Shown: positions 1-64,000 of the stretch, piece by piece
How the letters are laid out: the number at the start of each line of letters is the position of its first letter
Numbering within the stretch: the stretch's first letter is position 1
The notes under the pieces: model-generated
Seen by the model: only the letters and a program-made list of their open reading frames with translations
Databases searched by the model: none
Told to the model about the DNA's origin: nothing
Source of the DNA: Solirubrobacter pauli
GTDB taxonomy: Bacteria; Actinomycetota; Thermoleophilia; Solirubrobacterales; Solirubrobacteraceae
Length of the DNA: 64,000 nt
Direction: 5' to 3'
Assembly (NCBI RefSeq): GCF_003633755.1
Contig: NZ_RBIL01000002.1
Coordinates: forward strand, 2,418,001 to 2,482,000
Translations under genes and position numbers: made by a program

Positions 1-46
1 CCCTCGACCGGCAGAATGCGCGTTATCGCGCCGGGTCGCACACACC

Positions 47-69
47 CTCGAACCTTTCGTGGGTTCGAG
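47..69. terminator. hairpin, possible terminator of an upstream gene
   Basis: A perfect 8-bp stem (CTCGAACC with GGTTCGAG) closes a 7-base loop. There is no T-run, as is usual in GC-rich actinobacteria. It may end transcription of a gene left of the window. The right arm looks like a tRNA T-loop, but no acceptor or anticodon arm can be built. Confidence 0.35.
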
Positions 70-83
70 TCCTGATCGGCCTG

Positions 84-109
84 AAGTAGCGCTTCTCGAC
101 GAACTCGCA
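84..109 (-). repeat. cassette-boundary hairpin repeat, copy A1
   Basis: First of about 28 copies. On the strand where the core reads GTCGA, the consensus is a left arm AGTAGCG, a loop close to AAACCGTCGAGAAG, and a right arm CGCTACTT or CGCCACTT. The arms are inverted repeats, often extended outward by bases that pair but differ between copies. The 25-base core of this copy is identical to that of copy B4 near 19.8 kb, on the opposite strand. It lies 34 bases before the DUF4304 gene. Confidence 0.75.
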
Positions 110-142
110 CCTCGGCACAGAGCGCGCTGACAGGATCTCGGC

Positions 143-811
143 GTGTCCTCGATCGATGCGTTGGACGGGCTCGCACGCGAACATCTGCACCCGTTGCTTC
201 GTGAGCGCGGGTTCAGACGTCAGGGGACCACCTGGTGGTACGGAAGCGCCCAAGAGGGGTGGGTTCTGATCGTGCTTTCGCGCTGGAAGTACAACGAACC
301 GGCGCGGGCACAGTTCTCGGTCGACACTGTCGTGTGGCCGGTCGGGACCTGGGAGACCGAGATGGCGTTCACGGCGACCAGCGCGCAGCGGCCACGCCCT
401 GATGCGCGGTTGAACGCCCCCTTGTTCGCGGGTCCGCGCGAGTTGATGTCGGCGCGCTATGGCGACTGCGACTGGCCGTGGTCGATACAGACACAGCCCG
501 TGACGGGACTCGTCGACGACATTCACTGGTTCTGCGTTGAGCACGCGATCCCGTCGGCGCTCGAGCACCTGAGCGTCGATATCGCGTTGCGCGCGCTGAC
601 CGATCCCGGCTCGAGATGGACCAAGCTTGCGCCGATGTGGTCGCTGATCTACGCGTGCGGCATGCTCGCTCGCGCGGCCCCCGACCATGACCGCTTCTCA
701 GACACGGTGATCGCACTTCGCGACGCCTGGCTTGCCGACCCCCGGCCCGATTTCCTGCAACCCACGCTTCAGCGGTGGTGCCAACTCGCTGAAGTCCCTT
801 TCGAACCGTGA
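143..811 (+). CDS. DUF4304-family protein, probable immunity protein
   Basis: A 222-residue soluble protein from a GTG start. The N-terminus (residues 1-60) has the DUF4304 pattern: a helix ending in L-R-x-x-G-F-R, then T-W-W, then a strand with W-K-Y-N. DUF4304 proteins are common among immunity proteins of polymorphic toxin systems, but their exact role is unknown. No signal peptide or membrane segment is seen and no toxin gene is next to it. A copy of the hairpin repeat lies on each side (84-109 and 819-838), so it forms a one-gene unit. The immunity role is an inference from family and context. Confidence 0.75.
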   Translation: MSSIDALDGLAREHLHPLLRERGFRRQGTTWWYGSAQEGWVLIVLSRWKYNEPARAQFSVDTVVWPVGTWETEMAFTATSAQRPRPDARLNAPLFAGPRELMSARYGDCDWPWSIQTQPVTGLVDDIHWFCVEHAIPSALEHLSVDIALRALTDPGSRWTKLAPMWSLIYACGMLARAAPDHDRFSDTVIALRDAWLADPRPDFLQPTLQRWCQLAEVPFEP

Positions 812-818
812 CCCGAAC

Positions 819-838
819 GAGCGTCTTGACGAACTCGT
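819..838 (-). repeat. cassette-boundary hairpin repeat, copy A2 (degenerate)
   Basis: Begins 8 bases after the DUF4304 stop codon. The opposite strand reads ACGAGTTCGTC then AAGACGCTC, matching the loop and right arm with one changed base and one short gap. Confidence 0.5.
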
Positions 839-931
839 CCTGTTCCGGTCGTCGACGTTGCTTGGCTCCGCCACGGTTGGAGCGTTCCCGGACATCAACC
901 GCCCATCGTCGGGCCGCCGGGATGGTCTCGT

Positions 932-1246
932 CTACTTCGGAACTTCGTACAAGTCCCCACCGTGAGCCCTGACACCATCCGCGAGCAACGAGAGCAACTG
1001 TGCGGTGCGGGTGTCCGGCGCGCCGGCCCGGCTGTCGAGGGCGATGCGCCACGGAAGGTCGGCCAGATCCGGATGATCGGCGGCCATCTGACCGTCCAGC
1101 ACGAACGCGAGATAGGTGTTGACCTTGGCCTGCAAGGTCAACAGCTGGTCGTCGGTTCCTGTCCATCGGTCCTGCTGGACGATGTGCAGGACCGCGTGCC
1201 CATTCGGACTCACGGAGAGAAAATCGATGTAGTCGGTGTCGAGCAC
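932..1246 (-). CDS. DUF6572-like small protein
   Basis: A 104-residue protein from a GTG start. It has the DUF6572 layout: I-D-F near residue 9, a central L-L-T-L-Q-x-K-x-N-x-Y-L-A-F segment (about 36-49), a glutamine-rich turn, and a C-terminal alpha/beta section. Related short proteins are found in immunity-gene clusters of Gram-positive bacteria, but no biochemical role is known. It is flanked by repeats at 819-838 and 1312-1343. The upstream gene runs the opposite way, so it has its own promoter or depends on read-through. Confidence 0.7.
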   Translation of the reverse strand: MLDTDYIDFLSVSPNGHAVLHIVQQDRWTGTDDQLLTLQAKVNTYLAFVLDGQMAADHPDLADLPWRIALDSRAGAPDTRTAQLLSLLADGVRAHGGDLYEVPK

Positions 1247-1311
1247 CAGGCTGAATCATCGCTTCTCGTTCTGCACCCTGCGCCGATGCCGGACGGGCGT
1301 GATCCCACAGG

Positions 1312-1343
1312 CTGCCGAGAGCAGCGCTTTCGACGGTTGCGTC
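1312..1343 (-). repeat. cassette-boundary hairpin repeat, copy A3, beside the recombinase
   Basis: The opposite strand reads GCAACCGTCGAAAGCGCTGCT, close to consensus but one base shorter in the loop. It ends about 50 bases before the recombinase start codon, which makes it the closest copy to the only recombinase in the window. Confidence 0.65.
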
Positions 1344-1393
1344 GGTTCTGACGCGGTGGTACGCCTCGCGGCGTCGAGCCGTGAGGAGGCGCC

Positions 1394-2107
1394 ATGTCTG
1401 TGTCAACGTCGTCGAAATTGCCGAGCGGCGGTCGATCGCCGGCCGCAGCGCGAGGCTACCGAGCCGGTCGCTCGTCGCGCACCAGGGGACGGCGATACCC
1501 GCCCGATCCACCGCGGGTCGAGGAGATCATCGCGGTGATGCGTTGCTGCGGCGACGGGCTCTACGGGTTACGTGCCCGCGGTTTGATCGCTGTGCTCTGG
1601 CGCTCTGGTCTTCGGGTGCAGGAGGCGCTCGATCTGACCGAGCTCGACTTGGACCGGCGCCGTGGCTCGCTGTTGGTGCGGCGAGGCAAGGGCGGCCGAC
1701 GTCGTGAAGTTGGGATGGACGATTGGGGCTTTGCGCAGCTCGAGCCGTGGCTGCGAGCGCGCGAGCAGATGCCGGTCGGACCGTTGTTCTGCGTGGTCAA
1801 CGGCCGCTCCTGTGGTCGCCCCTGGCGTGCCTCGGCTGCGCGAGTAACGCTACACCGGCAAGCCGCCCGGGCTGGCGTGTGGCGACGATTCGTACCGCAT
1901 CAGCTTCGTCACGCTCACGCGCTTGAGCTGCTTCGCGAGGGTGTGCCGCTGAACGTCATCCAGCGCCAACTCGGTCACCGCAACCGCGGCGTGACGTCTA
2001 TCTACTTGCAGGGGATCGATCTCGACGAGATCATCGAGACGGTCCACGCATGCCGTCCGCCGATGATCTCGGCAAGCGCGGGCCTTCTGCTTCCGCCCCC
2101 TCGCTGA
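1394..2107 (+). CDS. tyrosine recombinase, catalytic domain only
   Basis: A 237-residue site-specific recombinase with an ATG start behind a GAGGAGG ribosome site. The catalytic set is complete: Arg74 (S-G-L-R), Lys99 (G-K-G-G-R), His169-x-x-Arg172 (H-Q-L-R), His195 (L-G-H-R) and the nucleophile Tyr204 (S-I-Y). The first 35 residues are basic and low in complexity. There is no room for the usual N-terminal core-binding domain, so it resembles short recombinases such as the FimB type more than phage or integron integrases. It lies inside the hairpin-repeat block, 50 bases from copy A3, and faces away from most neighbours. It is the natural candidate to act on the repeats, but nothing in the sequence proves that. 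Confidence 0.9.
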   Translation: MSVSTSSKLPSGGRSPAAARGYRAGRSSRTRGRRYPPDPPRVEEIIAVMRCCGDGLYGLRARGLIAVLWRSGLRVQEALDLTELDLDRRRGSLLVRRGKGGRRREVGMDDWGFAQLEPWLRAREQMPVGPLFCVVNGRSCGRPWRASAARVTLHRQAARAGVWRRFVPHQLRHAHALELLREGVPLNVIQRQLGHRNRGVTSIYLQGIDLDEIIETVHACRPPMISASAGLLLPPPR

Positions 2108-2165
2108 CGTTCCGCGGCCGCCCGGCGGATGTGTTCTTCGACGAGCGGCATCGCGCGCCTGAATC

Positions 2166-2723
2166 TCAGTCGTAGGAGCCGCCGGCCCGTGCCGGACTCC
2201 TTGAGAACGTCACGCCGGGACACGAGAGCGGCGAGATCAAGCTGGTCGGCGATGGCCCGTCGATCAGCCCTAGCAGCAGCTCGGTCGCCGTCATGTCGAA
2301 ACGATCGAAGATCTGCTCGGTATCGCGCATCACGACGGTGGGCCACTCGTCGGGCTCACCTTCCGTCAGCCACCACAAGCTCTCAATCTCGGCGGCGCCC
2401 CATTGCAGCAGCCCGGGCTGGTCTGGCCAGAACGCGTGAGGCAGCCAGTCATTGCGCAGATCCTCATAGATGGTCTCGAGCAGTTCGGCGGTCTCGCGTG
2501 TGAGGGTGACGATGTCGAAGACCGGGTGCGGGTTGGCAGGCGAGAGGATGTGGACCTCGGCAAAATTCTTCCGAAACGCTCCCAGGCCGTAGGTGTTCAG
2601 GAGCGCCCGGTAGTCAGTCGGCAGTGGCTGCAGGTGGCCTCGGCACTCGACGACAGGTGCCGTGGAAGGTCTCGGCGACGAGGGCGGCGCAACGAGTTGT
2701 GTGATCCGATTGAGTGGCGACAC
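2166..2723 (-). CDS. SMI1/KNR4 (SUKH)-like protein, probable immunity protein
   Basis: A 185-residue protein from a GTG start. The middle and end fit the SUKH fold: L-P-x-D-Y-R-x-L-L-N-x-Y-G near residues 34-46, then S-L-W-W-L-T-E-G-E-P-D-E-W-P near 115-128, and T-E-L-L-L-G-L near 148-154. SUKH proteins are the commonest immunity superfamily for secreted nuclease toxins. The last 30 residues are proline- and serine-rich and do not look like the family, so the tail may have been replaced when a neighbouring unit was joined. It is convergent with the recombinase, and copy A4 lies 73 bases upstream of its start. Confidence 0.7.
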   Translation of the reverse strand: MSPLNRITQLVAPPSSPRPSTAPVVECRGHLQPLPTDYRALLNTYGLGAFRKNFAEVHILSPANPHPVFDIVTLTRETAELLETIYEDLRNDWLPHAFWPDQPGLLQWGAAEIESLWWLTEGEPDEWPTVVMRDTEQIFDRFDMTATELLLGLIDGPSPTSLISPLSCPGVTFSRSPARAGGSYD

Positions 2724-2795
2724 GAGGGCGTCAACCTACCTTCCGGCTCGGTCACGCGTCTGTCGAGCGCGGAAGCTCCCGTCGCGCGGCGGGAA

Positions 2796-2820
2796 TGGTG
2801 CTTTTCGACGATTCCACTCC
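2796..2820 (-). repeat. cassette-boundary hairpin repeat, copy A4
   Basis: The opposite strand reads GGAATCGTCGAAAAGCACCA. It lies between the SUKH-like gene and the next minus-strand gene. Confidence 0.65.
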
Positions 2821-2945
2821 TTCGGCCGACCGGGAGATCGCTCTCGCTTCGCACGAGAAGCGACGCCACGCAACGCCAGGACCTGCGCTGCGTCCGCCTT
2901 CAGCTGAAGCAAGCGTGCTCGAGATCGCGCGCTCGCCGGCGTGGG

Positions 2946-3398
2946 CTACACGCCCTCCTGGCCGAGCTCCTCGGCTTCGGGTGGGCACCATGCCCTGTGA
3001 CCGACGTGATCGGCCCGTTGGTAGGTGAATGAGACCTTGCCATGTCGGTAGTCGGTCCACACGACGCCGAAGTCTCTTTCCGGGTTGGACAGCCGCCACC
3101 CCTGCAGGACTCGAGGACGCCCACAGACCATCGGGACGGTGTCTCTCGCGCCTTTCAGCTGCCGGAGCACGCGTTCAGCCTCAGCGCAGCTGATGTGGCG
3201 GCGAAACTCGATGCGCCGGTCCCGATCAAACCCGCAATTGTTGTACTGCGCGCGAGCGGTCTCAGGCCACGGCAGATCGTGGATCGCGAACACCCCCGCA
3301 CTACACGCAAGGCCGATCACAACGCGGTTTCTCCCCGCCACGAGGGGTGACCCGATCAGCAACCGCGCGCCCGCTCGGCGGGTCCGACGACAACGCAC
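2946..3398 (-). CDS. hypothetical exported protein
   Basis: A 150-residue reading frame of unknown function. A basic N-terminus is followed by a weak hydrophobic stretch (about 26-42) ending in A-R-A, which could be a signal peptide. The mature part has two cysteines (N-C-G-F and V-C-G-R) and a third in I-S-C-A-E-A, which suggests a small disulfide-bonded exported domain. The start is uncertain: the assigned GTG gives an unusually arginine-rich lead, and a later start is possible. Hairpin repeats lie on both sides (2796-2820 and 3473-3500). Confidence 0.55.
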   Translation of the reverse strand: MRCRRTRRAGARLLIGSPLVAGRNRVVIGLACSAGVFAIHDLPWPETARAQYNNCGFDRDRRIEFRRHISCAEAERVLRQLKGARDTVPMVCGRPRVLQGWRLSNPERDFGVVWTDYRHGKVSFTYQRADHVGHRAWCPPEAEELGQEGV

Positions 3399-3472
3399 GT
3401 GACCATCGTCTCAGCGCGGCGACCGGCGCGCAGAGACCAAAGGTGGATCTGCACGTCCACCAGCCGAAGCAA

Positions 3473-3500
3473 GATAGTGCTTGTCGACGGACTCGCTACT
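3473..3500 (-). repeat. cassette-boundary hairpin repeat, copy A5
   Basis: The opposite strand reads AGTAGCGAGTCCGTCGACAAG then CACTATC. Left arm, loop and right arm are all present. Confidence 0.7.
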
Positions 3501-3554
3501 CGTCACCGTGCGTGGTTGACGCGCGTCGAAGCGACGCCATCCGCGCGTGGTCGT

Positions 3555-3968
3555 TTACGAATCGTCCACCACGCCAATGACGACAAGCGTGATCGCCGAC
3601 GCGTTCTCCTTCGTCCTTGACGCCTCCTGAGCTGGGTACCGAACCGCCAGCCATGGCGGACCATCGTCGTGGCTCTTTACCTCGTCGCTGGGGCCGCGGC
3701 GATCGCACTGCTCGTGTGGCTGGTCGCGTCTACCTGGTAGCTGGACCCTCCAGCCGTCCGAGCTGGCGGGAGGCACGGACAGCTCCAAAGTGGTTGTTGT
3801 CGACGAAGGCGCTAGTTCGCGCAAGGCAAACGGCGCTACGTCAGCAGCGCATGCACTCCCAATCAGGCCCGCGACACCGGACAACGCGAGCCAACCTTCG
3901 TCGACCTGACCGGACATGACGATGCCGACCACGCCGATCAGCCAAGCAACGAAGAACAGGCGCAGCAC
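3555..3968 (-). CDS. small membrane protein, probably truncated at a hairpin repeat
   Basis: A 137-residue frame from a GTG start. Residues 1-20 and about 27-45 are membrane segments. After about residue 50 the frame runs straight through repeat copy A6, so residues 51-61 are repeat sequence, and the rest is threonine-, arginine- and serine-rich with no clear fold. The likely reading is that a membrane-protein gene was cut when a new unit joined at the repeat and the remaining frame is accidental. An 18-bp inverted repeat (3977-3994) lies just before its start. Function unknown. Confidence 0.4.
   Translation of the reverse strand: MLRLFFVAWLIGVVGIVMSGQVDEGWLALSGVAGLIGSACAADVAPFALRELAPSSTTTTLELSVPPASSDGWRVQLPGRRDQPHEQCDRRGPSDEVKSHDDGPPWLAVRYPAQEASRTKENASAITLVVIGVVDDS
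3669..3743 (+). CDS. possible 24-residue membrane peptide
   Basis: A short frame on the other strand, from GTG, encodes an almost wholly hydrophobic helix (A-L-Y-L-V-A-G-A-A-A-I-A-L-L-V-W) ending in T-W. It lies between repeats A5 and A6, where no other complete gene is evident. No ribosome site is visible and the length is below what can be trusted. Confidence 0.2.
3787..3818 (-). repeat. cassette-boundary hairpin repeat, copy A6 (inside a reading frame)
   Basis: The opposite strand reads ACTAGCGCCTTCGTCGACAA then CAACCACTTT. Unlike the other copies it falls inside the open frame of the membrane-protein gene at 3555-3968. Confidence 0.65.
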
Positions 3969-3976
3969 GTAGGTTC

Positions 3977-3994
3977 GATACCCGGCGCGGTATC
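3977..3994. promoter_or_regulatory. inverted repeat before the small membrane gene
   Basis: GATACC and GGTATC are separated by six bases, 9 bases upstream of the start at 3968. It could be an operator or a promoter hairpin. The 13-mer GATACCCGGCGCG recurs at 30211-30223. Confidence 0.3.
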
Positions 3995-4031
3995 AGCTGA
4001 CGCCGCGCGAGCTTGACCGATCCTCGTGCGA

Positions 4032-4058
4032 CAGCGCTTTCGACGAACTCGCGCCTAC
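4032..4058 (-). repeat. cassette-boundary hairpin repeat, copy A7
   Basis: The opposite strand reads GCGCGAGTTCGTCGAAAGCG followed by CTG. It overlaps the last codon and stop of the gene at 4055-4288 by four bases. Confidence 0.65.
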
Positions 4059-4288
4059 GGAAACACGCGCCAGCGGGGAGAGCACCAGCCGACGACGAAG
4101 TCGAGGATCTCGAGCAGGCGATCCTCTTGCTCTTCTGAGGCTCCGTCGCGAAGACCCTCGAATACCGCGATGAGCTCTTCCCGCGTCGCACCGCTCTCAG
4201 CGGCGTCGCGAGCGAGTTGCCACAGTGGCACTAGCGAATCCTCGTCCGGCTGGGCGAGAAGCTCCCGAGCTCGTGCGGCGACGTTCAC
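4055..4288 (-). CDS. small hypothetical protein, immunity-like
   Basis: A 77-residue, acidic, all-helical protein of unknown function. The pattern A-R-E-L-L-A-Q-P-D-E-D-S, then G-A-T-R-E-E-L-I-A-V-F-E, then L-x-I-L-D-F-V-V-G-W-C-S-P recalls small actinobacterial proteins often found alone beside immunity genes. It has no membrane segment or signal. Its stop codon runs directly into repeat A7, and repeat A8 lies 57 bases upstream of its start, making a compact unit of about 290 bp. Confidence 0.6.
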   Translation of the reverse strand: MNVAARARELLAQPDEDSLVPLWQLARDAAESGATREELIAVFEGLRDGASEEQEDRLLEILDFVVGWCSPRWRVFP

Positions 4289-4345
4289 GACGGCAGCCTA
4301 GTCCGCGCTTTGGCCCGGTCCGGCGCAAGCGACGTCCGCGAACGC

Positions 4346-4372
4346 TAGTGGCCCTCTTCGACGGTTTCGCTC
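4346..4372 (-). repeat. cassette-boundary hairpin repeat, copy A8
   Basis: The opposite strand reads GAGCGAAACCGTCGAAGAG then GGCCACTA. Confidence 0.65.
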
Positions 4373-4512
4373 TTTCGGCGGGGAGCAGGACCGCCGCATC
4401 GGAAGCAGCGGTGGCGTCCAACCGTTATCGCCGCGTGCGCTGTGCCGGCCATGATGCAACGACTGCGGCCGATGGCTGCATCGATCAGGCCGGTCGCTAC
4501 CGGACGACGGCG

Positions 4513-4541
4513 AATAGCCCGTTTCGACGAACTCGATAGTT
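4513..4541 (-). repeat. cassette-boundary hairpin repeat, copy A9, last of block A
   Basis: The opposite strand reads CTATCGAGTTCGTCGAAACG then GGCTATT; the arms CTATCG and GGCTATT pair imperfectly. Rightward of this copy the DNA becomes ordinary GC-rich backbone. Confidence 0.6.
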
Positions 4542-4594
4542 CCTTCGGTCCTGTGCGGGCTGTCGATCTCGTTACGTCGTGATCTTGGGCGGCG

Positions 4595-5551
4595 TCAGCG
4601 AAGCGCCTCAAGCTCATCGAGGAGGCGATTGGCGCGCTCAACTACTCCGGGAACGAGATCGTGGCGTCGCAGGCGAATGGGCCACTCGAGCTGCAGGAGA
4701 ATCTGTGTCGCTGCGAGCATCGCCGCCCCATCCCATCCGACCGCGTCGAGGATCTTGGCGGACAATCGCATCCGGACACCGTCCAACGCATGGTGGAAGG
4801 TGTGCCATTGCAGCGTCGTGAGATCGGTCGCCCGCGTGCCGCTTCCTGCGTTCGCGATATCCACCAGCGCGACCACCGATCCGTCGCGGACCAGGACATT
4901 GCTGGGGTTGAGGTCCGCATGGACCATGTCTGGTGCTGCTTTCGGTGGTGAGGCGTTGGCACACATCAGCCGCGCGCGCTCGACCAGAGCCGACACTCGC
5001 GCGGAATACCTCGAGAGTCCGGCGACACTCGACTCCTGACCGGAAACGACCCGCCAGGCGAACAGCCAATGGTCGTAGGGTTCGGAGCCCTGGCCAGCCT
5101 GCAGTTCGACGATCTCCACCAGCTGCTCGACAAGGGACGAGGTCAACGTCCCGGCGGGAGTGCCGTCGACGTAGTCCGTCAGATGCCACACGTGCGTAGC
5201 TGTAGCCCCGACTCCGAGCCAGGCCGGGGTGGGATAGCCGCGCCCGCGCATGTGCTCGACCACTCTCTGGGCGCGCAACACGTCATGGATGTGGTCGGGG
5301 TGTGCCCGGGGCTCGACCTTCAGCACTGCCGTTGCCCGCGCGCCCAGCTGGACCCGCGTCGCACCGGCGAGGATGCCTCCGGCTAGGCGATCGAGAACCG
5401 CGACTGGTGCCCCGCTGACGCGGGCGACGTCGTCGAGGACGGCGGCCGGCAGCTCGTGGGGACGGGCGCCCTCACCCATCGGACCGACGCGCCAGTCGCC
5501 GTCCGGCCAGTGGTTCCGCTGCGGCGCAGTCGCCAGGTTCCACTGACGCAT
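4595..5551 (-). CDS. APH-family phosphotransferase
   Basis: A 318-residue kinase-like protein of the aminoglycoside/choline phosphotransferase (APH) superfamily. The catalytic loop is clear: V-H-A-D-L-N-P-S-N-V-L near residues 212-222, with the base Asp and the metal Asn, followed by V-D-I-A-N-A in place of the usual D-W/D-F-G metal Asp motif. An L-K-V-E segment near 78 supplies the ATP-binding lysine. Such proteins phosphorylate small alcohols, amino sugars or antibiotics, and the substrate cannot be read from sequence. It is transcribed alone, immediately right of repeat A9. It could be the last cargo of block A or the first backbone gene. Confidence 0.8.
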   Translation of the reverse strand: MRQWNLATAPQRNHWPDGDWRVGPMGEGARPHELPAAVLDDVARVSGAPVAVLDRLAGGILAGATRVQLGARATAVLKVEPRAHPDHIHDVLRAQRVVEHMRGRGYPTPAWLGVGATATHVWHLTDYVDGTPAGTLTSSLVEQLVEIVELQAGQGSEPYDHWLFAWRVVSGQESSVAGLSRYSARVSALVERARLMCANASPPKAAPDMVHADLNPSNVLVRDGSVVALVDIANAGSGTRATDLTTLQWHTFHHALDGVRMRLSAKILDAVGWDGAAMLAATQILLQLEWPIRLRRHDLVPGVVERANRLLDELEALR

Positions 5552-5695
5552 CGTGCCAGCTCATGGCGCAAGCCGGTAGTCGGACCAGCGGCCGCTAACG
5601 GTCAGACGAGGCGTTCGTCACGCACTGAGCAACCTCATGGAGGGCGTGGGCGGTCAGTCCGCTGCGCGCGCCTGAGCGGACGCGCCGCGTGCCGT

Positions 5696-6298
5696 TCAGG
5701 CCGGGGTGCCGAGGAGCGACATGAGGCGGCGGCAGGTGCGCTGCTCGCTCTGGGGGGCGCAGATCTGCGGCCGGAACAGCGCGATCTGCTTGATGCCCTC
5801 CATGGCCGCGATCATCAGGTCGACTGCGCGGTCGACGTCCTCGCACAGCAGCTCGCCGTTGCCGACGGCCTGGTGGGTGAGGCCGAGGAAGAACCGGTCG
5901 ACCTCGTCCTGGAAGTTCGCCCAGCTCGCCCGGAGATCCGAGTCGTAGACGGAGAGGGCGATGACCTCGGTGGAGAAGATGCGGTTGGCGTCGTTGAGCA
6001 GGCAGCTGCGGACCGAGTACGCGATCGCCGCCTCGAGCTTGTCCACCATGGTCACGGCCGGACCGGTGGCCGCGGCCATCTCCTCGCGCCAGCGCGTGTA
6101 GTAGAGGTCGGCGGCCGCGAGGATCACGTCCTTCTTGGACGAGTAGTGCCAGTACAGGCTGCCCTTGGTCACGCCCGCCGCGGCGGCGATCTGATCGAGG
6201 TTGACCCCGTCGATGCCGCGGCTGCAGAACAACGCGAACGCGGCTTGCGCGAGCTCGTCCGCCTTCTGGGGAGACGGCGCCTGTGTTCTGGTGGCCAT
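5696..6298 (-). CDS. TetR-family regulator
   Basis: A 200-residue repressor with the TetR helix-turn-helix at about residues 30-55 (I-A-A-A-A-G-V-T-K-G-S-L-Y-W-H-Y, then K-K-D-V-I-L). The helical C-terminus, with R-x-x-W-A-N-F near 128, is the ligand and dimer domain. It starts with ATG and is divergent from the ROK gene. A CATAC-N5-GTATC palindrome 23 bases before its start is a likely autoregulatory site, and a matching site lies before the ROK gene. The ligand is unknown. Confidence 0.88.
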   Translation of the reverse strand: MATRTQAPSPQKADELAQAAFALFCSRGIDGVNLDQIAAAAGVTKGSLYWHYSSKKDVILAAADLYYTRWREEMAAATGPAVTMVDKLEAAIAYSVRSCLLNDANRIFSTEVIALSVYDSDLRASWANFQDEVDRFFLGLTHQAVGNGELLCEDVDRAVDLMIAAMEGIKQIALFRPQICAPQSEQRTCRRLMSLLGTPA

Positions 6299-6320
6299 GC
6301 GCGAAAGGATAGTCCACTTG

Positions 6321-6335
6321 CATACCAGCGGTATC
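6321..6335. promoter_or_regulatory. TetR operator candidate 1
   Basis: CATAC, five bases, GTATC, within which ATACC/GGTAT is a perfect 5-bp inverted repeat around AGC. It lies 23 bases upstream of the TetR start. Confidence 0.55.
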
Positions 6336-6658
6336 GCCCCGATCGGGGGGTTCGCGGTGCAACTCGGTCCTTGACGTTCCGTGGGTATGGCCGCAGCGCC
6401 CCCGACCCGGTCTGGACCGGAAGTGGACAGCGCCAGCCCCGCGATGCCGGAACGTACTGTCGGTGTGCGCGCCCTGGGTCGATCGAGACGACAGCGGCCC
6501 GAGGAATCGTCCGAGACACCCGGTCAGCGGCCGGCGATCACCGCCTGGAGCCGAAAAGGCTGCGAGAACGGGGTTATCGGTCCCTCGGAGCGCTGTGCCG
6601 GCGGTATGGCCCACGCGCCGAGATCGGGCCCGGCTTGGGGCGGCTGTGGCGCGAGCAA

Positions 6659-6673
6659 CATACCGGTAGTATG
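6659..6673. promoter_or_regulatory. TetR operator candidate 2
   Basis: CATAC, five bases, GTATG: a perfect 5-bp inverted repeat with the same half-sites and spacing as candidate 1. It lies 103 bases upstream of the ROK start. Confidence 0.5.
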
Positions 6674-6776
6674 GTTCCCCGAGCACGTGAAGCCTGGCCA
6701 GCTCGACCGTCGCGCCGTACCGGCGGACGGACGCGCGGCCTCCGCACCCAGCTACCTCCTCGGTGGAGCCCGCCCG

Positions 6777-7979
6777 ATGACACGTCCAGACCCCCGGTTC
6801 ATCGACGCTGCGTCACGATTCAGCGCAGGGCATTGCCTTGCCGTGATCCGTCGCCAGAAGGACGGAGTGACACGATCGGAGCTGTGCGAGCTCGCCGGCG
6901 TCAGCCGGTCCGACGTGTCCGACCGCGTGCGCGATCTCGTCGAGCACGGCTACATCACGGTGCACACGCGGCGCCCGTCGACGGGCGGACGCCCGGCAGA
7001 CGTGCTGCGCCTCAACAGCGACCGGGGCGTCGTGCTCGGCGCCTCCCTCGGGTCGACGCACCTGCGCGCCGCGGCGATCGACATGGCGGGCGTCGTGCTG
7101 GCCGAGGAGAGCCACGAGGTCAAGCTGACGACGCCGGTGGCGACGCGCCTGAAGATCGTGCACTCGTTGCTCCGCAACACGCTCGAGCAGGCCGGGACGG
7201 GCACGCGGGAGCTCATGGCGATCGGCCTCGCGGCGCCCGGGTCCGTCGTCCCCGACCCCTCCGCCGGCCGCTGGCCGCTCGTTGAGGTCTGCCGCCAGTC
7301 CCACGACTACTTCGCGGCGCGGTACGACGCGCCGATCATGGTCGAGCACGACGCGTGCGCCGCCGCGTTCGCCGAATCACGACATCCCAGACGCAAGGCC
7401 GCGGACCTGCTGTTCCTGGAGATCGACGCCTCGATCCAGTCCGCGCTGGTGCGTGGCGGCCGGATCCATCGCGGAACCAACCGGCTGGGCATCAACCTGG
7501 AGCACGTGATGGTCCCCGCCGAGGCCGACGTCGCGTGCGCGTGCGGGAACGTCGGATGCGTCGGCGCGGTCGCCGGCGGCGCAACCATCATGGAGCGCGC
7601 ATCGCGCGCGGGACGACCCGTGCACGCCGTGCGCGATCTCGCCCGACTCGCGGCCGCCGGGAACCGGACCATCAACGGCCTCCTCGACGACGCGGGACAC
7701 GCGATCGGTGGCGTGGTGGCCAATGCGGTGCGACTCCTCTCGCCGCAGGCCGTGGTGCTCGGCGGCGAGCTGGCGTTGTCCAGCCCGACCCTCGTCGCAG
7801 GCGTCCGCGATGTCGTGCACGACCAGGTCTCGCCTCAGGTGCGCGTCGCCGGCGCGGCGTTCGGACCGCGTGCGGGCGTGTTCGGAGCGTCGCTGCTGGC
7901 CCTGGAGTCGTCGCTGGCCCCGGCCGCGGTGAACCTGCGGCTGGGGGCCGACACGGGAGTCACGAGGCGGGCCGGCTAG
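6777..7979 (+). CDS. ROK-family transcriptional regulator
   Basis: About 400 residues. The ATG at 6777 is chosen over longer in-frame starts because the helix-turn-helix begins at about residue 20 of this form and the upstream part has no family features. Residues 20-70 are a winged helix (R-S-E-L-C-E-L-A-G-V-S-R-S-D-V-S), followed by the wing S-T-G-G-R-P-A. The rest is a ROK sugar-kinase-like domain with the zinc motif C-A-C-G-N-V-G-C near residue 258. NagC/XylR-type ROK proteins repress sugar genes. No sugar operon is next to it, so its target is unknown. It ends convergently with the esterase gene, overlapping by 20 bases. Confidence 0.88.
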   Translation: MTRPDPRFIDAASRFSAGHCLAVIRRQKDGVTRSELCELAGVSRSDVSDRVRDLVEHGYITVHTRRPSTGGRPADVLRLNSDRGVVLGASLGSTHLRAAAIDMAGVVLAEESHEVKLTTPVATRLKIVHSLLRNTLEQAGTGTRELMAIGLAAPGSVVPDPSAGRWPLVEVCRQSHDYFAARYDAPIMVEHDACAAAFAESRHPRRKAADLLFLEIDASIQSALVRGGRIHRGTNRLGINLEHVMVPAEADVACACGNVGCVGAVAGGATIMERASRAGRPVHAVRDLARLAAAGNRTINGLLDDAGHAIGGVVANAVRLLSPQAVVLGGELALSSPTLVAGVRDVVHDQVSPQVRVAGAAFGPRAGVFGASLLALESSLAPAAVNLRLGADTGVTRRAG

Positions 7980-8871
7980 AGACGGCGCTCTCGGCGCTCG
8001 CCTCCCCCACGGCGCCGTCGAGGAAGTGCTGGGTGAGCAGCGTGGCGGTGTCGACCGCCGTGGACGTGCGGCCGACGATGAACGGCGCGGCCTTCGGGCC
8101 CGGGATGGTGTGCCCGCCGCCGATCACGGTGTAGAGCACGACGGGTGGGCGGCCGCCGGCGCGGTACTCGAGGCGCTCGACGGTGGTGGCTCCGTCCGAC
8201 GCGACCACCGCGGTCGTCGGTGCGACGTCGAGGCCGTTGGCCGCGGCGAAGTACGCGGCCGTCTGGGGCATCGAGAGGTTGCTGCCGCCGACCTTGAACA
8301 GGGCGCGTGCCCACCACGCGAGCTCGCCGCCTTCGTAGGGGACGATCCGATCCTTGGTCCCGTGGATCAGCAGCATCGGGACGGCGGCCGGGGTGGCGCC
8401 GTCCAGGAGGAAGTGCTCCGGGGTCGGCATCGTCGCCGCGATCACCGCCGCGCCGGCGAGCAGCTGAGGTGTCTCGTGCGCGAGGCGCATGACCATCTGG
8501 CCGCCGTTGGAGTAGCCGACGGCGAACACCCGCCCGGTGTCCACTCCGTGGCTCGACGCGAGCTGGCCGACGACCGCTCGCGTGAAGGCCACGTCGTCGA
8601 CGTTCTCGCGACGGGCCTTGAAGCGGCTCTCACGGCGGGCGTCGTTCCAGTTGCCGGCGTAGCCATCGAGGTAGACGACGGCCGCGTCGTGCGTGCGCGC
8701 CAGCGCGTCGAAGCTGCCGCCCGTGAACCGGCGGTGCACGACGCCGTTCTGCCTGGAGCCATGGAAGACCAGCAGGGCCGCACGCGGGGCGGGACCCGCC
8801 ACCACGGTGTAGGTGCGCTTCCGGCCGTCGATCACGAGGCTGTCGCTCGCGGCCTGGATGTCTTGGCTCAT
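7960..8871 (-). CDS. LpqC/PHB-depolymerase-type esterase
   Basis: About 303 residues, an alpha/beta-hydrolase of the LpqC/feruloyl esterase/polyhydroxybutyrate depolymerase group. Visible landmarks are H-G-S-R-Q-N (oxyanion region, about 39-44), the nucleophile in G-Y-S-N-G-G (about 123), the acid in H-G-T-K-D-R (about 175) and the histidine in G-G-G-H-T-I-P-G (about 256). No signal peptide is seen, so it looks cytoplasmic, unlike secreted depolymerases. It is divergent from a TetR gene, with two identical palindromes in between, so it is probably that regulator's target. An in-frame GTG one codon upstream is an alternative start. Confidence 0.85.
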   Translation of the reverse strand: MSQDIQAASDSLVIDGRKRTYTVVAGPAPRAALLVFHGSRQNGVVHRRFTGGSFDALARTHDAAVVYLDGYAGNWNDARRESRFKARRENVDDVAFTRAVVGQLASSHGVDTGRVFAVGYSNGGQMVMRLAHETPQLLAGAAVIAATMPTPEHFLLDGATPAAVPMLLIHGTKDRIVPYEGGELAWWARALFKVGGSNLSMPQTAAYFAAANGLDVAPTTAVVASDGATTVERLEYRAGGRPPVVLYTVIGGGHTIPGPKAAPFIVGRTSTAVDTATLLTQHFLDGAVGEASAESAVSSRPAS

Positions 8872-8885
8872 CACTCGCCCTCAAT

Positions 8886-8900
8886 CGGATGAAGTATCCG
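8886..8900. promoter_or_regulatory. operator candidate O1 for the divergent TetR/esterase pair
   Basis: CGGAT, GAAGT, ATCCG: a perfect 5-bp inverted repeat in a 15-bp site, repeated exactly 34 bp downstream. It lies 15 bases upstream of the esterase start. Confidence 0.7.
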
Positions 8901-8919
8901 TTTGATCGTAGCGCCGAAT

Positions 8920-8934
8920 CGGATGAAGTATCCG
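8920..8934. promoter_or_regulatory. operator candidate O2, identical to O1
   Basis: The same 15-bp palindrome, 34 bp from O1 centre to centre (about three helical turns) and 16 bases upstream of the GTG chosen for the TetR gene. Confidence 0.7.
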
Positions 8935-8949
8935 GTTATCCTGGGACGC

Positions 8950-9522
8950 GTGACGTCGGCACCGTTGCGCAAGGACGCGAACCGCAACTGGCAACGCATC
9001 GTCGCGGTCGGTCGCCGCTACGTGGACGAGGGCACGCCGATCCAGCTCAACGACGTCGCGAAGGCCGCCTCGGTCGGGGTCGCCACCGTCTATCGGCACT
9101 TCCCGAGCCCCGAGTCCCTGATGGAAGCCGTCGCCGCGCCCGGTCTCGAGTCGCTGGAGACGCTCGCTGAGCAAGCGCTCGCGAAGGACGACCCCTGGAC
9201 GGCGCTGGAGGACTTCCTGCTCGACGCCGCCCACGCCTCGATCACCGACGCCTCCATCCCGGCGGTGATGGCCGCGCCGAGCGTCCTGCCGGCGACCGCG
9301 GAACGCAAACACCGGCTCGGCCGCCTGTTCGGCGAGCTCCTTGCGCGCGCACAGGCCCACGGCGCGGTCAGCCCCACGCTGACGGCCGCGGACGTCGCCC
9401 CGCTGATGTGCGCCGTCGCCTACGCGGCGCGCCTTCGTTCCTCTGACAGCGTCGAGGCGCGTGCCGCCCACGCCCGCCGATACCTCTCCATCTTGCTCCG
9501 AGGCGTCCACCAACAGCCGTAA
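8950..9522 (+). CDS. TetR-family regulator, divergent from the esterase
   Basis: About 190 residues from GTG at 8950. Longer starts at 8902 or 8923 would place the palindromic operator O2 inside the coding region, so the later start is preferred. The helix-turn-helix is at about residues 28-55 (V-A-K-A-A-S-V-G-V-A-T-V-Y-R-H-F-P). The C-terminal half is a helical TetR ligand domain. Twin palindromes between it and the esterase suggest that it represses both itself and the esterase. Confidence 0.85.
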   Translation: MTSAPLRKDANRNWQRIVAVGRRYVDEGTPIQLNDVAKAASVGVATVYRHFPSPESLMEAVAAPGLESLETLAEQALAKDDPWTALEDFLLDAAHASITDASIPAVMAAPSVLPATAERKHRLGRLFGELLARAQAHGAVSPTLTAADVAPLMCAVAYAARLRSSDSVEARAAHARRYLSILLRGVHQQP

Positions 9523-9596
9523 GCAGCAAAAGCCTCGGGTGCACGTCTCGGGTGTCCCCCGGTGTGCGGACGGCGGTCGCGCACAAGACTCGGACG

Positions 9597-12368
9597 ATGC
9601 CTGCAGCGACCCTCCTGCGCCGCGTGCTCGCCGGCGCGCTGACCCTCTTCGCCCTCGCGGTGCTCGCCGGGCCCGCGCACGCGGCGCCGCCGTCGATCGG
9701 CCTCGCGACCAACCCGGACCTCATCTTCCGGTACCCGGTCGACAGGACGATCAAGAACACGGCGTTCATCACCCGGCAGGGGCAGTACGCCCCCGGCACG
9801 GCCACGCTGTTCGTCTGTGGGCCCCAGGACCACACCGGTGGGTGTTGGCCGGACTACCCGCGGCAGGTGGGGTCGCCGGTTCCGGTCGTGTCGGGGGTGG
9901 CGACGTTGCCGACGATCACACCGACCGCGAACGGCAACTACTGCTACGTCGTGCAGTACACGCCGACCCCCGGCAGCGGGTGGGACGCGGCGACCACCGG
10001 CCTCTTCAACGACGAACTGTGCACGTCGGTGAGCGGCTTCTCGGTGTGGGGGACGACGATCGACGTCGCGACCGAGCCCTTCGGGGCCATCTCCGCCGGG
10101 GATTCGGTGAAGGGCACGGCGACGGTGCGGAGCACCGGGTCCGGGCCGACCGGAACGGTCAGCTTCGCGGTGTGCGGGCCGCTGCCCACCAAGGCCGGCT
10201 GCATGAGCGGGGGCACGGCCGTCGGCGGGCCGGTGACGCTGTCGGCGTCGAAGGCGACGTCGGCCAGCTTCACGCCGACCGCGGCGGGCTATTGGTGCTT
10301 CCGGGCGACCTACAGCGGTAACGCGACCTTCCTCGGATCGTCCGAGGGCTACGAGAACGGCTGCGTGCCGGTCAACCAGTCGACCACCACCACGGTGGCG
10401 TTCGACCCGCCCTCGATCACGATCGGCGAGTCGACGCGGCCGGTCGCCATGGTCACCGGCTCGGGGGGATCGTCGCCGCCCGGGACGGTGGCGTTCCGCC
10501 AGGGCGGGCTCGGCGGCGCGGTGATCGAGACCGTGAACGTGGTGAACAGCAAGGCGACGGGGACGCCGGTCACGCCGACGCAGGTCGGCTCGTACTGCCA
10601 AGGCGCGTCGTTCGCCGGTGCGAATGAGCGCGTGACCAACTCGGGCAGCAGTGGGTGCGTGCAGGTCAAGGCGCGCCCGTCGACCGCGACGATCTCCGTC
10701 GGCTCAGCGTCGATCGTCTACGGCGCGACGGTCGGCGTCCGCGCGCAGATCGTCAGCACGGGCACGACGACCGGCAACGTGAGCTTCGCGGTCTGCGGAC
10801 CGCTCGCGGCGGCGAGCGGCTGCACGGCCGGCGGCGCCGCGGCCGGGCAGGCGCCGCTGGTCAACGGCGCCGCGAACCTCGCGAGCTTCAAGCCGGGCTC
10901 CGCGGGGGTGTACTGCTTCCGCGCGGACTATCCCGGCGACGCGACCCACGGGCCGGCGACCGCGGGGACGGCGAACGGGTGCGTCACCGTCGGCAAGGCC
11001 GCGACGACGACCGCCTCGACGCCGAGCAAGACGTCGATCGTCCGCGGTGAGTCGGTGACCACGCTGGCCACGGTGGCGAGCGGCGCGGGCACGCCGACGG
11101 GAACGGTGCAGTTCGCGGTCTGCGGACCGCTCCCGGCGGCGCAGTCGTGCAGCGGCGGCGGCGCGTCGATCGGCAGCGTGACGCTCGACAACGGCACCGC
11201 CCGGTCGAGCGCGTTCACCCCCGGCGACGCCGGCGTCTACTGCTTCCGGGCCGCCTACGCCGGGGCGACGTCCTACAACGCCTCCGCCGGCAGCGCGACC
11301 GCGGCGTGCGTCACGGTCGCCGGGGCGGGGACGACCACGCGGCTGGTGCCGGAGTCCAGCGCCATCGGGTACGGCGCGGCGATCCGCGCCAACGCGACCG
11401 TCACCAGCACGATCGGCACCCCGGTCGGCACGGTGCGGTTCGCGCTCTGCGGCCCGGTCGAGCCGTTCCGGTGCGCCACGGGTGGCACGGACGTGGGGAC
11501 CTCGCCCCTCGTCAACGGGGTCGCGGCCGCGCCCGCGTTCACACCGCGGGCGGCCGGCACCTACTGCTTCCGCGCCGAGTACCGCGCCGGCAGCGGCTAC
11601 GCGGACTCGGCCGACGCCGACCGCACGCCGATGTGCTTCGACGTGCGCAAGGCGACGATCCGCGTCGACGCCGCGCCCGCGACCAAGGTCCAAGGCGACG
11701 CTGACCCGGTGCCGTCGTGGACGCTCAACCCGGCCGACTTCAAGCTCGGCGACACCGCCACGACGAGCCTGATCACGGGCTCACCCGCGTGCTCGATCGG
11801 CGCTCGTCCGGACGAGCCGGGCACCTACGCGGGGGTCATCGCGTGCGCGCCCGGCCTGCTGTCGTCGGCCAACTACGCGTTCACGTCCGGTGCGAGCGCC
11901 GATCTGACGATCTCCGCGAAGCCCGCGACGGACGGTGGCGCACCCACGCCGACGCCGACTCCGACGCCGAGCAGCGGTGGGCCGGTCGTCGTCGGCGCAC
12001 CGCTGCCCGGCGGCGGGAGCACCGTGCCCCCGACCACCACCCCCGCGGCGACCGACACGCCGGGCGGCACCGTGACGATCACCAGCCTGAAGGCAACCAG
12101 CCGGGGCGCGCTCACGCTCAAGCTGCGTGTCAGCGGGCCGGGGCGGCTGGACATCGTCGGGCGCCCGTCGAAGGGCAAGCGCTCGATCGGCCAACGGGTC
12201 ACGGCCAAGCGCGCGGGAGCGCTGACCGTGACGATCACGGCCAAGCAGGTCCGGCGGCTGGTCGCGCGCGGCAAGCACGGCACGATCAAGGTGTCGGTCA
12301 CCTTCACGCCCGCGGGCGGGAAGCCCGGCACCGCCGGCCCACGAAGCGTGCGCGTGGTCGGCCGCTGA
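9597..12368 (+). CDS. secreted multi-domain Ig-like repeat protein
   Basis: About 923 residues. The ATG at 9597 opens a good signal peptide (basic start, L-A-G-A-L-T-L-F-A-L-A-V-L-A core, A-H-A-A cleavage site near residue 30). It is followed by six Ig-like repeats of about 95-110 residues, most sharing G-T-V-x-F-A-V-C-G-P, a second cysteine about ten residues later, and Y-C-F-R-A-x-Y, so each domain probably holds a disulfide. Then come an MBG-like domain (about 700-790), a P-T-P-T-P-T linker, and a basic beta-strand-rich tail of about 100 residues. No sortase motif or membrane anchor is seen. It is probably a surface or matrix protein. A hairpin terminator follows. Confidence 0.8.
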   Translation: MPAATLLRRVLAGALTLFALAVLAGPAHAAPPSIGLATNPDLIFRYPVDRTIKNTAFITRQGQYAPGTATLFVCGPQDHTGGCWPDYPRQVGSPVPVVSGVATLPTITPTANGNYCYVVQYTPTPGSGWDAATTGLFNDELCTSVSGFSVWGTTIDVATEPFGAISAGDSVKGTATVRSTGSGPTGTVSFAVCGPLPTKAGCMSGGTAVGGPVTLSASKATSASFTPTAAGYWCFRATYSGNATFLGSSEGYENGCVPVNQSTTTTVAFDPPSITIGESTRPVAMVTGSGGSSPPGTVAFRQGGLGGAVIETVNVVNSKATGTPVTPTQVGSYCQGASFAGANERVTNSGSSGCVQVKARPSTATISVGSASIVYGATVGVRAQIVSTGTTTGNVSFAVCGPLAAASGCTAGGAAAGQAPLVNGAANLASFKPGSAGVYCFRADYPGDATHGPATAGTANGCVTVGKAATTTASTPSKTSIVRGESVTTLATVASGAGTPTGTVQFAVCGPLPAAQSCSGGGASIGSVTLDNGTARSSAFTPGDAGVYCFRAAYAGATSYNASAGSATAACVTVAGAGTTTRLVPESSAIGYGAAIRANATVTSTIGTPVGTVRFALCGPVEPFRCATGGTDVGTSPLVNGVAAAPAFTPRAAGTYCFRAEYRAGSGYADSADADRTPMCFDVRKATIRVDAAPATKVQGDADPVPSWTLNPADFKLGDTATTSLITGSPACSIGARPDEPGTYAGVIACAPGLLSSANYAFTSGASADLTISAKPATDGGAPTPTPTPTPSSGGPVVVGAPLPGGGSTVPPTTTPAATDTPGGTVTITSLKATSRGALTLKLRVSGPGRLDIVGRPSKGKRSIGQRVTAKRAGALTVTITAKQVRRLVARGKHGTIKVSVTFTPAGGKPGTAGPRSVRVVGR

Positions 12369-12376
12369 CGGCTCAG

Positions 12377-12400
12377 GCCCGCCCCTCGCCACGGGCGGGC
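12377..12400 (+). terminator. terminator after the Ig-repeat gene
   Basis: GCCCGCCC pairs with GGGCGGGC across an 8-base loop, 8 bases after the stop codon. There is no T-run. Between here and 12625, a minus-strand frame starting at 12560 begins like a signal peptide but has no plausible continuation. Confidence 0.6.
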
Positions 12401-12625
12401 GGGCCACCGTCGATCCCGGCTCGGCCGTCTTGAACGTCAGCGTCGCGCCGTCCGCCCCGGCCGGCTGGACGGCGAGCCGGAACCGGTGGTCGGTGGCTGC
12501 GCTCAACCCGGTCACGACGGCCTGGACGGCCACGCAGGCGAGGAGACGCCCAGCTTGCATGATCGCCGCGCAAGCGAGGCACGGCTACGTTGGACGTCGG
12601 TTGTTGACGGCAGAACGGAGTGGGG

Positions 12626-13030
12626 ATGAGCGCGCGCGAGCTTGACGGCGGCTGCTGGTGCGGTGCGGTGCGCTATCGCGTCGCCGATGACTTCAGGTAC
12701 GCGAGCATCTGCCACTGCTCGCGCTGCCGGGCGGCCACCGGTTCGGCGTTCAAGCCGTTCGCCGGCATCGAGCGCGAGAAGCTGAGGATGCTCTCCCCCG
12801 GTGACGCGCTGCTCGTCGTCGGCGATGCGGTCCTCAACGACACCCGCTGCGCGACGTGCGGTTCACTGCTGTTCTCGGTCGTACGTGAGGGCGAGTACGT
12901 GCACGTGGCGCTGGGATCACTCGTGGATGCACCGTCGATCCGGCCGAGCGAGCACATCTTCGTCGGCTCGAAAGCGCCCTGGCATCGGATCACCGATGAC
13001 CTGCCGCAGTTCGACCAGCACGCGGCCTGA
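12626..13030 (+). CDS. GFA/CENP-V family zinc protein
   Basis: About 134 residues of the GFA family. The cysteine pattern is complete: G-C-W-C-G-A-V-R-Y near the start, C-H-C-S-x-C-R-x-x-T-G-S near 30-42, and C-A-T-C-G-S-L-L-F near 75-83, the usual ligands for two zinc ions. The family includes formaldehyde-glutathione lyases, but most members have unknown reactions, and glutathione is normally absent from actinobacteria, so that reaction should not be assumed. The gene stands alone, with ATG at 12626 chosen over an in-frame GTG two codons earlier. Confidence 0.82.
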   Translation: MSARELDGGCWCGAVRYRVADDFRYASICHCSRCRAATGSAFKPFAGIEREKLRMLSPGDALLVVGDAVLNDTRCATCGSLLFSVVREGEYVHVALGSLVDAPSIRPSEHIFVGSKAPWHRITDDLPQFDQHAA

Positions 13031-13382
13031 CGTGGACGACTAGGGACTCGCCAAGCGTCGCGCCGAGGCAACTCCGAAGCCGATGATCGACAGCATTGCC
13101 ACCGGCACGAGCCATGCCCGGCGGTCACCACGGCTCAGGACCTCCGCCGCATCGACGCCCGCGACCTCATCGGCCGGCCCGAGGCGGTCGCGCGCGACCG
13201 TGCCGCGAGAGGCGGCTGCGAGAGGCGCGTGACGGGCGCTCGCTGCTCGGCAGCGCGGACCATCGCCCCGATCGGGTGAGCGTCCGGGTGCGAAGCGGTT
13301 TCGTCGTCGCAGTCGACGGCATCGGCTAGGCGAAGCACTGCGCCGGGACGCGCACGCACGCGGCATCGTCACCGAACGGGGG
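13031..13382. other. 352-bp stretch without a clear gene; possible decayed membrane-anchored gene
   Basis: On the minus strand, one frame (13040-13372) ends in a hydrophobic helix (A-W-L-V-P-V-A-M-L-S-I-I-G-F-G-V). A different frame just upstream (13135-13359) has more protein-like composition. Together they could be one small membrane-anchored gene broken by a frameshift. The evidence is weak. Confidence 0.25.
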
Positions 13383-15149
13383 TCAGGTGGCTGGTGCCAG
13401 GCGGATGGGATTCAGGACCGCTCGCCGCCATGCGCGTCCGACCTTCGCCGGCACCGAGACCTTCACGACGAGCTTCACGCTCGCGCTGACCCCCTGCGCA
13501 GCGAGTGGGAGACGAAGCCGGCCGTTCCATACGCCTCGCGAGCGGAACGAGCGGGTCTGGCGCACGACTAGCGGCGTCGCCCCACCACGCACACGGATCG
13601 TCGCGACGGCTTCGGCGCGGCCGCGTTGCCCGATCTTCGCCCGAAAGCGGATGGCGCCGGTCTGCCGGCGCTTGGCAGTCACACCGAGGTTCAGCACGAT
13701 GAACGCGAACCCACGCGCGTCGCGCGTGGTGCGGATGCCGTCGCGTCCCAGCGTCGCCGTGACCCAGGCGGCTGGTGAGTACGAGGAGTTGAAGTCTCGG
13801 CTGCCGTCGAGCGGCACGCCGTGGTCGAACCGGTACGACAAACACGCCACACGGCGCGCGGAGCGACGTGAGCATCGTCGTAGCCCGTATCCGATCCGGT
13901 ATCCCTCGTCGACCTGCTCGGAGCTGGTCTGCTCACGGCGAAGTCGGGTCAGAGCGTCCGCGATCGGCAGCACCTTGCGCGTGTCCATCGCTGCGCGAGC
14001 CTCCGCCCGACCGTCCCTGGTGCGCAGCCGCAATCGCAGCTCATAGGGTCCGACGCCTGGTCGGCGGCTGAGCTCGAGCTCACCGTCCGGCACGTGGGCG
14101 TCGGCACGCACCGTGTCGACGACGCGCCCATGCGAACGCACTTCCAGCTCGATCCGACCTGGAACCGGCGCGAGATAGCCCACACGACCGTCCGCGAACG
14201 TCCGGAACGCCCGTTGCGTGAAGGCCACCCGCGCGCGTCGGCTCGCGGGCGGCACGACTGCGCGCACGCTCGTCCGCTCTTCGGCGTCTTCGCTCGCGAA
14301 GATCAACGAGCCGTCCGCCGCGTGAACGGCGCTTCCATTCACCGCAGCCTGCGGCAACCATCCGGCACCGGTGAGAGCCGGCGCCCCGTCTCCGTTCCCG
14401 TACACCCGCCGGCGCCGATCGTGGATCGCCGTCAGCGTGCCATCGGGAGCGACGAGATCCAGGCCACGTGCCCCCAGGTCACGACCGGTGACGAGGACGC
14501 GACCATCGCGGAGAGGCGTCAATGTCGGACAGCAAGAGCGGCGAGCGATCGGACGACTGCCGCCGTCAGCCTGCACCAGAACAAGCTCCTGGCCGTTCCA
14601 GACCAGGAACCGACCTCCGGCAATCGGTGAGAGCTCATCGTTGGCCACCGTGACGCCCGGGACCTCACTGAGGGCGCCGTTCGCATCGATCCACCACGGA
14701 CGCCCCTCATCCCTGGACACGACCAGACGGCCGTCGTCCAGCGCGATCAGCATGCGCGAACGGCCACCGACGTCGGCAACCGAAGCGACGGCGCCCGATC
14801 GAGCATCCAAGCGCACGACACGGCCGTCCTGGACCTTCAGCAGCGAACCCGCTGCGTCGACGAGCTGACCCCCGAACCGATCACGTGTGACCAAGCCGCT
14901 CGGCCACAGCCGACCGTAGTTGGTCAGCACGCTCCCATCGGGGAAGGCGCCCTGCCTCAAGAGCGCCAAAGGCGGCGCTTCGGGGAGCAGATACGGCGGC
15001 AACGAGGGCTCGCCCTCGACCTCGACGGGATCAACGAGCGTGAAGACCCGAGCGTCAGGATCGAGAAAGGTGGCTGACGCGACGGCATGTGCCGGATACG
15101 TGAGCACCAGCAGCGACGAGACGGCCATGAGCGCCCACCAACGCCACAT
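13383..15149 (-). CDS. secreted beta-propeller-like protein of unknown function
   Basis: 588 residues from ATG. Residues 5-27 form a signal peptide (L-M-A-V-S-S-L-L-V-L-T-Y then A-H-A-V-A-S-A). From about 60 to 330 there are repeated D-G-R-V/L-V-x-x motifs at roughly 40-residue spacing (D-G-R-V-V-R-L, D-G-R-L-V-V-S, D-G-R-V-L-V-T), typical of beta-propeller blades. The last 200 residues form beta-rich domains with two cysteine-containing segments. It is transcribed alone. No catalytic motif is seen. It may bind the cell wall or a polymer, but this is a guess. Confidence 0.65.
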   Translation of the reverse strand: MWRWWALMAVSSLLVLTYPAHAVASATFLDPDARVFTLVDPVEVEGEPSLPPYLLPEAPPLALLRQGAFPDGSVLTNYGRLWPSGLVTRDRFGGQLVDAAGSLLKVQDGRVVRLDARSGAVASVADVGGRSRMLIALDDGRLVVSRDEGRPWWIDANGALSEVPGVTVANDELSPIAGGRFLVWNGQELVLVQADGGSRPIARRSCCPTLTPLRDGRVLVTGRDLGARGLDLVAPDGTLTAIHDRRRRVYGNGDGAPALTGAGWLPQAAVNGSAVHAADGSLIFASEDAEERTSVRAVVPPASRRARVAFTQRAFRTFADGRVGYLAPVPGRIELEVRSHGRVVDTVRADAHVPDGELELSRRPGVGPYELRLRLRTRDGRAEARAAMDTRKVLPIADALTRLRREQTSSEQVDEGYRIGYGLRRCSRRSARRVACLSYRFDHGVPLDGSRDFNSSYSPAAWVTATLGRDGIRTTRDARGFAFIVLNLGVTAKRRQTGAIRFRAKIGQRGRAEAVATIRVRGGATPLVVRQTRSFRSRGVWNGRLRLPLAAQGVSASVKLVVKVSVPAKVGRAWRRAVLNPIRLAPAT

Positions 15150-15326
15150 GAGAACGAGTCGACTGTACGCCTACGAACACCTGGGCGACAAGTCGCGAGC
15201 AAGGACCGCACGGCGGTACGACGTTGTCGTCCCTCGCTGAGATCGGGGGCAGCGCGCGCAAGCCGACGAGGCGGCCACTCGCCGGCCGTGGGGGCGTCAG
15301 TCCGTCGACAGACGCGACGTTCGCGG

Positions 15327-16334
15327 CTAGAGCCGCGGCAGGCGGTCGCCGTCCATCACGGTGCCCGCCTGCTTGAGGTTACGTACGGTGACCGTGACCT
15401 CGTGCTGGCGGATCGCGGTGATCGGGGCCAGGCGCTCGGTGATGTAGCGGTACAGGTCGGCGGTGTCGCGGCACGTGACGGCGACGACGAGGCTGGCCGG
15501 GCCTGAGACGGCGCCGACGAAGCCGACTTCCGGGTGCAGGGCGATCTCGCTGCCGACCCGGTGGATGTCGGCCGGGGCGACGGTGAGCCACAGCGTCGCG
15601 GCTGCGCGGAACCCGATCAGGGCGTGGGCGACCTCGACGTCGACGAAGAGCACCCCGCGCTCCAGGAGCGCCTCGACCCGGCGGGCGACCGCGCTTTCGT
15701 TGCGCCCGGTGGCGGCGGCCAGCGCCGCGAAGGAGATGCGACCGTCGGCGGCGAGCGGGGCGAGGAGCGCGTCGTCGTCGGGGGTGAGGCCGGGCTCGTG
15801 CACTGGCACGTTGCGGCGCGAGCGGGCGCCGAGCGCGGCGATCTCCTGGGCGTTCAGGCGCGCGTCGAAGCCCTGCCACTCCTGCAGGCCGGTACCGGCG
15901 AAGATGTGCAGCATCGTGGCCGTCGAGACGTCGGTGACCTGGCTCAGGCGCGGGAGGTTCTTCAGGACCAGGTCGTCGCGGTCGCGCGGGTCGTCGATGC
16001 GGAGCGAGCACAGCACCTCGGTCCCGGCGGCGGCGAGCGTGACCCACGAGACGTCGGGCCGTCCGGCGAGGGCCTTGCCGATCGGCGCCGCGGCGCCGGG
16101 CGCGGTGCGGATGCGGACGAACAGGCTCTCGCGTGACGCGCGCGGGTCCGGGAGGACGACGACGCGCAGGATGCCGGCCTCGCGCAGGCGCCGGTAGCGG
16201 CGGGCGACCGTCTGCTCCGAGGAGCCGAGCGCCCGGGCGATGCGTCGGAACGAGGCGCGTCCGTCGAACTGGAGGGCGCTCATGATCCGGCGGTCGAGCC
16301 GGTCCGTGGTGATGGTTTCCGTCTCCACAGGCAT
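15327..16334 (-). CDS. tandem Lrp/AsnC-family regulator
   Basis: About 335 residues, twice the usual Lrp length because two Lrp units are fused. The first helix-turn-helix is at about 13-50 (L-D-R-R-I-M-S-A-L, then S-S-E-Q-T-V-A-R-R-Y-R-R-L). The second is at about 180-220 (D-D-A-L-L-A-P-L-A-A-D-G-R, then R-N-E-S-A-V-A-R-R-V-E-A-L). Each is followed by a RAM-type ligand domain. It is divergent from the DHA2 exporter across 72 bases, so it probably controls that gene and itself. The effector is likely an amino acid or similar small molecule, by family. Confidence 0.85.
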   Translation of the reverse strand: MPVETETITTDRLDRRIMSALQFDGRASFRRIARALGSSEQTVARRYRRLREAGILRVVVLPDPRASRESLFVRIRTAPGAAAPIGKALAGRPDVSWVTLAAAGTEVLCSLRIDDPRDRDDLVLKNLPRLSQVTDVSTATMLHIFAGTGLQEWQGFDARLNAQEIAALGARSRRNVPVHEPGLTPDDDALLAPLAADGRISFAALAAATGRNESAVARRVEALLERGVLFVDVEVAHALIGFRAAATLWLTVAPADIHRVGSEIALHPEVGFVGAVSGPASLVVAVTCRDTADLYRYITERLAPITAIRQHEVTVTVRNLKQAGTVMDGDRLPRL

Positions 16335-16406
16335 GATTGTGGCGGGATTCTGCGCGAAACGCCGTTCCGCTGGGTCGCAGAGGGGGATGCGCGACACCAT
16401 CGGCGC

Positions 16407-17951
16407 ATGACCTCTTCCGCTTCTCCCACGGCTGTCGCGCCCGGTCGCCGACGCTGGGCGCCGCTGCTGGCCGTCTGCCTGGGCACGTTCATGCTGCTCC
16501 TGGACGTGTCGATCGTGAACGTCGCGCTGCCCGACATGGCGACCGCGCTGGACGCCTCGTTCACCGGCCTGCAGTGGGTGGTCGACGCCTACGCCCTCGC
16601 GCTCGCCGCGCTGCTGCTCCTCGTCGGCTCGATCGCCGACGCCGCCGGTCGCCGCCGGACCTACCTCGTCGGCCTCACGGTGTTCGTCGCCGCGTCGCTG
16701 GCCTGCGGCCTCGCGCCGTCCGTCGGGCTGCTGGTCGCCGCGCGGTTCGTGCAGGGCGCGGGCGCCGCGGCGATGCTCGCGACGACCATCGCCCTGCTCA
16801 ACACGGCCTACCACGGCCGTGATCTCGGCACCGCCTTCGGCATCTGGGGCGCGACCTCGGGTGCCGCGGTCGCCGCCGGCCCGATCGTCGGCGGTCTGCT
16901 CACCCAGGGCCTCTCCTGGCGCTGGATCTTCTTCGTCAACGTCCCGATCGGCCTGGCGACGGTCGTCATGGCCCGGCGCACGCTCAGCGAGTCGCGCCTG
17001 CCGCGGCGCCCGCGGATCGACTGGGCCGGCGGCGGCGCCTTCACCCTGGCCGCGGCCGCGCTGACCTTCGCGCTGGTGCGGGTCGCCGAGGCGGGCTGGG
17101 GCTCCCGGCAGACGCTCGGCGCGCTGGCCGTCTGCGTCGCCGCGCTGGGCGCGTTCGTCGCCATCGAGCGGCGTGTGGCCGAGCCGATGCTCGACCTGGC
17201 CCTGCTGCGCCGCCGCTCGTTCGTGCTCGTGCTGATCGCCGCGGCGCTGCTCTCGATCTCCGCCTTCGCCGGCCTGATCTACGTGTCGATCTGGCTGCAG
17301 ACCGTGCTCGACCTCGGCGCGATCTCGGCCGGTCTGGTGACGCTGCCGCTGAGCGGGATCGCGTTCTTCGTCGCCGGCGGCCTGGGTCGCGTGCTGCACG
17401 GCGTTTCGCCCCGCTGGACGGTCGGCGGTGGCCTGGCGGTCATCGGCGTCGGCGACCTGCTCATGCTCGGCCTCGACGGCACCTCCGGATGGGCCGCGGT
17501 CCTCCCCGGGCTGGCCGTGATCGGGGTCGGGACCGGCATCGCGGTCCCGACGGTCGTCGCCGCGGCGATGGCCGCGGTCCCGCGCGAGCGCGGCGGGATG
17601 GCCGCCGGCGCGGTGAACACGGGACGTCAGCTCGGATTCGCGGCGGGCATCGGCGTGCTGGGCAGCATCTTCAGCGCCCGGGTCGACACCCTCCTGGCGG
17701 GCGGCGCGGAGATCGCGCACGCGGTGAGCAGCGGCGGTTCCGCCGCGGTCCTCGCGGCCGCCCCGGCCGGTTCCCGGGTGACCCTCGACGCGGCGATCCA
17801 CTCGGCCGTCGGCGGCGCGCTGGGCACGACCTTCCTCGTTGCCGGACTGCTGGGCCTGGCCGGCGGAGCGGCGGTTGCGCTGCTGCTGCGCGAACCCGCG
17901 GCGCAGCGCGCGCCGGAGCCGGCGGGAGAGGCGCTGGGCGCGCGGGCGTAG
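16407..17951 (+). CDS. DHA2-family MFS drug exporter
   Basis: 514 residues with 14 predicted membrane segments. It shows DHA2 (EmrB/QacA) landmarks: L-D-x-S-I-V-N-V-A-L-P in segment 1, W-V-V-D-A-Y-A-L in segment 2, the loop G-S-I-A-D-A-A-G-R-R-R, and R-F-V-Q-G-A-G-A-A in segment 4. It uses the proton gradient to expel a hydrophobic or cationic compound, and the substrate is unknown. The conserved arginine and Asp in the first segments are present. It is divergent from a tandem Lrp-type regulator, its probable controller. Confidence 0.9.
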   Translation: MTSSASPTAVAPGRRRWAPLLAVCLGTFMLLLDVSIVNVALPDMATALDASFTGLQWVVDAYALALAALLLLVGSIADAAGRRRTYLVGLTVFVAASLACGLAPSVGLLVAARFVQGAGAAAMLATTIALLNTAYHGRDLGTAFGIWGATSGAAVAAGPIVGGLLTQGLSWRWIFFVNVPIGLATVVMARRTLSESRLPRRPRIDWAGGGAFTLAAAALTFALVRVAEAGWGSRQTLGALAVCVAALGAFVAIERRVAEPMLDLALLRRRSFVLVLIAAALLSISAFAGLIYVSIWLQTVLDLGAISAGLVTLPLSGIAFFVAGGLGRVLHGVSPRWTVGGGLAVIGVGDLLMLGLDGTSGWAAVLPGLAVIGVGTGIAVPTVVAAAMAAVPRERGGMAAGAVNTGRQLGFAAGIGVLGSIFSARVDTLLAGGAEIAHAVSSGGSAAVLAAAPAGSRVTLDAAIHSAVGGALGTTFLVAGLLGLAGGAAVALLLREPAAQRAPEPAGEALGARA

Positions 17952-18050
17952 GCAACCGGGCGGCTCAGAGTCGGTCGGCGCTGGGCGGCCGCGGGCTGAC
18001 TCGTCGCTGCTCGAGGCCTGGCGTGGGCGGCTGAGCGACTCGCTCGGAGT

Positions 18051-18080
18051 ACCGAGTTCGTCGAAAACGACCACTTCGCC
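18051..18080 (+). repeat. cassette-boundary hairpin repeat, copy B1, first of block B
   Basis: Reads ACCGAGTTCGTCGAAAACG then ACCACTTCGCC. The outer left flank CGGAGT pairs in part with the right flank. It follows the DHA2 exporter by 99 bases and marks the change from GC-rich backbone to block B. Confidence 0.7.
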
Positions 18081-18207
18081 TTCGCACACGCCAATGGTCA
18101 GAGCGCTCGCGTCGCTTGGTTCAGGGACCGAGCTCGATCGCTCGGTACGACAGCGCAAGGTCGACGATGTCGGCCGGGCTCTTCTCGATGAACGTTCCGT
18201 CGGCTCG

Positions 18208-18405
18208 TCACTCTGGCCAGTAGATGAGGTCTGTAGCCCTCGGGTGCGGGACGCTGTGCTCGAAACGCCGCACCAGCTCATGGTGCTCGGCCTCCGTGCC
18301 GTCCGCTCGCAAGATCTTCTCGACGAGTGCGATCAGCTCATCGCGCGACAATGCACCCGGGTGGCTGACTCGAGGCCCGTCGTCTTCGGGCGGCACGATC
18401 TTCAC
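18208..18405 (-). CDS. colicin/pyocin DNase-type immunity protein (Im9-like)
   Basis: A 65-residue acidic helical protein from GTG. It shows the Im2/Im7/Im8/Im9 pattern: D-E-L-I-A-L-V-E-K-I, then E-L-V-R-R-F-E-H, and the signature H-P-R-A-T-D-L-I-Y-W-P at residues 53-63, matching the H-P-x-x-x-D-L-I-Y-Y-P helix that binds the nuclease toxin. In the characterised family these proteins bind HNH-type bacteriocin DNases and block them. Here no toxin gene is adjacent, so it is an orphan immunity gene. It occupies its own unit between repeats B1 and B2 and reads against the direction of the repeats. Confidence 0.82.
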   Translation of the reverse strand: MKIVPPEDDGPRVSHPGALSRDELIALVEKILRADGTEAEHHELVRRFEHSVPHPRATDLIYWPE

Positions 18406-18459
18406 GGGCAGCGAGTGTCAAAGCCGGTCACCGCTCAAGTGTGCCGGGCAGCAGCGAAA

Positions 18460-18490
18460 GAAGCGTCTCCGTCGAAAAGGACGCTTCTCC
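18460..18490 (+). repeat. cassette-boundary hairpin repeat, copy B2, with swapped arms
   Basis: The loop TCCGTCGAAAAG is conserved but the arms are AAGCGTC and GACGCTT instead of AGTAGCG and CGCTACT. Both arms changed and still pair perfectly (7 bp), which is direct evidence that the hairpin itself is under selection. Confidence 0.75.
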
Positions 18491-18546
18491 GAGCAAGCAT
18501 GACCATCGTGGGCGCCCAAGACCTGGTCCGCCCCCCCATAACGGCG

Positions 18547-18575
18547 CCCAACCGTCGAGAAGAACCACTCGATTC
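18547..18575 (+). repeat. cassette-boundary hairpin repeat, copy B3
   Basis: Reads AACCGTCGAGAAG then AACCACTCG. Only 56 bases separate it from copy B2, too short for a gene, so the unit between is empty or deleted. Confidence 0.6.
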
Positions 18576-18665
18576 GGCCGTGTGCGACATCCGTCGACAG
18601 CGGTTGCCTCGTCGCGCAGGCTCGCGATAGTGGCGAGGTGCGGAAGGTGCTCGCTATCGCTCGCT

Positions 18666-19004
18666 GTGGGCGAGCAGCGACCCCAAACCCGAGCGGACCG
18701 TCAGCGCGCGCGACGAGCCCTGAGGCTCTTGCGGGAAGCCGATCCTGACGGGCGCTGGCACGTTCGTCGCGTTGTGATCGTTCACGGCACGGCATGGGTG
18801 TTCACCCGGCTCGGAACGTCCCTGCGCGGTAGGCCTTCGCTGGTGGCGATCTGCAGAGCTCTCGTCGACCAGTTCCGCTGGTCCGACAACGTCTCGGTCA
18901 TCGGACAGGAACGAAGTCCCACCGTCCATTCGTGGGTCCTCGTCGAGGGCGACGCGCCGGCGGATTGCGCGGAATCGAGCGTGGGGGAATCGCATTCGCA
19001 ATGA
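18666..19004 (+). CDS. hypothetical protein
   Basis: 112 residues from a GTG chosen because upstream codons are rich in arginine and proline and overlap repeats B2 and B3. The core (about 25-85) alternates strands and helices: R-R-V-V-I-V-H-G-T-A-W-V-F, S-L-V-A-I-C-R-A-L-V-D-Q-F-R-W, and V-H-S-W-V-L-V-E-G-D. No family is recognised. It is soluble with no signal peptide, and convergent with the next gene. Confidence 0.5.
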   Translation: MGEQRPQTRADRQRARRALRLLREADPDGRWHVRRVVIVHGTAWVFTRLGTSLRGRPSLVAICRALVDQFRWSDNVSVIGQERSPTVHSWVLVEGDAPADCAESSVGESHSQ

Positions 19005-19073
19005 CGACGGAAAGCCGCCATCCCCTCGAAAGCGTGCTGGTCCACTCGTACCGAAGAAGCGCGCGCGGTGTCG

Positions 19074-19655
19074 CTACGCCACCTGGGTGACCCCGGCGTG
19101 GGCGATGCTGAGAACCCGACGTCTGTCAGGGGAGACGGTGACCCGCGTCCAGCTCGTCGACACATATGCGGGTCCGAGGCGCGGCTTGCGTGAAGCGGTC
19201 AGGCGAACCCAGACGACGTCCGGCTCGTCTGGATGCACGACGACTTCGTCGGTCGTGTGGGTTCCCGGCTCGTAGCGATCGGTGGCCTTCAGCGATCGGA
19301 TGTAGTCCTCGGCTTCCAGGATGAATCGCCCGGCGACGATGGCGAACTCGTCGCTGAGCAGCGAGCGCAGGGCGTCGTAGTCTTTGGCGTTGCTGAGCGC
19401 GCTCAGGTGCTCGATCAGCGGCACGTGAACCGCCGTGGCGCCGGGCGGCGGACCGGCCGAGGGATCGACCTGCTTCAGCAGGTGCTCGCGCGCACGGCGG
19501 GGCCGCAGCAACCGGTAGTACGCCATCGACCCCGCAACGGCCACCAGAGCAGGGACGACCGACGCCCACCAGGGGGCGTCGACGGCGTCAAGAACACCGT
19601 CCAGGACCACGTAGAACACGAGCCAACCAACGCAGAGGAGCAGTAGGCGCTTCAT
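19074..19655 (-). CDS. membrane-anchored NTF2-like protein
   Basis: 193 residues from ATG. Two adjacent membrane helices (about 4-22 and 30-48) are followed by a basic R-P-R-R-A-R-E loop and a soluble domain from about residue 75. That domain (helix-rich start with D-Y-D-A-L-R-S-L-L-S-D-E-F, then V-V-V-H-P and V-W-V-R-L-T-A-S strands) has the feel of an NTF2/SnoaL cone fold, an inference from pattern only. Function unknown. It shares its unit with the convergent gene at 18666. Confidence 0.6.
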   Translation of the reverse strand: MKRLLLLCVGWLVFYVVLDGVLDAVDAPWWASVVPALVAVAGSMAYYRLLRPRRAREHLLKQVDPSAGPPPGATAVHVPLIEHLSALSNAKDYDALRSLLSDEFAIVAGRFILEAEDYIRSLKATDRYEPGTHTTDEVVVHPDEPDVVWVRLTASRKPRLGPAYVSTSWTRVTVSPDRRRVLSIAHAGVTQVA

Positions 19656-19773
19656 CAGCGGCGCGAGCCTACGCGACCTGTCGCTCAGTGGCCAGTGCGC
19701 ACGGCAGCCAGCAAGCCATCGAAAACCGACCCCGGCATTCCCAAAGCGACAGACGAGACAGGCAGGGGTGACC

Positions 19774-19800
19774 AGCGAGTTCGTCGAGAAGCGCTACTTT
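19774..19800 (+). repeat. cassette-boundary hairpin repeat, copy B4
   Basis: AGCGAGTTCGTCGAGAAG then CGCTACTTT. The 25-base core is identical to copy A1 (84-109, opposite strand), 19.7 kb away. Confidence 0.8.
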
Positions 19801-19844
19801 CACTTGTGCCGTCGATGCGAATCCGTCGCTGGCAGACTGACCCG

Positions 19845-20036
19845 ATGCGCGCAGTGGTTGCATCTGCAAGCGGAGAGACGGCGCTCCGATCGAACGGAGG
19901 GCGCTACGAGATTGGATCGCGTGGCGAATGGTTCCCGATCGAGGAGGCGCTTGTGAGTCTGCTCCCCCTGCTCGAGCGCGCGCCAGGGGACGGCGTTGCA
20001 CACGTCGGCAAACTGCGAGGACCACTGTTTCCGTAG
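19845..20036 (+). CDS. very small hypothetical protein
   Basis: 63 residues from ATG, 44 bases after repeat B4. It has a short beta section (S-N-G-G-R-Y-E-I-G) then a helix (P-I-E-E-A-L-V-S-L-L-P-L-L-E). No family is recognised and no membrane segment is present. The position at a constant short distance after a repeat is like that of several other plus-strand genes of the block. Confidence 0.45.
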   Translation: MRAVVASASGETALRSNGGRYEIGSRGEWFPIEEALVSLLPLLERAPGDGVAHVGKLRGPLFP

Positions 20037-20244
20037 GGGACAGTCCTCACGGCGGCCCTCAGCAGCGACAGCGCCTACTGGTAGGAGCGCGCTGTCGAGT
20101 GGCTCGCCGCGCTTGGCACGGCACCGCGCTCGTGGAATACATGCCGGCGCGGTCGCCGAGCCGCTAGCCTCGCCATTTCACCTGCCACGCGCCAATGTCA
20201 GCCCAAGGGATCAGTGCACGCCACGGTGTGCACCCCTGGCAAAG

Positions 20245-21378
20245 TCAGGCGAGGCCGGCGATTTTCGGCACGAGGTCGGCGGGCGTCGGCAGCGTCGCGA
20301 TCTCGTCGGCCACCTCGGAGGCGGCCCGGCCCAGCCCCGGGTCGGTGAGCAGGCGGTCGATCAGCTCCGCGTCCACCTGATCCGGCTCCGAACGCAGACC
20401 GAGTCCGCGCCGCACCACGGCGTCCGCGTTCATGTACTGGTCGGCGCCGTGCGGCAGCACGAGTTGTGTGACTCCGGCGTCGATCGCGGTCAGCGTTGAG
20501 CCGGCCCCGCCGTGGTGCACCAGCGCCGCGCAGGTCGGCAGCAGCGCGGACAGCGGCACCCACCCGGCCGCCCGCACGTTGTCCGGCAGTTCTCCCAGTG
20601 GCGACGGGTCCGCGTCGCCGAGGGCGAGTACGAACTCGGCGTCCAGATGCCGTGCCACGTCGACGAGTTTGGTCAACGACGTGAGCGCGCCGACCTGGGT
20701 CAGCACCGTGCCGAGTGTCACCGCGACGCGCGGGCGCGCGGGCCGTTCGAGCACCCACTCGGGCAGCACGCCACCTCCGTTGTACGGCACGTACCGCATC
20801 GGCCAGCCGCGCACCGGCCGGTCGACCATGCTCGGCGGCGCCACGTCGATCGACTCGCGCACCTCGGGAAACCCTTGCACGCCATGCCGTTCGCGTTCCT
20901 CCACCATCTTCTTGAAGATCGCCTCGGTCATCGACGCCTCGTCGCCGAACCCGAAGCCGTGCGACACGGCCGGCACGCCGAGCTTCGCGGCGACCAGCGG
21001 CCCGGTGCCCTCCATCGACGAGTACACGACCACGTCCGGCCGCCACGATTCGGCCGCCGACACGGTCAGGTCCACCGACACGCCGGACAACTTGGCGAAG
21101 ATCGCGCCGATGAACTCCAACCCCTTCTCGGTGTCGACGTCCGTGCTGTAGTCGAACTTCTCGGGTTGCTCGCTGGCCGCCTGCTGGAACACCGCGCCGA
21201 TGTCGACACCCGGCGCGGTGTCCACGACGTGCAGGCCGGCGTTCGCGGCCTCCTTGCCGCCCGCGGTCGCCATCAGCACCTCGTGGCCGGCGGCACGCAG
21301 CGCGTGTGCCAGGGGGATCGTCGGGAACACATGGCCAAGACCGGGGGAGGTCGCGAGGAGTGCGCGCACGATTCCCAT
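20245..21378 (-). CDS. MGT-type glycosyltransferase (GT-B, family 1)
   Basis: 377 residues from ATG. N-terminal Rossmann part: L-L-A-T-S-P-G-L-G-H-V-F-P at 7-19. The C-terminal donor-binding segment has G-W-V-P-L near 275, H-H-G-G-A-G-S-T near 290-297 and P-H-G-A-D-Q near 312, the signature of macrolide and antibiotic glycosyltransferases. It would transfer a sugar from an NDP-sugar to a small lipophilic acceptor, and no biosynthetic genes are nearby to suggest which. Its codon choice is regular and GC-rich, unlike neighbouring block B genes, so it may have been captured separately. It shares the interval between repeats B4 and B5 with a tiny gene. Confidence 0.85.
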   Translation of the reverse strand: MGIVRALLATSPGLGHVFPTIPLAHALRAAGHEVLMATAGGKEAANAGLHVVDTAPGVDIGAVFQQAASEQPEKFDYSTDVDTEKGLEFIGAIFAKLSGVSVDLTVSAAESWRPDVVVYSSMEGTGPLVAAKLGVPAVSHGFGFGDEASMTEAIFKKMVEERERHGVQGFPEVRESIDVAPPSMVDRPVRGWPMRYVPYNGGGVLPEWVLERPARPRVAVTLGTVLTQVGALTSLTKLVDVARHLDAEFVLALGDADPSPLGELPDNVRAAGWVPLSALLPTCAALVHHGGAGSTLTAIDAGVTQLVLPHGADQYMNADAVVRRGLGLRSEPDQVDAELIDRLLTDPGLGRAASEVADEIATLPTPADLVPKIAGLA

Positions 21379-21848
21379 TTAACACGCGCCGTCGATGCGC
21401 GCCATGCCGCGCGATGCTATGAGGCCGGACTGGAACCTTGCGTCAACGCGACTCGACCCTCGCCACGCGTCCCCGCCGTGTGCGGAAAACGCGGTTCCGC
21501 TCCCGGGCCCGGGCGAGCGAACGGCCCCGCGCGATCGCTCACACGCGAAAGGCTAAGCCAGGCTGCTTCCGCTTTGAGGCACAAGCGGAAGTGAGACGAC
21601 GGAATCGGTCGCAACCCAGCCGAGCCCCGCCGCGCTCACCGCGACACCAGCTTTATGCGACAGCCACCGTGCGACGCGGTAGCGCCGGATTCTGCCGAAG
21701 TAGCGAAATCGTCGAAAAGAACCACTTTGGCGGGTACTCTTCGAGCGCTTTCTCTAGTCGAGATCGTCGCGGTCGTTGCCGTCTACCTTGATCCTGCAAT
21801 TGCGCGGCGAGCGGCGCCACGCGGCGAGGGCACTCACGTCGACACGGG
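21379..21848. other. 470-bp stretch: promoter region, stem-loop and repeat B5
   Basis: No gene is seen. It holds a perfect 9-bp stem (CTTCCGCTT 21566-21574 with AAGCGGAAG 21583-21591, loop 8) and repeat B5. It must contain the promoter for the leftward glycosyltransferase. Confidence 0.5.
21694..21731 (+). repeat. cassette-boundary hairpin repeat, copy B5
   Basis: GCCGAAGTAGCGAAATCG, TCGAAAAGAA, CCACTTTGGC. The outer stem GCCGAAGTAG pairs with CCACTTTGGC over 10 positions with two non-Watson-Crick pairs. Confidence 0.8.
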
Positions 21849-22292
21849 ATGGACGGCATGGACTTCGACGATTTCCCCGACCACCTCCGCCAGCGACTCG
21901 ACTCGCTCGGCGAACAGGCGCCGGCGCGAGCCGCGGTCCAAGAGTTCCTCGCGATGGCACGGCTCCCCATCGACGATCGGTTCCCGCGGTCTGAAGCTGA
22001 CGACTTCGTGCGCGCCATCGCCGGGACCACCGACGACAGTCATCAGATCCAGCTCCTGCGCGAAGTAGCGACCTACATGGACGACGAGTTTGCTGGAATC
22101 GCGTATTTCAATCTGATCCTGGACTTTGATCGATCCACCATCGATGGCCCCGTGGAGTTCTCGCTCGACCTCGACGAGGAAGCCCCGTATCCGCTCAGCG
22201 ACGTGATACCGATGATGGAAGCCGCAAACGACGTGCACCGCCTGCTCACGGTCCCACCCCGATCCTGGAAGACGTACGTCGACGGCGTCTGA
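21849..22292 (+). CDS. acidic hypothetical protein, immunity-like
   Basis: 147 residues from ATG, strongly acidic, all soluble. It has a helical N-terminal half (D-F-P-D-H-L-R-Q-R-L-D-S-L, A-A-V-Q-E-F-L-A-M-A) and a strand-rich middle (F-N-L-I-L-D-F-D-R-S), ending D-V-I-P-M-M-E-A-A-N-D-V-H-R-L-L. No family is recognised. High negative charge is common in immunity proteins that mimic nucleic acid or cover basic toxins, so that role is possible but unproven. It forms a single-gene unit between repeats B5 and B6. Confidence 0.55.
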   Translation: MDGMDFDDFPDHLRQRLDSLGEQAPARAAVQEFLAMARLPIDDRFPRSEADDFVRAIAGTTDDSHQIQLLREVATYMDDEFAGIAYFNLILDFDRSTIDGPVEFSLDLDEEAPYPLSDVIPMMEAANDVHRLLTVPPRSWKTYVDGV

Positions 22293-22429
22293 GACCCGCG
22301 CGCCAACTGCTACTTCTCGCCCGGAGCAACGTGGCGATGCCCGCGCCACGTCAGACAGCGTCGTACTGGCGGCGAGACCGGGACGAACGCGTCGCGAAAC
22401 ACGCGCCGCCTCTGTAGGTGCCCACCGAC

Positions 22430-22462
22430 GATGGCCAAATCGTCGAAAAGGATCCCTCCGTC
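22430..22462 (+). repeat. cassette-boundary hairpin repeat, copy B6
   Basis: AAATCGTCGAAAAGGATCCC. The loop is exact and the arms are degenerate (GATGGCC and GGATCCC). Confidence 0.6.
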
Positions 22463-22489
22463 GACACGATCAGGCCAGGGTTCGGGTAC

Positions 22490-22753
22490 GTGCCCTTTGT
22501 GCACCGATTCTGGTCTAGTGCCTACTGGTTCGACATCCTCGGTGCTGTCGTGTCCGTCCCGCTATTCGTGGTCGCGCTCATCCACGGGGTCGGATGGCGA
22601 AGCCTCGTCATCCTCGCCGCCGGGGCGTTCTGGACGCTGATGGCTCGGGTCGACCGTCGACGCGCTCGCGCGTCCGCCCGGCACCGCGCGCTCCGCCGCA
22701 GTAGACGAGCCCGTGAGGCGCAAGAGGACTGGGACCGACCTCGTCGAGATTGA
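22490..22753 (+). CDS. small membrane protein
   Basis: About 87 residues from a GTG at 22490. Longer starts would translate through repeat B6. Two membrane helices (about 10-32 and 36-52) are followed by a very basic tail (R-V-D-R-R-R-A-R-A-S-A-R) of about 35 residues, which should lie on the cytoplasmic side. Function unknown. Small two-helix proteins of this type occur among immunity genes for membrane-active toxins, but this is a loose analogy. Confidence 0.5.
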   Translation: MPFVHRFWSSAYWFDILGAVVSVPLFVVALIHGVGWRSLVILAAGAFWTLMARVDRRRARASARHRALRRSRRAREAQEDWDRPRRD

Positions 22754-22754
22754 G

Positions 22755-22787
22755 AGGCGCGGTTTCGTCGAATAGCGCTACTTCTGC
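22755..22787 (+). repeat. cassette-boundary hairpin repeat, copy B7
   Basis: GGCGCGGTTTCGTCGAATAG then CGCTACTTCTGC. It begins one base after the stop of the membrane-protein gene. Confidence 0.7.
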
Positions 22788-22832
22788 GTCTGCCTCGAAG
22801 GGGCAGCCGAACCGAATGCCCGCTGGTGCCGG

Positions 22833-23240
22833 TCACTCTGACGGCCCCGGGCCGGAGGGCGAGTCCTCCTCGCGATCTTCACGGAAGAGTCCCCTCTCCC
22901 GCATGAGCTTCAGCGCACCGGCCGCGACAGGCTTGATGCGTTCCGGCCACCCCGACTCGATGAACTCCTCGTCGGAACAGATCCGCGGAGTTGCGGCACA
23001 CGCCTCCAGCAACAATCGCTGGACCCGGTCCAACTCGTGCACTTCGACCGGCGTGAACGTCGACCAGTCCCGCCACTGCCAAGGCGCCTCGTCGTCGATG
23101 GTGTCGAAGAAAACGTTGACGTACTCGGCGTGTCCTACTGAGCGCACGCCGTCGTTTCCTTCGGCCAAAAGGTCGAGTGACTCGATTGCGCGGTTCCGAA
23201 GGCGCTGCTCGATGACGCGCTCGCTGGGTCGGTCGTCCAT
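22833..23240 (-). CDS. SCO4402-family protein
   Basis: 135 residues from the ATG at 23240, chosen over a longer frame because M-D-D-R-P-S-E-R-V-I-E-Q-R-L-R-N-R is the usual N-terminus of this actinobacterial family. Other conserved parts are E-Y-V-N-x-F-F-D near 48-55, a helix E-V-H-E-L-D-R-V-Q-R-L-L, and F-I-E-S-G-W-P-E-R-I-K-P-V near 100-112. The family is widespread in Streptomyces near immunity-type genes, with no known activity. It occupies its own unit between repeats B7 and B8 on the strand opposite to the repeats. Confidence 0.65.
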   Translation of the reverse strand: MDDRPSERVIEQRLRNRAIESLDLLAEGNDGVRSVGHAEYVNVFFDTIDDEAPWQWRDWSTFTPVEVHELDRVQRLLLEACAATPRICSDEEFIESGWPERIKPVAAGALKLMRERGLFREDREEDSPSGPGPSE

Positions 23241-23360
23241 CCTGGGTAAGGCTAAATGTCCGGCCTCCACCATCGACGTGAGAGCCGTCCCGTGGGGCTC
23301 CCTCAGTGGAATACCTGCGGCAGTGAGCATCGAGCGCGATGCTGCCGCTTTCGCCTGAAC

Positions 23361-23398
23361 GCAGAAGTAGCCAGATCGTCGAGAAACGCTATTTCGGC
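23361..23398 (+). repeat. cassette-boundary hairpin repeat, copy B8
   Basis: GCAGAAGTAGCCAGATCG, TCGAGAAA, CGCTATTTCGGC. The outer arms GCAGAAGTAGC and GCTATTTCGGC pair over 11 positions with two exceptions. Confidence 0.75.
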
Positions 23399-23530
23399 AA
23401 TCACCTTCCGTGAGCCGCTGCGCGAGACGGGCAGCATTGCAACTTCGGTAATGGTTGACTCCGCAACCGGCTGGTAGCCTGGGACTGATCGTTCGATCCC
23501 GGACGAACTACTTCTTGTTGGAGACGTACC

Positions 23531-24628
23531 TTGGCTCTTGATCCGCTCTTCGCGCCGTACGAGCGCGGTGACCTCGTTCTGCCCAACCGGCTCGCGCTCG
23601 CTCCCCTCACTCGCAACCGCGCGAAGGGCACGGTCCCGGCGGAGCTCAACGCGGAGTACTACGCGCAGCGCGCGAGCGCGGCGTTCCTGATCGCCGAGGG
23701 CACGCAGCCTTCGGCCATCTCTCAGGCCTACCTCGACACGCCGGGCCTGCACTCCGACGAGCAACAGGCGGGCTGGGCGAAGGTCGCCCAGGCCGTCGCC
23801 GCCGCCGGCCCCGCGAAGCTCGTCATCCAGCTGATGCACGGCGGACGCGTCGCGCACCCCGTCTTCAACGGCGACCAGCAGCCCGTCGCGCCGTCGGCGG
23901 TCACGGCCGAGGGCACCGTGGTGACTGGCGACGGCAGCGTGCCGTTCGTGGAGCCGCGCGCGATCGAGACGGACGAGCTGGAGGCTGTCAAGGGCGAGTA
24001 CGTGCACGCCGCGCAGCGCGCGCTCGCCGCGGGCGCGTACGGCGTCGAGCTGCACGCCGCTAACGGCTACCTGCTGCACCAGTTCCTCGCCGAGAAGACC
24101 AACCACCGCACGGACGGATACGGCTCCGACGTGGCGGGCCGGATCCGCTTCGTGGTGGAGGTCGTGGAGGCCGTGGCCGCCGCGATCGGCGAGCGCCGCA
24201 CCGCGATCCGCGTCTCGCCCGGCCACGCGGTCAACGACGTCGAAGAAGCCGATCCGCAGACAACCTACGCCGCGCTCTACGAGGAACTCGCCCGCTTCGA
24301 CCTCCTGTACCTGCACGTGCTCGACTCCTCGCCGCACGCGGGCTACGACGTGCTCGACCAAGCGCGTGAGCTCTATCCCGGCACGCTGATCGCCAACCCC
24401 GGGTTCTCCCAGGAGTTCGACTTCGAGGGCGCCGCGGAGCGGATCGCCGACGGTCGTTTCGACCTGCTCGCCAGCGGCCGGCCGTTCCTCGCCAACCCGG
24501 ACCTCCCGCATCGCCTGCGGGAGGGCGCACCACTCAACGAGGCGGACGGGTCCACCTTCTACGGCGGCGACGCGCAGGGCTACACGGACTACCCGACCCT
24601 GGACGAGCTGCAGACCACGACGAACTGA
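23531..24628 (+). CDS. old yellow enzyme-type alkene reductase
   Basis: 365 residues from a TTG with a GGAGA ribosome site 7 bases upstream. Flavin oxidoreductase of the OYE/NemA group: L-P-N-R-L-A-L-A-P-L-T-R-N-R at 17-30, the Q-L-M-H-G-G-R active-site strand at about 98-104, H-A-A-N-G-Y-L-L-H-Q-F-L at 177-188, and the phosphate-binding I-A-N-P-G-F and S-G-R-P-F-L-A-N-P-D near the end. The FMN-linked enzyme reduces activated C=C bonds using NAD(P)H. The larger-than-average unit (B8 to B9) shows that ordinary metabolic genes also occur in the array. A 19-bp stem hairpin follows the stop. Confidence 0.9.
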   Translation: MALDPLFAPYERGDLVLPNRLALAPLTRNRAKGTVPAELNAEYYAQRASAAFLIAEGTQPSAISQAYLDTPGLHSDEQQAGWAKVAQAVAAAGPAKLVIQLMHGGRVAHPVFNGDQQPVAPSAVTAEGTVVTGDGSVPFVEPRAIETDELEAVKGEYVHAAQRALAAGAYGVELHAANGYLLHQFLAEKTNHRTDGYGSDVAGRIRFVVEVVEAVAAAIGERRTAIRVSPGHAVNDVEEADPQTTYAALYEELARFDLLYLHVLDSSPHAGYDVLDQARELYPGTLIANPGFSQEFDFEGAAERIADGRFDLLASGRPFLANPDLPHRLREGAPLNEADGSTFYGGDAQGYTDYPTLDELQTTTN

Positions 24629-24635
24629 GCCTCAG

Positions 24636-24692
24636 GCGCTGCTGCTCGTCCGTGACGTGCTCGCTGCACGCCACGGACGAGCCCAGCAGCGC
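24636..24692 (+). terminator. long hairpin after the OYE gene
   Basis: GCGCTGCTGCTCGTCCGTG pairs with CACGGACGAG and CAGCAGCGC (19 bp in total, with a two-base bulge) around a 17-base loop. It starts 7 bases after the stop codon. Probably a strong terminator. Confidence 0.65.
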
Positions 24693-25001
24693 TGTTGCGA
24701 AGGTGCGGCGACCCCATGCGTCGCCGCCAACCGCTGGGCGTCGCGAGCGACGACGGACTCCTTCGCGCGGGTGAAGCGCTCTGTCTCGATGAGGCCAGCG
24801 CTTCGCTGGCGGCGCTGCTCATCCACCGATCCGCACGTCCTCGCCGGACCGCTGTGACGCACAGCCTGACGGCTGCACAACGTGGCGGAATCGTCGACTA
24901 ACGCTACTTCGCATCTGCCACGGACCGCCGCCGGCGATGAGCTTGCCGTTGGCGGATTGAGCGAGCGCCGCGGACCGAGCCGCACCGAAGGGAAGGCTCG
25001 C
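24693..25001. other. 309-bp stretch with repeat B9 and no clear gene
   Basis: Short open frames cross it (for example at 24695-24901), but none looks like a protein. It contains repeat B9 near its right third. Confidence 0.5.
24881..24911 (+). repeat. cassette-boundary hairpin repeat, copy B9
   Basis: CGTGGCGGAATCGTCGACTA then ACGCTACTTCG. The arms GTGGCG and CGCTAC pair with one exception. Confidence 0.7.
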
Positions 25002-25733
25002 CTAGCAGGAATCAGGCGTGGCTTTGATGTGCTGCCAGCGCGCTGAACGGATGTCCTCCGGGCTTCCCCAGAAACTGATCGTCCCAGCGTCGCCGTACTC
25101 GAAGCCCAGCTCCTCATCCCAGTCGAGCTGCAGCAGACTCAGCTCCCCAGGTTCGCGAGGATCTCCCTGCAGGTACCCCGGCTCCCCGAGCAACAGATGG
25201 GTCGGCATGTCGAGCTCGCGCAAGAACGCGTCAGGCGAATCGAGCATGTCCAGCGCTTCGTACAGCTCCTCCGCGGGCGGCGTCAGCACCGGCACGAACT
25301 GCACCAGCCGCTCGTTCAAGACCACTGGAATCTCTCCCGCGTCGCGTTGCTCGTCCGGTGGCGTCGCGGCGGCCACTGCCGCACCGCCACGCACGTGCAC
25401 GATCTCGATCGCGGGATGGGTTCCGTCCACTGGACCCCATCCTTCGTTGTCAAAGCTGAAGTCCGCAAAGAACACGACCGTGCCGTCTTCCGGCAGGCTC
25501 GCGCGCCACTGCCCCGTCGGGAGTTCCTCGAGCACGATCGACGCCAGGTGCGTCAGGCCTCGTCCGTTGTGGATCGGCCATGAGCCCGGGACCTCAGGGT
25601 GCCCACCGAGCTTGCTCCTGCCCGCACCCCCGCCAACCAACGCGAGCCCCGCAACCGCACGCTCGGCAAGCTCGACAGGCAGCCCGTGCTTGACCAACAG
25701 GCCGCGAAGCTCTTCGACGGTTGTCGGCGCCAT
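25002..25733 (-). CDS. DUF1963 (YwqG-like) protein
   Basis: 243 residues from ATG at 25733. It has the DUF1963 layout: S-K-L-G-G-H-P-E-V-P near 43-52, L-T-H-L-A-S-I near 61-67, G-T-V-V-F-F-A-D-F near 84-92, and a late H-L-L-L-G-E-P-G-Y-L-Q-G-D-P-R near 183-197, then L-L-Q-L-D-W-D near 204-210. B. subtilis YwqG is the reference, without a known reaction, and the family is often encoded beside polymorphic toxins as a likely immunity protein. No toxin is nearby. It forms a single-gene unit between repeats B9 and B10. Confidence 0.8.
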   Translation of the reverse strand: MAPTTVEELRGLLVKHGLPVELAERAVAGLALVGGGAGRSKLGGHPEVPGSWPIHNGRGLTHLASIVLEELPTGQWRASLPEDGTVVFFADFSFDNEGWGPVDGTHPAIEIVHVRGGAAVAAATPPDEQRDAGEIPVVLNERLVQFVPVLTPPAEELYEALDMLDSPDAFLRELDMPTHLLLGEPGYLQGDPREPGELSLLQLDWDEELGFEYGDAGTISFWGSPEDIRSARWQHIKATPDSC

Positions 25734-25811
25734 GCGGCGGCAGGCTACAGACCAGACCACCTGTGGGTCCGTTCACGACCTAAGCCAGCAAGACGGATGG
25801 CTAACGCCGAA

Positions 25812-25843
25812 TGAGCGGAACCGTCGACAAGCACCACTTTGCG
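25812..25843 (+). repeat. cassette-boundary hairpin repeat, copy B10
   Basis: GAGCGGAACCGTCGACAAG then CACCACTTTGCG. Confidence 0.7.
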
Positions 25844-25891
25844 GGTGCCTCGGTTGTACCGGCGAGCGGGTAGTGGCTTTCGGTCCTGACC

Positions 25892-26383
25892 ATGAAGACG
25901 TCCGCAGTCCTGAGCAGCTCCAACGGCCACGACTCTGTGACCCTCACGCGAGTTGATGATGTTCTCTACGTGGTGGTCTGCTGGGTGCCGCAGCGGTGGG
26001 ACGTGGCCGCCGCCGATCCGCCCGCTTCCGAGATCACGCTGTATCGGGAAGGCTTGCCTGACGCGCTCCGGCAGCTATCCGACGATCTCGCCGCCCATCT
26101 CCAGCGGCCGCTTCAAGACCTTGCCGGCAATCCGTTCCTGGGCAGCTATGAGTTCGGCAGCCCGCACATCGCGCTCGACAGCTCCGAGCTTCGCGCATCG
26201 CACGCGCAGCTCGCACTCGAGTTCACCGACGCTCGCGAGGGCTTCATCTCAACTAGATCCAACGGCGGCGGCTACGTCAGCGTCCGCTGGCACTTCAACG
26301 ACTCGTTTCTTCGGGTTGCCATGCGGGTCGACATCACCACGCTCGACAGATTCGCCCGCGAGCTCGCGGATCTCGTGAACTGA
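25892..26383 (+). CDS. hypothetical protein, possibly DUF6228-like
   Basis: 163 residues from ATG, 48 bases after repeat B10. Pattern: alternating strands (S-V-T-L-T-R-V, V-L-Y-V-V-V-C-W), a helix (L-P-D-A-L-R-Q-L-S-D-D-L-A-A-H-L), then paired strands Y-V-S-V-R-W-H-F and F-L-R-V-A-M-R-V-D-I-T and a final helix. This order resembles DUF6228-type small proteins of actinobacteria, though I am not sure of the assignment. It is soluble, with no signal peptide. It forms a single-gene unit between repeats B10 and B11. Confidence 0.55.
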   Translation: MKTSAVLSSSNGHDSVTLTRVDDVLYVVVCWVPQRWDVAAADPPASEITLYREGLPDALRQLSDDLAAHLQRPLQDLAGNPFLGSYEFGSPHIALDSSELRASHAQLALEFTDAREGFISTRSNGGGYVSVRWHFNDSFLRVAMRVDITTLDRFARELADLVN

Positions 26384-26440
26384 GCTCGGTCTCGAAGCGT
26401 CCGCCTACAGCGTGCTGGTCCCCGAACCGGCTCGCAACAT

Positions 26441-26471
26441 GCGTGAGTGCGTCGAGAAGCGCCACTTCGAC
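26441..26471 (+). repeat. cassette-boundary hairpin repeat, copy B11
   Basis: GTGAGTGCGTCGAGAAG then CGCCACTTCGAC. The interval to copy B12 (124 bp) holds no gene. Confidence 0.65.
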
Positions 26472-26595
26472 CTACGCTTGCCTTGGCTGAGCACCCTGGG
26501 CCAGCACAGAGGGGCGATCGGGCAGCGGCGAACCAGGGTTTCCCGCGGCTCGCGCCCCTACCAAGCTTTGTTGTCTCTCCGCAGGCGCGAGCGAC

Positions 26596-26636
26596 CTCGC
26601 CAAGTAGCGAAACCGTCGAGAACGCCACTTTGCGAG
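26596..26636 (+). repeat. cassette-boundary hairpin repeat, copy B12, longest stem
   Basis: CTCGCCAAGTAGCG, AAACCGTCGAGAA, CGCCACTTTGCGAG. The arms pair over 14 positions with two exceptions. This is the clearest full-length copy. Confidence 0.85.
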
Positions 26637-26656
26637 TCGGCTGGCGAGGCGTGGGT

Positions 26657-27112
26657 ATGCGAGTCGTCATGAGGGATTCCGTCCGCGCTTGGCAGGCGCC
26701 ACCGGCAGCCGTCTGGGCGGTTCTGGTGGACCCGCTCAGCTATCCGCTCTGGCTGGCCGGCGTCAAGGACGTGTTGTGGGCCGACGAGGATTGGCCGCAG
26801 CCAGACGCCGGCCTCGACTACAGGTTCCGCTGGGGTCCCTTCACGCTCCGCGGCCGCGCCACGGTTTTGGAGGCGCAGCCTTCCGGGCACCTGCGCCTGC
26901 GCTGGAAGCGCCGTCTGCTCGGCGACGCGATCGCAGAGTTCACGATCGCCGAGACCACGGACGGCTGTGCCGTCGACTTCCGGGAGACCCCTCGAGGACT
27001 CTTCGTCGGGCTATCGGCCAACCCCTTTGCGACGGGAGTCGCGGCCGGCTACAACACCGCTTCGCTGGCTCGACTCCGACGGCTCGTCGAGCGGCAGGAA
27101 CCGACCACATGA
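26657..27112 (+). CDS. SRPBCC (START-like) ligand-binding protein
   Basis: 151 residues from ATG, only 20 bases after repeat B12. SRPBCC/polyketide-cyclase layout: an opening strand S-V-R-A-W-Q-A-P-P-A-A-V-W-A-V-L-V-D, then W-L-A-G-V-K-D, a run of strands with L-D-Y-R-F-R-W and L-R-L-R-W-K-R, and a long C-terminal helix A-G-Y-N-T-A-S-L-A-R-L-R-R-L-V. The fold binds a hydrophobic ligand in a deep cavity. No enzyme activity can be inferred. An in-frame ATG four codons later is an alternative start. Single-gene unit. Confidence 0.72.
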   Translation: MRVVMRDSVRAWQAPPAAVWAVLVDPLSYPLWLAGVKDVLWADEDWPQPDAGLDYRFRWGPFTLRGRATVLEAQPSGHLRLRWKRRLLGDAIAEFTIAETTDGCAVDFRETPRGLFVGLSANPFATGVAAGYNTASLARLRRLVERQEPTT

Positions 27113-27142
27113 CACCCCGTCATCGCGACCGACCCTAAGACC

Positions 27143-27170
27143 AACCATACCTCGGAGAGCACCACTTCTT
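27143..27170 (+). repeat. cassette-boundary hairpin repeat, copy B13 (degenerate)
   Basis: AACCATACCTCGGAGAGCAC then CACTTC. The loop GTCGA has decayed to CTCGG, but position and right arm are kept. Confidence 0.4.
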
Positions 27171-27222
27171 GATCAGCTGGCTCGGAGGCTTCGCCAGCGC
27201 GTTCCTCGGGGACTAAGGGGAC

Positions 27223-27516
27223 GTGAACAAGCGGATCGTCAACATTGAGGCGAAGGCCTTCCTGGTCGTGTTCGCCACTGCGGCGAGCCTGCTCGGTGCG
27301 TACTGCGTCTTCGGCGCACTGCTCCTGCGAGGCGACGGCATCGTGTCGAGCACCTCGGGCTTTTTGTTGCTGCTCACGATCTCGACGGCCGCACTGGGTT
27401 CCGGCCTGAGCGCGCTCGTCGTGATCCTCAACGGCTACGTCGGTGCCTGGTGGCTGCTGACTTCCGCCCTCGCCACCGTGGCGTGGTTCGGCGCGGGGCA
27501 CCTCGTCGCCGACTGA
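27223..27516 (+). CDS. small membrane protein with three helices
   Basis: 97 residues from GTG with an AAGGGGA ribosome site. Three membrane helices lie at about 10-32 (A-F-L-V-V-F-A-T-A-A-S-L-L-G), 43-65 (T-S-G-F-L-L-L-L-T-I-S-T) and 68-90 (L-V-V-I-L-N-G-Y-V-G-A-W-W-L-L), with short loops. No family is recognised. Single-gene unit between repeats B13 and B14. Confidence 0.6.
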   Translation: MNKRIVNIEAKAFLVVFATAASLLGAYCVFGALLLRGDGIVSSTSGFLLLLTISTAALGSGLSALVVILNGYVGAWWLLTSALATVAWFGAGHLVAD

Positions 27517-27567
27517 GAGCGTCTCGGAGCTGCTCCAAGCTCTCGAGGCGCAGCGATCACTACTGGC

Positions 27568-27604
27568 ACAGGTAGCGAAACCGTCGAAAAGCGCCACTTT
27601 CGCG
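27568..27604 (+). repeat. cassette-boundary hairpin repeat, copy B14
   Basis: AGGTAGCGAAACCGTCGAAA then AGCGCCACTTTCGCGG. The core is the consensus. Confidence 0.8.
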
Positions 27605-27695
27605 GCTCATCCGAAGCGCTAGCGAGGGTCGAAGGCGCGGGTGCGACGGTCGCTCGGCAGGAGGTTTCGCCACAAAGAGGGCGAACGACCTCGGC

Positions 27696-28535
27696 GTGCG
27701 TGTGCTCACTTTCAACGTCCTGACGATGCGGTCGGCGGACGGGCCGCGCCGCCACGAGGTAGCGAAGAGGCTGCTCGCGGCTCTTCGCGCCGACGTCATG
27801 GCCCTGCAGGAAGTGTCGCGCAGCCCCGTGTTCGACCAAGCTGCCGAACTGGCCGGGGACGGCTGGACGGTGCTCGACCTCCCGGGTGGCGACATCAACC
27901 ATGAGGGCGAATCCCTGGCCAGCCGCCTGCCCATCGTGCGCGCCGACGAGCTCGACGTCCCGGTCGTCGACGACACGGAAGGCGGCTGGCGAGCGACGGC
28001 GCTCGCCGCGGAGCTGGCTGTGCCGACGCCCGTCGGTTCGGTCCTGATCGTGCATCATCGCGGGACCTACGAGCTTCACCGCGAGGACGTCCGCGAACGC
28101 CAAGCGGTCGCGACGGCCCGTTGGATCGAGCAGCTGATCGCCGGCCGCCCCGAGCTGCCCGTGGTTCTGCTAGGCGACCTCAACGCCGGTCCGGACAGCG
28201 CGAGCCTTCGGTTCTTGACCGGGCGGCAGTCGCTCGACGGCTTGAGCGTGCGCTACGAAGACGCCTGGGAGGCGGTGAATCCCGGCCAGCCTGGCCACAC
28301 GTTCACCCCGCTCAACCCGCTGGTGCGCGCGGGAGAGATGCCGCTCGAACGCGGCCGTCGGATCGACCACGTCCTCGTGCGCTCCGGGGCGCATGGTCCG
28401 CCACTCGGCGTCGTCGACTGCCGCCTGGTCTGTGATATGCCCGTCGAGGGCGTTTGGGCCAGCGACCACTTCGGCGTCCTCGCCGAGCTGAGCCCGCCCA
28501 GCCATGCACCAGGGACTTGGCGGTCGACGACCTAG
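27696..28535 (+). CDS. endonuclease/exonuclease/phosphatase (EEP) family enzyme
   Basis: 279 residues from GTG. EEP fold with all core motifs: T-F-N-V-L-T at 5-10, A-L-Q-E-V at 36-40 (metal Glu), H-H-R-G near 113, L-L-G-D-L-N-A-G-P-D at 158-167, R-R-I-D-H-V-L-V near 224-231, and S-D-H-F-G-V at 257-262 (catalytic Asp/His). It is a metal-dependent phosphodiesterase or phosphatase, and whether the substrate is DNA, lipid or a small molecule cannot be told. It lacks a signal peptide, so it is intracellular. Last gene of block B, between repeats B14 and B15. Confidence 0.85.
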   Translation: MRVLTFNVLTMRSADGPRRHEVAKRLLAALRADVMALQEVSRSPVFDQAAELAGDGWTVLDLPGGDINHEGESLASRLPIVRADELDVPVVDDTEGGWRATALAAELAVPTPVGSVLIVHHRGTYELHREDVRERQAVATARWIEQLIAGRPELPVVLLGDLNAGPDSASLRFLTGRQSLDGLSVRYEDAWEAVNPGQPGHTFTPLNPLVRAGEMPLERGRRIDHVLVRSGAHGPPLGVVDCRLVCDMPVEGVWASDHFGVLAELSPPSHAPGTWRSTT

Positions 28536-28571
28536 CAGTGGACGCGCGAGCGGGAGCGCCTCCCGTCCATC

Positions 28572-28610
28572 GACGAGTAGCGGAACCGTCGACAAGCACT
28601 ACTTTCGGTC
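28572..28610 (+). repeat. cassette-boundary hairpin repeat, copy B15, last of block B
   Basis: GACGAGTAGCGGAACCGTCG, ACAAGCA, CTACTTTCGGTC. Confidence 0.75.
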
Positions 28611-28702
28611 TTCGCACAAGGTGTAGTGCGGGGCGCCGGTCAACTGGCCGTTCCTCCTCGACGAGGGCGAGAGCCGCAGACGAGCGTGTGGGATGGACTA
28701 CC

Positions 28703-28928
28703 CCGTCCAGGCGGCTTACCCCGCCACACATCGGCCGCCGCTGGTTCCATGTCCCCGAGCGGCGGCCGCGGCGGCACGCGCGGCCATCGGCGCGATCGCT
28801 CTGCTGTTGACGGCGGCACCGGCGTCGAGACTCATCGCCCGGTCCCCGCTCCGTGACGCGGCGCTAGTCGCAGGGAGAGTGCTGATCGTTGTCGAACCCT
28901 GTGCTCGAGGCGACCCCAGCGTTTCGGG
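28703..28928. repeat. 226-bp tandem duplication, unit 1
   Basis: The 226-bp segment 28703-28928 is repeated head to tail at 28929-29154 with no difference that I can find. It holds no convincing gene. The period is not a multiple of three, and all frames change across the junction. Confidence 0.9.
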
Positions 28929-29154
28929 CCGTCCAGGCGGCTTACCCCGCCACACATCGGCCGCCGCTGGTTCCATGTCCCCGAGCGGCGGCCGCGGCGG
29001 CACGCGCGGCCATCGGCGCGATCGCTCTGCTGTTGACGGCGGCACCGGCGTCGAGACTCATCGCCCGGTCCCCGCTCCGTGACGCGGCGCTAGTCGCAGG
29101 GAGAGTGCTGATCGTTGTCGAACCCTGTGCTCGAGGCGACCCCAGCGTTTCGGG
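28929..29154. repeat. 226-bp tandem duplication, unit 2
   Basis: Second copy of the unit. It ends 55 bases before the alpha/beta hydrolase start, so the promoter region of that gene may be duplicated. Between 28611 and 29209 nothing else is recognisable. Confidence 0.9.
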
Positions 29155-29209
29155 TGCGCCAAGCACGGCCGCCCGGCTCCTGTCGAACGGGAACGGGTAG
29201 GGACGCCGG

Positions 29210-30001
29210 ATGCAGTACATGCGCACTGGGAGCGGCCAGCCGCTGCTGCTCATCCACGGACTCGGTGGCAGCCGCCACTCGTTCGATCCGATCACAAGTG
29301 CGCTGGCGGCGGAGCGTGAGATCATCGCGCCGGACCTTCCCGGCTTCGGCAAGACGCCGCCACTCTCGGGCGCTGTGTCGATCGCGACGCTCGCTGAGGC
29401 CCTTGAGGGCTTCATCGACGAGCATGACCTCGACGGTGTCGACTGCGCCGGAACGTCCATGGGCGCACGGCTCGCGCTGGAGCTGGCGCGACGAGGCCGC
29501 GTCGGGGCCACCGTTGCGCTCGACCCGGGTGGCTTCTGGAACGCCCGTGAGCGACGCGTCTTCGGCGCGTCAGTGCGGGGGTCGATCGCGATCGTTCGTG
29601 CCTTGCAGCCGGTGATGCCGGTGCTCGCCCGGAGTCCTGTGGGACGTAGCGCGCTTTTGGCCCAGTTTTCCGCCCGCCCGTGGCGTCTTCCCGGCGATGT
29701 CGTGCTGAGAGAGATGCAGAGCTACGCCGAAGCGCGAGGCCTTGACGACGCGCTGGATGCCCTTGTGCATGGGCCGCTACAAGCCGGCATGCCGGCCGGA
29801 ACGGCGCGAGGCCCGATCGCCGTCGGCTGGGGGCGGCACGACCTTGTTTGCCTTCCGCGCCAGGCACAGCGAGCGATCCGACAGTTCCCTGACGCCCGGC
29901 TGCACTGGTTCGACCGCTGTGGACACTTTCCACAGTGGGATCGCCCTCACGAGACGACGCGACTGATCCTCGAAACCACGGCCCCGGACCGACACCGCTG
30001 A
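29210..30001 (+). CDS. alpha/beta hydrolase
   Basis: 263 residues from ATG. Canonical fold: L-L-L-I-H-G-L-G-G at 11-19 (oxyanion loop), the nucleophile elbow G-T-S-M-G-A at about 82-87, the acid near G-R-H-D-L-V at about 208-213, and the histidine in C-G-H-F-P-Q-W-D near 242-249. Substrate unknown; such proteins are esterases, epoxide hydrolases or C-C hydrolases. It has no signal peptide. It lies just right of the tandem duplication, which may duplicate its upstream region. Confidence 0.85.
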   Translation: MQYMRTGSGQPLLLIHGLGGSRHSFDPITSALAAEREIIAPDLPGFGKTPPLSGAVSIATLAEALEGFIDEHDLDGVDCAGTSMGARLALELARRGRVGATVALDPGGFWNARERRVFGASVRGSIAIVRALQPVMPVLARSPVGRSALLAQFSARPWRLPGDVVLREMQSYAEARGLDDALDALVHGPLQAGMPAGTARGPIAVGWGRHDLVCLPRQAQRAIRQFPDARLHWFDRCGHFPQWDRPHETTRLILETTAPDRHR

Positions 30002-30223
30002 CGACGCCTCACGGCTGCACTTCGCCGCGCTCGGTAGTTCTGTGCCTGCCGCGTGATGGAAGAGCCGCCTGCCTGGTCGGCGAGATTCGCAATGGTTGGA
30101 ACGGGTCACGTACACCGCTGGCCCAATCGGCTGAATTCGAGGCCGTCGTCAACTCGTCCAGGACCCTGCGCCCACGGTCGAATACCGGTCCTCGACCGCT
30201 CCTACGGCGCGATACCCGGCGCG

Positions 30224-30928
30224 TTATTGACCGGTCCCGAGGGTGTGCTGGATCTCGGCGACGACACTCGTGGTGAGGACCTGTAGCCCGTCGATCTGCT
30301 CGGGGGTCCAGGTACGGGACTTGTGGTCGATGACGCAGAGGGTGCCGAGTGTGTGGCCGGCGGCCGTGATCAGGGGGATGCCGAGGTAGGCGACGACGTC
30401 GAGGTCGCGGATGGCGAGGTTGTCGCGCACGAGCGGGTGCACGCGGGCGTCCTCGATGACGATTGGAGTGTCGGAGTCGAGGGCGTGCTGGCAGAAGGAG
30501 TGCGATAGGGGAGTCTCGCGCGTCGTGCTCCAGGGCTCGCCGAGGCCGACGCAGCTCTTGAAGAACTGCCGGTCGGCGTCGACGAGGGAGATGAGGGCCA
30601 CAGGGGCGCTCGCGAGCCGGGCGGCCAGGCCCGCGATCCGGTCGTAGGTGGCGTCGGGCGGGGTGTCGAGCAGCCCGGTGCGCTGCAGCTCGGCGAGGCG
30701 CTCGGCGTCGAGGGTTGCGGTGGTCGGTGCCCGGCCGGCTAGTGCGCCGCTGGCCAGCGATTCGAGGGTTAGGCTCGCGTGCTCGTCGCCGCGATGGGCG
30801 CTGAGCATCCCGAGGCGCATGATCGTCGCGTCGCGGACGAACTGTGCGGCACTGATCCCTTGGTTGGACGCTTCGGCTTCCAGCAGCGCCCAGAGGTCGT
30901 CGCTGAAGCGGACCGTCGTGGCTCGCAT
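30224..30928 (-). CDS. ribbon-helix-helix plus GAF domain sensor protein
   Basis: About 234 residues from ATG at 30928. Residues 1-45 look like a ribbon-helix-helix DNA-binding unit (T-V-R-F-S-D-D-L-W-A-L-L-E-A-E-A, then I-S-A-A-Q-F-V-R-D-A). From about 75 to 232 there is a GAF domain of the diguanylate-cyclase-associated type (L-L-D-T-P-P-D-A-T-Y-D-R, then F-F-K-S-C-V-G-L, S-H-S-F-C-Q-H-A, Y-L-G-I-P-L, G-T-L-C-V-I-D). The pairing suggests a one-component regulator that senses a small ligand or redox state. It is divergent from the sigma-factor operon across 123 bases, so it may control it. Confidence 0.75.
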   Translation of the reverse strand: MRATTVRFSDDLWALLEAEASNQGISAAQFVRDATIMRLGMLSAHRGDEHASLTLESLASGALAGRAPTTATLDAERLAELQRTGLLDTPPDATYDRIAGLAARLASAPVALISLVDADRQFFKSCVGLGEPWSTTRETPLSHSFCQHALDSDTPIVIEDARVHPLVRDNLAIRDLDVVAYLGIPLITAAGHTLGTLCVIDHKSRTWTPEQIDGLQVLTTSVVAEIQHTLGTGQ

Positions 30929-31051
30929 CGGCACCCTCCGGATGGTAGGCGATAGCGGATACGGGAACACCAAGTCATCTAGGGGTTTGAGCGGTAGCGG
31001 TTTCGGGGATGGCGCTTCCGTCGCTTCCACCCCCTCGCCCCAGGGTCCCTC

Positions 31052-31615
31052 TTGAACTCCATCTCCGCCGGTGCCACTGACGCGCACCTCATGGCACTGA
31101 TCCAGCTCGATCGCACGGACGCGTTCGAGGTGCTGTACGACCGACATTGCGCCGCGGTGCACCGGCTCGCCTGCCGCTACGTCGGCGCCGGCTCGGCGGC
31201 CGAGGACGTGACGCAGGAGACGTTCATCGGCGCGTGGCGGGCGCGGCAGCAGTTTGCGTGCGAGCGCGGCAACGCGCGCGGGTGGTTGCTGACGATCGCC
31301 CGCAACCGTGCGGTGGATGCGCTGCGCCGCGGTGCGCGCCAGAATCTTGCGTTCGACGAGTCCTACGACCCGGCGGGGCCGGACTGCGTCGAGACCGAGA
31401 CGTTCAGCCGTGAACGGGCGGGCGAGATCGCCGGCGCGCTGCGTCTGTTGCCGGTCGAGCAGCGTGACGTGATCGAGCTGGCGTTCGCGGCCGGAATGAC
31501 GCATCCGGAGATCGCGGCGCAGCTGCAGATCCCACTGGGAACGGTGAAGAGCCGCGCACGGCTCGGACTCAACCGGCTGCGCTTCGAGCTCTCCCCCTTG
31601 CACGTCGCGGCTTGA
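31052..31615 (+). CDS. ECF RNA polymerase sigma factor
   Basis: 187 residues, TTG start assigned; ATG at 31091 is an alternative. Region 2: D-A-F-E-V-L-Y-D-R-H at 22-31 and E-D-V-T-Q-E-T-F-I-G-A-W at 51-62. Region 4: L-P-V-E-Q-R-D-V-I-E-L-A-F near 134-146 and P-L-G-T-V-K-S-R near 162-169. No anti-sigma gene follows. Instead, the next gene is another sigma factor whose start overlaps this stop, so the two may act in a cascade. Confidence 0.9.
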   Translation: MNSISAGATDAHLMALIQLDRTDAFEVLYDRHCAAVHRLACRYVGAGSAAEDVTQETFIGAWRARQQFACERGNARGWLLTIARNRAVDALRRGARQNLAFDESYDPAGPDCVETETFSRERAGEIAGALRLLPVEQRDVIELAFAAGMTHPEIAAQLQIPLGTVKSRARLGLNRLRFELSPLHVAA

Positions 31616-32307
31616 CCGTCGCCGCCCGTGAGCAGCGTGACGCGCTTGTGCTCGAGCACCTGCCGCTGGCGCGCAGCCTGGCCCGGCGCTACGCGCGCCG
31701 TGCCGACGTCGACGATCTCGACCAGGTGGCGTCGATGGCGCTGGTGAAGGCCGCCGACCGCTTCGACCCTGACCGCGGGCTCGCCTTCTCGTCGTTTGCG
31801 GTACCGACGATCCTCGGCGAGCTCAAGCGCCACTTTCGCGACCGCGGCTGGATGGTGCGCGTCCCGCGCGATCTGCAGGAACTCAGCGTGCGCCTGGTGC
31901 CACTCACCGAGTCACTCACAGGCGCACTCGGCCGCGCACCGACGCCTGCCGAACTGGCCCAGCGCGCCGGCACGAGCGTCGAACAGGTGCTCGAGGCACG
32001 CGCCGCCACCAGCGCCCATTTTCCTGACTCGCTCGATCGCTCGGTCACCGAGGACGGGGAGGAGCTCGCCGACGTCGTCGGCGGACGCATCGACCCCGGG
32101 TTCGAGCGCGCGGAGAACGCCGCGGTCGTCGATCGTCTGCTGAGCGCCCTCGACGACCGCCAACGCGAGATCCTCCGGCTGCGCTTTGAGGAGGATCTGC
32201 CGCAGTCCGAGATCGGCAGCCTCCTCGGCCTTTCACAGACGCAGGTCTCTCGGCTGATCCGCGCATCCATCGGGGCGCTGCAGCTGCAAGCGGCGTCCAG
32301 AGGTTGA
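31612..32307 (+). CDS. SigF/SigB-type alternative sigma factor
   Basis: 231 residues from a TTG that overlaps the stop of the ECF gene. It contains regions 2, 3 and 4: L-A-R-R-Y-A-R-R-A-D-V-D-D-L-D-Q-V-A-S-M-A-L at 25-46, F-S-S-F-A-V-P-T-I-L-G-E-L-K-R-H-F-R-D near 59-77, region 3 T-P-A-E-L-A-Q-R-A-G, and region 4 E-I-L-R-L-R-F-E-E-D-L-P-Q-S-E-I near 188-203 with S-Q-T-Q-V-S-R. This is the stress/sporulation type normally held by RsbW-like anti-sigma factors, but none is present here. A perfect 11-bp terminator follows. Confidence 0.9.
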   Translation: MTVAAREQRDALVLEHLPLARSLARRYARRADVDDLDQVASMALVKAADRFDPDRGLAFSSFAVPTILGELKRHFRDRGWMVRVPRDLQELSVRLVPLTESLTGALGRAPTPAELAQRAGTSVEQVLEARAATSAHFPDSLDRSVTEDGEELADVVGGRIDPGFERAENAAVVDRLLSALDDRQREILRLRFEEDLPQSEIGSLLGLSQTQVSRLIRASIGALQLQAASRG

Positions 32308-32319
32308 CGGCCACCGTAC

Positions 32320-32344
32320 GGGCGGGACGCCGCGCGTCCCGCCC
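32320..32344. terminator. bidirectional terminator between sigma factor and lipoprotein genes
   Basis: GGGCGGGACGC and GCGTCCCGCCC form a perfect 11-bp stem with a 3-base loop, between convergent genes. Confidence 0.75.
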
Positions 32345-32382
32345 GCGTGATGGACTCCTCTCTCCGCCTCGGGGCGAAGGGT

Positions 32383-33063
32383 CTACGCGGTGGTGTTGAC
32401 GGTGATCTTCGCGACGCCGATCACCAGGCCGGCGGTGAGGGCGTCGGTGCCGAAGGTCTGGTTGAGCAGGTCCGCGGCTTCCTGCTTGAGCTTGACGGTG
32501 GTGCCTTCCAGGATCGCGGTGTCGTTCGCGCCCGTCTCCAGCGGCTTGAGCGTGCGGCCGTCCAGGAAGAACAGCGGCGCGTCCTCGGCCGCGACCTCAC
32601 CGTCGACGGTCACCTTGCCGGTGAGCACGGACTGGCCGGGGTCCACGTCGAAGTCGGTCAGCTCGACCGTCTTGCCGCCGCCGGTGAGGCTGAGGCCGCT
32701 GCCGGCGTGGTTGATCATGCCCTGCACGTACGGAGACTTGGTCCCGGGCGTGTAGTAGGTGACGTTGCCGCCGGTGATCGGGAAGGACGCGACGCCGGCC
32801 TTGCTGATCTTGGCGTCACCGACCGGTGCGGGCGTGAGCTTGAGGGTGCCCAGCGCCTCGACGAACCCGGCGTCCAGGGTGACGGCGGTGTCCTTGCCGG
32901 TGAGCGTCGGGATCTCGGCCACCGGGGTCGCTTCCGGCGTGGCCGTCGCCGTTGCCGGGGTGGACGTGTTCGCGCTCGTGTCTTCGTCATCGCCGCCGCA
33001 GGCGGTCGCACCCAGGGCGAGGGCGGTCGTGGCGGCCAGGGCCGCCAGGGACTTCATATGCAT
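32383..33063 (-). CDS. lipoprotein with HtaA-like domain
   Basis: 226 residues. Lipobox A-L-G-A-T-A-C-G-G near residue 22, then an acidic, threonine- and proline-rich linker (about 25-50) and one beta-rich domain (about 55-222). The domain pattern (F-P-I-T-G-G-N-V-T-Y-Y, I-N-H-A-G-S-G-L-S-L, V-E-L-T-D-F-D-V-D, L-F-F-L-D-G) resembles HtaA-like domains of actinobacteria, some of which bind heme. The heme-binding residues cannot be confirmed here. Anchored to the outer face of the membrane. The start has two in-frame ATG codons six bases apart. Confidence 0.7.
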   Translation of the reverse strand: MHMKSLAALAATTALALGATACGGDDEDTSANTSTPATATATPEATPVAEIPTLTGKDTAVTLDAGFVEALGTLKLTPAPVGDAKISKAGVASFPITGGNVTYYTPGTKSPYVQGMINHAGSGLSLTGGGKTVELTDFDVDPGQSVLTGKVTVDGEVAAEDAPLFFLDGRTLKPLETGANDTAILEGTTVKLKQEAADLLNQTFGTDALTAGLVIGVAKITVNTTA

Positions 33064-33156
33064 CTTGTTCCTCGCTTCGAGAGAGGTTGAAGAGGAGGGT
33101 CGAGAGGTATTCGCAGCGCCGACCCCGACCGGATGCCTCTCTGCCTAAAGATCAGC

Positions 33157-33436
33157 TCACGATTCGCGTGGCCCGGCGGCGAGCGCGACGCCGGAGCCGG
33201 TGGACGGTCGCGCGACCCGCGCGCTGCGCAGCCAGGCGAGGAGCACGACGGCGCCGAGCGCGGCGACGGCGCCGGCGACCGCGAACGCGACGCGATGGCC
33301 GGTGCTCGGGCTGGTTGTCCCGGCGACCAGGACCAGGACGGCGATGCCGAGCGCCGTGCCGACCTGAGCGGCGGTGTTCAGCAGGCCGGCCGCGGTGCCG
33401 CGGTCGGCTTCGGGGATCGAGGACGTGCCGAGCGTG
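33157..33436 (-). pseudogene. C-terminal remnant of a DHA2-type MFS transporter
   Basis: The minus strand encodes the last two membrane helices of a drug exporter: I-P-E-A-D-R-G-T-A-A-G-L-L-N-T, then Q-V-G-T-A-L-G-I-A-V-L-V-L-V-A-G, a short loop, and A-F-A-V-A-G-A-V-A-A-L-G-A-V-V-L-L-A-W-L before a stop at 33157-33159. Homology stops at about 33425-33436, and no start codon or N-terminal part is present on either side. Composition is backbone-like (very GC-rich). The break lies 78 bases from repeat C1, so block C appears to have replaced the front of this gene. Confidence 0.75.
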
Positions 33437-33513
33437 CTTGAAGGACGCCTTCGCGACCCTCACGCGACGGCCGGACCGCGAGCAGATGAGCAACGGCCAG
33501 AGATCTTGATGGG

Positions 33514-33543
33514 GGGAATCGTCGAGAAGAACCACTTTCACCA
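33514..33543 (+). repeat. cassette-boundary hairpin repeat, copy C1, first of block C
   Basis: GGGGAATCGTCGAGAAG then AACCACTTTCACC. It lies just right of the MFS remnant. Confidence 0.75.
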
Positions 33544-33620
33544 CCGCGCATGCCGCGTCGGCCGATCCCGCGTGGGGGGCTGCGACGCACCGCCTGTCGA
33601 TGCCTGAAACGCGTGCCGAC

Positions 33621-34112
33621 TCAGACGTCGGCGAACTCCTGCGGGGCGCCTTGGATGTAGCGCAGGAGTAGCGCCTCGATCCGGGTAGCGGAGTTCGCCA
33701 TCAGCGCATCCAATTCGGTGTCGAGCCGCGCCAGCTCGTCGGCGCTGGATTCGACGGCCTTCAGCATCCGGCGGAACTCGCTCACAGCCCGTTTACGTGG
33801 AGGTTCCACGAACGCAATCGCGTTGGCCTGCTCGAAGATGGCCATGAACTTGCGAGCCTTGACCAGCTTCGCCGACGTCGCCGCGGCCAACGCAAGTTCC
33901 GGCCTCTCGTAGAAGAACTGCTCGAAGCCGCCCGAGCCCACGAGCTCGACTGCCGTCATCAGCACGTAGAGGGCACGCTCGCCGGGCGTCAACGCGTCGA
34001 CCTCCGCACCAAGGTGGCCGGGCTCGCCGACGCGCTCCACCAAACGGCGATACAGATCCCGCACCCGTTCGACATCGTCGTCGGATGCTTGTGGTGGACC
34101 AAAGGGCACCAT
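33621..34112 (-). CDS. DUF4375 (DMP19-like) protein, immunity-like
   Basis: 163 residues, start codon ATG. The middle has the DMP19/DUF4375 signature: a helix A-L-Y-V-L-M-T-A-V-E-L-V then G-S-G-G-F-E-Q-F-F-Y at about 57-66 (family pattern N-G-G-F-x-Q-F-F), followed by A-L-A-A-A-T-S-A-K-L-V-K-A. The C-terminal half is helical. DUF4375 members occur widely as immunity-type proteins. The name giver, DMP19, mimics DNA to control a repressor in Neisseria. No toxin is nearby. Single-gene unit between repeats C1 and C2. Confidence 0.72.
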   Translation of the reverse strand: MVPFGPPQASDDDVERVRDLYRRLVERVGEPGHLGAEVDALTPGERALYVLMTAVELVGSGGFEQFFYERPELALAAATSAKLVKARKFMAIFEQANAIAFVEPPRKRAVSEFRRMLKAVESSADELARLDTELDALMANSATRIEALLLRYIQGAPQEFADV

Positions 34113-34154
34113 CGCCGAACTCTAGATCGAGCAAGGACGCCACCTCGTCGAGAT

Positions 34155-34184
34155 GCGCGCTTCCGTCGACAAGCGCTGCTTACG
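34155..34184 (+). repeat. cassette-boundary hairpin repeat, copy C2
   Basis: GCGCGCTTCCGTCGACAAG then CGCTGCTTACG. Confidence 0.65.
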
Positions 34185-34274
34185 AAACGTCGCCGGCACG
34201 GTCGCTACGCGCCAACCGTCGCTGGTCTGCGGTGGCGACGGCCGCGGCCGGCGAGCTTGACCGACCGACCACGC

Positions 34275-34898
34275 CTACGCGTTCCAGGGCCATACGCTGC
34301 CGCCGCTGCGAACCCACTCGGCGGCGTGCCGGTGGGCCCAGACCCGGAACGGCTTTGTGTTGCGTGGGGTCTCGACGTCAAGCGCCTTCGGTGCGTGCTC
34401 GAACGGGTCTAGCTGTTCCCCTTCGCGCTTCATCCAGCGCGTCACGCGCCCATGCAGCTTCATGAGCTCTTGTGGCTGCTGTTTCGTCGGCCGCGCCTGC
34501 GCCTGCAGCAGCCCGGGGCAGAGCGCGCCGCTGCGTTCCCAGCTCGTGCGCCAGCGTAAGACCGGTGATCGTTCTTCGTCGACCAGCGAGCCGAACCCCG
34601 CGGTGGACTGCTGGTTGACTATCCGATGCACGCGCTCAGTGGCGTCCGTTGGCGCCGGCGCATCCGACCACGGACGGAGTGATCCGAGCTGATGCGCCCA
34701 GAACGTGAGCTCGAGCGGCTCGGACGGCTCAACGTTGGGCCGCGGTGGTGCTGGCAGCGGCAGAGGACCGGATAGACCGTCCATGCTGGACGGACCTTCT
34801 CGTAAGTCGATGGACGCCAGCAGCTTCAGGCCTTCGACGTCGAGCAGATGCGCAACCAGGACCAGCTCGTCTTCGGGAAGCAGCAGAAAACCGCCCAT
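34275..34898 (-). CDS. hypothetical protein
   Basis: About 207 residues from ATG at 34898. No family is recognised. The N-terminus (L-L-L-P-E-D-E-L-V-L-V-A-H-L-L-D) is followed by a proline-rich loop (about 43-58), a strand with L-E-L-T-F-W-A-H-Q-L-G, and a C-terminal half rich in tryptophan and arginine (R-T-S-W-E-R-S-G, V-W-A-H-R-H-A-A-E-W). It is soluble with no signal. It forms a single-gene unit between repeats C2 and C3 on the strand opposite to the repeats. Confidence 0.6.
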   Translation of the reverse strand: MGGFLLLPEDELVLVAHLLDVEGLKLLASIDLREGPSSMDGLSGPLPLPAPPRPNVEPSEPLELTFWAHQLGSLRPWSDAPAPTDATERVHRIVNQQSTAGFGSLVDEERSPVLRWRTSWERSGALCPGLLQAQARPTKQQPQELMKLHGRVTRWMKREGEQLDPFEHAPKALDVETPRNTKPFRVWAHRHAAEWVRSGGSVWPWNA

Positions 34899-34953
34899 CA
34901 ATGGCGCACCCTAATCGACCATGCGGGCCCGTCGGCGGTTGATCCTTAGCTCC

Positions 34954-34995
34954 GCGAAGGAGCCAAATCGTCGAGAAGCGCTACTTCTGGACTCG
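34954..34995 (+). repeat. cassette-boundary hairpin repeat, copy C3
   Basis: GCGAAGGAGCCAAATCG, TCGAGAAG, CGCTACTTCTGGACTCGC. The outermost bases GCGAAG and CTTCTGG also pair in part. Confidence 0.75.
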
Positions 34996-35075
34996 CAGCT
35001 GGCGCAAACGGCGACGGGGGCGCGACCTCCGCTTCGAGGACGTGCGACCGGTGGCATCCATCGCCACAGAAGGGC

Positions 35076-35345
35076 CTACCGATGACGTCCGCGGCTGCCG
35101 CGTGCTCTACGAGCGTCTGTGCGCTCTGGCCCCGACGGAAGGTGCTCGCGCGTCGCAAGCACCGCCTTGACATCGGCCACGGCCGCCTGCCACTCAGGCG
35201 TGCTCTTGAAGCGGATCGGAACCAACCGCGCGAGCTCCTCAGCCGACAGATCCGATTCCCCGGGCGACTGCTCGCACCTGCGCAGGCGCTGGAGGCGCCC
35301 CAGCACCGCCCGCGTCGGCAGCGCCTCGAGCTGCTCACGAGACAT
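35076..35345 (-). CDS. small hypothetical protein of an actinobacterial immunity-like family
   Basis: About 89 residues from ATG at 35345; an in-frame start seven codons earlier exists. The opening S-R-E-Q-L-E-A-L-P-T-R-A-V-L-G-R-L-Q-R-L-R-R-C-E and the later F-K-S-T-P-E-W-Q-A-A-V-A-D-V-K-A-V-L-A-T-R-E-H resemble a small helical family often seen beside immunity proteins; its function is unknown. The last 15 residues are arginine-rich and may not belong to the fold. Single-gene unit between repeats C3 and C4. Confidence 0.65.
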   Translation of the reverse strand: MSREQLEALPTRAVLGRLQRLRRCEQSPGESDLSAEELARLVPIRFKSTPEWQAAVADVKAVLATREHLPSGPERTDARRARGSRGRHR

Positions 35346-35432
35346 CACGGGAACATAGCTCGGCACGCGTGCCCTCGTACCCGCTCAGAAGGGTTCGATG
35401 CTCTTCGCCGTCGGCCCGACGACGCTGCTCGA

Positions 35433-35465
35433 ATGCGCGAGCTTCTCGAAAAGCACCGTCTAAGC
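35433..35465 (+). repeat. cassette-boundary hairpin repeat, copy C4
   Basis: GCGAGCTTCTCGAAAAG then CACCGTCTAAGC. The loop has CTCGA in place of GTCGA. Confidence 0.5.
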
Positions 35466-35506
35466 GGCAAAGGGGGCACGCGTCCTAACCGGTAGCTTCG
35501 GGCCCT

Positions 35507-35764
35507 GTGAAGCCCGCGCCTGAAGATCTCGCCGACCAGATCACGACTCGCGAGGACATGGCGAGTTTTCTCGACGCACTGAGTACCGACGCGGTCGAGC
35601 GCGGCAGTGAGTGGGAGAACGCGCAGATCTTCGACATGCTCGAATCGATGGCGGCATGGCTGCGCGACACCGCCGATACCCCGCGATTCGCCCCAGCCGG
35701 CATGACGCCAGAGCAATGGCGGTTCATCGCCGACCTGATACTCGCGGGCAAGCACTACGAGTAG
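35507..35764 (+). CDS. DUF7660-like small protein
   Basis: 85 residues from GTG. It shows the pattern of a small family of predicted immunity proteins: I-T-T-R-E-D-M-A-S-F-L-D-A-L near 12-25, E-W-E-N-A-Q-I-F-D-M-L-E-S-M-A-A-W-L-R-D near 35-54, then T-P-E-Q-W-R-F-I-A-D-L-I-L near 67-79. It is acidic, all helical and soluble. It sits 41 bases after repeat C4 and runs almost into repeat C5, making a 306-bp unit. Confidence 0.68.
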   Translation: MKPAPEDLADQITTREDMASFLDALSTDAVERGSEWENAQIFDMLESMAAWLRDTADTPRFAPAGMTPEQWRFIADLILAGKHYE

Positions 35765-35771
35765 CTGCCTA

Positions 35772-35806
35772 AAGCGCGTTCTCCTCGAAACGGACCACGC
35801 GCTTCT
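35772..35806 (+). repeat. cassette-boundary hairpin repeat, copy C5, with swapped arms
   Basis: Arms AAGCGCGT and ACGCGCTT pair perfectly over 8 bp around a loop TCTCCTCGAAACGGACC. This is the second case, after copy B2, in which both arms changed together. Confidence 0.65.
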
Positions 35807-35856
35807 CCGAACGCGTCTCGAGAGCGCCGACTCGCACCCGATCTATCTTCAGGCCG

Positions 35857-36798
35857 GTGAAGACCATTCGCGCCGGCGAGCCGGGCACGACTGGAAAGGC
35901 GATCGGAGAAGCGATCCTCCTGCCCGCTGGGCTCCTTGTTGCTGCGCACGAGAGGGGTGTTTACCTACTCTCGCCCGACGGAGACGAGCGCGCGCATTGG
36001 GACGTTCCGGCGTTTGAGTTGAGCGTCGCCGATGACGGGACCTCCGCTCTGGCCGTCTATGGGCATCGGCAGATCGACGCTTACGTACTGCACCGCATCG
36101 ACCTCGTCACGCACCAAGTCACGCCGGTGCCGCCATTTCACGCGTACGGCGCGGGCCGGAGCTTCGACGGCTCGAGCCTGACGATTGAGACCCGAGATGG
36201 GCTGCATGCGATCGATCTCACGACGGGAGCACGTCTGTGGTCCCTGCTTGATAGCCGAAGCCGAAGCGTGGACGCACACGAACGCACGGCGACACGGCTG
36301 TCGGCGATCTGCACCCGCGAACGAGGACCGTTCCAGACCGCGGAGCGTTGGACCTGGGAACTCCCATCGCTCCGGGTACTCGACCGCCGCGCGAACACCA
36401 ACACCTGGGGCGAGATGTTCATCAAAGCCGTGCCGGTCGTTATCACCGGCGCGACGGCCGACGGGACGATCGTCTTCGTCGACCTCCAGGACGGGGAGCT
36501 GGTGGAGTGCGTCCAGCCACTCGAGGGCCCGTCGGTGGTGCGCCCGCTCGACAACTACGCCGAGATCGCCGTGGACGGCGACCACTCCGCGCTACTGCAG
36601 GAGAGAAGCGATCACGCGCTGGTCACGTTCCGCTGCCGGGAACGGCACGAACCGGTCGGCGCCGCTGAGTTCCCGAGCACGCGTTCGGCGTACTTCCGCG
36701 CCTACGGCGACGTCGCGACCGCGTACACGGAGGACGGACGGATCATCGCCATGGACCTACGCACCCACGCGGTGCTCGCAAACCTCAAGACGTTGTAG
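35857..36798 (+). CDS. beta-propeller-like hypothetical protein
   Basis: 313 residues from GTG, no signal peptide. The frame is made of repeated four-strand units of about 40-45 residues (G-V-Y-L-L-S-P-D-G-D-E, G-L-H-A-I-D-L-T-T-G-A-R-L-W, G-T-I-V-F-V-D-L-Q-D-G-E-L-V, G-R-I-I-A-M-D-L-R-T-H-A-V-L-A), the mark of a PQQ- or WD-like propeller. Cytoplasmic scaffold or immunity-type propellers occur in toxin loci, but the function here is unknown. Last complete gene of block C. Confidence 0.6.
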   Translation: MKTIRAGEPGTTGKAIGEAILLPAGLLVAAHERGVYLLSPDGDERAHWDVPAFELSVADDGTSALAVYGHRQIDAYVLHRIDLVTHQVTPVPPFHAYGAGRSFDGSSLTIETRDGLHAIDLTTGARLWSLLDSRSRSVDAHERTATRLSAICTRERGPFQTAERWTWELPSLRVLDRRANTNTWGEMFIKAVPVVITGATADGTIVFVDLQDGELVECVQPLEGPSVVRPLDNYAEIAVDGDHSALLQERSDHALVTFRCRERHEPVGAAEFPSTRSAYFRAYGDVATAYTEDGRIIAMDLRTHAVLANLKTL

Positions 36799-37212
36799 GT
36801 GCGGACGTGTTTCGACGACGATCGAAAATAGTGCTTCTGTGGAAACGCACCATCTTCGACGTCGCTCGACCCAGACGCTCTGGCCGCCTCAGCGGCGCGT
36901 CGGCTCGCGCCGGCCAGCTCGGGTCTATGCCGCGCGGACTGCGCCCGAGAGCACCGAAGGGCCGGAGATGTCAGGGAATGCCCGCCCGAGGGCCAGTCCT
37001 GAAGGAACGCCACCGCCGACCAAGCGGGAGGGTTGACTTGATCTCCGGGAAGCCGAGGAGGCGCAGTGCCGTGCCACCCCGACCGTGCCTCCCTCACACG
37101 CCCCGCCACAGAGAAGCCGCAACACAACACCGGACCGGCTCCTGGCGGCACGCGGCGGTCGTGGGATGGCTCGCGCGGCAACTGCTGGTCACAATCCTCG
37201 CGGTCGTTCGAC
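36799..37212. other. 414-bp stretch: right edge of block C and promoter of the sigma operon
   Basis: No gene is seen. Two worn-down repeat-like segments lie at 36817-36842 (plus) and about 36841-36870 (minus). The remaining 300 bp is GC-rich and should contain the promoter of the ECF sigma gene. Confidence 0.4.
36817..36842 (+). repeat. worn hairpin-repeat copy C6, right edge of block C
   Basis: ACGATCGAAAATAGTGCTTC keeps the right half of the consensus only. Confidence 0.3.
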
Positions 37213-37782
37213 GTGAGGGTTGTGAGACGAGGACTGGACCAGCTTGACGACGAGGCGCTCGTGGCGGGCTTGCCCGCCACGGCGGACGCGTTCGTGGTGC
37301 TCTACCGGCGCTACGAGGCTCCGATCCTCGCGTACTTCCGCCGGCGGACGAGCGGGCCGGAGCTCGCCGCCGACCTGGCGGGCGAGGTGTTCGCCCGGGC
37401 GCTGGAGAACTTGCGCGCCGGCCACGCGGTGTCGGGGCCGTTCTCGGCCTGGCTGTTCGGGATCGCCCGGCACGTGCTGATCGACAGCTACCGGCGCGGA
37501 CGGGTCAGCGAGGAGGCGCGGCGCCGGCTGGCGTGGGACCGGATCGCGCTCACCGACGACGAGCTCGAGCGGATCGACCGGATCGGCGAGGACGGCGCGG
37601 TGCGCGCGGCCCTCGGCGCGCTGCCGCAGGACCAGCGGGAAGCGGTGCTGGCGCGGATCGTCGAGCAGCAGAGCTACGAGGACATCGCCCGCGCGCTCGA
37701 GTGCTCGGAGCTGGTGATCCGCAAGCGGGTCAGCCGGGGGCTCGCGACGTTGCGCGCGCGACTGAGAGGAGAATTGGCATGA
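37213..37782 (+). CDS. ECF RNA polymerase sigma factor
   Basis: About 189 residues from GTG at 37213; an in-frame GTG three codons later is possible. Region 2: F-V-V-L-Y-R-R-Y-E-A-P-I-L-A-Y-F at 26-41 and L-A-G-E-V-F-A-R-A near 54-62. Region 4: L-P-Q-D-Q-R-E-A-V-L-A-R-I-V near 138-151, with Y-E-D-I-A-R-A-L and V-I-R-K-R-V-S-R-G-L. It overlaps the start of the next gene by four bases (ATGA), so that membrane protein is probably made in equal amounts and controls or senses for it. Confidence 0.9.
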   Translation: MRVVRRGLDQLDDEALVAGLPATADAFVVLYRRYEAPILAYFRRRTSGPELAADLAGEVFARALENLRAGHAVSGPFSAWLFGIARHVLIDSYRRGRVSEEARRRLAWDRIALTDDELERIDRIGEDGAVRAALGALPQDQREAVLARIVEQQSYEDIARALECSELVIRKRVSRGLATLRARLRGELA

Positions 37783-38585
37783 CGGTCCTGCCCGACCTGG
37801 AACGGCAGGTGCGCCGGTCGGCGCACGCGACGCACCCGGCACCCCGTCCCCAACGCCGCGGCCGCGTCATCGTGCCCGTCGCGGCCCTCGCGCTGGCCGC
37901 CGCGTCGTACGCGCTGCTCGCGCCCTCCCACGACGCCCAGCGCTCCGTCCCGCCCGCCGACGAGCGCGAGGTCACCGCGCCCCCGCCGCGCGGCGTCTTC
38001 TTCACGCCCGATCCGGACAAGATCGTCTACGTGCGCTCCCGCACGCGCGACGCCAACGGCGGCACGATCCTGGTCGAGGAGTGGCATCGCGGACGCGAGG
38101 ACCACCGCGTCGAGCGCTGGCGCAACCCCTCTGAGGGCGACCGCCTGTGGGAGGCCGATCGCCTCGTGTCCGCCGACGGCGTGATGCGCCAGATCAACGA
38201 GGAGGGCGAGTACCGCGTGATCCGCCCGTCCCAGAGCGAGGACGCGGCGAACGTCAGCGCCCAACGCCAGGCGGGCTTCCTCGCGGACTTCCGCGCCAAC
38301 GCCGAGAAGGGCACGCCGGACCCCACCCCGACCGTGTTCGCCGACCGCCCCGCCCTTCGCTACCACGTCCGCCAGGACGACGGCACGCGAACGGCCATCC
38401 CGACCCCGGAGCGGTCCTACTACGTCGACCGGGACACCGGCAGGCCGCTCGGCATGACGAGCCGGTTCCGGCTGAACCCGGACCAGGTGCTGAGCTCCAC
38501 GCAGACCGTCGAGGCGATCGAGGAGCTCGACCCCACGCCTCAGAACCTGGCGAAGCTGCGCGAGTTCGTGCTCGAGCGCAGGTGA
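37779..38585 (+). CDS. membrane-anchored protein coupled to the ECF sigma factor
   Basis: 268 residues from ATG. A short basic cytoplasmic part (1-30) is followed by one membrane helix (about 31-49, V-I-V-P-V-A-A-L-A-L-A-A-A-S-Y-A-L-L) and an outside domain of about 215 residues with beta-strand pattern (K-I-V-Y-V-R-S-R-T, T-I-L-V-E-E-W-H-R-G, E-Y-R-V-I-R-P-S). This layout recalls CU044_5270-type proteins that follow actinobacterial sigma factors. It lacks the zinc HxxxCxxC motif of typical anti-sigma factors, so calling it an anti-sigma factor would go too far. Confidence 0.72.
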   Translation: MTVLPDLERQVRRSAHATHPAPRPQRRGRVIVPVAALALAAASYALLAPSHDAQRSVPPADEREVTAPPPRGVFFTPDPDKIVYVRSRTRDANGGTILVEEWHRGREDHRVERWRNPSEGDRLWEADRLVSADGVMRQINEEGEYRVIRPSQSEDAANVSAQRQAGFLADFRANAEKGTPDPTPTVFADRPALRYHVRQDDGTRTAIPTPERSYYVDRDTGRPLGMTSRFRLNPDQVLSSTQTVEAIEELDPTPQNLAKLREFVLERR

Positions 38586-38605
38586 CGGTGCCCTACGGTG
38601 GCGCG

Positions 38606-38902
38606 ATGACCGATCACGTGGTGCTGCTCTCCCTGCGCGCGGGCGTCGCCGACGCCGAGCTCTCGAGGCTCGGCGACCTGCTCGCCGGCCTCCCCGAGCG
38701 GATCGACGGCATCGAGTCGGTGCGCTTCGGCCCGAGCACGAGCCCGGAAGGCCTCGAGCAGGGCTACGACTACGGCTTCCTGATCACGTTCACCGACGCG
38801 CACGCGCGTGACCGCTACCTGCCGCACCCGGAGCACGCCCCGGTCAGCGCGCTGGTGCAGCAGCTCTCGGAAGGCGTCCTGGTGTTCGACGTCGGGACGT
38901 AG
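38606..38902 (+). CDS. Dabb (stress-responsive alpha/beta barrel) protein
   Basis: 98 residues from ATG. Dabb-type ferredoxin-like fold: D-H-V-V-L-L-S-L-R near 3-11, a helix L-S-R-L-G-D-L-L-A-G-L, Y-D-Y-G-F-L-I-T-F-T near 54-63, and R-D-R-Y-L-P-H-P-E-H near 69-78. Dabb proteins dimerise and in a few cases act as cyclases or stress proteins. No partner is evident. It ends 1 base from the convergent histidine kinase gene. Confidence 0.82.
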   Translation: MTDHVVLLSLRAGVADAELSRLGDLLAGLPERIDGIESVRFGPSTSPEGLEQGYDYGFLITFTDAHARDRYLPHPEHAPVSALVQQLSEGVLVFDVGT

Positions 38903-38903
38903 G

Positions 38904-40295
38904 TCAGCGCGCGGGCAGGCGCACCTGGAACGCGGCGCCGCCGCCCGGGGCGTTCGCCGCGCTGACCGTGCCGCCGTGCGCGTCGACGATGGCCGCGACG
39001 ATCGCGAGTCCCAGGCCCGCGCCGCCCTTGCCACGCTCGCGCCCGCCCTCGGCGCGCCAGAAGCGCTCGAACAGCGCGCCCGCGTCCTTGCCCGGGAGGC
39101 CGGGGCCGTGGTCGCGCACCTCGAGCGCGACGGTCCCGTCGCGGCGCTCGACGGAGACGTCGATCGGGGTGCCCGCCGGCGTGTGCACCAGCGCGTTGCG
39201 CAGGAGGTTCGCGAACACCTGGCGCAGCTGGTCGGCGTCGCCGGTCACCCAGCCGTGGTCGGCGTGCAGGGTGATCTCGCGGTCGGGGGCCGTCACGCGG
39301 GCGTCGTCGACCGCGTCGGAGGCCAGCACCGACACGTCGACCGGACCGTGCGGCGCCGGCCGCACCTCGTCCAGCCGCGCCAGCGTCAGCAGGTCCTCGA
39401 CGAGCACGCCCATGCGCGCCGCCTCGTCCTCGATCCGGCGCATCGCCTTCGCCACGTCCTCGTCGCTGCGCGCCGCGCCCATGCGGTACAGCTCCGCGTA
39501 GCCGCGGATCGAGACGAGCGGCGTGCGCAGCTCGTGCGACGCGTCGGCGATGAAGCGGCGCAACCGCTCCTGCGAGGCCTCGCGCGCGGCGAACGCCTCC
39601 TCCAGGCGGTCGAGCATCCGGTTGAGCGCGGTGCCGAGGCGACCGACCTCCGTGCGCGGGTCCGTCGACTCCACGCGGTGCGAGAGGTCGCCCCCGGCGA
39701 TCGCGGCCGCCGTGTGGCCCATGCGGTCGAGCGGCAGCAGGCCGACGCGCACCACCACCCAAGCGAACGCGCCGATCAGCGCCAGCACGGCGGCGATCAC
39801 CAGCCCGAGCGTGAGCAGCAGCCCGTCGAGCGACTGGTTGGTGGCGCTCAACGAGATCGCCGCGATCGTGACCGAGCCCGTGCCGAAGCTGCGCGCGAGC
39901 ACGCGGTAGTCGCCCTGCGGCGTCTCGACCGTGGTCGGCGTGCCGACGGGGATGTCCCGCGGGAGCTCCGGCGCCTCCGCGGAGTCGTCCGGGCCGAGGA
40001 ACTCCTCGTCCACGACCGATCCGTTGGCGTCGCGCACCTGGCCGTAGGTGTCGATCGGCGCGGCCCCGCCGCGCGGCGGGCCGCCGCCTCCGCCCCGGTA
40101 CGGGTTGCCGGAGCCGCCGTTGCGCTCCATGAACTCGTGCTGGAGCGCCGGCACCGCCGCGGCGAGCTGCTCGTCGACGCGGCTGAGCTGGTTCGAGCGC
40201 TGGGTGGCGTAGGTGACGCCGCCGACGATCAGCATGCCGACCGCGGCGAGCGCGAGCACGCCGGCGACGAGCCGCCCACGCAGCGAAGCGATCAT
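38904..40295 (-). CDS. sensor histidine kinase
   Basis: 463 residues from ATG. Membrane helices at about 8-28 and 155-180 frame a glycine-rich outside domain. These are followed by HAMP, a HisKA domain with the phosphate-accepting H in A-S-H-E-L-R-T-P, and HATPase_c with N-L-L-R-N-A-L-V-H (N box), V-R-D-H-G-P-G-L (G1) and G-A-G-L-G-L-A-I (G2). It is the partner of the response regulator just upstream, with which it shares an ATGA overlap. The signal is unknown. Confidence 0.92.
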   Translation of the reverse strand: MIASLRGRLVAGVLALAAVGMLIVGGVTYATQRSNQLSRVDEQLAAAVPALQHEFMERNGGSGNPYRGGGGGPPRGGAAPIDTYGQVRDANGSVVDEEFLGPDDSAEAPELPRDIPVGTPTTVETPQGDYRVLARSFGTGSVTIAAISLSATNQSLDGLLLTLGLVIAAVLALIGAFAWVVVRVGLLPLDRMGHTAAAIAGGDLSHRVESTDPRTEVGRLGTALNRMLDRLEEAFAAREASQERLRRFIADASHELRTPLVSIRGYAELYRMGAARSDEDVAKAMRRIEDEAARMGVLVEDLLTLARLDEVRPAPHGPVDVSVLASDAVDDARVTAPDREITLHADHGWVTGDADQLRQVFANLLRNALVHTPAGTPIDVSVERRDGTVALEVRDHGPGLPGKDAGALFERFWRAEGGRERGKGGAGLGLAIVAAIVDAHGGTVSAANAPGGGAAFQVRLPAR

Positions 40296-40984
40296 GCCCG
40301 CGGCGCGCGCAGCGTGTAGCCGACCCCGCGCACCGTGTGGATGAGCGACGGGCCGTGCTGGTCGAGCTTCTTGCGCAGGTAGGAGATGTAGGTCTCGAGC
40401 ACGCGGGCGTCGCCGCCGAAGTCGTAGTCCCACACGTGGTCGAGCAGCTGCGCGCGGGTGAGCACGCGGCGTGGGTTGAGCATCAGGTACCGGAGCAGCC
40501 GGTACTCGGTCGCGGTGAGGTCGATCGGCTCGCCGGCGCGCGCGACCTCGCGCGTGTCCTCGTCGAGCTCGAGGTCCTCGAAGCTCAACCGGCTCGAGTC
40601 CGCCTCCGCGGCGCCCGTGCGGCGCAGCACGTTGCGCACGCGCGCGAGCAGCTCCTCGAGGCTGAACGGCTTCGTGACGTAGTCGTCGCCGCCGGTCGTG
40701 AGACCGCGGAGCTTGTCCTCGGGGGCGTCGCGGGCGGTGAGGAAGATGATCGGCGTGCCCGCGCGCTCGGCGCCGAGCCGCTTGGCGACCTCGAACCCCT
40801 CCATGTCGGGGAGCATCACGTCGAGGACGATCAGATCCGGGCGGAACGCGGCGACCTGCGCGAGCGCGTCCGCGCCCGTCCCCGCCGACTCGACCGTGAA
40901 GCCTTGGAAGCGCAGGGCCATCGAGATGACGTCGACGATGTTGGGCTCGTCGTCGACGACGAGGACTCGGCTGGACTCGTTCAC
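40292..40984 (-). CDS. OmpR/PhoB-family response regulator
   Basis: 230 residues from a GTG at 40984. The receiver domain (6-120) has the acidic pair D-D-E-P, the phosphorylated Asp in L-I-V-L-D-V-M-L-P-D at about 55, T-A-R near 83 and the K-P-F lysine near 105. The C-terminal winged helix (about 130-228) includes R-V-L-T-R-A-Q-L-L-D-H-V-W and Y-I-S-Y-L-R-K-K-L. It is the first gene of a two-gene operon with the histidine kinase. Confidence 0.93.
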   Translation of the reverse strand: MNESSRVLVVDDEPNIVDVISMALRFQGFTVESAGTGADALAQVAAFRPDLIVLDVMLPDMEGFEVAKRLGAERAGTPIIFLTARDAPEDKLRGLTTGGDDYVTKPFSLEELLARVRNVLRRTGAAEADSSRLSFEDLELDEDTREVARAGEPIDLTATEYRLLRYLMLNPRRVLTRAQLLDHVWDYDFGGDARVLETYISYLRKKLDQHGPSLIHTVRGVGYTLRAPRA

Positions 40985-41061
40985 AACAGCAGTATCGGTT
41001 CGGTTCCTGTGGGTTTGCTGGGAGCGGCCTGAGACCGCATCCGGGTAGCGTGCCTCACACC

Positions 41062-42033
41062 ATGCGCGCACCCTTTGAGCTCGACCTGCACGTGCCGAAC
41101 TTCAACTACCCGGGCACGAGTCCGGAGGCGCTGTTCGACAAGCTCGTGGAGATCGCGACGGCGGCCGAGGCGTCCGGCTTCAGCTCGCTCTCGTTGATGG
41201 ACCACCTGCACCAGATCGGCCCGGTGGGTCCGCCCGAGAACTTCATGTTCGACGGCAACACGATGCTCGCCGCGATCGCCGCGCGCACGTCGGCGATCCA
41301 CCTCGGGCTGCTCGTCGGCGGTGTCACCTACCGCAACCCGGCGCTGGTGGCCAAGATCACGACGACGCTGGACGTGATCAGCGGCGGCCGCGCCGTGCTG
41401 GGACTGGGCGCCGCCTGGTTCGAGGAGGAGCACAAGGCCTACGGCTACGCGTTCCCGCCGCTCAAGACGCGCTTCGAGTACCTCGAGGACGCGCTGAACA
41501 TCACGCGGCGGATGTTCACCGAGGAGGTGGCGACCTACCACGGCACGCACTTCCACGTCGAAGGCGCGTTCAACAACCCGAAGCCGATCCGCGGGGACAT
41601 CCCGATCCTGATCGGCGGCAGCGGAGAGCGCAAGACGCTGCGCTTCGTGGCCAAGTACGCCGACGGCTCGAACCTGTTCGGCGACGTCGAGCGCGTCAAG
41701 CACCTGCTGGGCGTCCTCGAAGGGCACTGCGAGGACGTCGGTCGCGACCCGGCGGAGATCACCAAGACCCGCATGGGCACCGTCTACATCGCGCCCACGC
41801 ACGAGGCGGCCATGGTTAAGTTCGAGCCGGCCCTGGCCGCCGCCGCCGACCCCGACCGGGCCCGCGCGGGCGCGTTCGTCGGCGAGCCGAGCGAGGTCGC
41901 AGAGCAGGTGCAGGCGTACCTGGACGCCGGCCTGGACGGCATCACCATTACGCTCCCGGACGTGCACGACATCGAGACGGTCAAGCTCGCCGGCGAGACG
42001 CTCGGGGCGGTGATCGGGACTCGCGCCAGGTAA
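41062..42033 (+). CDS. LLM-class F420-dependent oxidoreductase
   Basis: 323 residues from ATG (a GTG four codons earlier is possible). Luciferase-like fold with L-D-L-H-V-P-N-F near the start, S-S-L-S-L-M-D-H-L near 36-44, G-L-L-V-G-G-V-T-Y-R-N-P at about 83-94, G-L-G-A-A-W-F near 117-123 and I-L-I-G-G-S-G-E near 176-183. These features fit the actinobacterial F420-using subgroup. The gene ends in TAA, where a coupled TGA would be expected (see the next gene). Confidence 0.88.
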   Translation: MRAPFELDLHVPNFNYPGTSPEALFDKLVEIATAAEASGFSSLSLMDHLHQIGPVGPPENFMFDGNTMLAAIAARTSAIHLGLLVGGVTYRNPALVAKITTTLDVISGGRAVLGLGAAWFEEEHKAYGYAFPPLKTRFEYLEDALNITRRMFTEEVATYHGTHFHVEGAFNNPKPIRGDIPILIGGSGERKTLRFVAKYADGSNLFGDVERVKHLLGVLEGHCEDVGRDPAEITKTRMGTVYIAPTHEAAMVKFEPALAAAADPDRARAGAFVGEPSEVAEQVQAYLDAGLDGITITLPDVHDIETVKLAGETLGAVIGTRAR

Positions 42034-42035
42034 GC

Positions 42036-43073
42036 CCCGAGGATGTCCGGCGGATCGCCGCGATCCGCAACCCGGTCCTGCGCAACCTCGAGATCACCTA
42101 CGCCTACTCGCTGCTCGCCGCCGAGATCGCGGCGCGCAGCGGTGGTGGCGCGAACTGGTGCACGTTCGCGACCTGGGCCTCCCGCCAGGCCGGCCGGACG
42201 ATCCGCGGCGAGGACGCGCTCGGCTACATCCAGGACCGGCTGGGTTGCGGGCGTTCGCTGCTGCACCCGGTGCAGTCGCTCGGTCGCTGGCTGCTGCGCA
42301 AGGGGCTGTTCGACAGGTCCTCGCGGATCGGTGCGATCATGGCTCGGCTGCGCACGCCGTTCGACGCGGTGGAGCTGGCGAGCGACGCCGTCGCGCGCGG
42401 CAACCTGAAGGTGTTCGCCGAGATCGGGCACGAGTTCGCGCGCTGGTTGCGGGAAGACGACTTCGCGGTCGACGCGCCGCTGCTGCAGGCCGCCTTCGCC
42501 GCGTACGAGCTCGCCTTCGCCGAGCCGGACCCGAAGCGCCGCGCGGAGCTGATGCTGCGCGCGAACCTCTGCATCGGCCTGCACGAGCAGACGCGCCTGC
42601 AGCCCGAGATCGCCGAGGCGCTCGACGCGCCCTACGTCACCGCCGAGGAGCTCGGCCGGATGCTCTGCGGCACCACGCGCCCGCGCCTCGCCAAGGCCGT
42701 CGGCGTGCTCGCGCTTCCCGCGCAGGGCCTAGTCGCCCGCTTCTCGCGCGAGGTCATCACGCACTCGCTGATGGTGCTCTCGTTGCCCGGGCGGATCCTC
42801 GCGCTCGGCACGCACCTGGAGGACACCTACCCGGAGGCGCTGATCGACCTGGTCGAGCCCGAGCTGGTGGCGCTCGTCTCCCAGTACGAGCCGATCCCGC
42901 CCGCGCCGGACGACTGCGGCGCCCAGGACTGGTCCTCGCTCGAGCAGCGCATGCACTACATCGTCCACCTGTTCCGCGTCTTCCACGTCGACGCGGAGCT
43001 TGCGACACCGCCGTTCAGCGAGACGCAGGTGGAGCGCTTCCTCGCCGGCGTGGTGCCCGAGGGCGACCTGTAA
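42036..43073 (+). CDS. hypothetical protein whose start codon appears lost
   Basis: The frame encodes about 345 residues. Its first third (S-P-E-D-V-R-R-I-A-A-I-R-N-P, then G-G-G-A-N-W-C-T-F-A-T-W-A-S-R-Q-A-G) looks like true protein, but there is no ATG, GTG or TTG before position 42270. Just at the end of the preceding gene the bases read AGGTAAGCCCC. A single G where the second A of GTA stands would give GTG as start and TGA as stop of the previous gene, the usual overlap in this genome. So the start was probably lost by one change, or the base is an error; a CTG at 42078 is another option. Function unknown; no membrane segment. Confidence 0.6.
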   Translation, partial: PEDVRRIAAIRNPVLRNLEITYAYSLLAAEIAARSGGGANWCTFATWASRQAGRTIRGEDALGYIQDRLGCGRSLLHPVQSLGRWLLRKGLFDRSSRIGAIMARLRTPFDAVELASDAVARGNLKVFAEIGHEFARWLREDDFAVDAPLLQAAFAAYELAFAEPDPKRRAELMLRANLCIGLHEQTRLQPEIAEALDAPYVTAEELGRMLCGTTRPRLAKAVGVLALPAQGLVARFSREVITHSLMVLSLPGRILALGTHLEDTYPEALIDLVEPELVALVSQYEPIPPAPDDCGAQDWSSLEQRMHYIVHLFRVFHVDAELATPPFSETQVERFLAGVVPEGDL

Positions 43074-43136
43074 TAGGCCTGCGCCACCGGTAGCAGCACT
43101 TTCACCCACATGGACACCCATCAGAGTGTCGGGTTC

Positions 43137-44421
43137 CTAACGTCTCCCGCGTCTTCTACCCCGGCGGTTTCCCTGCTTCTCTGCCCGTTGCTGAAAGCGC
43201 GCCACGTAGGCTACACCTGACCGCTCCAACGACCGTGCTTCCTCCTGAGAGGCAATAACGTCCTTGAGCGCCGCTGGCACTTCCTTTGACGCACCTGCGA
43301 GGGCACCCGCAAGGACCATTCCCCACGCGGTCGTTCCAGGGATCACGTTCCCTACGACGCCCCCTGCCCCGCCACCGAAGCCAGCCGACTGAGCTACCGT
43401 GCCCGCTCGGACGGCCAACGCCCCGTACAGCTTCTCCCAGAGGGTCGTAGACGCTGTCTCGAACTTCGCAACGTCTGCCGCCAGTTTCGTGGCGACAAAC
43501 TTTTCGATTTCCGCCTCCGCCGCGGGACTCCACGGATTGGACTCGACGAGTTGGGTTACCTCTGCCAATCCCTCCGACAGGAACTGACGCCGAGACTGCT
43601 CCATTTCGGTTCGATACCGGAGGATTGCATCTACGGGCGTACGCGAGATTTCGGCGCTAACAGCCCAACGCTGCGGGCGAGCCCGCACTGTTCGAGAACA
43701 CCGAATTAATAACAGAAAATCTAACAGCGCCTAGGCGCCCCCGGTAGCTGGCGCCGCCTGCCTTGCGTAGCGGGGACGGAGAGGCTTCCTGGGCTGCCTT
43801 GAACAGCTCGTAGCGGTATGAGAGCAGGTCGTTGTAGCGCACGTCGAACAAAGGTGCGGCATCCAAAAGCGCGGCGGCGTAGCTTGCGATCGAGATCTGA
43901 TCGGAGGCAAACACCGACGAGGGCTCAACCGGGTTCCACCATATGTCCTTCTCGCCGGTTTCAACCGCCTCAACGTGCACGCGCCCGATCCGGAGGCGAT
44001 AGTCACCCGGCTTGGTCCCGGTCATCGCGTTCCATTTGTCGTCTTTGACGTCTCGCTCCAAGATGAAGGCGCGCGCGTCACGGAATTCGAGGTCCTCGGA
44101 ACCTGCTTTTCCGATCATCGGAGTACCGTCGACTGCGACTCCTGCTTCAGTGAGAGCCGATAGAACCTCTTGCAGCTCCCTGGGCAAGCTTTCTAGTGCG
44201 TACGCATGCTCTACGTCGCGTAGATAGTTGAAATCGTGAACGAGCAGCCGCTGCCCCGAGATGGTGTACCTCGACGGATCACCCAATGCCTCTGGTGAGA
44301 TTGAAGCTGCTGTAGGACGGATGTAGTGAACTTCATCGAAGATCAGCGCGATGCGCTTGAGCTGATCTGCCTGACGCGCGTCATCTGAAAGGTGAACTAC
44401 CGCTCGAGTCTTTATTGACAC
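43137..44421 (-). pseudogene. probable frameshifted low-GC gene (two overlapping frames)
   Basis: Two minus-strand frames, 43657-44421 (254 residues, ATG) and 43137-43688 (183 residues), overlap by 32 bases. The first starts well (A-L-I-F-D-E-V-H-Y-I-R-P near 26-37, then F-D-V-R-Y-N-D-L-L-S-Y-R-Y-E-L-F near 200-215) and ends in a serine- and alanine-rich tail. The second starts mid-domain (T-P-V-D-A-I-L-R-Y-R-T-E-M) and has a glycine-rich helix pair. The join lies at about 43690-43735 in an AT-rich patch. Read together they form a plausible protein of about 420 residues, possibly DUF6236-like. Composition is far less GC-rich than on either side, which suggests recent transfer. It may instead be two genes. 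Confidence 0.5.
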
Positions 44422-44562
44422 GTGGCTAGCCCAGAAGCGATTCAGCGATCATCGCAGCATGCTACAGCCTCCGTGCGCATCCTCGGCACGCGAGTCACGA
44501 TTCCGTAGGGACGCGACAATCCCACCAACCGTTTCTGGCTGCGTCTTCTGAGGTTGGCGACA

Positions 44563-45588
44563 TCAGGGCTCGATCAGGACCTTCAGCGAGCCCGGGTCGA
44601 TCAGGCGCTCGAGGGCATCACGGGTGTCCTCGAGCGCGAATGCGCGCGTGACGAGCGGCTCGGTCTTCACCGCGCCGGACGCGATCAGGTCGATCGCGCC
44701 CTGCCAGTAGCCGACCGAGCCGAGGACGCCGATCAGGTCGATGTCGCGGACGACGAGGCCGTCCCAGTCGAACGGCAGCTCGGGTTGGCCGGAGAGGCCG
44801 AGCGCGACGACGGTGCCGCCCGGGCGCACGGCGGCGAAGGCCGCGGCGATCGCGCCCGGCCCGCCGGCACACAGCAGGGCGACGTCCGGGCCGTCGGAGG
44901 TGGCGCCGGCGACGGTCGCGACCGGGTCGTCCCACTCGGCCGCGCGGCCCTCAAAGGGCGTGAAGCCGAGGGACGCCGCGAGCGTCATCCGGTCCTCGCG
45001 CGTGTCGCTCACGGTCACGGACGCGGCGCCGTGGGCACGGGCGATCTGCGCGACCAGGAGGCCGATCGGGCCGCTGCCGATGACGACGACGTGCTGGCCG
45101 GCCACGCGACCGCGCGTCACGCCGTGCAGGGCGACCGACGTCGGCTCGACGAGCGCGGCCTGGCGGGCGGAGAACGGCACGACGTGCGCGTAAGCGGCAG
45201 GGAACACCATGCGCGAGGCCATCGCGCCGTCCATGTGGACGATCCCGGTCTCGGTCCGCCGGGCGCACAGGTGCGAGCGGCCGGCCCGGCAGCGCACGCA
45301 CACGCCGCAGCCGATCGCGACCTCCCCCACGACCCGGTCGCCGGGCGTGAAGCCGGTCACGCCCTCGCCCACGTCGACGACGACGCCGGTCCACTCGTGG
45401 CCAGGCACGATCGGGTACTCGGCGATGCCCATCCGGAAGTAGGCGAGCGAGCCCTCGAAGATCTCGACGTCGGTGCCGCAGATGCCGACCGCGCTCGGCG
45501 CGATCAGCAGCTGGCCCGCCGCGGGCGCAGGGTCGGGCCGCTCGACCAGCTCGAGCCGTTCGTCGCCATGGAACTCGATCGCGCGCAT
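44563..45588 (-). CDS. zinc-dependent alcohol dehydrogenase (MDR family)
   Basis: 341 residues from ATG. Catalytic zinc ligands in G-I-C-G-T-D (Cys near 36) and G-H-E-W (His near 63). The structural zinc set C-G-V-C-V-R-C-R-A-G-R-S-H-L-C is complete (about 95-108). The NAD-binding loop is G-S-G-P-I-G-L near 171-177. It oxidises an alcohol or polyol, and the substrate is not clear. Divergent from the proline-catabolic operon across 76 bases, but with no evident link to it. Confidence 0.88.
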   Translation of the reverse strand: MRAIEFHGDERLELVERPDPAPAAGQLLIAPSAVGICGTDVEIFEGSLAYFRMGIAEYPIVPGHEWTGVVVDVGEGVTGFTPGDRVVGEVAIGCGVCVRCRAGRSHLCARRTETGIVHMDGAMASRMVFPAAYAHVVPFSARQAALVEPTSVALHGVTRGRVAGQHVVVIGSGPIGLLVAQIARAHGAASVTVSDTREDRMTLAASLGFTPFEGRAAEWDDPVATVAGATSDGPDVALLCAGGPGAIAAAFAAVRPGGTVVALGLSGQPELPFDWDGLVVRDIDLIGVLGSVGYWQGAIDLIASGAVKTEPLVTRAFALEDTRDALERLIDPGSLKVLIEP

Positions 45589-45664
45589 TTGAACAGTCGT
45601 CTAACCAACTCCGGACGGGTGATGATGGTGGCAGCCCGCGACCTGCCATAGCGTCGCCGGGCGA

Positions 45665-47026
45665 ATGACCATCGTCGCTCCGCCCACGGCTGCGCCCGCT
45701 CAGCCGGCTCCACCCGACGCCGTGGAGGCTCGGGTACGCGCGCTGGGGCGGCACATCGCGGCCGGTCAGGCGAAAGCCGGCCGGACCCGCACACGGGTGC
45801 TCGAAGACCGGGGCATGGAGCTGCTGGCGCGCGATCCTGCGCTGCGTGCGGCGCTCTTCCGCCTCGTCGACGTGGCGCCCGCCACCTCCGGCCGGCGCGA
45901 TCTCGCCGCGCACCTCGCTTCTCTCCTGGGCGAGGCGCAGGCGGCGGACGCGCCGGCCGGTGGATTCCTCCGCCGGGCGAGCGTGACGGCGCGCAGCGCG
46001 GCGACCGGCCGGGCGAGCGGCCCGGCCGTCGGAGCCGTCGCCGGGCTCGCCGTGCACCGGATGGCGACCCGGTTCATCGTCGGCGAGGACCCGGCCGACG
46101 CCGTCCCGACGCTCGCCGGCCTGTGGGAGAGCGGCGCGGCGGCGACCGTCGACCTGCTCGGCGAGGCGACCGTCACCACCGCCGAGGCCGACCGCTACGC
46201 GCGCCGCTGCGACGAGGCGCTGCGCACGCTCGCGCGGGCCGCCCAGACCTGGCCCGCCCGCCCCACGCTCGACGTCGTCCCCCGGGTCAACCTCTCCGTC
46301 AAGGTCACCGCGCTCACGGCGAAGGTCAAGGCCGAAGCGCCGGAGATCGGGATCGCGGACGCGTCCCACCGGCTGCGCGGGCTCCTGCGCACCGCCAAGG
46401 CGGTCGGCGCGCACCTGCACGTCGACATGGAGTCGATGGCGTCGCGTGACCTGATCACCCAGCTCGTGATCGACCTGCTGGGCGAGCCCGAGTTCCGGAC
46501 GGGGTTGAGCGCCGGCATCGTCCTCCAGGCCTATCTGCGCGACGCGGACGAGCAGCTCGACCAGCTCCTGGACGGCATCCAGCAGCCGTTCACGGTCCGG
46601 CTCGTCAAGGGCGCCTACTGGGAGCACGAGACCGTCGAGGCGCGCCAGCACGGCTGGGACTCGCCCGTCTACCTGAACAAGGTCGAGTCGGACCGGTCGT
46701 TCGAGCGGCTCACGAAGCGGCTCCTCGACCACCGGCCCCACGTGAAGGTCGCCATCGCCAGCCACAACGTCCGCTCGATCGCGCACGCGCTCGCCCTCGC
46801 ACCGGACCGCGACCTCGAGCTGCAGGTCCTGCGCGGCCTCGGCGACGACCTGCAGGTCGCGCTCACCGACATGGGCCTGCGCGTGCGCACGTACTGCCCC
46901 GTCGGCGACCTCGTCGCGGGCATGAGCTACCTCGTCCGCCGGCTGCTGGAGAACACGTCCAACGACTCGTTCCTGCTCAGCCGCAGCCGCGGAACCGACC
47001 TCGACCAGCTTCTCGCCAAGCCGTGA
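45665..47026 (+). CDS. proline dehydrogenase
   Basis: 453 residues from ATG. FAD enzyme turning L-proline into pyrroline-5-carboxylate, the first step of proline use. Family marks: V-N-L-S-V-K-V-T near 208-215, H-V-D-M-E near 255-259, Y-L-R-D-A near 295-299, R-L-V-K-G-A-Y-W-E near 319-327, A-S-H-N near 364-367. It resembles the matching part of PutA. The N-terminal 130 residues are helical and extra compared with short monofunctional forms. Its stop overlaps the start of the P5C dehydrogenase gene (GTGA), so the two halves of PutA are split but coupled. Confidence 0.9.
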   Translation: MTIVAPPTAAPAQPAPPDAVEARVRALGRHIAAGQAKAGRTRTRVLEDRGMELLARDPALRAALFRLVDVAPATSGRRDLAAHLASLLGEAQAADAPAGGFLRRASVTARSAATGRASGPAVGAVAGLAVHRMATRFIVGEDPADAVPTLAGLWESGAAATVDLLGEATVTTAEADRYARRCDEALRTLARAAQTWPARPTLDVVPRVNLSVKVTALTAKVKAEAPEIGIADASHRLRGLLRTAKAVGAHLHVDMESMASRDLITQLVIDLLGEPEFRTGLSAGIVLQAYLRDADEQLDQLLDGIQQPFTVRLVKGAYWEHETVEARQHGWDSPVYLNKVESDRSFERLTKRLLDHRPHVKVAIASHNVRSIAHALALAPDRDLELQVLRGLGDDLQVALTDMGLRVRTYCPVGDLVAGMSYLVRRLLENTSNDSFLLSRSRGTDLDQLLAKP

Positions 47027-48582
47027 ACGACTTCATCAACGAACCGCTGCTCGAGCTGCGCCGTGCCCCGGTGCGCGCCAACCTGACCGAGGCGATGACC
47101 GCCCTCGACGCCCAGCTGCCATGGCGCGTCCCGGTGATCGTCGGCGGCGAGCGCCGCGACGAGCCGAGCTTCACCTCGCACGACCCCGGCACGCCCGACC
47201 GCACGGTCGCGCACGTCACGGCCGCCACGCCGCAGGACGTCGACGCCGCGGTGCACGCGGCCGCGCACGCGGCCCCCGAGTGGGAGGCCCGCGGCGCGCA
47301 CGCCCGCGCCGCGATCCTCTCGCGTGCGGCCGGCGAGCTGCGCGGGCGCCGTCAGCGGCTCGCCGCGCTGGCCGTCCGCGAGTGCGGCAAGCCGTGGGCG
47401 GAAGCGGACGCCGACGTCTGCGAGACGATCGACTTCCTCGAGTACTACGCGCAGCAGGCGATCGCGCTCGAGCACGCCGACGGGCTGGTCCAGCTCCCCG
47501 GCGAGCGCAACACGCTCCGCTACGCCGCGCGCGGTGTGGTGGCCGTCGTCGGCCCGTGGAACTTCCCCTTGGCCATCCCCGCGGGGATGGTCGCCGCCGG
47601 CCTCGCGACCGGCAACGGCGTCGTGCTCAAGCCCGCGGAGCAGTCCCCCGCGTGTGCGCTCGCCGTCGTCGAGGCCTTCCACGCGGCCGGTGTGCCCCCG
47701 GCCGCGTTGAACTTGCTCCCGGGCGAAGGTGACGTCGGCGCGGCGCTCGTCGCGCACCCGGGCGTCCACACGATCGCGTTCACCGGCTCCGGCGCCGTCG
47801 GCCTGGAGATCCTCAAGACGGCGGCCGAGGTGCGGCCCGGCCAGCGCCACCTCAAGCGCGTCGTCGCCGAGATGGGCGGCAAGAACTGCGTGATCGTGGA
47901 CGCCGACGCGGACCTCGACGACGTCGTGCCCGCGCTCGTCTACAGCGCGTTCGGCTTCGCCGGCCAGAAGTGCTCCGCGGCCGCCCGCGCGCTCGTGCAC
48001 CAGCGGATCGCGGACACCCTCGTCGAGCGCCTGCACGGTGCCGTCGACCAGCTGCTGATCGACCAGGCCGAGCGCTTCGGGGTCGACGTGCCGCCCGTGA
48101 TCGAGGCGGCCGCGCGCGAGCGCATCGACGGCTTCGTCCGGACCGCGCACGAGCAGGGCGCCCGCGTGCACCAGCCGGGCACGGTGCCCGCGGCCGGGCA
48201 CTTCGTCGCCCCGGCCGTGATCGACGGCCTGCCCGCGGGCTCGCGCGTCACCGAGGAGGAGATCTTCGGGCCGGTGCTCGCGGTCGAGTCGGTGGCGTCG
48301 GTCGACGAGGCGGTCGAGATCGTCGCCAACCTGCCGTTCGCGCTCACGGGCGGCCTTTTCAGCCGTGACCCCGCGACGGTCGAGCGGGTCAGCCGTGCGC
48401 TGCCGGTCGGCAACCTCTACGTCAACCGCCACATCACGGGCGCGATGGTCGGACGCCAGCCGTTCGGCGGCAACCGCCTGTCCGGCACCGGCACGAAGGC
48501 CGGCGGCCCGGACTACCTCCTGCACTTCGTCGAGCCGCGCGTCGTGACCGAGGACACCATGCGGCACGGCCTCGTGGTGTGA
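47023..48582 (+). CDS. L-glutamate gamma-semialdehyde (P5C) dehydrogenase
   Basis: 519 residues from GTG overlapping the previous stop. NAD-dependent aldehyde dehydrogenase completing proline to glutamate. Landmarks: G-P-W-N-F-P near 181-186, K-P-A-E-Q-S-P near 206-212, F-T-G-S near 254-257, the base Glu in E-M-G-G-K-N near 284-289, and the nucleophile Cys in G-Q-K-C-S-A near 315-320. Late part: E-E-I-F-G-P-V-L near 415-422. It is followed by a regulator with a four-base overlap. Confidence 0.92.
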   Translation: MNDFINEPLLELRRAPVRANLTEAMTALDAQLPWRVPVIVGGERRDEPSFTSHDPGTPDRTVAHVTAATPQDVDAAVHAAAHAAPEWEARGAHARAAILSRAAGELRGRRQRLAALAVRECGKPWAEADADVCETIDFLEYYAQQAIALEHADGLVQLPGERNTLRYAARGVVAVVGPWNFPLAIPAGMVAAGLATGNGVVLKPAEQSPACALAVVEAFHAAGVPPAALNLLPGEGDVGAALVAHPGVHTIAFTGSGAVGLEILKTAAEVRPGQRHLKRVVAEMGGKNCVIVDADADLDDVVPALVYSAFGFAGQKCSAAARALVHQRIADTLVERLHGAVDQLLIDQAERFGVDVPPVIEAAARERIDGFVRTAHEQGARVHQPGTVPAAGHFVAPAVIDGLPAGSRVTEEEIFGPVLAVESVASVDEAVEIVANLPFALTGGLFSRDPATVERVSRALPVGNLYVNRHITGAMVGRQPFGGNRLSGTGTKAGGPDYLLHFVEPRVVTEDTMRHGLVV

Positions 48583-49598
48583 GCGAAGCGTCTCTGCAAG
48601 AGATCGTCGACGGTCTGAGCGTCCAGCTCGGCCGGCCCGTGCTCGTCGACGACGGCGAGCTGCGACCGCTCGCCTACAGCACGCAGTTCGGGGAGCTCGA
48701 CCCGCTGCGGACCGCCAGCATCCTCGGGCGCGCCGCGCCCGACTGGGCCCGCACCGTGCTCTTCGGCCACGGCATCCGCTCGGCCGTCGAGCCCGTGCAC
48801 ATCCCGCCCGACGCCGCCAACCAGATGGAGGCGCGGTTGTGCATCCCGATCGTGCGCGGCACGCGCCGCCTCGGGTACCTGTGGCTGCTCGAGGACAAGC
48901 CGGTCGCCGACGCCGAGCTGGAGCTCGCCCGCGTCTCCGCCGCCGACGCCGCGACGATCCTGCAGACCGAGGCCGACACCCAGCTCGATCGTCGCCGGCG
49001 CGAGCAGGAGCTGTTCGCCGGGCTGCTCGCCGGCGACCCCGCCGCGGCCGCCCAGCTCGAGGCCGACCGCTACCTCCCCCAGCGCCCGCTGGTCGTCTGC
49101 GCCGGTGAGATCGAGGACCTGCGGATCCCGGCCAAGCACGCGCTGTTCGGGCCCGGCGCGGCGATCATCCCCGCGCAGCTCGTCGACGCGCTGAGCGGCC
49201 CGGTGGGCGTCGGCGACGCGATCGACGACCTGGGCGACGCGCCCCGCTCGCATCGCCACGCGCGCGCGGCGCTCGCGGTCGCGCTCGCTGACGGCGCCGT
49301 CAGCCGGTGGGACGACCTCCGTGCCCAGCGGCTGCTGAGCGCGCTCCCGCCGTCGGCGCTGGGCGACCTGCCCGAAGGCGTGCGCGTGCTGCTCGAGAAC
49401 GAGCAGCTCAGCCACACGCTCGAGACCTACCTCGACCTCGCCGGCGACGTCAAGCGGACCGCCGCCGAGCTGTGGCTGCACCGCACGAGCCTCTACTACC
49501 GCCTACGCCGGATCGAGGAGATCGCGGGCGTGGACCTCAACCGTGGCGAGGATCGGCTCCTCTGCCACGTGGCGCTACGCCTCGCTCGGAACGCCTGA
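48579..49598 (+). CDS. PucR/CdaR-type regulator of proline use
   Basis: 339 residues from GTG overlapping the P5C dehydrogenase stop. The N-terminal half (about 1-140) is GAF-like (R-P-V-L-V-D-D-G-E-L, G-Y-L-W-L-L-E-D near 105-112). The C-terminal 60 residues are the PucR-type helix-turn-helix (L-A-G-D-V-K-R-T-A-A-E-L-W-L-H-R-T-S-L-Y-Y-R-L near 287-309). In other actinobacteria a regulator of this class activates the proline dehydrogenase operon in the presence of proline; the same role is likely. It ends convergently over fprA by 24 bases. Confidence 0.87.
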   Translation: MSEASLQEIVDGLSVQLGRPVLVDDGELRPLAYSTQFGELDPLRTASILGRAAPDWARTVLFGHGIRSAVEPVHIPPDAANQMEARLCIPIVRGTRRLGYLWLLEDKPVADAELELARVSAADAATILQTEADTQLDRRRREQELFAGLLAGDPAAAAQLEADRYLPQRPLVVCAGEIEDLRIPAKHALFGPGAAIIPAQLVDALSGPVGVGDAIDDLGDAPRSHRHARAALAVALADGAVSRWDDLRAQRLLSALPPSALGDLPEGVRVLLENEQLSHTLETYLDLAGDVKRTAAELWLHRTSLYYRLRRIEEIAGVDLNRGEDRLLCHVALRLARNA

Positions 49599-50954
49599 CG
49601 CGATCTCGAGCATCTCGCCCGTGCGGACGAGCTTCACGCGCGGGCGGCCCTGCGGCTCGCCCAGGCCGGTCTCGTGCGCGTCGATCGCGCGCCAACCGTC
49701 CCACGTGACGACGTTCGGGCACGCCTCAGCGAGGAACTTCTCGACGCTCTCGGGATCGGCGTCCTTGGGCGCGTTGAGCTTGCCCGCCTCGCGGTCCTCG
49801 AGGATCCGCGCGACGGTGTCCGTCGCGTCCTTCTTGTTCGTGCCGATCACGCCCGAGGGGCCGCGCTTGACCCAGCCGACGACGTACTCGCCGACCTCGT
49901 GCTCGCCGCTGTCGGCGTTCAGCACGCGCCCGCCGAGGTTGGAGATGAGACCCTTGCGCTCGTCGAACGGGATGCCGGCGAGCGGCGCGCCGCGGTAGCC
50001 GATCGACCGGATCACGAGGCCGCAGGAGATCACTTCCTCCTCGCCCGTGGGCACGGCGCGGCCGTCCTCGATCTTGTTGATGCCGACGCGGACGCCGGTC
50101 ACGGCGCCGGTCTCGCCGTCGCCGAGGATCTCCAGCGGCGAGCGCAGGAAGCGCAGCTCGACGCGGCGCTCGTGGCCGTGCGGCTCGCGCGCGGCGTACT
50201 CGCGCATCAGCTCGACGTTGCGCTTGTTCGTCGGCTCGCCCTGCTCCTCCAGCCACTGCTCGCTGTACGGGTCCAGCTCGAGGTCGGCAGGGTCGACAAT
50301 CACGTCCGCGCGGGTGAGCTCGCCCAGCTCGCGCAGCTCGGGGGTGGTGAACGCGGCCTGCGCGGGCCCGCGGCGGCCGAGGACGATGACCTCGTGGACC
50401 GACGCGGCGCCCAGCGGGCCGATCGCGTGGTCGGCGGTGTCGGTGACCGCCATCTCGTCCGGGTCGAGCACGAGCATCCGGGCCACGTCGACGGCCACGT
50501 TGCCGTTGCCGATCACGACCGCGCGCGTGGCGGAGAGGTCGAACTCGTGGTCGGCGTAGTCCGGGTGGCCGTTGTACCAGGCGACGAACTCCAGGGCGCC
50601 GTGGGAACCGGGCCGGTCCTCGCCCGGGATGCCGAGCTTGTTGTCCGCTGCGGTGCCGACCGCGTAGAGCACGGCGTGGTAGCGGTCGAGCAGGTCCTGG
50701 CGGCTGATGTGACCGCCGAGCTCGACGCCGCCGTAGAAGCGGAAGCCGGGATGCTTCGCGGTCTTCTCGTACACGCGCGTGACGCTCTTGATCTTGGGGT
50801 GATCCGGGGCTACGCCGGCGCGCACCAGGCCGAACGGCGTCGGAAGGACCTCCAGGAGGTCCACTTCGAATCCGGCCTTCAGGAGCTGATCGGTGGCGTA
50901 GAAGCCAGACGGACCAGCGCCGACGACGGCAACGCGCAGCGCAGTCTCACTCAT
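49575..50954 (-). CDS. fprA: FprA-like ferredoxin-NADP reductase (adrenodoxin reductase type)
   Basis: 459 residues from ATG. FAD motif V-V-G-A-G-P-S-G-F-Y at 10-19, V-R-A-G-V-A-P-D-H near 44-52 (family signature), the NADP loop G-N-G-N-V-A-V-D near 150-157, and G-W-x-K-R-G-P-S-G-V-I-G near 363-374 for the second FAD site. It moves electrons between NADPH and a ferredoxin. Its start overlaps the stop of the MMPL transporter gene (ATGA), so both are made from one message; the reason for this pairing is unknown. Confidence 0.9.
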   Translation of the reverse strand: MSETALRVAVVGAGPSGFYATDQLLKAGFEVDLLEVLPTPFGLVRAGVAPDHPKIKSVTRVYEKTAKHPGFRFYGGVELGGHISRQDLLDRYHAVLYAVGTAADNKLGIPGEDRPGSHGALEFVAWYNGHPDYADHEFDLSATRAVVIGNGNVAVDVARMLVLDPDEMAVTDTADHAIGPLGAASVHEVIVLGRRGPAQAAFTTPELRELGELTRADVIVDPADLELDPYSEQWLEEQGEPTNKRNVELMREYAAREPHGHERRVELRFLRSPLEILGDGETGAVTGVRVGINKIEDGRAVPTGEEEVISCGLVIRSIGYRGAPLAGIPFDERKGLISNLGGRVLNADSGEHEVGEYVVGWVKRGPSGVIGTNKKDATDTVARILEDREAGKLNAPKDADPESVEKFLAEACPNVVTWDGWRAIDAHETGLGEPQGRPRVKLVRTGEMLEIASGVPSEA

Positions 50955-52915
50955 AGAGCCTTTGATCGTAGAAGGAGCGCGATCGACGGCACGAGGAAGA
51001 TGCGGATCAGGAACGTGTCCACCAGCAGCCCGAGCGCGACCGTGAAGCCGACCTGGAACAGGCTCTCCAACTCGGTCGCGAGCAGCACCGCGAACGTGCC
51101 CGCGAGGATGAGGCCGGCACTGGTGATCACGCCACCCGTGCGCTCGAGGCCGTAGATCACCGCGTCCTCGTGACTGCGCGTCTTGCGCGCCTCCTTGATC
51201 CGGGTGAGCAGGAAGACGTTGTAGTCGACGCCGAGCGCCACCAGGAAGATGAACGTGAACAGCGGCATCGCGGGGTCGGACTTGTCGAAGACCAGCGACG
51301 ACACGCCGAGCGCGAACATGTACGAGAGGATCACGGTCAGCACGGCGTAGATCGGCGCGACCACGCTGCGCAGCAGGATCGCGACGATCAGGAACACGAG
51401 GCCGAGCGCGAGCGGGATGATCAGCCGCGCGTCGCGGTTCAGCGCGGTCTGGGAGTCCAGCGCCTCGGCGGTGGGCCCGCCGACGAGGCCGGTCGGCGCG
51501 ATGGCGTGCAGGTTCCGGCGCAGGCGCTCGACGTCCTCGTGCGCCGCCTCGGCGAACGGGTCGGTCTTGAGCGTGAGGCGCATCAGGACGAGCTCCTGAT
51601 CCACCGACTCGCCGGCGAAATCCAGCGCCAGCACCCGGCCCTCGTGCAGCTTCGGCCCGTTGGCGTTGTCCTCGGTGATGCTCTTGGGCGCGAGGACGTC
51701 GACCGGGCCGGCCTGGCCGGGCGGGAACTTCTCCTGCATCAGGCGCAGGCCGACGACCGAGTCCGGCGTCTCCCGGAACTGCTCGCGGAAGTCGAGCGTG
51801 CCCTGGTCGCGCAGCGTGCCCAGCGCGCCGACGACCAGCAGCGCGACGACCGCCGTGGCGAGCATCGCGGGCCGACGGCGCACGAGCGCGCCGATCCGTG
51901 GCCAGACCGAGCCGATCGGCTTCTTGTGGAGGAACGCCTTCGTCGGCAGCGCCGCGAGGATCGCGGGCAGCAGCGTCACGCCGGCCAGCACGGACACGGC
52001 CGTGCCGATCGCCAGCACCGGACCCATCCAGCGGGTCGCGTTGTAGTCGGCGACGCCGAGGACGAGCATCACCGCGACGACGATGCCGCCGGCGGAGACG
52101 ATCGCGGGCGCGGTGCGCCGCAGGGCGATGCCCATGGCGTCCGCGGTGCCGTTCGCCAGCTCCTCGCGGTAGCGCGCGATCAGCAGCAGGCAGTAGTCGG
52201 TGCCGACGCCGAACATCAGCACGATCAGGATCGCCGTCGCCTGGCCCGTCGCCTGGTATCGCCCCTGCTTCGCGCCGTAGTAGGCGATGCCCGCGGCGAC
52301 GATGTACGCGATCCCGACGACCAGCAGCGGGACGAGGGCGATCACCGGGCTGCGGTAGATCAGCAGCAGCAGGACCAGCAGCAGCACGAGCGTGACGATC
52401 AGGAGCGTCTCGTCGATGCCCTCCAGCGCCGCGGCCTGGTCGGCGGCGAAGCCCGCCTCGCCCGTGACGAAGGCGTCCTTGGGCACGATCGACCGGATAG
52501 TGGCGACGTCGCGGTTGACGCTCTCGGTGGCGTCGTCGCTCGTGATGATCGTGGCCAGCAGCGTCGTGCCGTCCTGGCTGAGCGGCTTGAGGTCGCTCGG
52601 CGGGGGCGCGCGTTCCGGCGGCAGGTTCGGACACGGGTAGTCGACGATCCGCACCAGGTCCGGGATGCGCGTGCAGAGCTGCTCGGCGTCCGCGGCGAAG
52701 CGCTGGGCGTCCGCGCGCGGGTAGACGACCACCGCGGTCGTCTCGTTGCCGTCCTCGAAGCGAGCGGCGAACGTCTCCTGGACGCGCGTCGACTCGGCGC
52801 CGCGGTCCTTGAACGCGTCGCTCTCGTCTGAGGCCAGGGCCTGCAGCTTGGACTGGAACGGAAAGGCGATCGCCGCAGCGATCAGCCATGCCGCGATGAC
52901 GACCCACTTCTTCAT
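50951..52915 (-). CDS. MMPL-family RND transporter
   Basis: 654 residues from ATG, with about 11-12 membrane helices in two similar halves. First helix at 4-20. A large outside domain (about 35-165) is followed by a helix bundle (about 168-300) with the proton-relay F-G-V-G-T-D-Y-C near 232-239. A second outside domain (about 365-500) precedes the second bundle with L-V-A-L-G-V-D-Y-N-V near 560-569. MMPL proteins move lipids or hydrophobic compounds outwards. Cargo unknown. Confidence 0.88.
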   Translation of the reverse strand: MKKWVVIAAWLIAAAIAFPFQSKLQALASDESDAFKDRGAESTRVQETFAARFEDGNETTAVVVYPRADAQRFAADAEQLCTRIPDLVRIVDYPCPNLPPERAPPPSDLKPLSQDGTTLLATIITSDDATESVNRDVATIRSIVPKDAFVTGEAGFAADQAAALEGIDETLLIVTLVLLLVLLLLIYRSPVIALVPLLVVGIAYIVAAGIAYYGAKQGRYQATGQATAILIVLMFGVGTDYCLLLIARYREELANGTADAMGIALRRTAPAIVSAGGIVVAVMLVLGVADYNATRWMGPVLAIGTAVSVLAGVTLLPAILAALPTKAFLHKKPIGSVWPRIGALVRRRPAMLATAVVALLVVGALGTLRDQGTLDFREQFRETPDSVVGLRLMQEKFPPGQAGPVDVLAPKSITEDNANGPKLHEGRVLALDFAGESVDQELVLMRLTLKTDPFAEAAHEDVERLRRNLHAIAPTGLVGGPTAEALDSQTALNRDARLIIPLALGLVFLIVAILLRSVVAPIYAVLTVILSYMFALGVSSLVFDKSDPAMPLFTFIFLVALGVDYNVFLLTRIKEARKTRSHEDAVIYGLERTGGVITSAGLILAGTFAVLLATELESLFQVGFTVALGLLVDTFLIRIFLVPSIALLLRSKAL

Positions 52916-52930
52916 CGTGCGCGCGCAGTG

Positions 52931-54163
52931 TTACAGACGCCGATGCACGAGCTTCCACCCTCTGGCGGGCAGAAGTGGGTCGAGTGTGCGGTGTTGCAGG
53001 CAGCCGAGCCACACGCCGGTGCCGTACGCGAGGTCGTCGGCGAGCGCCAGCGGCGACTTGACGAAGGCCAGGCGCGCGCGGGGATGCAGGAGCGCGAGCG
53101 GCCACCAGTGGCGCGACAACGCGTCGGCGACGACCCGGCCGGACTTCAGCGATCCGACCGTCGCGAGCTCGATCGCGGTCCTGGGCGGGACGTCGCGGGC
53201 GAGCAAGGCCGTCGCCGTGGCGAGGATGGCCGCGGCGGTGTGCGGGTGGCGGGTCAGGAGCGCGGCGTAGGCGGCGGTCGTCCAGGGCGAGACGTGCAGC
53301 GGGCGCGCGTGACCGGGATGGCGTGTGGCGATCTGCGCCGCGGTGCGGCCGTAGTAGACGCGGCGCGCAAGCCACGCGCGCGGCTCCGTGCGGTGGTCGT
53401 GCGCGACGCGGGCCGCCGGCTCGTAGCGCACGTACGGCGTGCGCCACACCAGCTCGACGTCCTCTCCCCCGCGCGTGAACGTCTCGTCGAACCGCACGTG
53501 GTTGCGGACGAGCAGCGCCGCGCCGGGCACGAACGGCACGCGCCCGTACGGCACCACGCGCGCGCCATCGGGGCCGCGGTCGAGCGGCGATCGCCGTGCC
53601 TCGTACGAAGTTAAACGTCCAGGACGTTCAACTTCGCGCGGGACGATCCGCGGGGCGACGACATCCACCTCCGGGTCGTTGAAGTGCGCGAGCAGCGGCT
53701 CGAGCCAGCCCGGCTGCGGGACGGTGTCGCTGTCGAGCAGCACGACGAGCTCGTTGCGGGCGCGCTTCAGGCCGTCGTTGCGGGCGGCCGCCGCGCCGCC
53801 GCGGGTGGCTCTCCGGAGCGCGTTCGGGATGGGCGTCGCCGACGCGTCGTCGACCACGATCACCTCGTCGACGTCGAGGTCGCGCGCGAGCGGGATGCGG
53901 TCGCGCGTGGGGATCACCACGCTGACCTTCGCGCGCAGCGGGGGTGGGATCGGTTGCGCCAGGTTCGCCATCACCAGAGCGCGGGCCAGCGCGCCGCCGT
54001 CGCCCACCGGCTCGCCCGCCTCCCAGGCGCGGATGCGCGCCGCGGACTCGGGCTGAAGCCGCACGAGCTGGAACGGCTCGCCGCCCAGCACGGTGTCCGC
54101 ATCCAGTCGGGCGCTGAGCCGGAGGCGGAAGTCGCTTGGTACGTTCCGGCGCGGAGAGACCAT
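52931..54163 (-). CDS. mftF: MftF-like mycofactocin glycosyltransferase, copy 1
   Basis: 410 residues from ATG, divergent from mftA with only 15 bases between the starts. GT-A family 2 fold: S-V-V-I-P-T-R-D-R near 75-83, V-I-V-V-D-D-A-S near 94-101, A-R-N-D-G near 118-122, L-L-D-S-D-T-V-P-Q-P near 131-140, P-F-V-P-G-A-A-L-L-V near 196-205 and G-E-D-V-E-L-V-W near 220-227. The N-terminal 60 residues match the MftF lead domain. It would add beta-1,4-glucose units to mycofactocin. Part of the middle is encoded by a 29-bp AT-rich near-palindrome using rare codons including TTA (see findings). Confidence 0.82.
   Translation of the reverse strand: MVSPRRNVPSDFRLRLSARLDADTVLGGEPFQLVRLQPESAARIRAWEAGEPVGDGGALARALVMANLAQPIPPPLRAKVSVVIPTRDRIPLARDLDVDEVIVVDDASATPIPNALRRATRGGAAAARNDGLKRARNELVVLLDSDTVPQPGWLEPLLAHFNDPEVDVVAPRIVPREVERPGRLTSYEARRSPLDRGPDGARVVPYGRVPFVPGAALLVRNHVRFDETFTRGGEDVELVWRTPYVRYEPAARVAHDHRTEPRAWLARRVYYGRTAAQIATRHPGHARPLHVSPWTTAAYAALLTRHPHTAAAILATATALLARDVPPRTAIELATVGSLKSGRVVADALSRHWWPLALLHPRARLAFVKSPLALADDLAYGTGVWLGCLQHRTLDPLLPARGWKLVHRRL
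53607..53635. promoter_or_regulatory. 29-bp AT-rich near-palindrome inside mftF copy 1
   Basis: GAAGTT, A, AACGTCC, A, GGACGTT, C, AACTTC: arms of 14 bases around one centre base, with a single mismatched pair. It lies in frame within the gene in a region otherwise above 70 percent GC. It may be a regulator site, a hairpin or an inserted element. Confidence 0.5.
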
Positions 54164-54178
54164 CGAAGGGAGAGAACC

Positions 54179-54301
54179 ATGCCGGATCCGGTCGTCGAGC
54201 CCGAGGTCGAGGTGGAGGTGCCCGTGGTGGAGGAGGAGCTGGTCGAGGAGGACCTGCTCGTGGAGGACGTGTCGATCGACGGGATGTGCGGCGTCTACTA
54301 G
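54179..54301 (+). CDS. mftA: mycofactocin precursor peptide MftA
   Basis: 40 residues from ATG, with a GGGAGAG ribosome site 5 bases before. The leader is extremely acidic (runs of Val and Glu). The C-terminus I-D-G-M-C-G-V-Y is the invariant core of mycofactocin. The last Val-Tyr pair is decarboxylated and crosslinked by MftC, then released by MftE and finished by MftD to give the redox cofactor. It is the first gene of the mft operon and is followed 4 bases later by the mftC start. Confidence 0.95.
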   Translation: MPDPVVEPEVEVEVPVVEEELVEEDLLVEDVSIDGMCGVY

Positions 54302-54305
54302 CGCC

Positions 54306-55532
54306 GTGGACGCCCTTCGCCGCGCTGCCGGTCTGAGCAGCGACACGGCGCTACGGCCCGAGCGGTTCGGCGCTCTGGCCTACGACTTCGACACGCGCCG
54401 GCTGAGCTTCATCCGGCGGCGCTCGCAGGCACAGGGCGCGCTCAACGACGAGTTCGAGCGTGGCCTCGACGCGCCGATCTGCCTGACGTGGGAGCTGACG
54501 TACGCGTGCAACCTCGCGTGCGTGCACTGCCTCTCGTCCTCGGGGAGGCGCGATCCCCGCGAGCTGTCGACCGCCGAGTGCAAGGCGGTGATCGACGAGC
54601 TCGAGCGGATGCAGGTGTTCTACGTGAACATCGGTGGTGGGGAGCCGACCGTGCGGCGGGACTTCTGGGAGCTCGTCGAATACGCGACCGCCCACCACGT
54701 CGGCGTGAAGTTCTCGACCAACGGCTCGCGGATCGACGCGACGCGCGCGGAGTGGCTGCGCGGCTCCGACTACGTCGACGTGCAGATCTCGCTCGACGGG
54801 GCGACCGCGGAGGTCAACGACCGCGTGCGCGGCGTCGGCTCGTACGCCACCGCGATGCGGGCGCTCTCGCTGCTGGCCGGGACCGGAGCGAAGCTGAGCG
54901 TCGTCGTCACGCGCGAGAACGCGGGGCAGCTCGACGCGTTCAAGGCGATCGCGGACGAGCTCGGGGCGACGCTGCGGCTCACGCGGTTGCGGCCGAGTGG
55001 CCGCGGCGCGGACGTGTGGGACGAGCTGCACCCGACCGCCGAGCAGCAGCGCGCGGTCTACGAGTGGCTGCTCGCGCACGGCGAGGAGGTGTTGACGGGC
55101 GACTCGTTCTTCCACCTCGCCGCGTACGGGCAGACGCTGCCGGGGCTGAACCTGTGCGGCGCGGGGCGCGTCGTCTGCCTGATCGACCCGGTCGGCGACG
55201 TGTACGCGTGCCCCTTCGCGATCCACGAGACGTTCCTGGCGGGCAACGTGCGCGAAGCGGGGTTCGCGCCGGTGTGGCGCGAGTCGGAGCTGTTCCGGTC
55301 GCTGCGGGAACCACAGGCCGCCGGCGCGTGCGGGTCGTGCTCGATGTACGACGCGTGCCGCGGCGGCTGCATGGCGGCGAAGTTCTTCACCGGGCTGCCG
55401 CTGGCGGGTCCCGACCCCGAGTGCGTCTTCGGGCACGGCGAGCGGGCGCTGCGAGGCACGCGGCCGACGCCCTCCCAGGATCACTCGCGCGTGCGGGTCG
55501 TGCGCCGCGAGTGCGACGAGTCGCCGGTCTGA
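54306..55532 (+). CDS. mftC: mycofactocin radical SAM maturase MftC with a truncated MftB-like N-terminus
   Basis: 408 residues from GTG. Residues 13-36 (A-L-R-P-E-R-F-G-A-L-A-Y-D-F, then R-R-L-S-F-I) match the beta-hairpin part of MftB, the peptide-recognition partner that is normally a separate protein. The helical remainder of MftB is missing. From about residue 48 the protein is MftC: C68-x3-C72-x2-C75 binds the SAM iron-sulfur cluster, G-G-G-E-P-T near 110-115, and the SPASM region has C-A-C-P-F-A-I, C-G-S-C-S-M-Y-D-A-C-R-G-G-C and a final C-D-E-S-P-V. It decarboxylates and crosslinks the Val-Tyr end of MftA. No separate mftB is present in the window. Confidence 0.92.
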   Translation: MDALRRAAGLSSDTALRPERFGALAYDFDTRRLSFIRRRSQAQGALNDEFERGLDAPICLTWELTYACNLACVHCLSSSGRRDPRELSTAECKAVIDELERMQVFYVNIGGGEPTVRRDFWELVEYATAHHVGVKFSTNGSRIDATRAEWLRGSDYVDVQISLDGATAEVNDRVRGVGSYATAMRALSLLAGTGAKLSVVVTRENAGQLDAFKAIADELGATLRLTRLRPSGRGADVWDELHPTAEQQRAVYEWLLAHGEEVLTGDSFFHLAAYGQTLPGLNLCGAGRVVCLIDPVGDVYACPFAIHETFLAGNVREAGFAPVWRESELFRSLREPQAAGACGSCSMYDACRGGCMAAKFFTGLPLAGPDPECVFGHGERALRGTRPTPSQDHSRVRVVRRECDESPV

Positions 55533-56686
55533 TGGCGTGGTTCGAGTCGGTCGCGGAGGCGCAGCGGCGGGCTCGGCGCACGTTGCCGCGCTCGGTCTAC
55601 AAGGCGATCCTGGCCGGGGCCGAGCGCGGCCAGACGTTGCGCGACAACGCGGCCGCCTTCGCCGAGCTGGGGTTCGCGCCGCACGTCGCGGGATCCTCGG
55701 CGGTGCGCGAGCAGGCGACGTCGGTGATGGGCGTGGACATCGACCTGCCGGTGCTGCTCTCCCCCACCGGCGTGCAGGCGGTGCACCCGGACGCGGAACG
55801 CGCGGTCGCCCGGGCGGCCGCGGCGCGGGGCACGGCGATGGGGCTCAGCGCGCTGGCGAGCACGGCGATCGAGGAGATCGTCCCGCTGTGCGAGAAGACG
55901 TTCGCGCAGCTGTACTGGGCGGGGTCACGCGACGCGATCGAAGCTCGGGTCGCGCGGGCGCGGGCGGCCGGCGCGCGCGGGTTGATCCTCACCCTCGACT
56001 GGACCTTCAGCCACGCGCGGGACTGGGGGTCGCCGACGATCCCCTCCCAGCTGGACGTGCGGACGATGGCCCGGTTCGCGCCGGAGGTGGCGCTGCGGCC
56101 GGTGTGGCTGGCGCGCTGGGTGCGGTCGGGCGCGTTGCCGGACCTGGGCGTGCCGAACGTCGAGGGCGCGCCCGGGTTCTTCGCGGCCTACGGCGAGTGG
56201 ATGGGCACGCCGCCGCCGTCGTGGGCGGACCTCGCGTGGCTGCGCGGACTGTGGGACGGGCCGTTCATGGTCAAGGGGATCATGCGCGTCGACGATGCCC
56301 GCCGTGCGGTCGGCGAGGTCGGGGCGACCGCGATCTCCGTGTCCAACCACGGCGGCAACAACCTCGACGGGACGCCCGCTTCGATCCGCGCCCTGGCCGC
56401 CGTGGTCGAAGCCGTCGGCGACCAGGCCGAGATCGTGCTCGACGGCGGCGTGCGCCGCGGCTCCGACGTCGTCAAGGCGCTCGCCCTGGGCGCGCGGGCG
56501 GTGATGATCGGCCGCCCGTACCTGTGGGGCCTCGCCGCCGACGGCCAGGCGGGCGTCGAGAACGTGCTCGACGTGCTCCGCTCAGGCATCGACTCCGCGC
56601 TGCTCGGCCTGGGCCGGGCGTCGATCCACGAGCTCGACGCGTCCGACGTGCTGGTGCCGGAGGGCTTCCATCGCGCGCTTGGGTGA
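55532..56686 (+). CDS. mftD: MftD, FMN-dependent premycofactocin synthase
   Basis: 384 residues from ATG overlapping the mftC stop by one base (TGATG). Alpha-hydroxy-acid dehydrogenase fold with FMN: L-S-P-T-G-V-Q near 75-81, T-L-D-W-T-F-S near 154-160, V-K-G-I-M near 247-251, the catalytic S-N-H-G-G-N-N-L-D-G-T near 272-282, and L-D-G-G-V-R-R-G near 306-313. MftD oxidatively deaminates the released cyclic dipeptide to give premycofactocin. It overlaps mftE by 8 bases. Confidence 0.92.
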   Translation: MAWFESVAEAQRRARRTLPRSVYKAILAGAERGQTLRDNAAAFAELGFAPHVAGSSAVREQATSVMGVDIDLPVLLSPTGVQAVHPDAERAVARAAAARGTAMGLSALASTAIEEIVPLCEKTFAQLYWAGSRDAIEARVARARAAGARGLILTLDWTFSHARDWGSPTIPSQLDVRTMARFAPEVALRPVWLARWVRSGALPDLGVPNVEGAPGFFAAYGEWMGTPPPSWADLAWLRGLWDGPFMVKGIMRVDDARRAVGEVGATAISVSNHGGNNLDGTPASIRALAAVVEAVGDQAEIVLDGGVRRGSDVVKALALGARAVMIGRPYLWGLAADGQAGVENVLDVLRSGIDSALLGLGRASIHELDASDVLVPEGFHRALG

Positions 56687-57314
56687 TCTGGCGTCGCCGG
56701 CGGCGACGGCCCGCCTGGCCGTCGTCCCGCTCGGCGCGACCGAGCAGCACGGCCCGCACCTGCCGCTAGGGACGGACACGGCGATCGCGGTCGCGCTGGC
56801 CGAGGGCCTGGTCGCCACGCGCGGCGACGCGGTCGTGGCGCCGGCGCTCCCGTACGGCTCCTCCGGCGAGCACGCGGGCTTCCCGGGCACGCTCTCGATC
56901 GGCCAGGACGCGCTCCGGCTGGTCCTCCTCGAGCTCGCCCGCTCCTGGGACGGCCCGATGCTGTTCGTGTGCGCGCACGGCGGGAACGCCGAGCCGCTCG
57001 CAGCGGCCTTGCACGAGCTGCCGGACGCGCGCGGCTGGACGCCGACCTTCAGCGGTGACGCGCACGCGGGGCACGTGGAGACGTCGCTGATGCTCGCGTT
57101 GGCGCCCGAGCACGTCGGCGCGGCGCGCGAGCCGGGCAACGCCGCGCCGCTCGCCGAGCTGCTGCCGGCGATGCGCGCGGGCGGCGTCCGCGCGGTCGCG
57201 CCGAACGGCATCCTCGGCGACCCGACGCGCGCCTCCGCCGCCGAGGGCCGCGAGCTCCTCGCCCGCGCGATCGCCGACCTCGTCGCGTTCACGGCCGACT
57301 GGCTGGACCCGTGA
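56679..57314 (+). CDS. mftE: MftE, creatininase-type peptidase
   Basis: 211 residues from a TTG inside the end of mftD. Metal-site residues of the creatininase fold: P-L-G-A-T-E-Q-H-G-P-H-L near 17-28, G-T-D near 31-33, H-A-G-F-P-G-T near 65-71, H-G-G-N near 99-102, D-A-H-A-G-H-V-E-T near 127-135. It cleaves modified MftA to release the crosslinked Val-Tyr dipeptide. It overlaps the next gene by four bases. Confidence 0.9.
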   Translation: MGDLASPAATARLAVVPLGATEQHGPHLPLGTDTAIAVALAEGLVATRGDAVVAPALPYGSSGEHAGFPGTLSIGQDALRLVLLELARSWDGPMLFVCAHGGNAEPLAAALHELPDARGWTPTFSGDAHAGHVETSLMLALAPEHVGAAREPGNAAPLAELLPAMRAGGVRAVAPNGILGDPTRASAAEGRELLARAIADLVAFTADWLDP

Positions 57315-58099
57315 CGCGGCTCGCGCTCGTCACCGGCGCGGCCCGTGGGATCGGGGCGGCCACGGTCGCTCGGCTCAAGGCCGACGGGTTCGACGTGCTC
57401 GCCGTCGACCGGGGCGAGGACGACCCGCGGCTCCCGTACTCGCTCGGGCACTTCCACCGCGGGCCGGACACGGCCGACGCCGCGCTGGACGTCGTCGGCG
57501 AAGGGCGGGTCGTCCCTGTTCAGGCGGACACGACCGACGTCGACGCGCTCCGGGCCGTGGTCGAGCAGGCCGGCGGCGCGCTGGACGTCGTCGTGGCGGC
57601 GGCGGGCGTGATCGCCGGCGGCGTGCCCGCCTGGGAGCTCGACGCGGACGCCGAGACGGCCGTGCTCGAGACCAACCTCGGCGGGGTGATGGCCGCCGCG
57701 CGGGTCGGCGTCCCTGCCCTGCTGCGCCGGCCGGAGCCGCGCGCGGGGCGGTTCATCGCGGTCGCCTCCACCGCCGCGCAGCGGGCGCTGCCGCAGCTCG
57801 CCGCGTACTGCGCGGCCAAGGCGGGCGTCGTCGGGTACGTGCGCGCATTGGCGGTCGAGCTCGGCGGCACCGGCGTCACCGCCAACACGGTCTCCCCCGG
57901 CTCGACGCGCACGCCGATGCTCGACGAGAGCGCGCGGCTCTACGGCCTCGAGTCGGCCGAGACGTTCGCCGCGCAGCAGCCGCTCGGCCGTCTGGTCGAA
58001 CCCGACGAGGTCGCGGCCGTGATCGCGTTCCTCGCGGGCCGGGACACGCACGCGATCACCGGCGCCGACTACCCCGTCGACGGCGGCCTCGCCCTGTGA
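57311..58099 (+). CDS. mycofactocin-associated SDR oxidoreductase
   Basis: 262 residues from GTG. Short-chain dehydrogenase: V-T-G-A-A-R-G-I-G near 7-15 (cofactor loop), A-A-A-G-V near 96-100, catalytic S near 153 and Y-C-A-A-K near 166-170, P-G-S-T-R-T-P near 196-202. SDRs with this position in mft loci often hold their NAD(H) tightly and use mycofactocin as external electron acceptor, so its substrate is probably an alcohol. It shares four-base overlaps with mftE and the second mftF. Confidence 0.86.
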   Translation: MTRLALVTGAARGIGAATVARLKADGFDVLAVDRGEDDPRLPYSLGHFHRGPDTADAALDVVGEGRVVPVQADTTDVDALRAVVEQAGGALDVVVAAAGVIAGGVPAWELDADAETAVLETNLGGVMAAARVGVPALLRRPEPRAGRFIAVASTAAQRALPQLAAYCAAKAGVVGYVRALAVELGGTGVTANTVSPGSTRTPMLDESARLYGLESAETFAAQQPLGRLVEPDEVAAVIAFLAGRDTHAITGADYPVDGGLAL

Positions 58100-59292
58100 G
58101 GCTCATCCTCGACCCGGCCGTCCGCCTCTACGACGGCGGGCGCGTCCTCGCCGCGCGCGGCCGCATCATTGGCCTCGCCGAAGGTGGCCCGGCCGCGCTC
58201 CGCGCGCTGCTCGCCGACACCGCGACGCCGGCCCAACGCCGCCTCGGCGAACGCCTGCTCGACGCGGGCTTCGCCCACCCGCGCCCGGACCCCAGGCCGC
58301 ACGCGGACGTCACGATCGTCATCCCGGTCAAGGACGACGCGCCCGGCCTGGCCCGGTGCCTGGCCGCGCTCGCGCCCGCGCCGCCGCCCGCCACCTCGCC
58401 GCCGCCCGCCACCACACGGCCCGCCGCCCCGCCGCCGCCCGCCACCACACAGCCCGCCGCCCCGCCGCCCGCCGCCCCGCCGCCCACCGCCACGCCGCCC
58501 GCCGCCACGCCGCCCGCCGCCTCGCCGCCGCCCGCCGGGCCGTTCACCCCGCGCGTCATCGTCGTCGACGACGGCTCCCGCGATCCCGTCGCGATCGCGC
58601 GCGCGGCCCACCCCGCGCGCGTCGTCCGGCGGGAGCGCTGCGGCGGCCCGGCCGCCGCACGCAACACCGGGCTCGACCACGCGCGCACCGAGCTCGTCGC
58701 GTTCCTGGACGCGGACACGATCCCTTCCGCCGACTGGGTCGAGCGGCTCGCCGGCCACTTCGACGATCCGCGGGTGAAGGCGGTGGCGCCGCGGATCCGG
58801 GCCGCGAACCGGCGACGCTCGCCGCTCGACCTCGGCGCGCGCCGCAGCGTGCCGTACGTGCCGAGCGCCGCGCTGATCGTGCGGACGCCCGTCCGCTTCG
58901 ACGAGACGCTGCGCTACGGCGAGGACGTCGACCTGGTCTGGCGCCTCCAGGACGCGGGTCACCGCGTCGTGTACGACCCGAGCGTCGTGGTCCTGCACCA
59001 CGAGCGCGACACGCTTCGGCGGCGGTTCCGGTATGGCACCTCGGCCGCGCCGCTCGCCGCGCGACACCCCGCTCGGCTCCGGCACATCCACCTCACCCGA
59101 CCGCGCCCGCTCGCGCTCGCACGCGTCCTTCAGGCCAAGCACGTCCCGCGCCACGTCGCGCTCGTCTGGACCGTCCGATCGCTCGAGCAATCGGCGGTCG
59201 GCATCGCACACCTGGCCAGCGCGTACGGGTTGGGGGTCGCCTGGGGTAAGATACGAGGACTTCCAACTATCTCAGGTCCACGTATCCCATGA
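58096..59292 (+). CDS. mftF: MftF-like mycofactocin glycosyltransferase, copy 2, with proline-rich insert
   Basis: 398 residues from GTG. GT-A fold with [10 protein letters not shown] at 72-81, V-I-V-V-D-D-G-S near 154-161, A-R-N-T-G near 187-191, L-D-A-D-T near 205-209 and G-E-D-V-D-L-V-W near 275-282. Between the first strand and V-I-V-V-D-D, residues about 94-149 (58375-58542) are a low-complexity run of Pro, Ala and Thr that is absent from copy 1. The rest of the fold and the catalytic Asp residues look intact. The last codons overlap the mutase gene start (ATGA). Confidence 0.85.
58375..58542. repeat. proline/alanine/threonine-coding low-complexity tract in mftF copy 2
   Basis: Imperfect short tandem units around GCCGCCCGCCGCC encode about 56 residues of Pro, Ala, Thr and Ser. 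In frame, with no stop. Probably grown by slippage. Confidence 0.8.
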
Positions 59293-60893
59293 GCGCGATC
59301 AAGCACGACCCCCAGACGGCCGAGCGCACCACGCTCTCCGGTGAGCCGATCAAGGCGGTCTACGGGCCGGAGGACGTCCGCGAGCACGAGGCCAACATCG
59401 GCGCCCCGGGCGCCTATCCCTTCACGCGCGGCGTCTACCCGACGATGTACCGCGGGCGGCTGTGGACGATGCGGCAGTTCGCGGGCTTCGGCACCGCCGA
59501 GGAGACCAACGAGCGCTTCCGCTACCTGCTCGACCACGGGCAGACGGGTCTCTCGACGGCGTTCGACATGCCGAGCCTCATGGGCCACGACAGCGACTCC
59601 CCGCGCAGCCTCGGTGAAGTCGGCCGCGAGGGCGTCGCGATCGACACCGTCGACGACATGAGCACGCTGTTCGACGGCATCGACCTCGGCGACGTCACCG
59701 TGTCGATGACCATCAACGCGCCCGCGGCGATGATGATGGCCTTCTACGTGGTCGCGGCCGAGGAGTCGGGCGTGCCGGCGGACAAGCTCGGCGGCACCGT
59801 CCAGGCGGACATCCTCAAGGAGTACATCGCCCAGAAGGAGTGGTGCTTCCCGGTCGACCCGGCGATGCGCCTGCTCGGCGACATGATGGAGTGGTGCACG
59901 CGCAACATGCCGCGCTGGCACCCGGTGTCGATCTCCGGCTACCACATCCGCGAGGCCGGGGCGACCGCCGCGCAGGAGCTCGCGTTCACGCTCAAGGACG
60001 GCCTCACGTACGTCGAGCAGCAGATCGAGCGCGGCATCGCGGTCGACGACTTCGCGCCGCGCCTGTCCTTCTTCTTCAACGCGCAGATCGACTTCTTCGA
60101 GGAGATCGCCAAGTACCGCGCCGCGCGCCGGATCTGGGCGCGTGAGCTGCGCGACACGTACGGGGCGAAGAACCCGCGGTCCTGGCTGATGCGCTTCCAC
60201 ACGCAGACCGCCGGCGTCAGCCTCACCGCCCAGCAGCCGCTCAACAACATCATCCGCACGGCGATCGAGGCGATGGCCGGCGTGCTCGGCGGCACGCAGT
60301 CCCTGCACACCAACTCCTACGACGAGGCGCTCGCGCTCCCCACCGAGGACGCGGTCCGGATCGCCTTGCGCACGCAGCAGGTGATCGCCCACGAGACGGG
60401 CGTGACCAACACGGTCGACCCGCTCGGCGGCTCGTACTTCGTCGAGGCGCTGACCGACAAGCTGGAAGAGCAGGCGTACGCGTACTTCCGCAAGATCGAC
60501 GAGCTCGGCGGCATGGTCGAGGCGGTCAAGCGCAACTACCCGCAGCGTGAGATCGCGGACGCCGCCTTCGAGCTGCAGGAGAAGATCGACGCCGGGGACC
60601 GCGTCGTGGTCGGCGTCAACCGCTACACCGAGGGCGACGACGGCGAGACCCCGATCCTGCGCATCGACCCCGCGCTCGAGCGCAAGCAGATCGGCCGCGT
60701 GCAGGCCGTCCGGGCCCGTCGCGACGGCGCCGCCGTGGAACGCACGCTCGCCGAGCTGCGCGCCGCGGCCGCCACCCAGGCCAACCTCATGCCGCTCCTG
60801 GTCGAGTGCGCGCGGGTGCACGCGACCGAGGGCGAGATGGTCGACGCGCTCCAGCACGTCTGGGGCGCCTACACCGAGTCGCCGGTGTTCTAG
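59289..60893 (+). CDS. methylmalonyl-CoA-mutase-type large subunit
   Basis: 534 residues from ATG. TIM-barrel acyl-CoA mutase domain: [12 protein letters not shown] near 42-53, Q-F-A-G-F-G near 61-66, [11 protein letters not shown] near 86-96, S-I-S-G-Y-H near 214-219, H-T-N-S-Y-D-E-A near 340-347 and N-T-V-D-P-L-G-G-S near 373-381. It lacks the B12-binding domain, so a separate small subunit is needed; none is in the window. The start overlaps the mftF copy 2 stop by four bases. A TAAGAT box at about 59247 could also give it its own promoter. Confidence 0.88.
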
Positions 60894-60967
60894 AGAAAGC
60901 GTCTCGCGAACGGGACAGAACTCTTCCCTTCGCTCCCACGCCGGGCGTAGGGTCGCGGCAAGAGCGG

Positions 60968-60994
60968 CGTCACGGAGGACCGCCCGCCGTGACG
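60968..60994. terminator. hairpin between the mutase and sialidase-fold genes
   Basis: CGTCACGG pairs with CCGTGACG across an 11-base loop, about 75 bases after the mutase stop and 33 bases before the next start. Terminator or leader hairpin. Confidence 0.45.
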
Positions 60995-61026
60995 ACGGGC
61001 ACGGAGGCCCCACCGGAGGTCCTTCC

Positions 61027-62547
61027 ATGTGGAGAGGCTCCACCCTCGCGGCCGGCACAGTGCTCGCCGCCGTGGCCCTCGCCGGATCGGCGCACGCGGC
61101 GCCGTTCACGCTCGGCCCCGTGAGCATCGCCTCCGGCCCCAGCCCGTTCGCCGCCGGCTGCGGCGGCCCGGGCGAGGCCGCTCCCGACAGCGTGGTGTTC
61201 CAGAACGCCGAGGTCGAGACGCACGCCGCCGTCAACCCGGCCAACCCCGCCAACGTCGTCACCTTCTGGCAGCAGGATCGCTGGAACGACGGCGGTGCGC
61301 ACGGGAACCTGGCCGGCGCCTCGTTCGACGGCGGCCTCACCTGGACCCGGAGCGCGCCGCGGTTCTCGCGTTGCGCCGGCGGTGCGGGGCTCGGCAACGC
61401 CGGCGACTACGAGCGCGCGACCGACCCGTGGCTGTCGTTCGGCCCGACCGGCCGCCTGCACGCGATCACCATCGGCTTCGACAACTCGACCGCGCGCAAC
61501 GCGATCCTCGCCGCCTACTCCGACACGGGCGGGACGAGCTGGAGCACGCCGCGGATCGTCCGCTTCGACAACCCGCGTGCCATCGGCAACAACTTCAACG
61601 ACAAGGAGACGCTGACCGCCGACCCGCTCGACCCGCGGCTCGTGTACGCCACCTGGCAGCGGATCGTCTCCCCGAGCGAGATGGCTGCGCAGGAGGCGTA
61701 CGACAACGCGGCGACCTTCCGCTCGGAGGCCTGGTTCGCCCGGTCCACCGACGGTGGCGTCACGTGGGAGCCCGCACGCTCGATCTATGGCGCGCGGGGC
61801 TCGTTCACCCAGACCATCGGCAACCAGGTCGAGGTGCTCCCCGACGGCACGCTGATCAACGGCTTCAACCTCATCAACGCCGTCAGCAACCGCCACGGGA
61901 CGCGGGGCTACAACGTCGCGCTCATCCGCTCGCCCGACAAGGGCGTGACGTGGACGCGCGAGACCCTCGTCGACCGCCTGCTCGTCGACGAGGTGACCGA
62001 CCCGGAGACCGGCGAGGACGTGCGGACCGGCGACATCCTGCCGGACTGGGCGGTGGACCGGGGCTCCAACCCCGCGACACGCGGCAGCGTCTACGTCGTC
62101 TGGATGGACCGGCGCTTCAACGACGCCGACCACGACGACATCCTGCTCGCCCGCTCGCCCGACGGTGGTGTGAGCTGGGACGCCCCGGTCGTGGTCGACC
62201 GCACCCCGCGCGGCGTCGACGCCTTCACGGCGATGGTCGACGTCGACAGCCAGGGGCGCGTCGCGGTGTCCTACTACGACTTCCGCAACGACCGACCCGG
62301 TGACGCGGCGCTGTCGACGGACTTCTGGGTGACCCACTCGCACGACGGCGGGCGCACCTTCACCACGGAGAGCCGGCTGACGCCGACGTCCTTCGACATG
62401 CGCACGGCGCCGAACGCGCGCGGCTACTTCGTCGGCGACTACACCGGGCTCGCCCACGCGGGCACGGCGTTCCACACGGCGTGGGTCGGCGCGAACGACG
62501 GCAACCTGAGCAACCGCACCGACGTGTTCCATCGCGGCGCGCAGTAG
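61027..62547 (+). CDS. secreted sialidase/BNR-fold protein
   Basis: 506 residues from ATG, with a GGAGGT ribosome site 7 bases before it. Signal peptide at 1-24 (V-L-A-A-V-A-L-A-G-S-A-H-A-A). The rest is a six-bladed propeller with several Asp-box units: S-F-D-G-G-L-T-W, S-T-D-G-G-V-T-W, S-P-D-K-G-V-T-W, S-P-D-G-G-V-S-W, S-H-D-G-G-R-T-F. The arginine triad of true sialidases is not evident, so it may be another glycan-binding or hydrolytic propeller. Extracellular. Confidence 0.85.
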   Translation: MWRGSTLAAGTVLAAVALAGSAHAAPFTLGPVSIASGPSPFAAGCGGPGEAAPDSVVFQNAEVETHAAVNPANPANVVTFWQQDRWNDGGAHGNLAGASFDGGLTWTRSAPRFSRCAGGAGLGNAGDYERATDPWLSFGPTGRLHAITIGFDNSTARNAILAAYSDTGGTSWSTPRIVRFDNPRAIGNNFNDKETLTADPLDPRLVYATWQRIVSPSEMAAQEAYDNAATFRSEAWFARSTDGGVTWEPARSIYGARGSFTQTIGNQVEVLPDGTLINGFNLINAVSNRHGTRGYNVALIRSPDKGVTWTRETLVDRLLVDEVTDPETGEDVRTGDILPDWAVDRGSNPATRGSVYVVWMDRRFNDADHDDILLARSPDGGVSWDAPVVVDRTPRGVDAFTAMVDVDSQGRVAVSYYDFRNDRPGDAALSTDFWVTHSHDGGRTFTTESRLTPTSFDMRTAPNARGYFVGDYTGLAHAGTAFHTAWVGANDGNLSNRTDVFHRGAQ

Positions 62548-62559
62548 GGCGCCTTTACG

Positions 62560-62590
62560 GCGGACGCGCTCATCCGTTGGGTGCGTCCGC
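62560..62590 (+). terminator. terminator after the sialidase-fold gene
   Basis: GCGGACGC and GCGTCCGC form an 8-bp stem around 15 bases, 12 bases after the stop. It is followed by TGTAATTA. Confidence 0.6.
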
Positions 62591-62607
62591 TGTAATTAGC
62601 GCCGCAG

Positions 62608-63111
62608 ATGTCGGACCCGCTCCCCTTCGACCCCGTCCACGAAGCAGCCCGCAACTGGGCCAAGCACTTCGGCGACGATCCGGTCCCGTCGATGGCCGCC
62701 GTGACGAGCATCATGCGCGTGCAGCAGATCCTGCTCGCGCGCCTGAACGACACGCTCAAGCCGTTCGACCTGACGTTCCCGCGCTACGAGGCGCTGATGC
62801 TCCTGTTCTACAGCCGCAAGGGCGCGCTGCCGCTGGGCAAGATGGGCGACCGCCTGCAGGTGCACCGCACGAGCGTCACCAACATCATCGACGGCCTCGA
62901 GCGCAGCGGCTTCGTCACGCGCGAGCCGCACGAGCGCGACCGCCGCACCACGCTCGCCGCCTTAACGGACAAGGGCCGCCAGACGGCGGCCCAAGCCACT
63001 GAAGTGCTCAATGAGATGCACTTCGGCACCGAGCCCCTCGCGAAGGAGGAGCTCGATGCCGTCACTCGCACGCTACATCGCCTGCGAGCCGATGCCGACG
63101 GCTTCGACTAG
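62608..63111 (+). CDS. MarR-family regulator
   Basis: 167 residues from ATG. Winged helix at about 70-125: L-P-L-G-K-M-G-D-R-L-Q-V-H-R-T-S-V-T-N-I (recognition helix) and the wing E-P-H-E-R-D-R-R-T-T near 108-117. Flanking helices form the dimer. Convergent with the sugar-binding protein gene, overlapping by four bases. Ligand and targets unknown. Confidence 0.88.
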   Translation: MSDPLPFDPVHEAARNWAKHFGDDPVPSMAAVTSIMRVQQILLARLNDTLKPFDLTFPRYEALMLLFYSRKGALPLGKMGDRLQVHRTSVTNIIDGLERSGFVTREPHERDRRTTLAALTDKGRQTAAQATEVLNEMHFGTEPLAKEELDAVTRTLHRLRADADGFD

Positions 63112-64000
63112 AAGCCGAGGTTCATGTACTGATCGACGTTCTCCTGCGTGACCGTGGTGGCGGCCAGCGTGATGCGGGAGGGGATCTCCGGGGCGGCGAA
63201 GCCCGGGAGGCCCTTCTTCTGGCCGAGCAGCGACGCCAGGTAGACGGCGTCGGCGGACATGGCCGGGTTGTAGAGGAACGTCGCCTTCCACAGGCCACCC
63301 TCCTTGATGCGCTCCATGACGGCCTTCGAGCCGCCGGCGCCCGTCATCCACATCTCGTCGGCACGGCCGGCGTTCTCGATGGCCGAGGCAACGCCCTCGC
63401 CCATGTCGTCGTCGTGCGTGTAGACGGCGTCGATCTGCTTCTGGCCCTGCAGGATGTTCTCCATGACGGAGAGGCCCTTGTCCGGGACGAAGTCGGCCGG
63501 CTGCTTGGCGACGATCTTGATGCCGTCGTTGCAGCGCTTCTTGAGCTGATCGGCGAAGCCCTGCGAGCGCTGCTCGGTCACCGAGATGCCCGCGACGCCC
63601 TGGATCTCGACGACGTTGCCCTTGCACTGCAGCTGGTCGGCGAAGAAGTTGCCGGCCTGCACGCCGATGCCGTAGTTGTCGCCACCGATGATGGTGTGGT
63701 AGGCCGAGGCGTTCGAGAACTCACGGTCGATGTTGATGACCTGGATGCCCTGGTCCATCGCCTTCTGCGCGACGGGGGTGAGCGGCTCACCCTCGTTCGG
63801 CAGGACGACGAGGACGTCCGGCTTCTCCTGGATCAGCGTCTCGATCTGGTCAGCCTGCTCGGCCGACGTCGTCGCCGAGTCGTTGACCGTCATGTCAAGG
63901 CCGAGCTCCTTGGCCTTGGCCTTGGCGTTGTCCGACAGCGCCTTGAGCCAGCCGTGGTCGGCGGCCGGAGCCGAGAACGCGATCTTGACGTCGGCGTTCT
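63108..64000 (-). CDS. sugar ABC transporter substrate-binding protein (partial)
   Basis: The reading frame runs past the right edge of the window, so the signal peptide and start are missing; about 297 C-terminal residues are seen. Periplasmic-binding fold type I as in ribose-binding protein: I-A-F-S-A-P-A-A-D-H-G-W near the left part, V-L-V-V-L-P-N-E-G-E-P-L, V-I-N-I-D-R-E-F, G-G-D-N-Y-G, A-V-Y-T-H-D-D-D-M-G-E-G and W-M-T-G-A-G-G-S. The Arg after I-N-I-D and the late Asp residues are typical of the sugar pocket. Permease and ATPase genes are probably upstream, outside the window. Confidence 0.87.
   Translation of the reverse strand, partial: NADVKIAFSAPAADHGWLKALSDNAKAKAKELGLDMTVNDSATTSAEQADQIETLIQEKPDVLVVLPNEGEPLTPVAQKAMDQGIQVINIDREFSNASAYHTIIGGDNYGIGVQAGNFFADQLQCKGNVVEIQGVAGISVTEQRSQGFADQLKKRCNDGIKIVAKQPADFVPDKGLSVMENILQGQKQIDAVYTHDDDMGEGVASAIENAGRADEMWMTGAGGSKAVMERIKEGGLWKATFLYNPAMSADAVYLASLLGQKKGLPGFAAPEIPSRITLAATTVTQENVDQYMNLGF

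What the first reader, a model, noticed from the sequence alone, without database searches (positions are those of the whole stretch)
1312..2107. Catalytic-domain-only tyrosine recombinase next to a repeat copy
The only recombinase in the window lies in block A, 50 bases from copy A3. It has a complete R-K-H-R-H-Y set but no N-terminal core-binding domain. Short recombinases of this kind (FimB type) are known to work on inverted repeats. If this one works on the hairpins it would be a new integrase class for cassettes.
Basis: partly seen in the sequence, partly recalled or inferred. Interest (0 to 1): 0.7.

Follow-up and report, generated by a model that had tools for sequence, protein, structure and literature searches.

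The report
Recombinase gene riding in cassette array
A soil bacterium carries arrays of gene cassettes separated by a short recombination site, and a small recombinase gene sits in one array as a cassette of its own, which makes it a candidate, but not a proven, engine for shuffling these genes.

Summary
The ORF is real: 1394-2107(+), 237 aa, a tyrosine recombinase with R74-K99-H169-R172-H195-Y204 and no core-binding domain. It starts at 1394, not 1312. It lies about 50 bp from a degenerate repeat copy, inside an integron-like array of a Solirubrobacter genome. The repeat reads as a compact ~30-bp duplex core site (about 11-bp inverted arms, 8-bp spacer), not a folded attC. Cassettes recombine there: three cross-genome site pairs switch flank at the spacer. 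The gene is itself a cassette: its homology with the S. taibaiensis copy stops at sites, among unrelated neighbours. Three array copies form one clade under strong purifying selection, dN/dS about 0.07-0.12.
G001 and G006 have the highest site-pattern counts but no such recombinase; 49 of 53 order genomes with the family do not stand out in that count. Of four Solirubrobacter array copies only this one is intact. No genus genome has IntI above cut-off. Most likely it is a cassette-borne recombinase acting on these sites, with arrays persisting after its loss; a passenger role is not excluded.

The parts
1394..2107 (+). single-domain tyrosine recombinase, 237 aa, intact
1306..1360 (-). repeat copy A3 (core TCGAC at 1330-1334): upstream boundary of the recombinase cassette; homology with the S. 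taibaiensis copy starts at 1323, inside it
2120..2155 (-). degenerate site (TCGACG at 2138-2143), 31 nt after the stop; in the copies L079 and L094 a site core lies 29 nt after the stop. Read by eye; below the weight-matrix threshold
71..126 (-). array A site; further left only one weak match (E 0.18, about 3 kb away) in the 18 kb fetched
2780..2835 (-). array A site
3459..3514 (-). array A site
3775..3830 (-). array A site
4016..4070 (-). array A site (one-base-shorter form, like A3)
4333..4388 (-). array A site
4499..4554 (-). array A site
2166..2723 (-). next cassette gene (185 aa, no Pfam match), between the degenerate site and the site at 2780
932..1246 (-). neighbouring cassette gene, DUF6572
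18034..34999 (+). array B: 16 sites, all on +; cassette genes in either orientation (glycosyltransferase, FMN oxidoreductase, DUF1963, polyketide-cyclase-like, exo/endonuclease-phosphatase, DMP19-like; 4 of the 10 proteins scanned had no Pfam match)

Best explanation
The repeat is a ~30-bp duplex core recombination site (AAGTAGCGnnn - YCGTCGAn - AAGCGCTACTT) that separates gene cassettes, like a dif or loxP site. The recombinase gene is carried as one such cassette and most likely encodes an enzyme that recombines these sites, moving itself and, in trans, its neighbours. Shown: partner switches at the spacer; cassettes shared between genomes in other surroundings; the gene bounded by sites among unrelated neighbours; long purifying selection. 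Inferred: that this enzyme, and not another, does the exchange; that genomes with arrays but no gene have lost it.
For: Junctions L138:7073/L143:4520 (left 97%, right 33%), L143:6883/L135:6123 (91%, 46%) and L150:1537/L139:6210 (39%, 88%) switch at GTCGAAA; no pair in that comparison had both flanks alike. Shared cassettes, e.g. 96% over 1031 bp, end 4-18 bases from a detected site at three of four ends. Ends of 65 cross-genome shared stretches lie within 50 bp of a site in 24 of 260 cases (9.2%) against 3.2% for random positions. Recombinase unit: window 1323-2107 matches L079 9369-9981, and L079 9902-10020 matches L094 2387-2505 through the downstream site; apart from single sites nothing else of window 1-6000 matches those loci. 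Array copies W, L208 and L211 form one clade, 100/97. dN/dS 0.08-0.12 by NG86. A Thermoleophilaceae MAG (G060) with a 66-67% relative has its own CGTCGAnnAGCAGCACT sites, 20 pattern matches against 0 reversed; S. soli with a 77% relative has AAGGAGCACT arms, so the arm may vary with the enzyme. IntI: 0 of 7 genus genomes above cut-off.
Against: G001 and G006 have the highest pattern counts (36 each) and no relative at E 1e-25. 53 of 201 genomes have the family; only 4 of these (G000, G003, G004, G060) stand out in site counts. G003 has arrays, but its two 62-65% relatives lie outside them. The copies in S. taibaiensis and S. soli and the second own copy are broken. Other tyrosine recombinases also lie 0.2-6.2 kb from sites in G000, G004 and G005 and were not studied further, save one. 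Expectation maximisation found no family-wide flank motif. Only 15 of 65 shared stretches have an end within 50 bp of a site. Clustering in arrays partly reflects common descent. No experiment.
Confidence: 0.45

Rival explanations
1. Passenger: the recombinase belongs to a single-gene mobile element family (~0.9 kb) with its own sites. One clade was captured as a cassette; array recombination is done by another enzyme, lost or acting in trans, such as the host Xer pair or an unidentified recombinase.
For: Copies elsewhere share DNA only up to about 170 bp before the ATG and about 120 bp past codon 231, apart from a few unrelated coding stretches. Up to 6 matches per genome, several being pieces of broken copies. 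G001 and G006 have arrays without it. Two G003 copies outside arrays have flanking inverted arms of their own (AAGCGATAGTCGG on both sides of one).
Against: The nearest clade was found only among array sites, with unit ends at sites in the window and L079. The Xer-like genes of the genus do not lie near the sites listed (site lists are capped).
Confidence: 0.35
2. Dedicated platform integrase, as intI is: a fixed gene at the head of each array that builds it.
For: In the window, L079 and L094 the gene runs against the sites, as intI does against attC (recalled).
Against: It lies inside the array with sites on both sides (window, L079). In S. soli it runs with the sites. No relative was found in G001 or G006, which have arrays.
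Confidence: 0.06
3. No site-specific enzyme: the repeats are only homology patches or insertion targets, and shuffling is by general recombination.
For: Many copies are degenerate; no tyrosine recombinase of G001 or G006 lies near the sites listed.
Against: Sites are about 30 bp and share little beyond the core, too short for general recombination (recalled). Partner switches fall in the same few bases in three pairs. Information content drops sharply outside a 31-column block.
Confidence: 0.12

Closest known systems
Integron (IntI, attI, attC cassettes)
   Same: Arrays of cassettes between sites of one orientation; cassettes shared between genomes in other surroundings; accessory genes, many of unknown function
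   Different: No IntI above cut-off in 7 genus genomes. The site is a ~30-bp symmetric duplex-type site without clear support for folding. The candidate recombinase is a cassette, not a platform gene. [quoted passage not shown]
FimB/FimE-type short tyrosine recombinases
   Same: Catalytic domain only; similar length; match to PRK09871 at 52.2 bits
   Different: Far below that family's cut-off (222 bits). Sites here are directly repeated and separate cassettes, not an inverted pair around one promoter (FimB facts recalled)
Xer/dif and Cre/loxP
   Same: Closest solved folds are XerA and XerH, closest solved sequences are Xer proteins. Site layout of two inverted arms around a short asymmetric spacer (comparison recalled)
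   Different: No core-binding domain; 8-bp spacer with 11-bp arms; many sites per genome
Single-gene tyrosine recombinase units of Solirubrobacterales (this family)
   Same: Same protein family, about 40-67% identity
   Different: In the loci examined these relatives mostly stand without CGTCGA arrays

Membership tests
Integron | IntI-type integrase | tested here: not met
   TIGR02249: protein 58.2 bits against cut-off 265; 0 of 7 genus genomes over cut-off (none of the 14 control genomes is over it either, so there was no positive control)
Integron | attC sites that fold as single strands | tested here: inconclusive
   Window copies: 58.3% of cells paired against 58.6% shuffled. 128 copies, 8 core pairs: 0.499 against 0.477, p 0.02
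Integron | attC R' box GTTRRRY (recalled) | tested here: not met
   The genus consensus has GCTACTT in that place (by inspection; no attC model was available)
Integron | mobile cassettes between sites | tested here: met
FimB/FimE-type invertase | catalytic domain without core-binding domain | tested here: met
FimB/FimE-type invertase | family model cut-off (PRK09871 / PRK09870) | tested here: not met
   52.2 and 33.3 bits against 222 and 221
Tyrosine recombinase | R-K-H-R-H-Y hexad and fold | tested here: met
Simple tyrosine recombinase (core-binding plus catalytic, PMC8138268) | core-binding domain | tested here: not met
Tyrosine recombinase that acts on the array site | binding and cleavage of the site | not testable with these tools
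   needs purified protein or a plasmid assay

The most novel reading that the evidence does not exclude
An integron analogue that arose independently of IntI. Cassettes are bounded by dif/loxP-like duplex sites, and the integrase, a catalytic-domain-only tyrosine recombinase, travels as a cassette itself, so that any array can regain or lose its own engine. Related arm sequences in a second family (Thermoleophilaceae MAG Co-bin2, G060) suggest that enzyme and site diversify together.
Probability: 0.35. Interest if true: 0.87.

Novelty: new variant of a known kind. Interest (0 to 1): 0.62.

Why it matters
Integrons are the textbook cassette-capture system and are extremely rare in Actinobacteria (PMC9024848, passages seen). 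A second, unrelated solution with a duplex site and a self-carried recombinase would show that cassette capture evolved more than once, and would give a small recombinase with a short defined site. Even if this gene is only a passenger, the arrays show site-specific cassette exchange in Solirubrobacter whose enzyme remains to be found.

Tried and rejected
Fixed array integrase: argued against by genomes with arrays and no gene, and by sites on both sides of the gene. Folded-strand site: no clear pairing signal. Serine recombinase as the array enzyme: no PF00239 hit of the genus lies within 20 kb of a listed site (whose lists are capped). IntI: none above cut-off. Plasmid or phage origin: no tblastn match at 1e-10 in 72,556 plasmid and 50,697 phage records. 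A phage-type integrase 0.2 kb from a lone site on C1 (L097) lies beside a tRNA-like sequence and looks like part of an integrative element, not of an array. Family-wide flank motif: expectation maximisation gave no signal above control (log-likelihoods 117 and 165 downstream, 145 and 203 in control windows; the upstream signal, 132 and 174, is the ribosome-binding region). A hand-made arm motif RAGCNNYASTY was found in 8 of 72 downstream and 4 of 69 upstream flanks, 0 of 68 windows 400 bp away and 29 of 1686 random windows, but it was drawn partly from the same loci, so it is only a hint. The de novo repeat count in 40 loci used strict 22-mers and could miss short or divergent sites. The pattern CGTCGANRANSNNYACT has a background of up to 14 per genome, so low counts mean little. 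One search lists many shared stretches that do not end at sites; the count with a random control is. Errors mended after rechecking: a note put the window's downstream core 29 nt after the stop, it is 31; a note listed L208 among loci with a site within 1 kb, its sites lie 4.9-7.9 kb away and L221 has one instead.

Full report
WHAT IS THERE. The window is G000:C2:2418001-2482000. ORF 1394-2107(+) encodes 237 aa with a PF00589 domain at 47-206 and the full hexad, conserved in the family. The predicted model is confident only for the catalytic domain (mean pLDDT 69.8; residues 1-36 and 198-237 under 50). Its nearest solved folds are XerA and XerH. All NCBIfam matches are far below their cut-offs: XerA-type best (85.1 of 220 bits), IntI 58.2 of 265, PRK09871 52.2 of 222.

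THE REPEAT. 24 window copies gave model R1. Eight are on - in block A (71-4554) and 16 on + in block B (18034-34999). In the own genome R1 finds 54 matches at E 1 or better, mostly in clusters on C2 and C1 (150 of 5156 candidates were scored, and weak single matches are included). In 61 genomes, matches at E 0.01 concentrate in 6 of 7 Solirubrobacter genomes: G000 29, G001 20, G003 12, G004 20, G005 4, G006 20, G002 0. Eight other genomes have 1-2 each, so 14 of 61 in all (93 candidates scored per genome). Across 128 distinct copies information is confined to about 31 columns. The layout is left arm AAGTAGCGnnn, spacer YCGTCGAn and right arm AAGCGCTACTT, an inverted pair around an asymmetric spacer. 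Arm pairing is at chance in the window and weak overall (0.499 against 0.477, p 0.02). I read this as a duplex core site of the dif/loxP kind (comparison recalled).

RECOMBINATION AT THE SITE. I compared all pairs of sites in the fetched arrays (the G006 loci and L133 left out). Three pairs share one flank (over 68% of up to 80 bases, ungapped) and not the other, and no pair shares both: L138:7073/L143:4520 and L143:6883/L135:6123 share the left, L150:1537/L139:6210 the right, with the switch at GTCGAAA. Whole stretches are shared in other surroundings: L138 7083-8112/L143 4529-5557, 96%, ends 17 and 4, and 18 and 247 bases from a detected site; L139 4975-6255/L150 2826-1547, 94%, 1262 and 17, and 86 and 17; L135 6137-6503/L143 6897-7263, 93%, 13 and 73, and 13 and 352. 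Weaker ones involve the window (4039-4290 and 22520-22788, 71-72%). Over 65 cross-genome stretches of 120-3000 bp within the genus, 24 of 260 ends lie within 50 bp of an R1 site (9.2% against 3.2% for random positions), and 15 of 65 stretches have such an end; the others are mostly gene homologies away from sites. Cassette genes run in either orientation.

THE RECOMBINASE AS A CASSETTE. Window 1323-2107 matches the S. taibaiensis copy (L079 9369-9981) from inside site A3 to the stop codon, less an internal deletion in L079; apart from single sites nothing else of window 1-6000 matches L079 or L094. L079 and the second own copy (L094) match on through the downstream site. Site cores lie 29 nt after the stop in L079 and L094 and, degenerate, 31 nt after it in the window; those in the window and L094 and the upstream one in L079 were read by eye. 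In these three the gene runs against the sites; in S. soli (L080) it runs with them, with a site upstream at 9200 and one read by eye after the stop. The window copy is intact; L094 and L079 are internally deleted and L080 is frameshifted. Still, the codons compared show dN/dS 0.08 (window-G004), 0.12 (window-G005), 0.11 (G004-G005) and 0.08 (window-L094) by NG86, so function was kept until recently. Arrays make up about 0.8% of the own genome when spans of matches up to E 0.13 are padded by 1.5 kb. The window copy lies inside such a span; the C1 fragment (2164-2391) lies at the edge of one, among weaker sites at 416 and 2755. Copies made by cassette duplication are not independent.

Do close relatives always go with the repeat? 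No. In 201 genomes of the order, 53 have the family at E 1e-25. CGTCGANRANSNNYACT counts are G000 22, G001 36, G003 22, G004 21, G006 36 and G002 11, against 2-5 for the reversed pattern, and 20 against 0 in G060, a Thermoleophilaceae MAG; the other genomes reach at most 14 (S. soli, G005, was not in that sample). G001 and G006 have no family member at that threshold; their best matches are Xer-like at 34%. Around 27 recombinase loci of relatives plus L102, R1 finds arrays only in L079 and L080, with single weak matches in L067, L071 and L085; eight control loci of other tyrosine recombinases gave one match at E 0.89. Among 76 loci from named genomes, partly the same places, the looser CGTCGANNANNNNNACT occurs in 7 loci, 17 hits against 2 reversed. 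It is multiple in L176 (= G060), L208 (= G004) and L211 (= G005), and within 1 kb of the gene in L176, L178, L211 and L221, 4 against 0. On a tree of 48 rows the Solirubrobacter array copies form one clade (100/97), while L176 and L178 fall elsewhere. Thus the link is strong for one clade and loose for the family.

OTHER SITES. G060 has its own variant (CGTCGAGnAGCAGCACT) and two sites, L153:12555 and L160:5380, with 45 identical bases up to and including CGTCGAG and different right sides (below the threshold). S. soli has AAGGAGCACT arms. In S. phytolaccae one recombinase outside the arrays is flanked by AAGCGATAGTCGG in inverted orientation. These are hints that each enzyme has its own arm, not proof.

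WHICH ENZYME? IntI: 0 of 7 genus genomes over cut-off (no positive control). Serine recombinases: none within 20 kb of a listed site. Other PF00589 genes near sites are an integrase 0.2 kb from a lone site, with a second gene 5 kb from it (G000 C1:278762 and 284608), and genes 1.4-6.2 kb from sites in G005 (C5, C35) and G004 (C349) that I did not study further. I rate the cassette-borne recombinase the most likely actor (0.45) over a passenger role (0.35).

LITERATURE. Passages seen: PMC9024848 (Actinobacteria: no complete integrons, one In0, a few CALIN), PMC8138268 (simple tyrosine recombinases have core-binding plus catalytic domains), PMC3414803. The listings show no title on cassette arrays in Solirubrobacter; only this library was searched, and the listed papers were not otherwise read.

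Noticed in passing
window 28703-29154: Exact tandem duplication of 226 bp (two copies, 100% identical) shortly after the array B site at 28562.
   Followed up: no
L097 8214-9590 (G000 C1 about 278.2-279.6 kb): Phage-type integrase (376 aa) beside a tRNA-like sequence, with a single array-type site (38.1 bits) about 0.2 kb downstream: possibly an integrative element that carries one site.
   Followed up: partly
G060 (L153-L161, L067): Thermoleophilaceae MAG Co-bin2 has its own dispersed site CGTCGAGnAGCAGCACT, with one pair of sites that share the left side only.
   Followed up: partly
L070, L091 (S. phytolaccae): Two 87% identical single-gene recombinase units outside arrays; one is flanked by inverted copies of AAGCGATAGTCGG.
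   Followed up: partly
window 58298-58391: ARAGORN tRNA-Arg call overlaps a GCC-rich tandem repeat (58345-58554) and is probably false.
   Followed up: no
G001 loci L145, L146, L147, L150: 16 of 22 sites lie within 5 kb of a contig end, so arrays seem to break draft assemblies and may be under-reported.
   Followed up: partly
L174, L177, L193, L194, L202, L234: Family members in MAGs labelled Gemmatimonas, Dehalococcoidia, Thermomicrobiales, Chloroflexi or Chlamydiae, on short contigs: mis-binning or transfer, not resolved.
   Followed up: no
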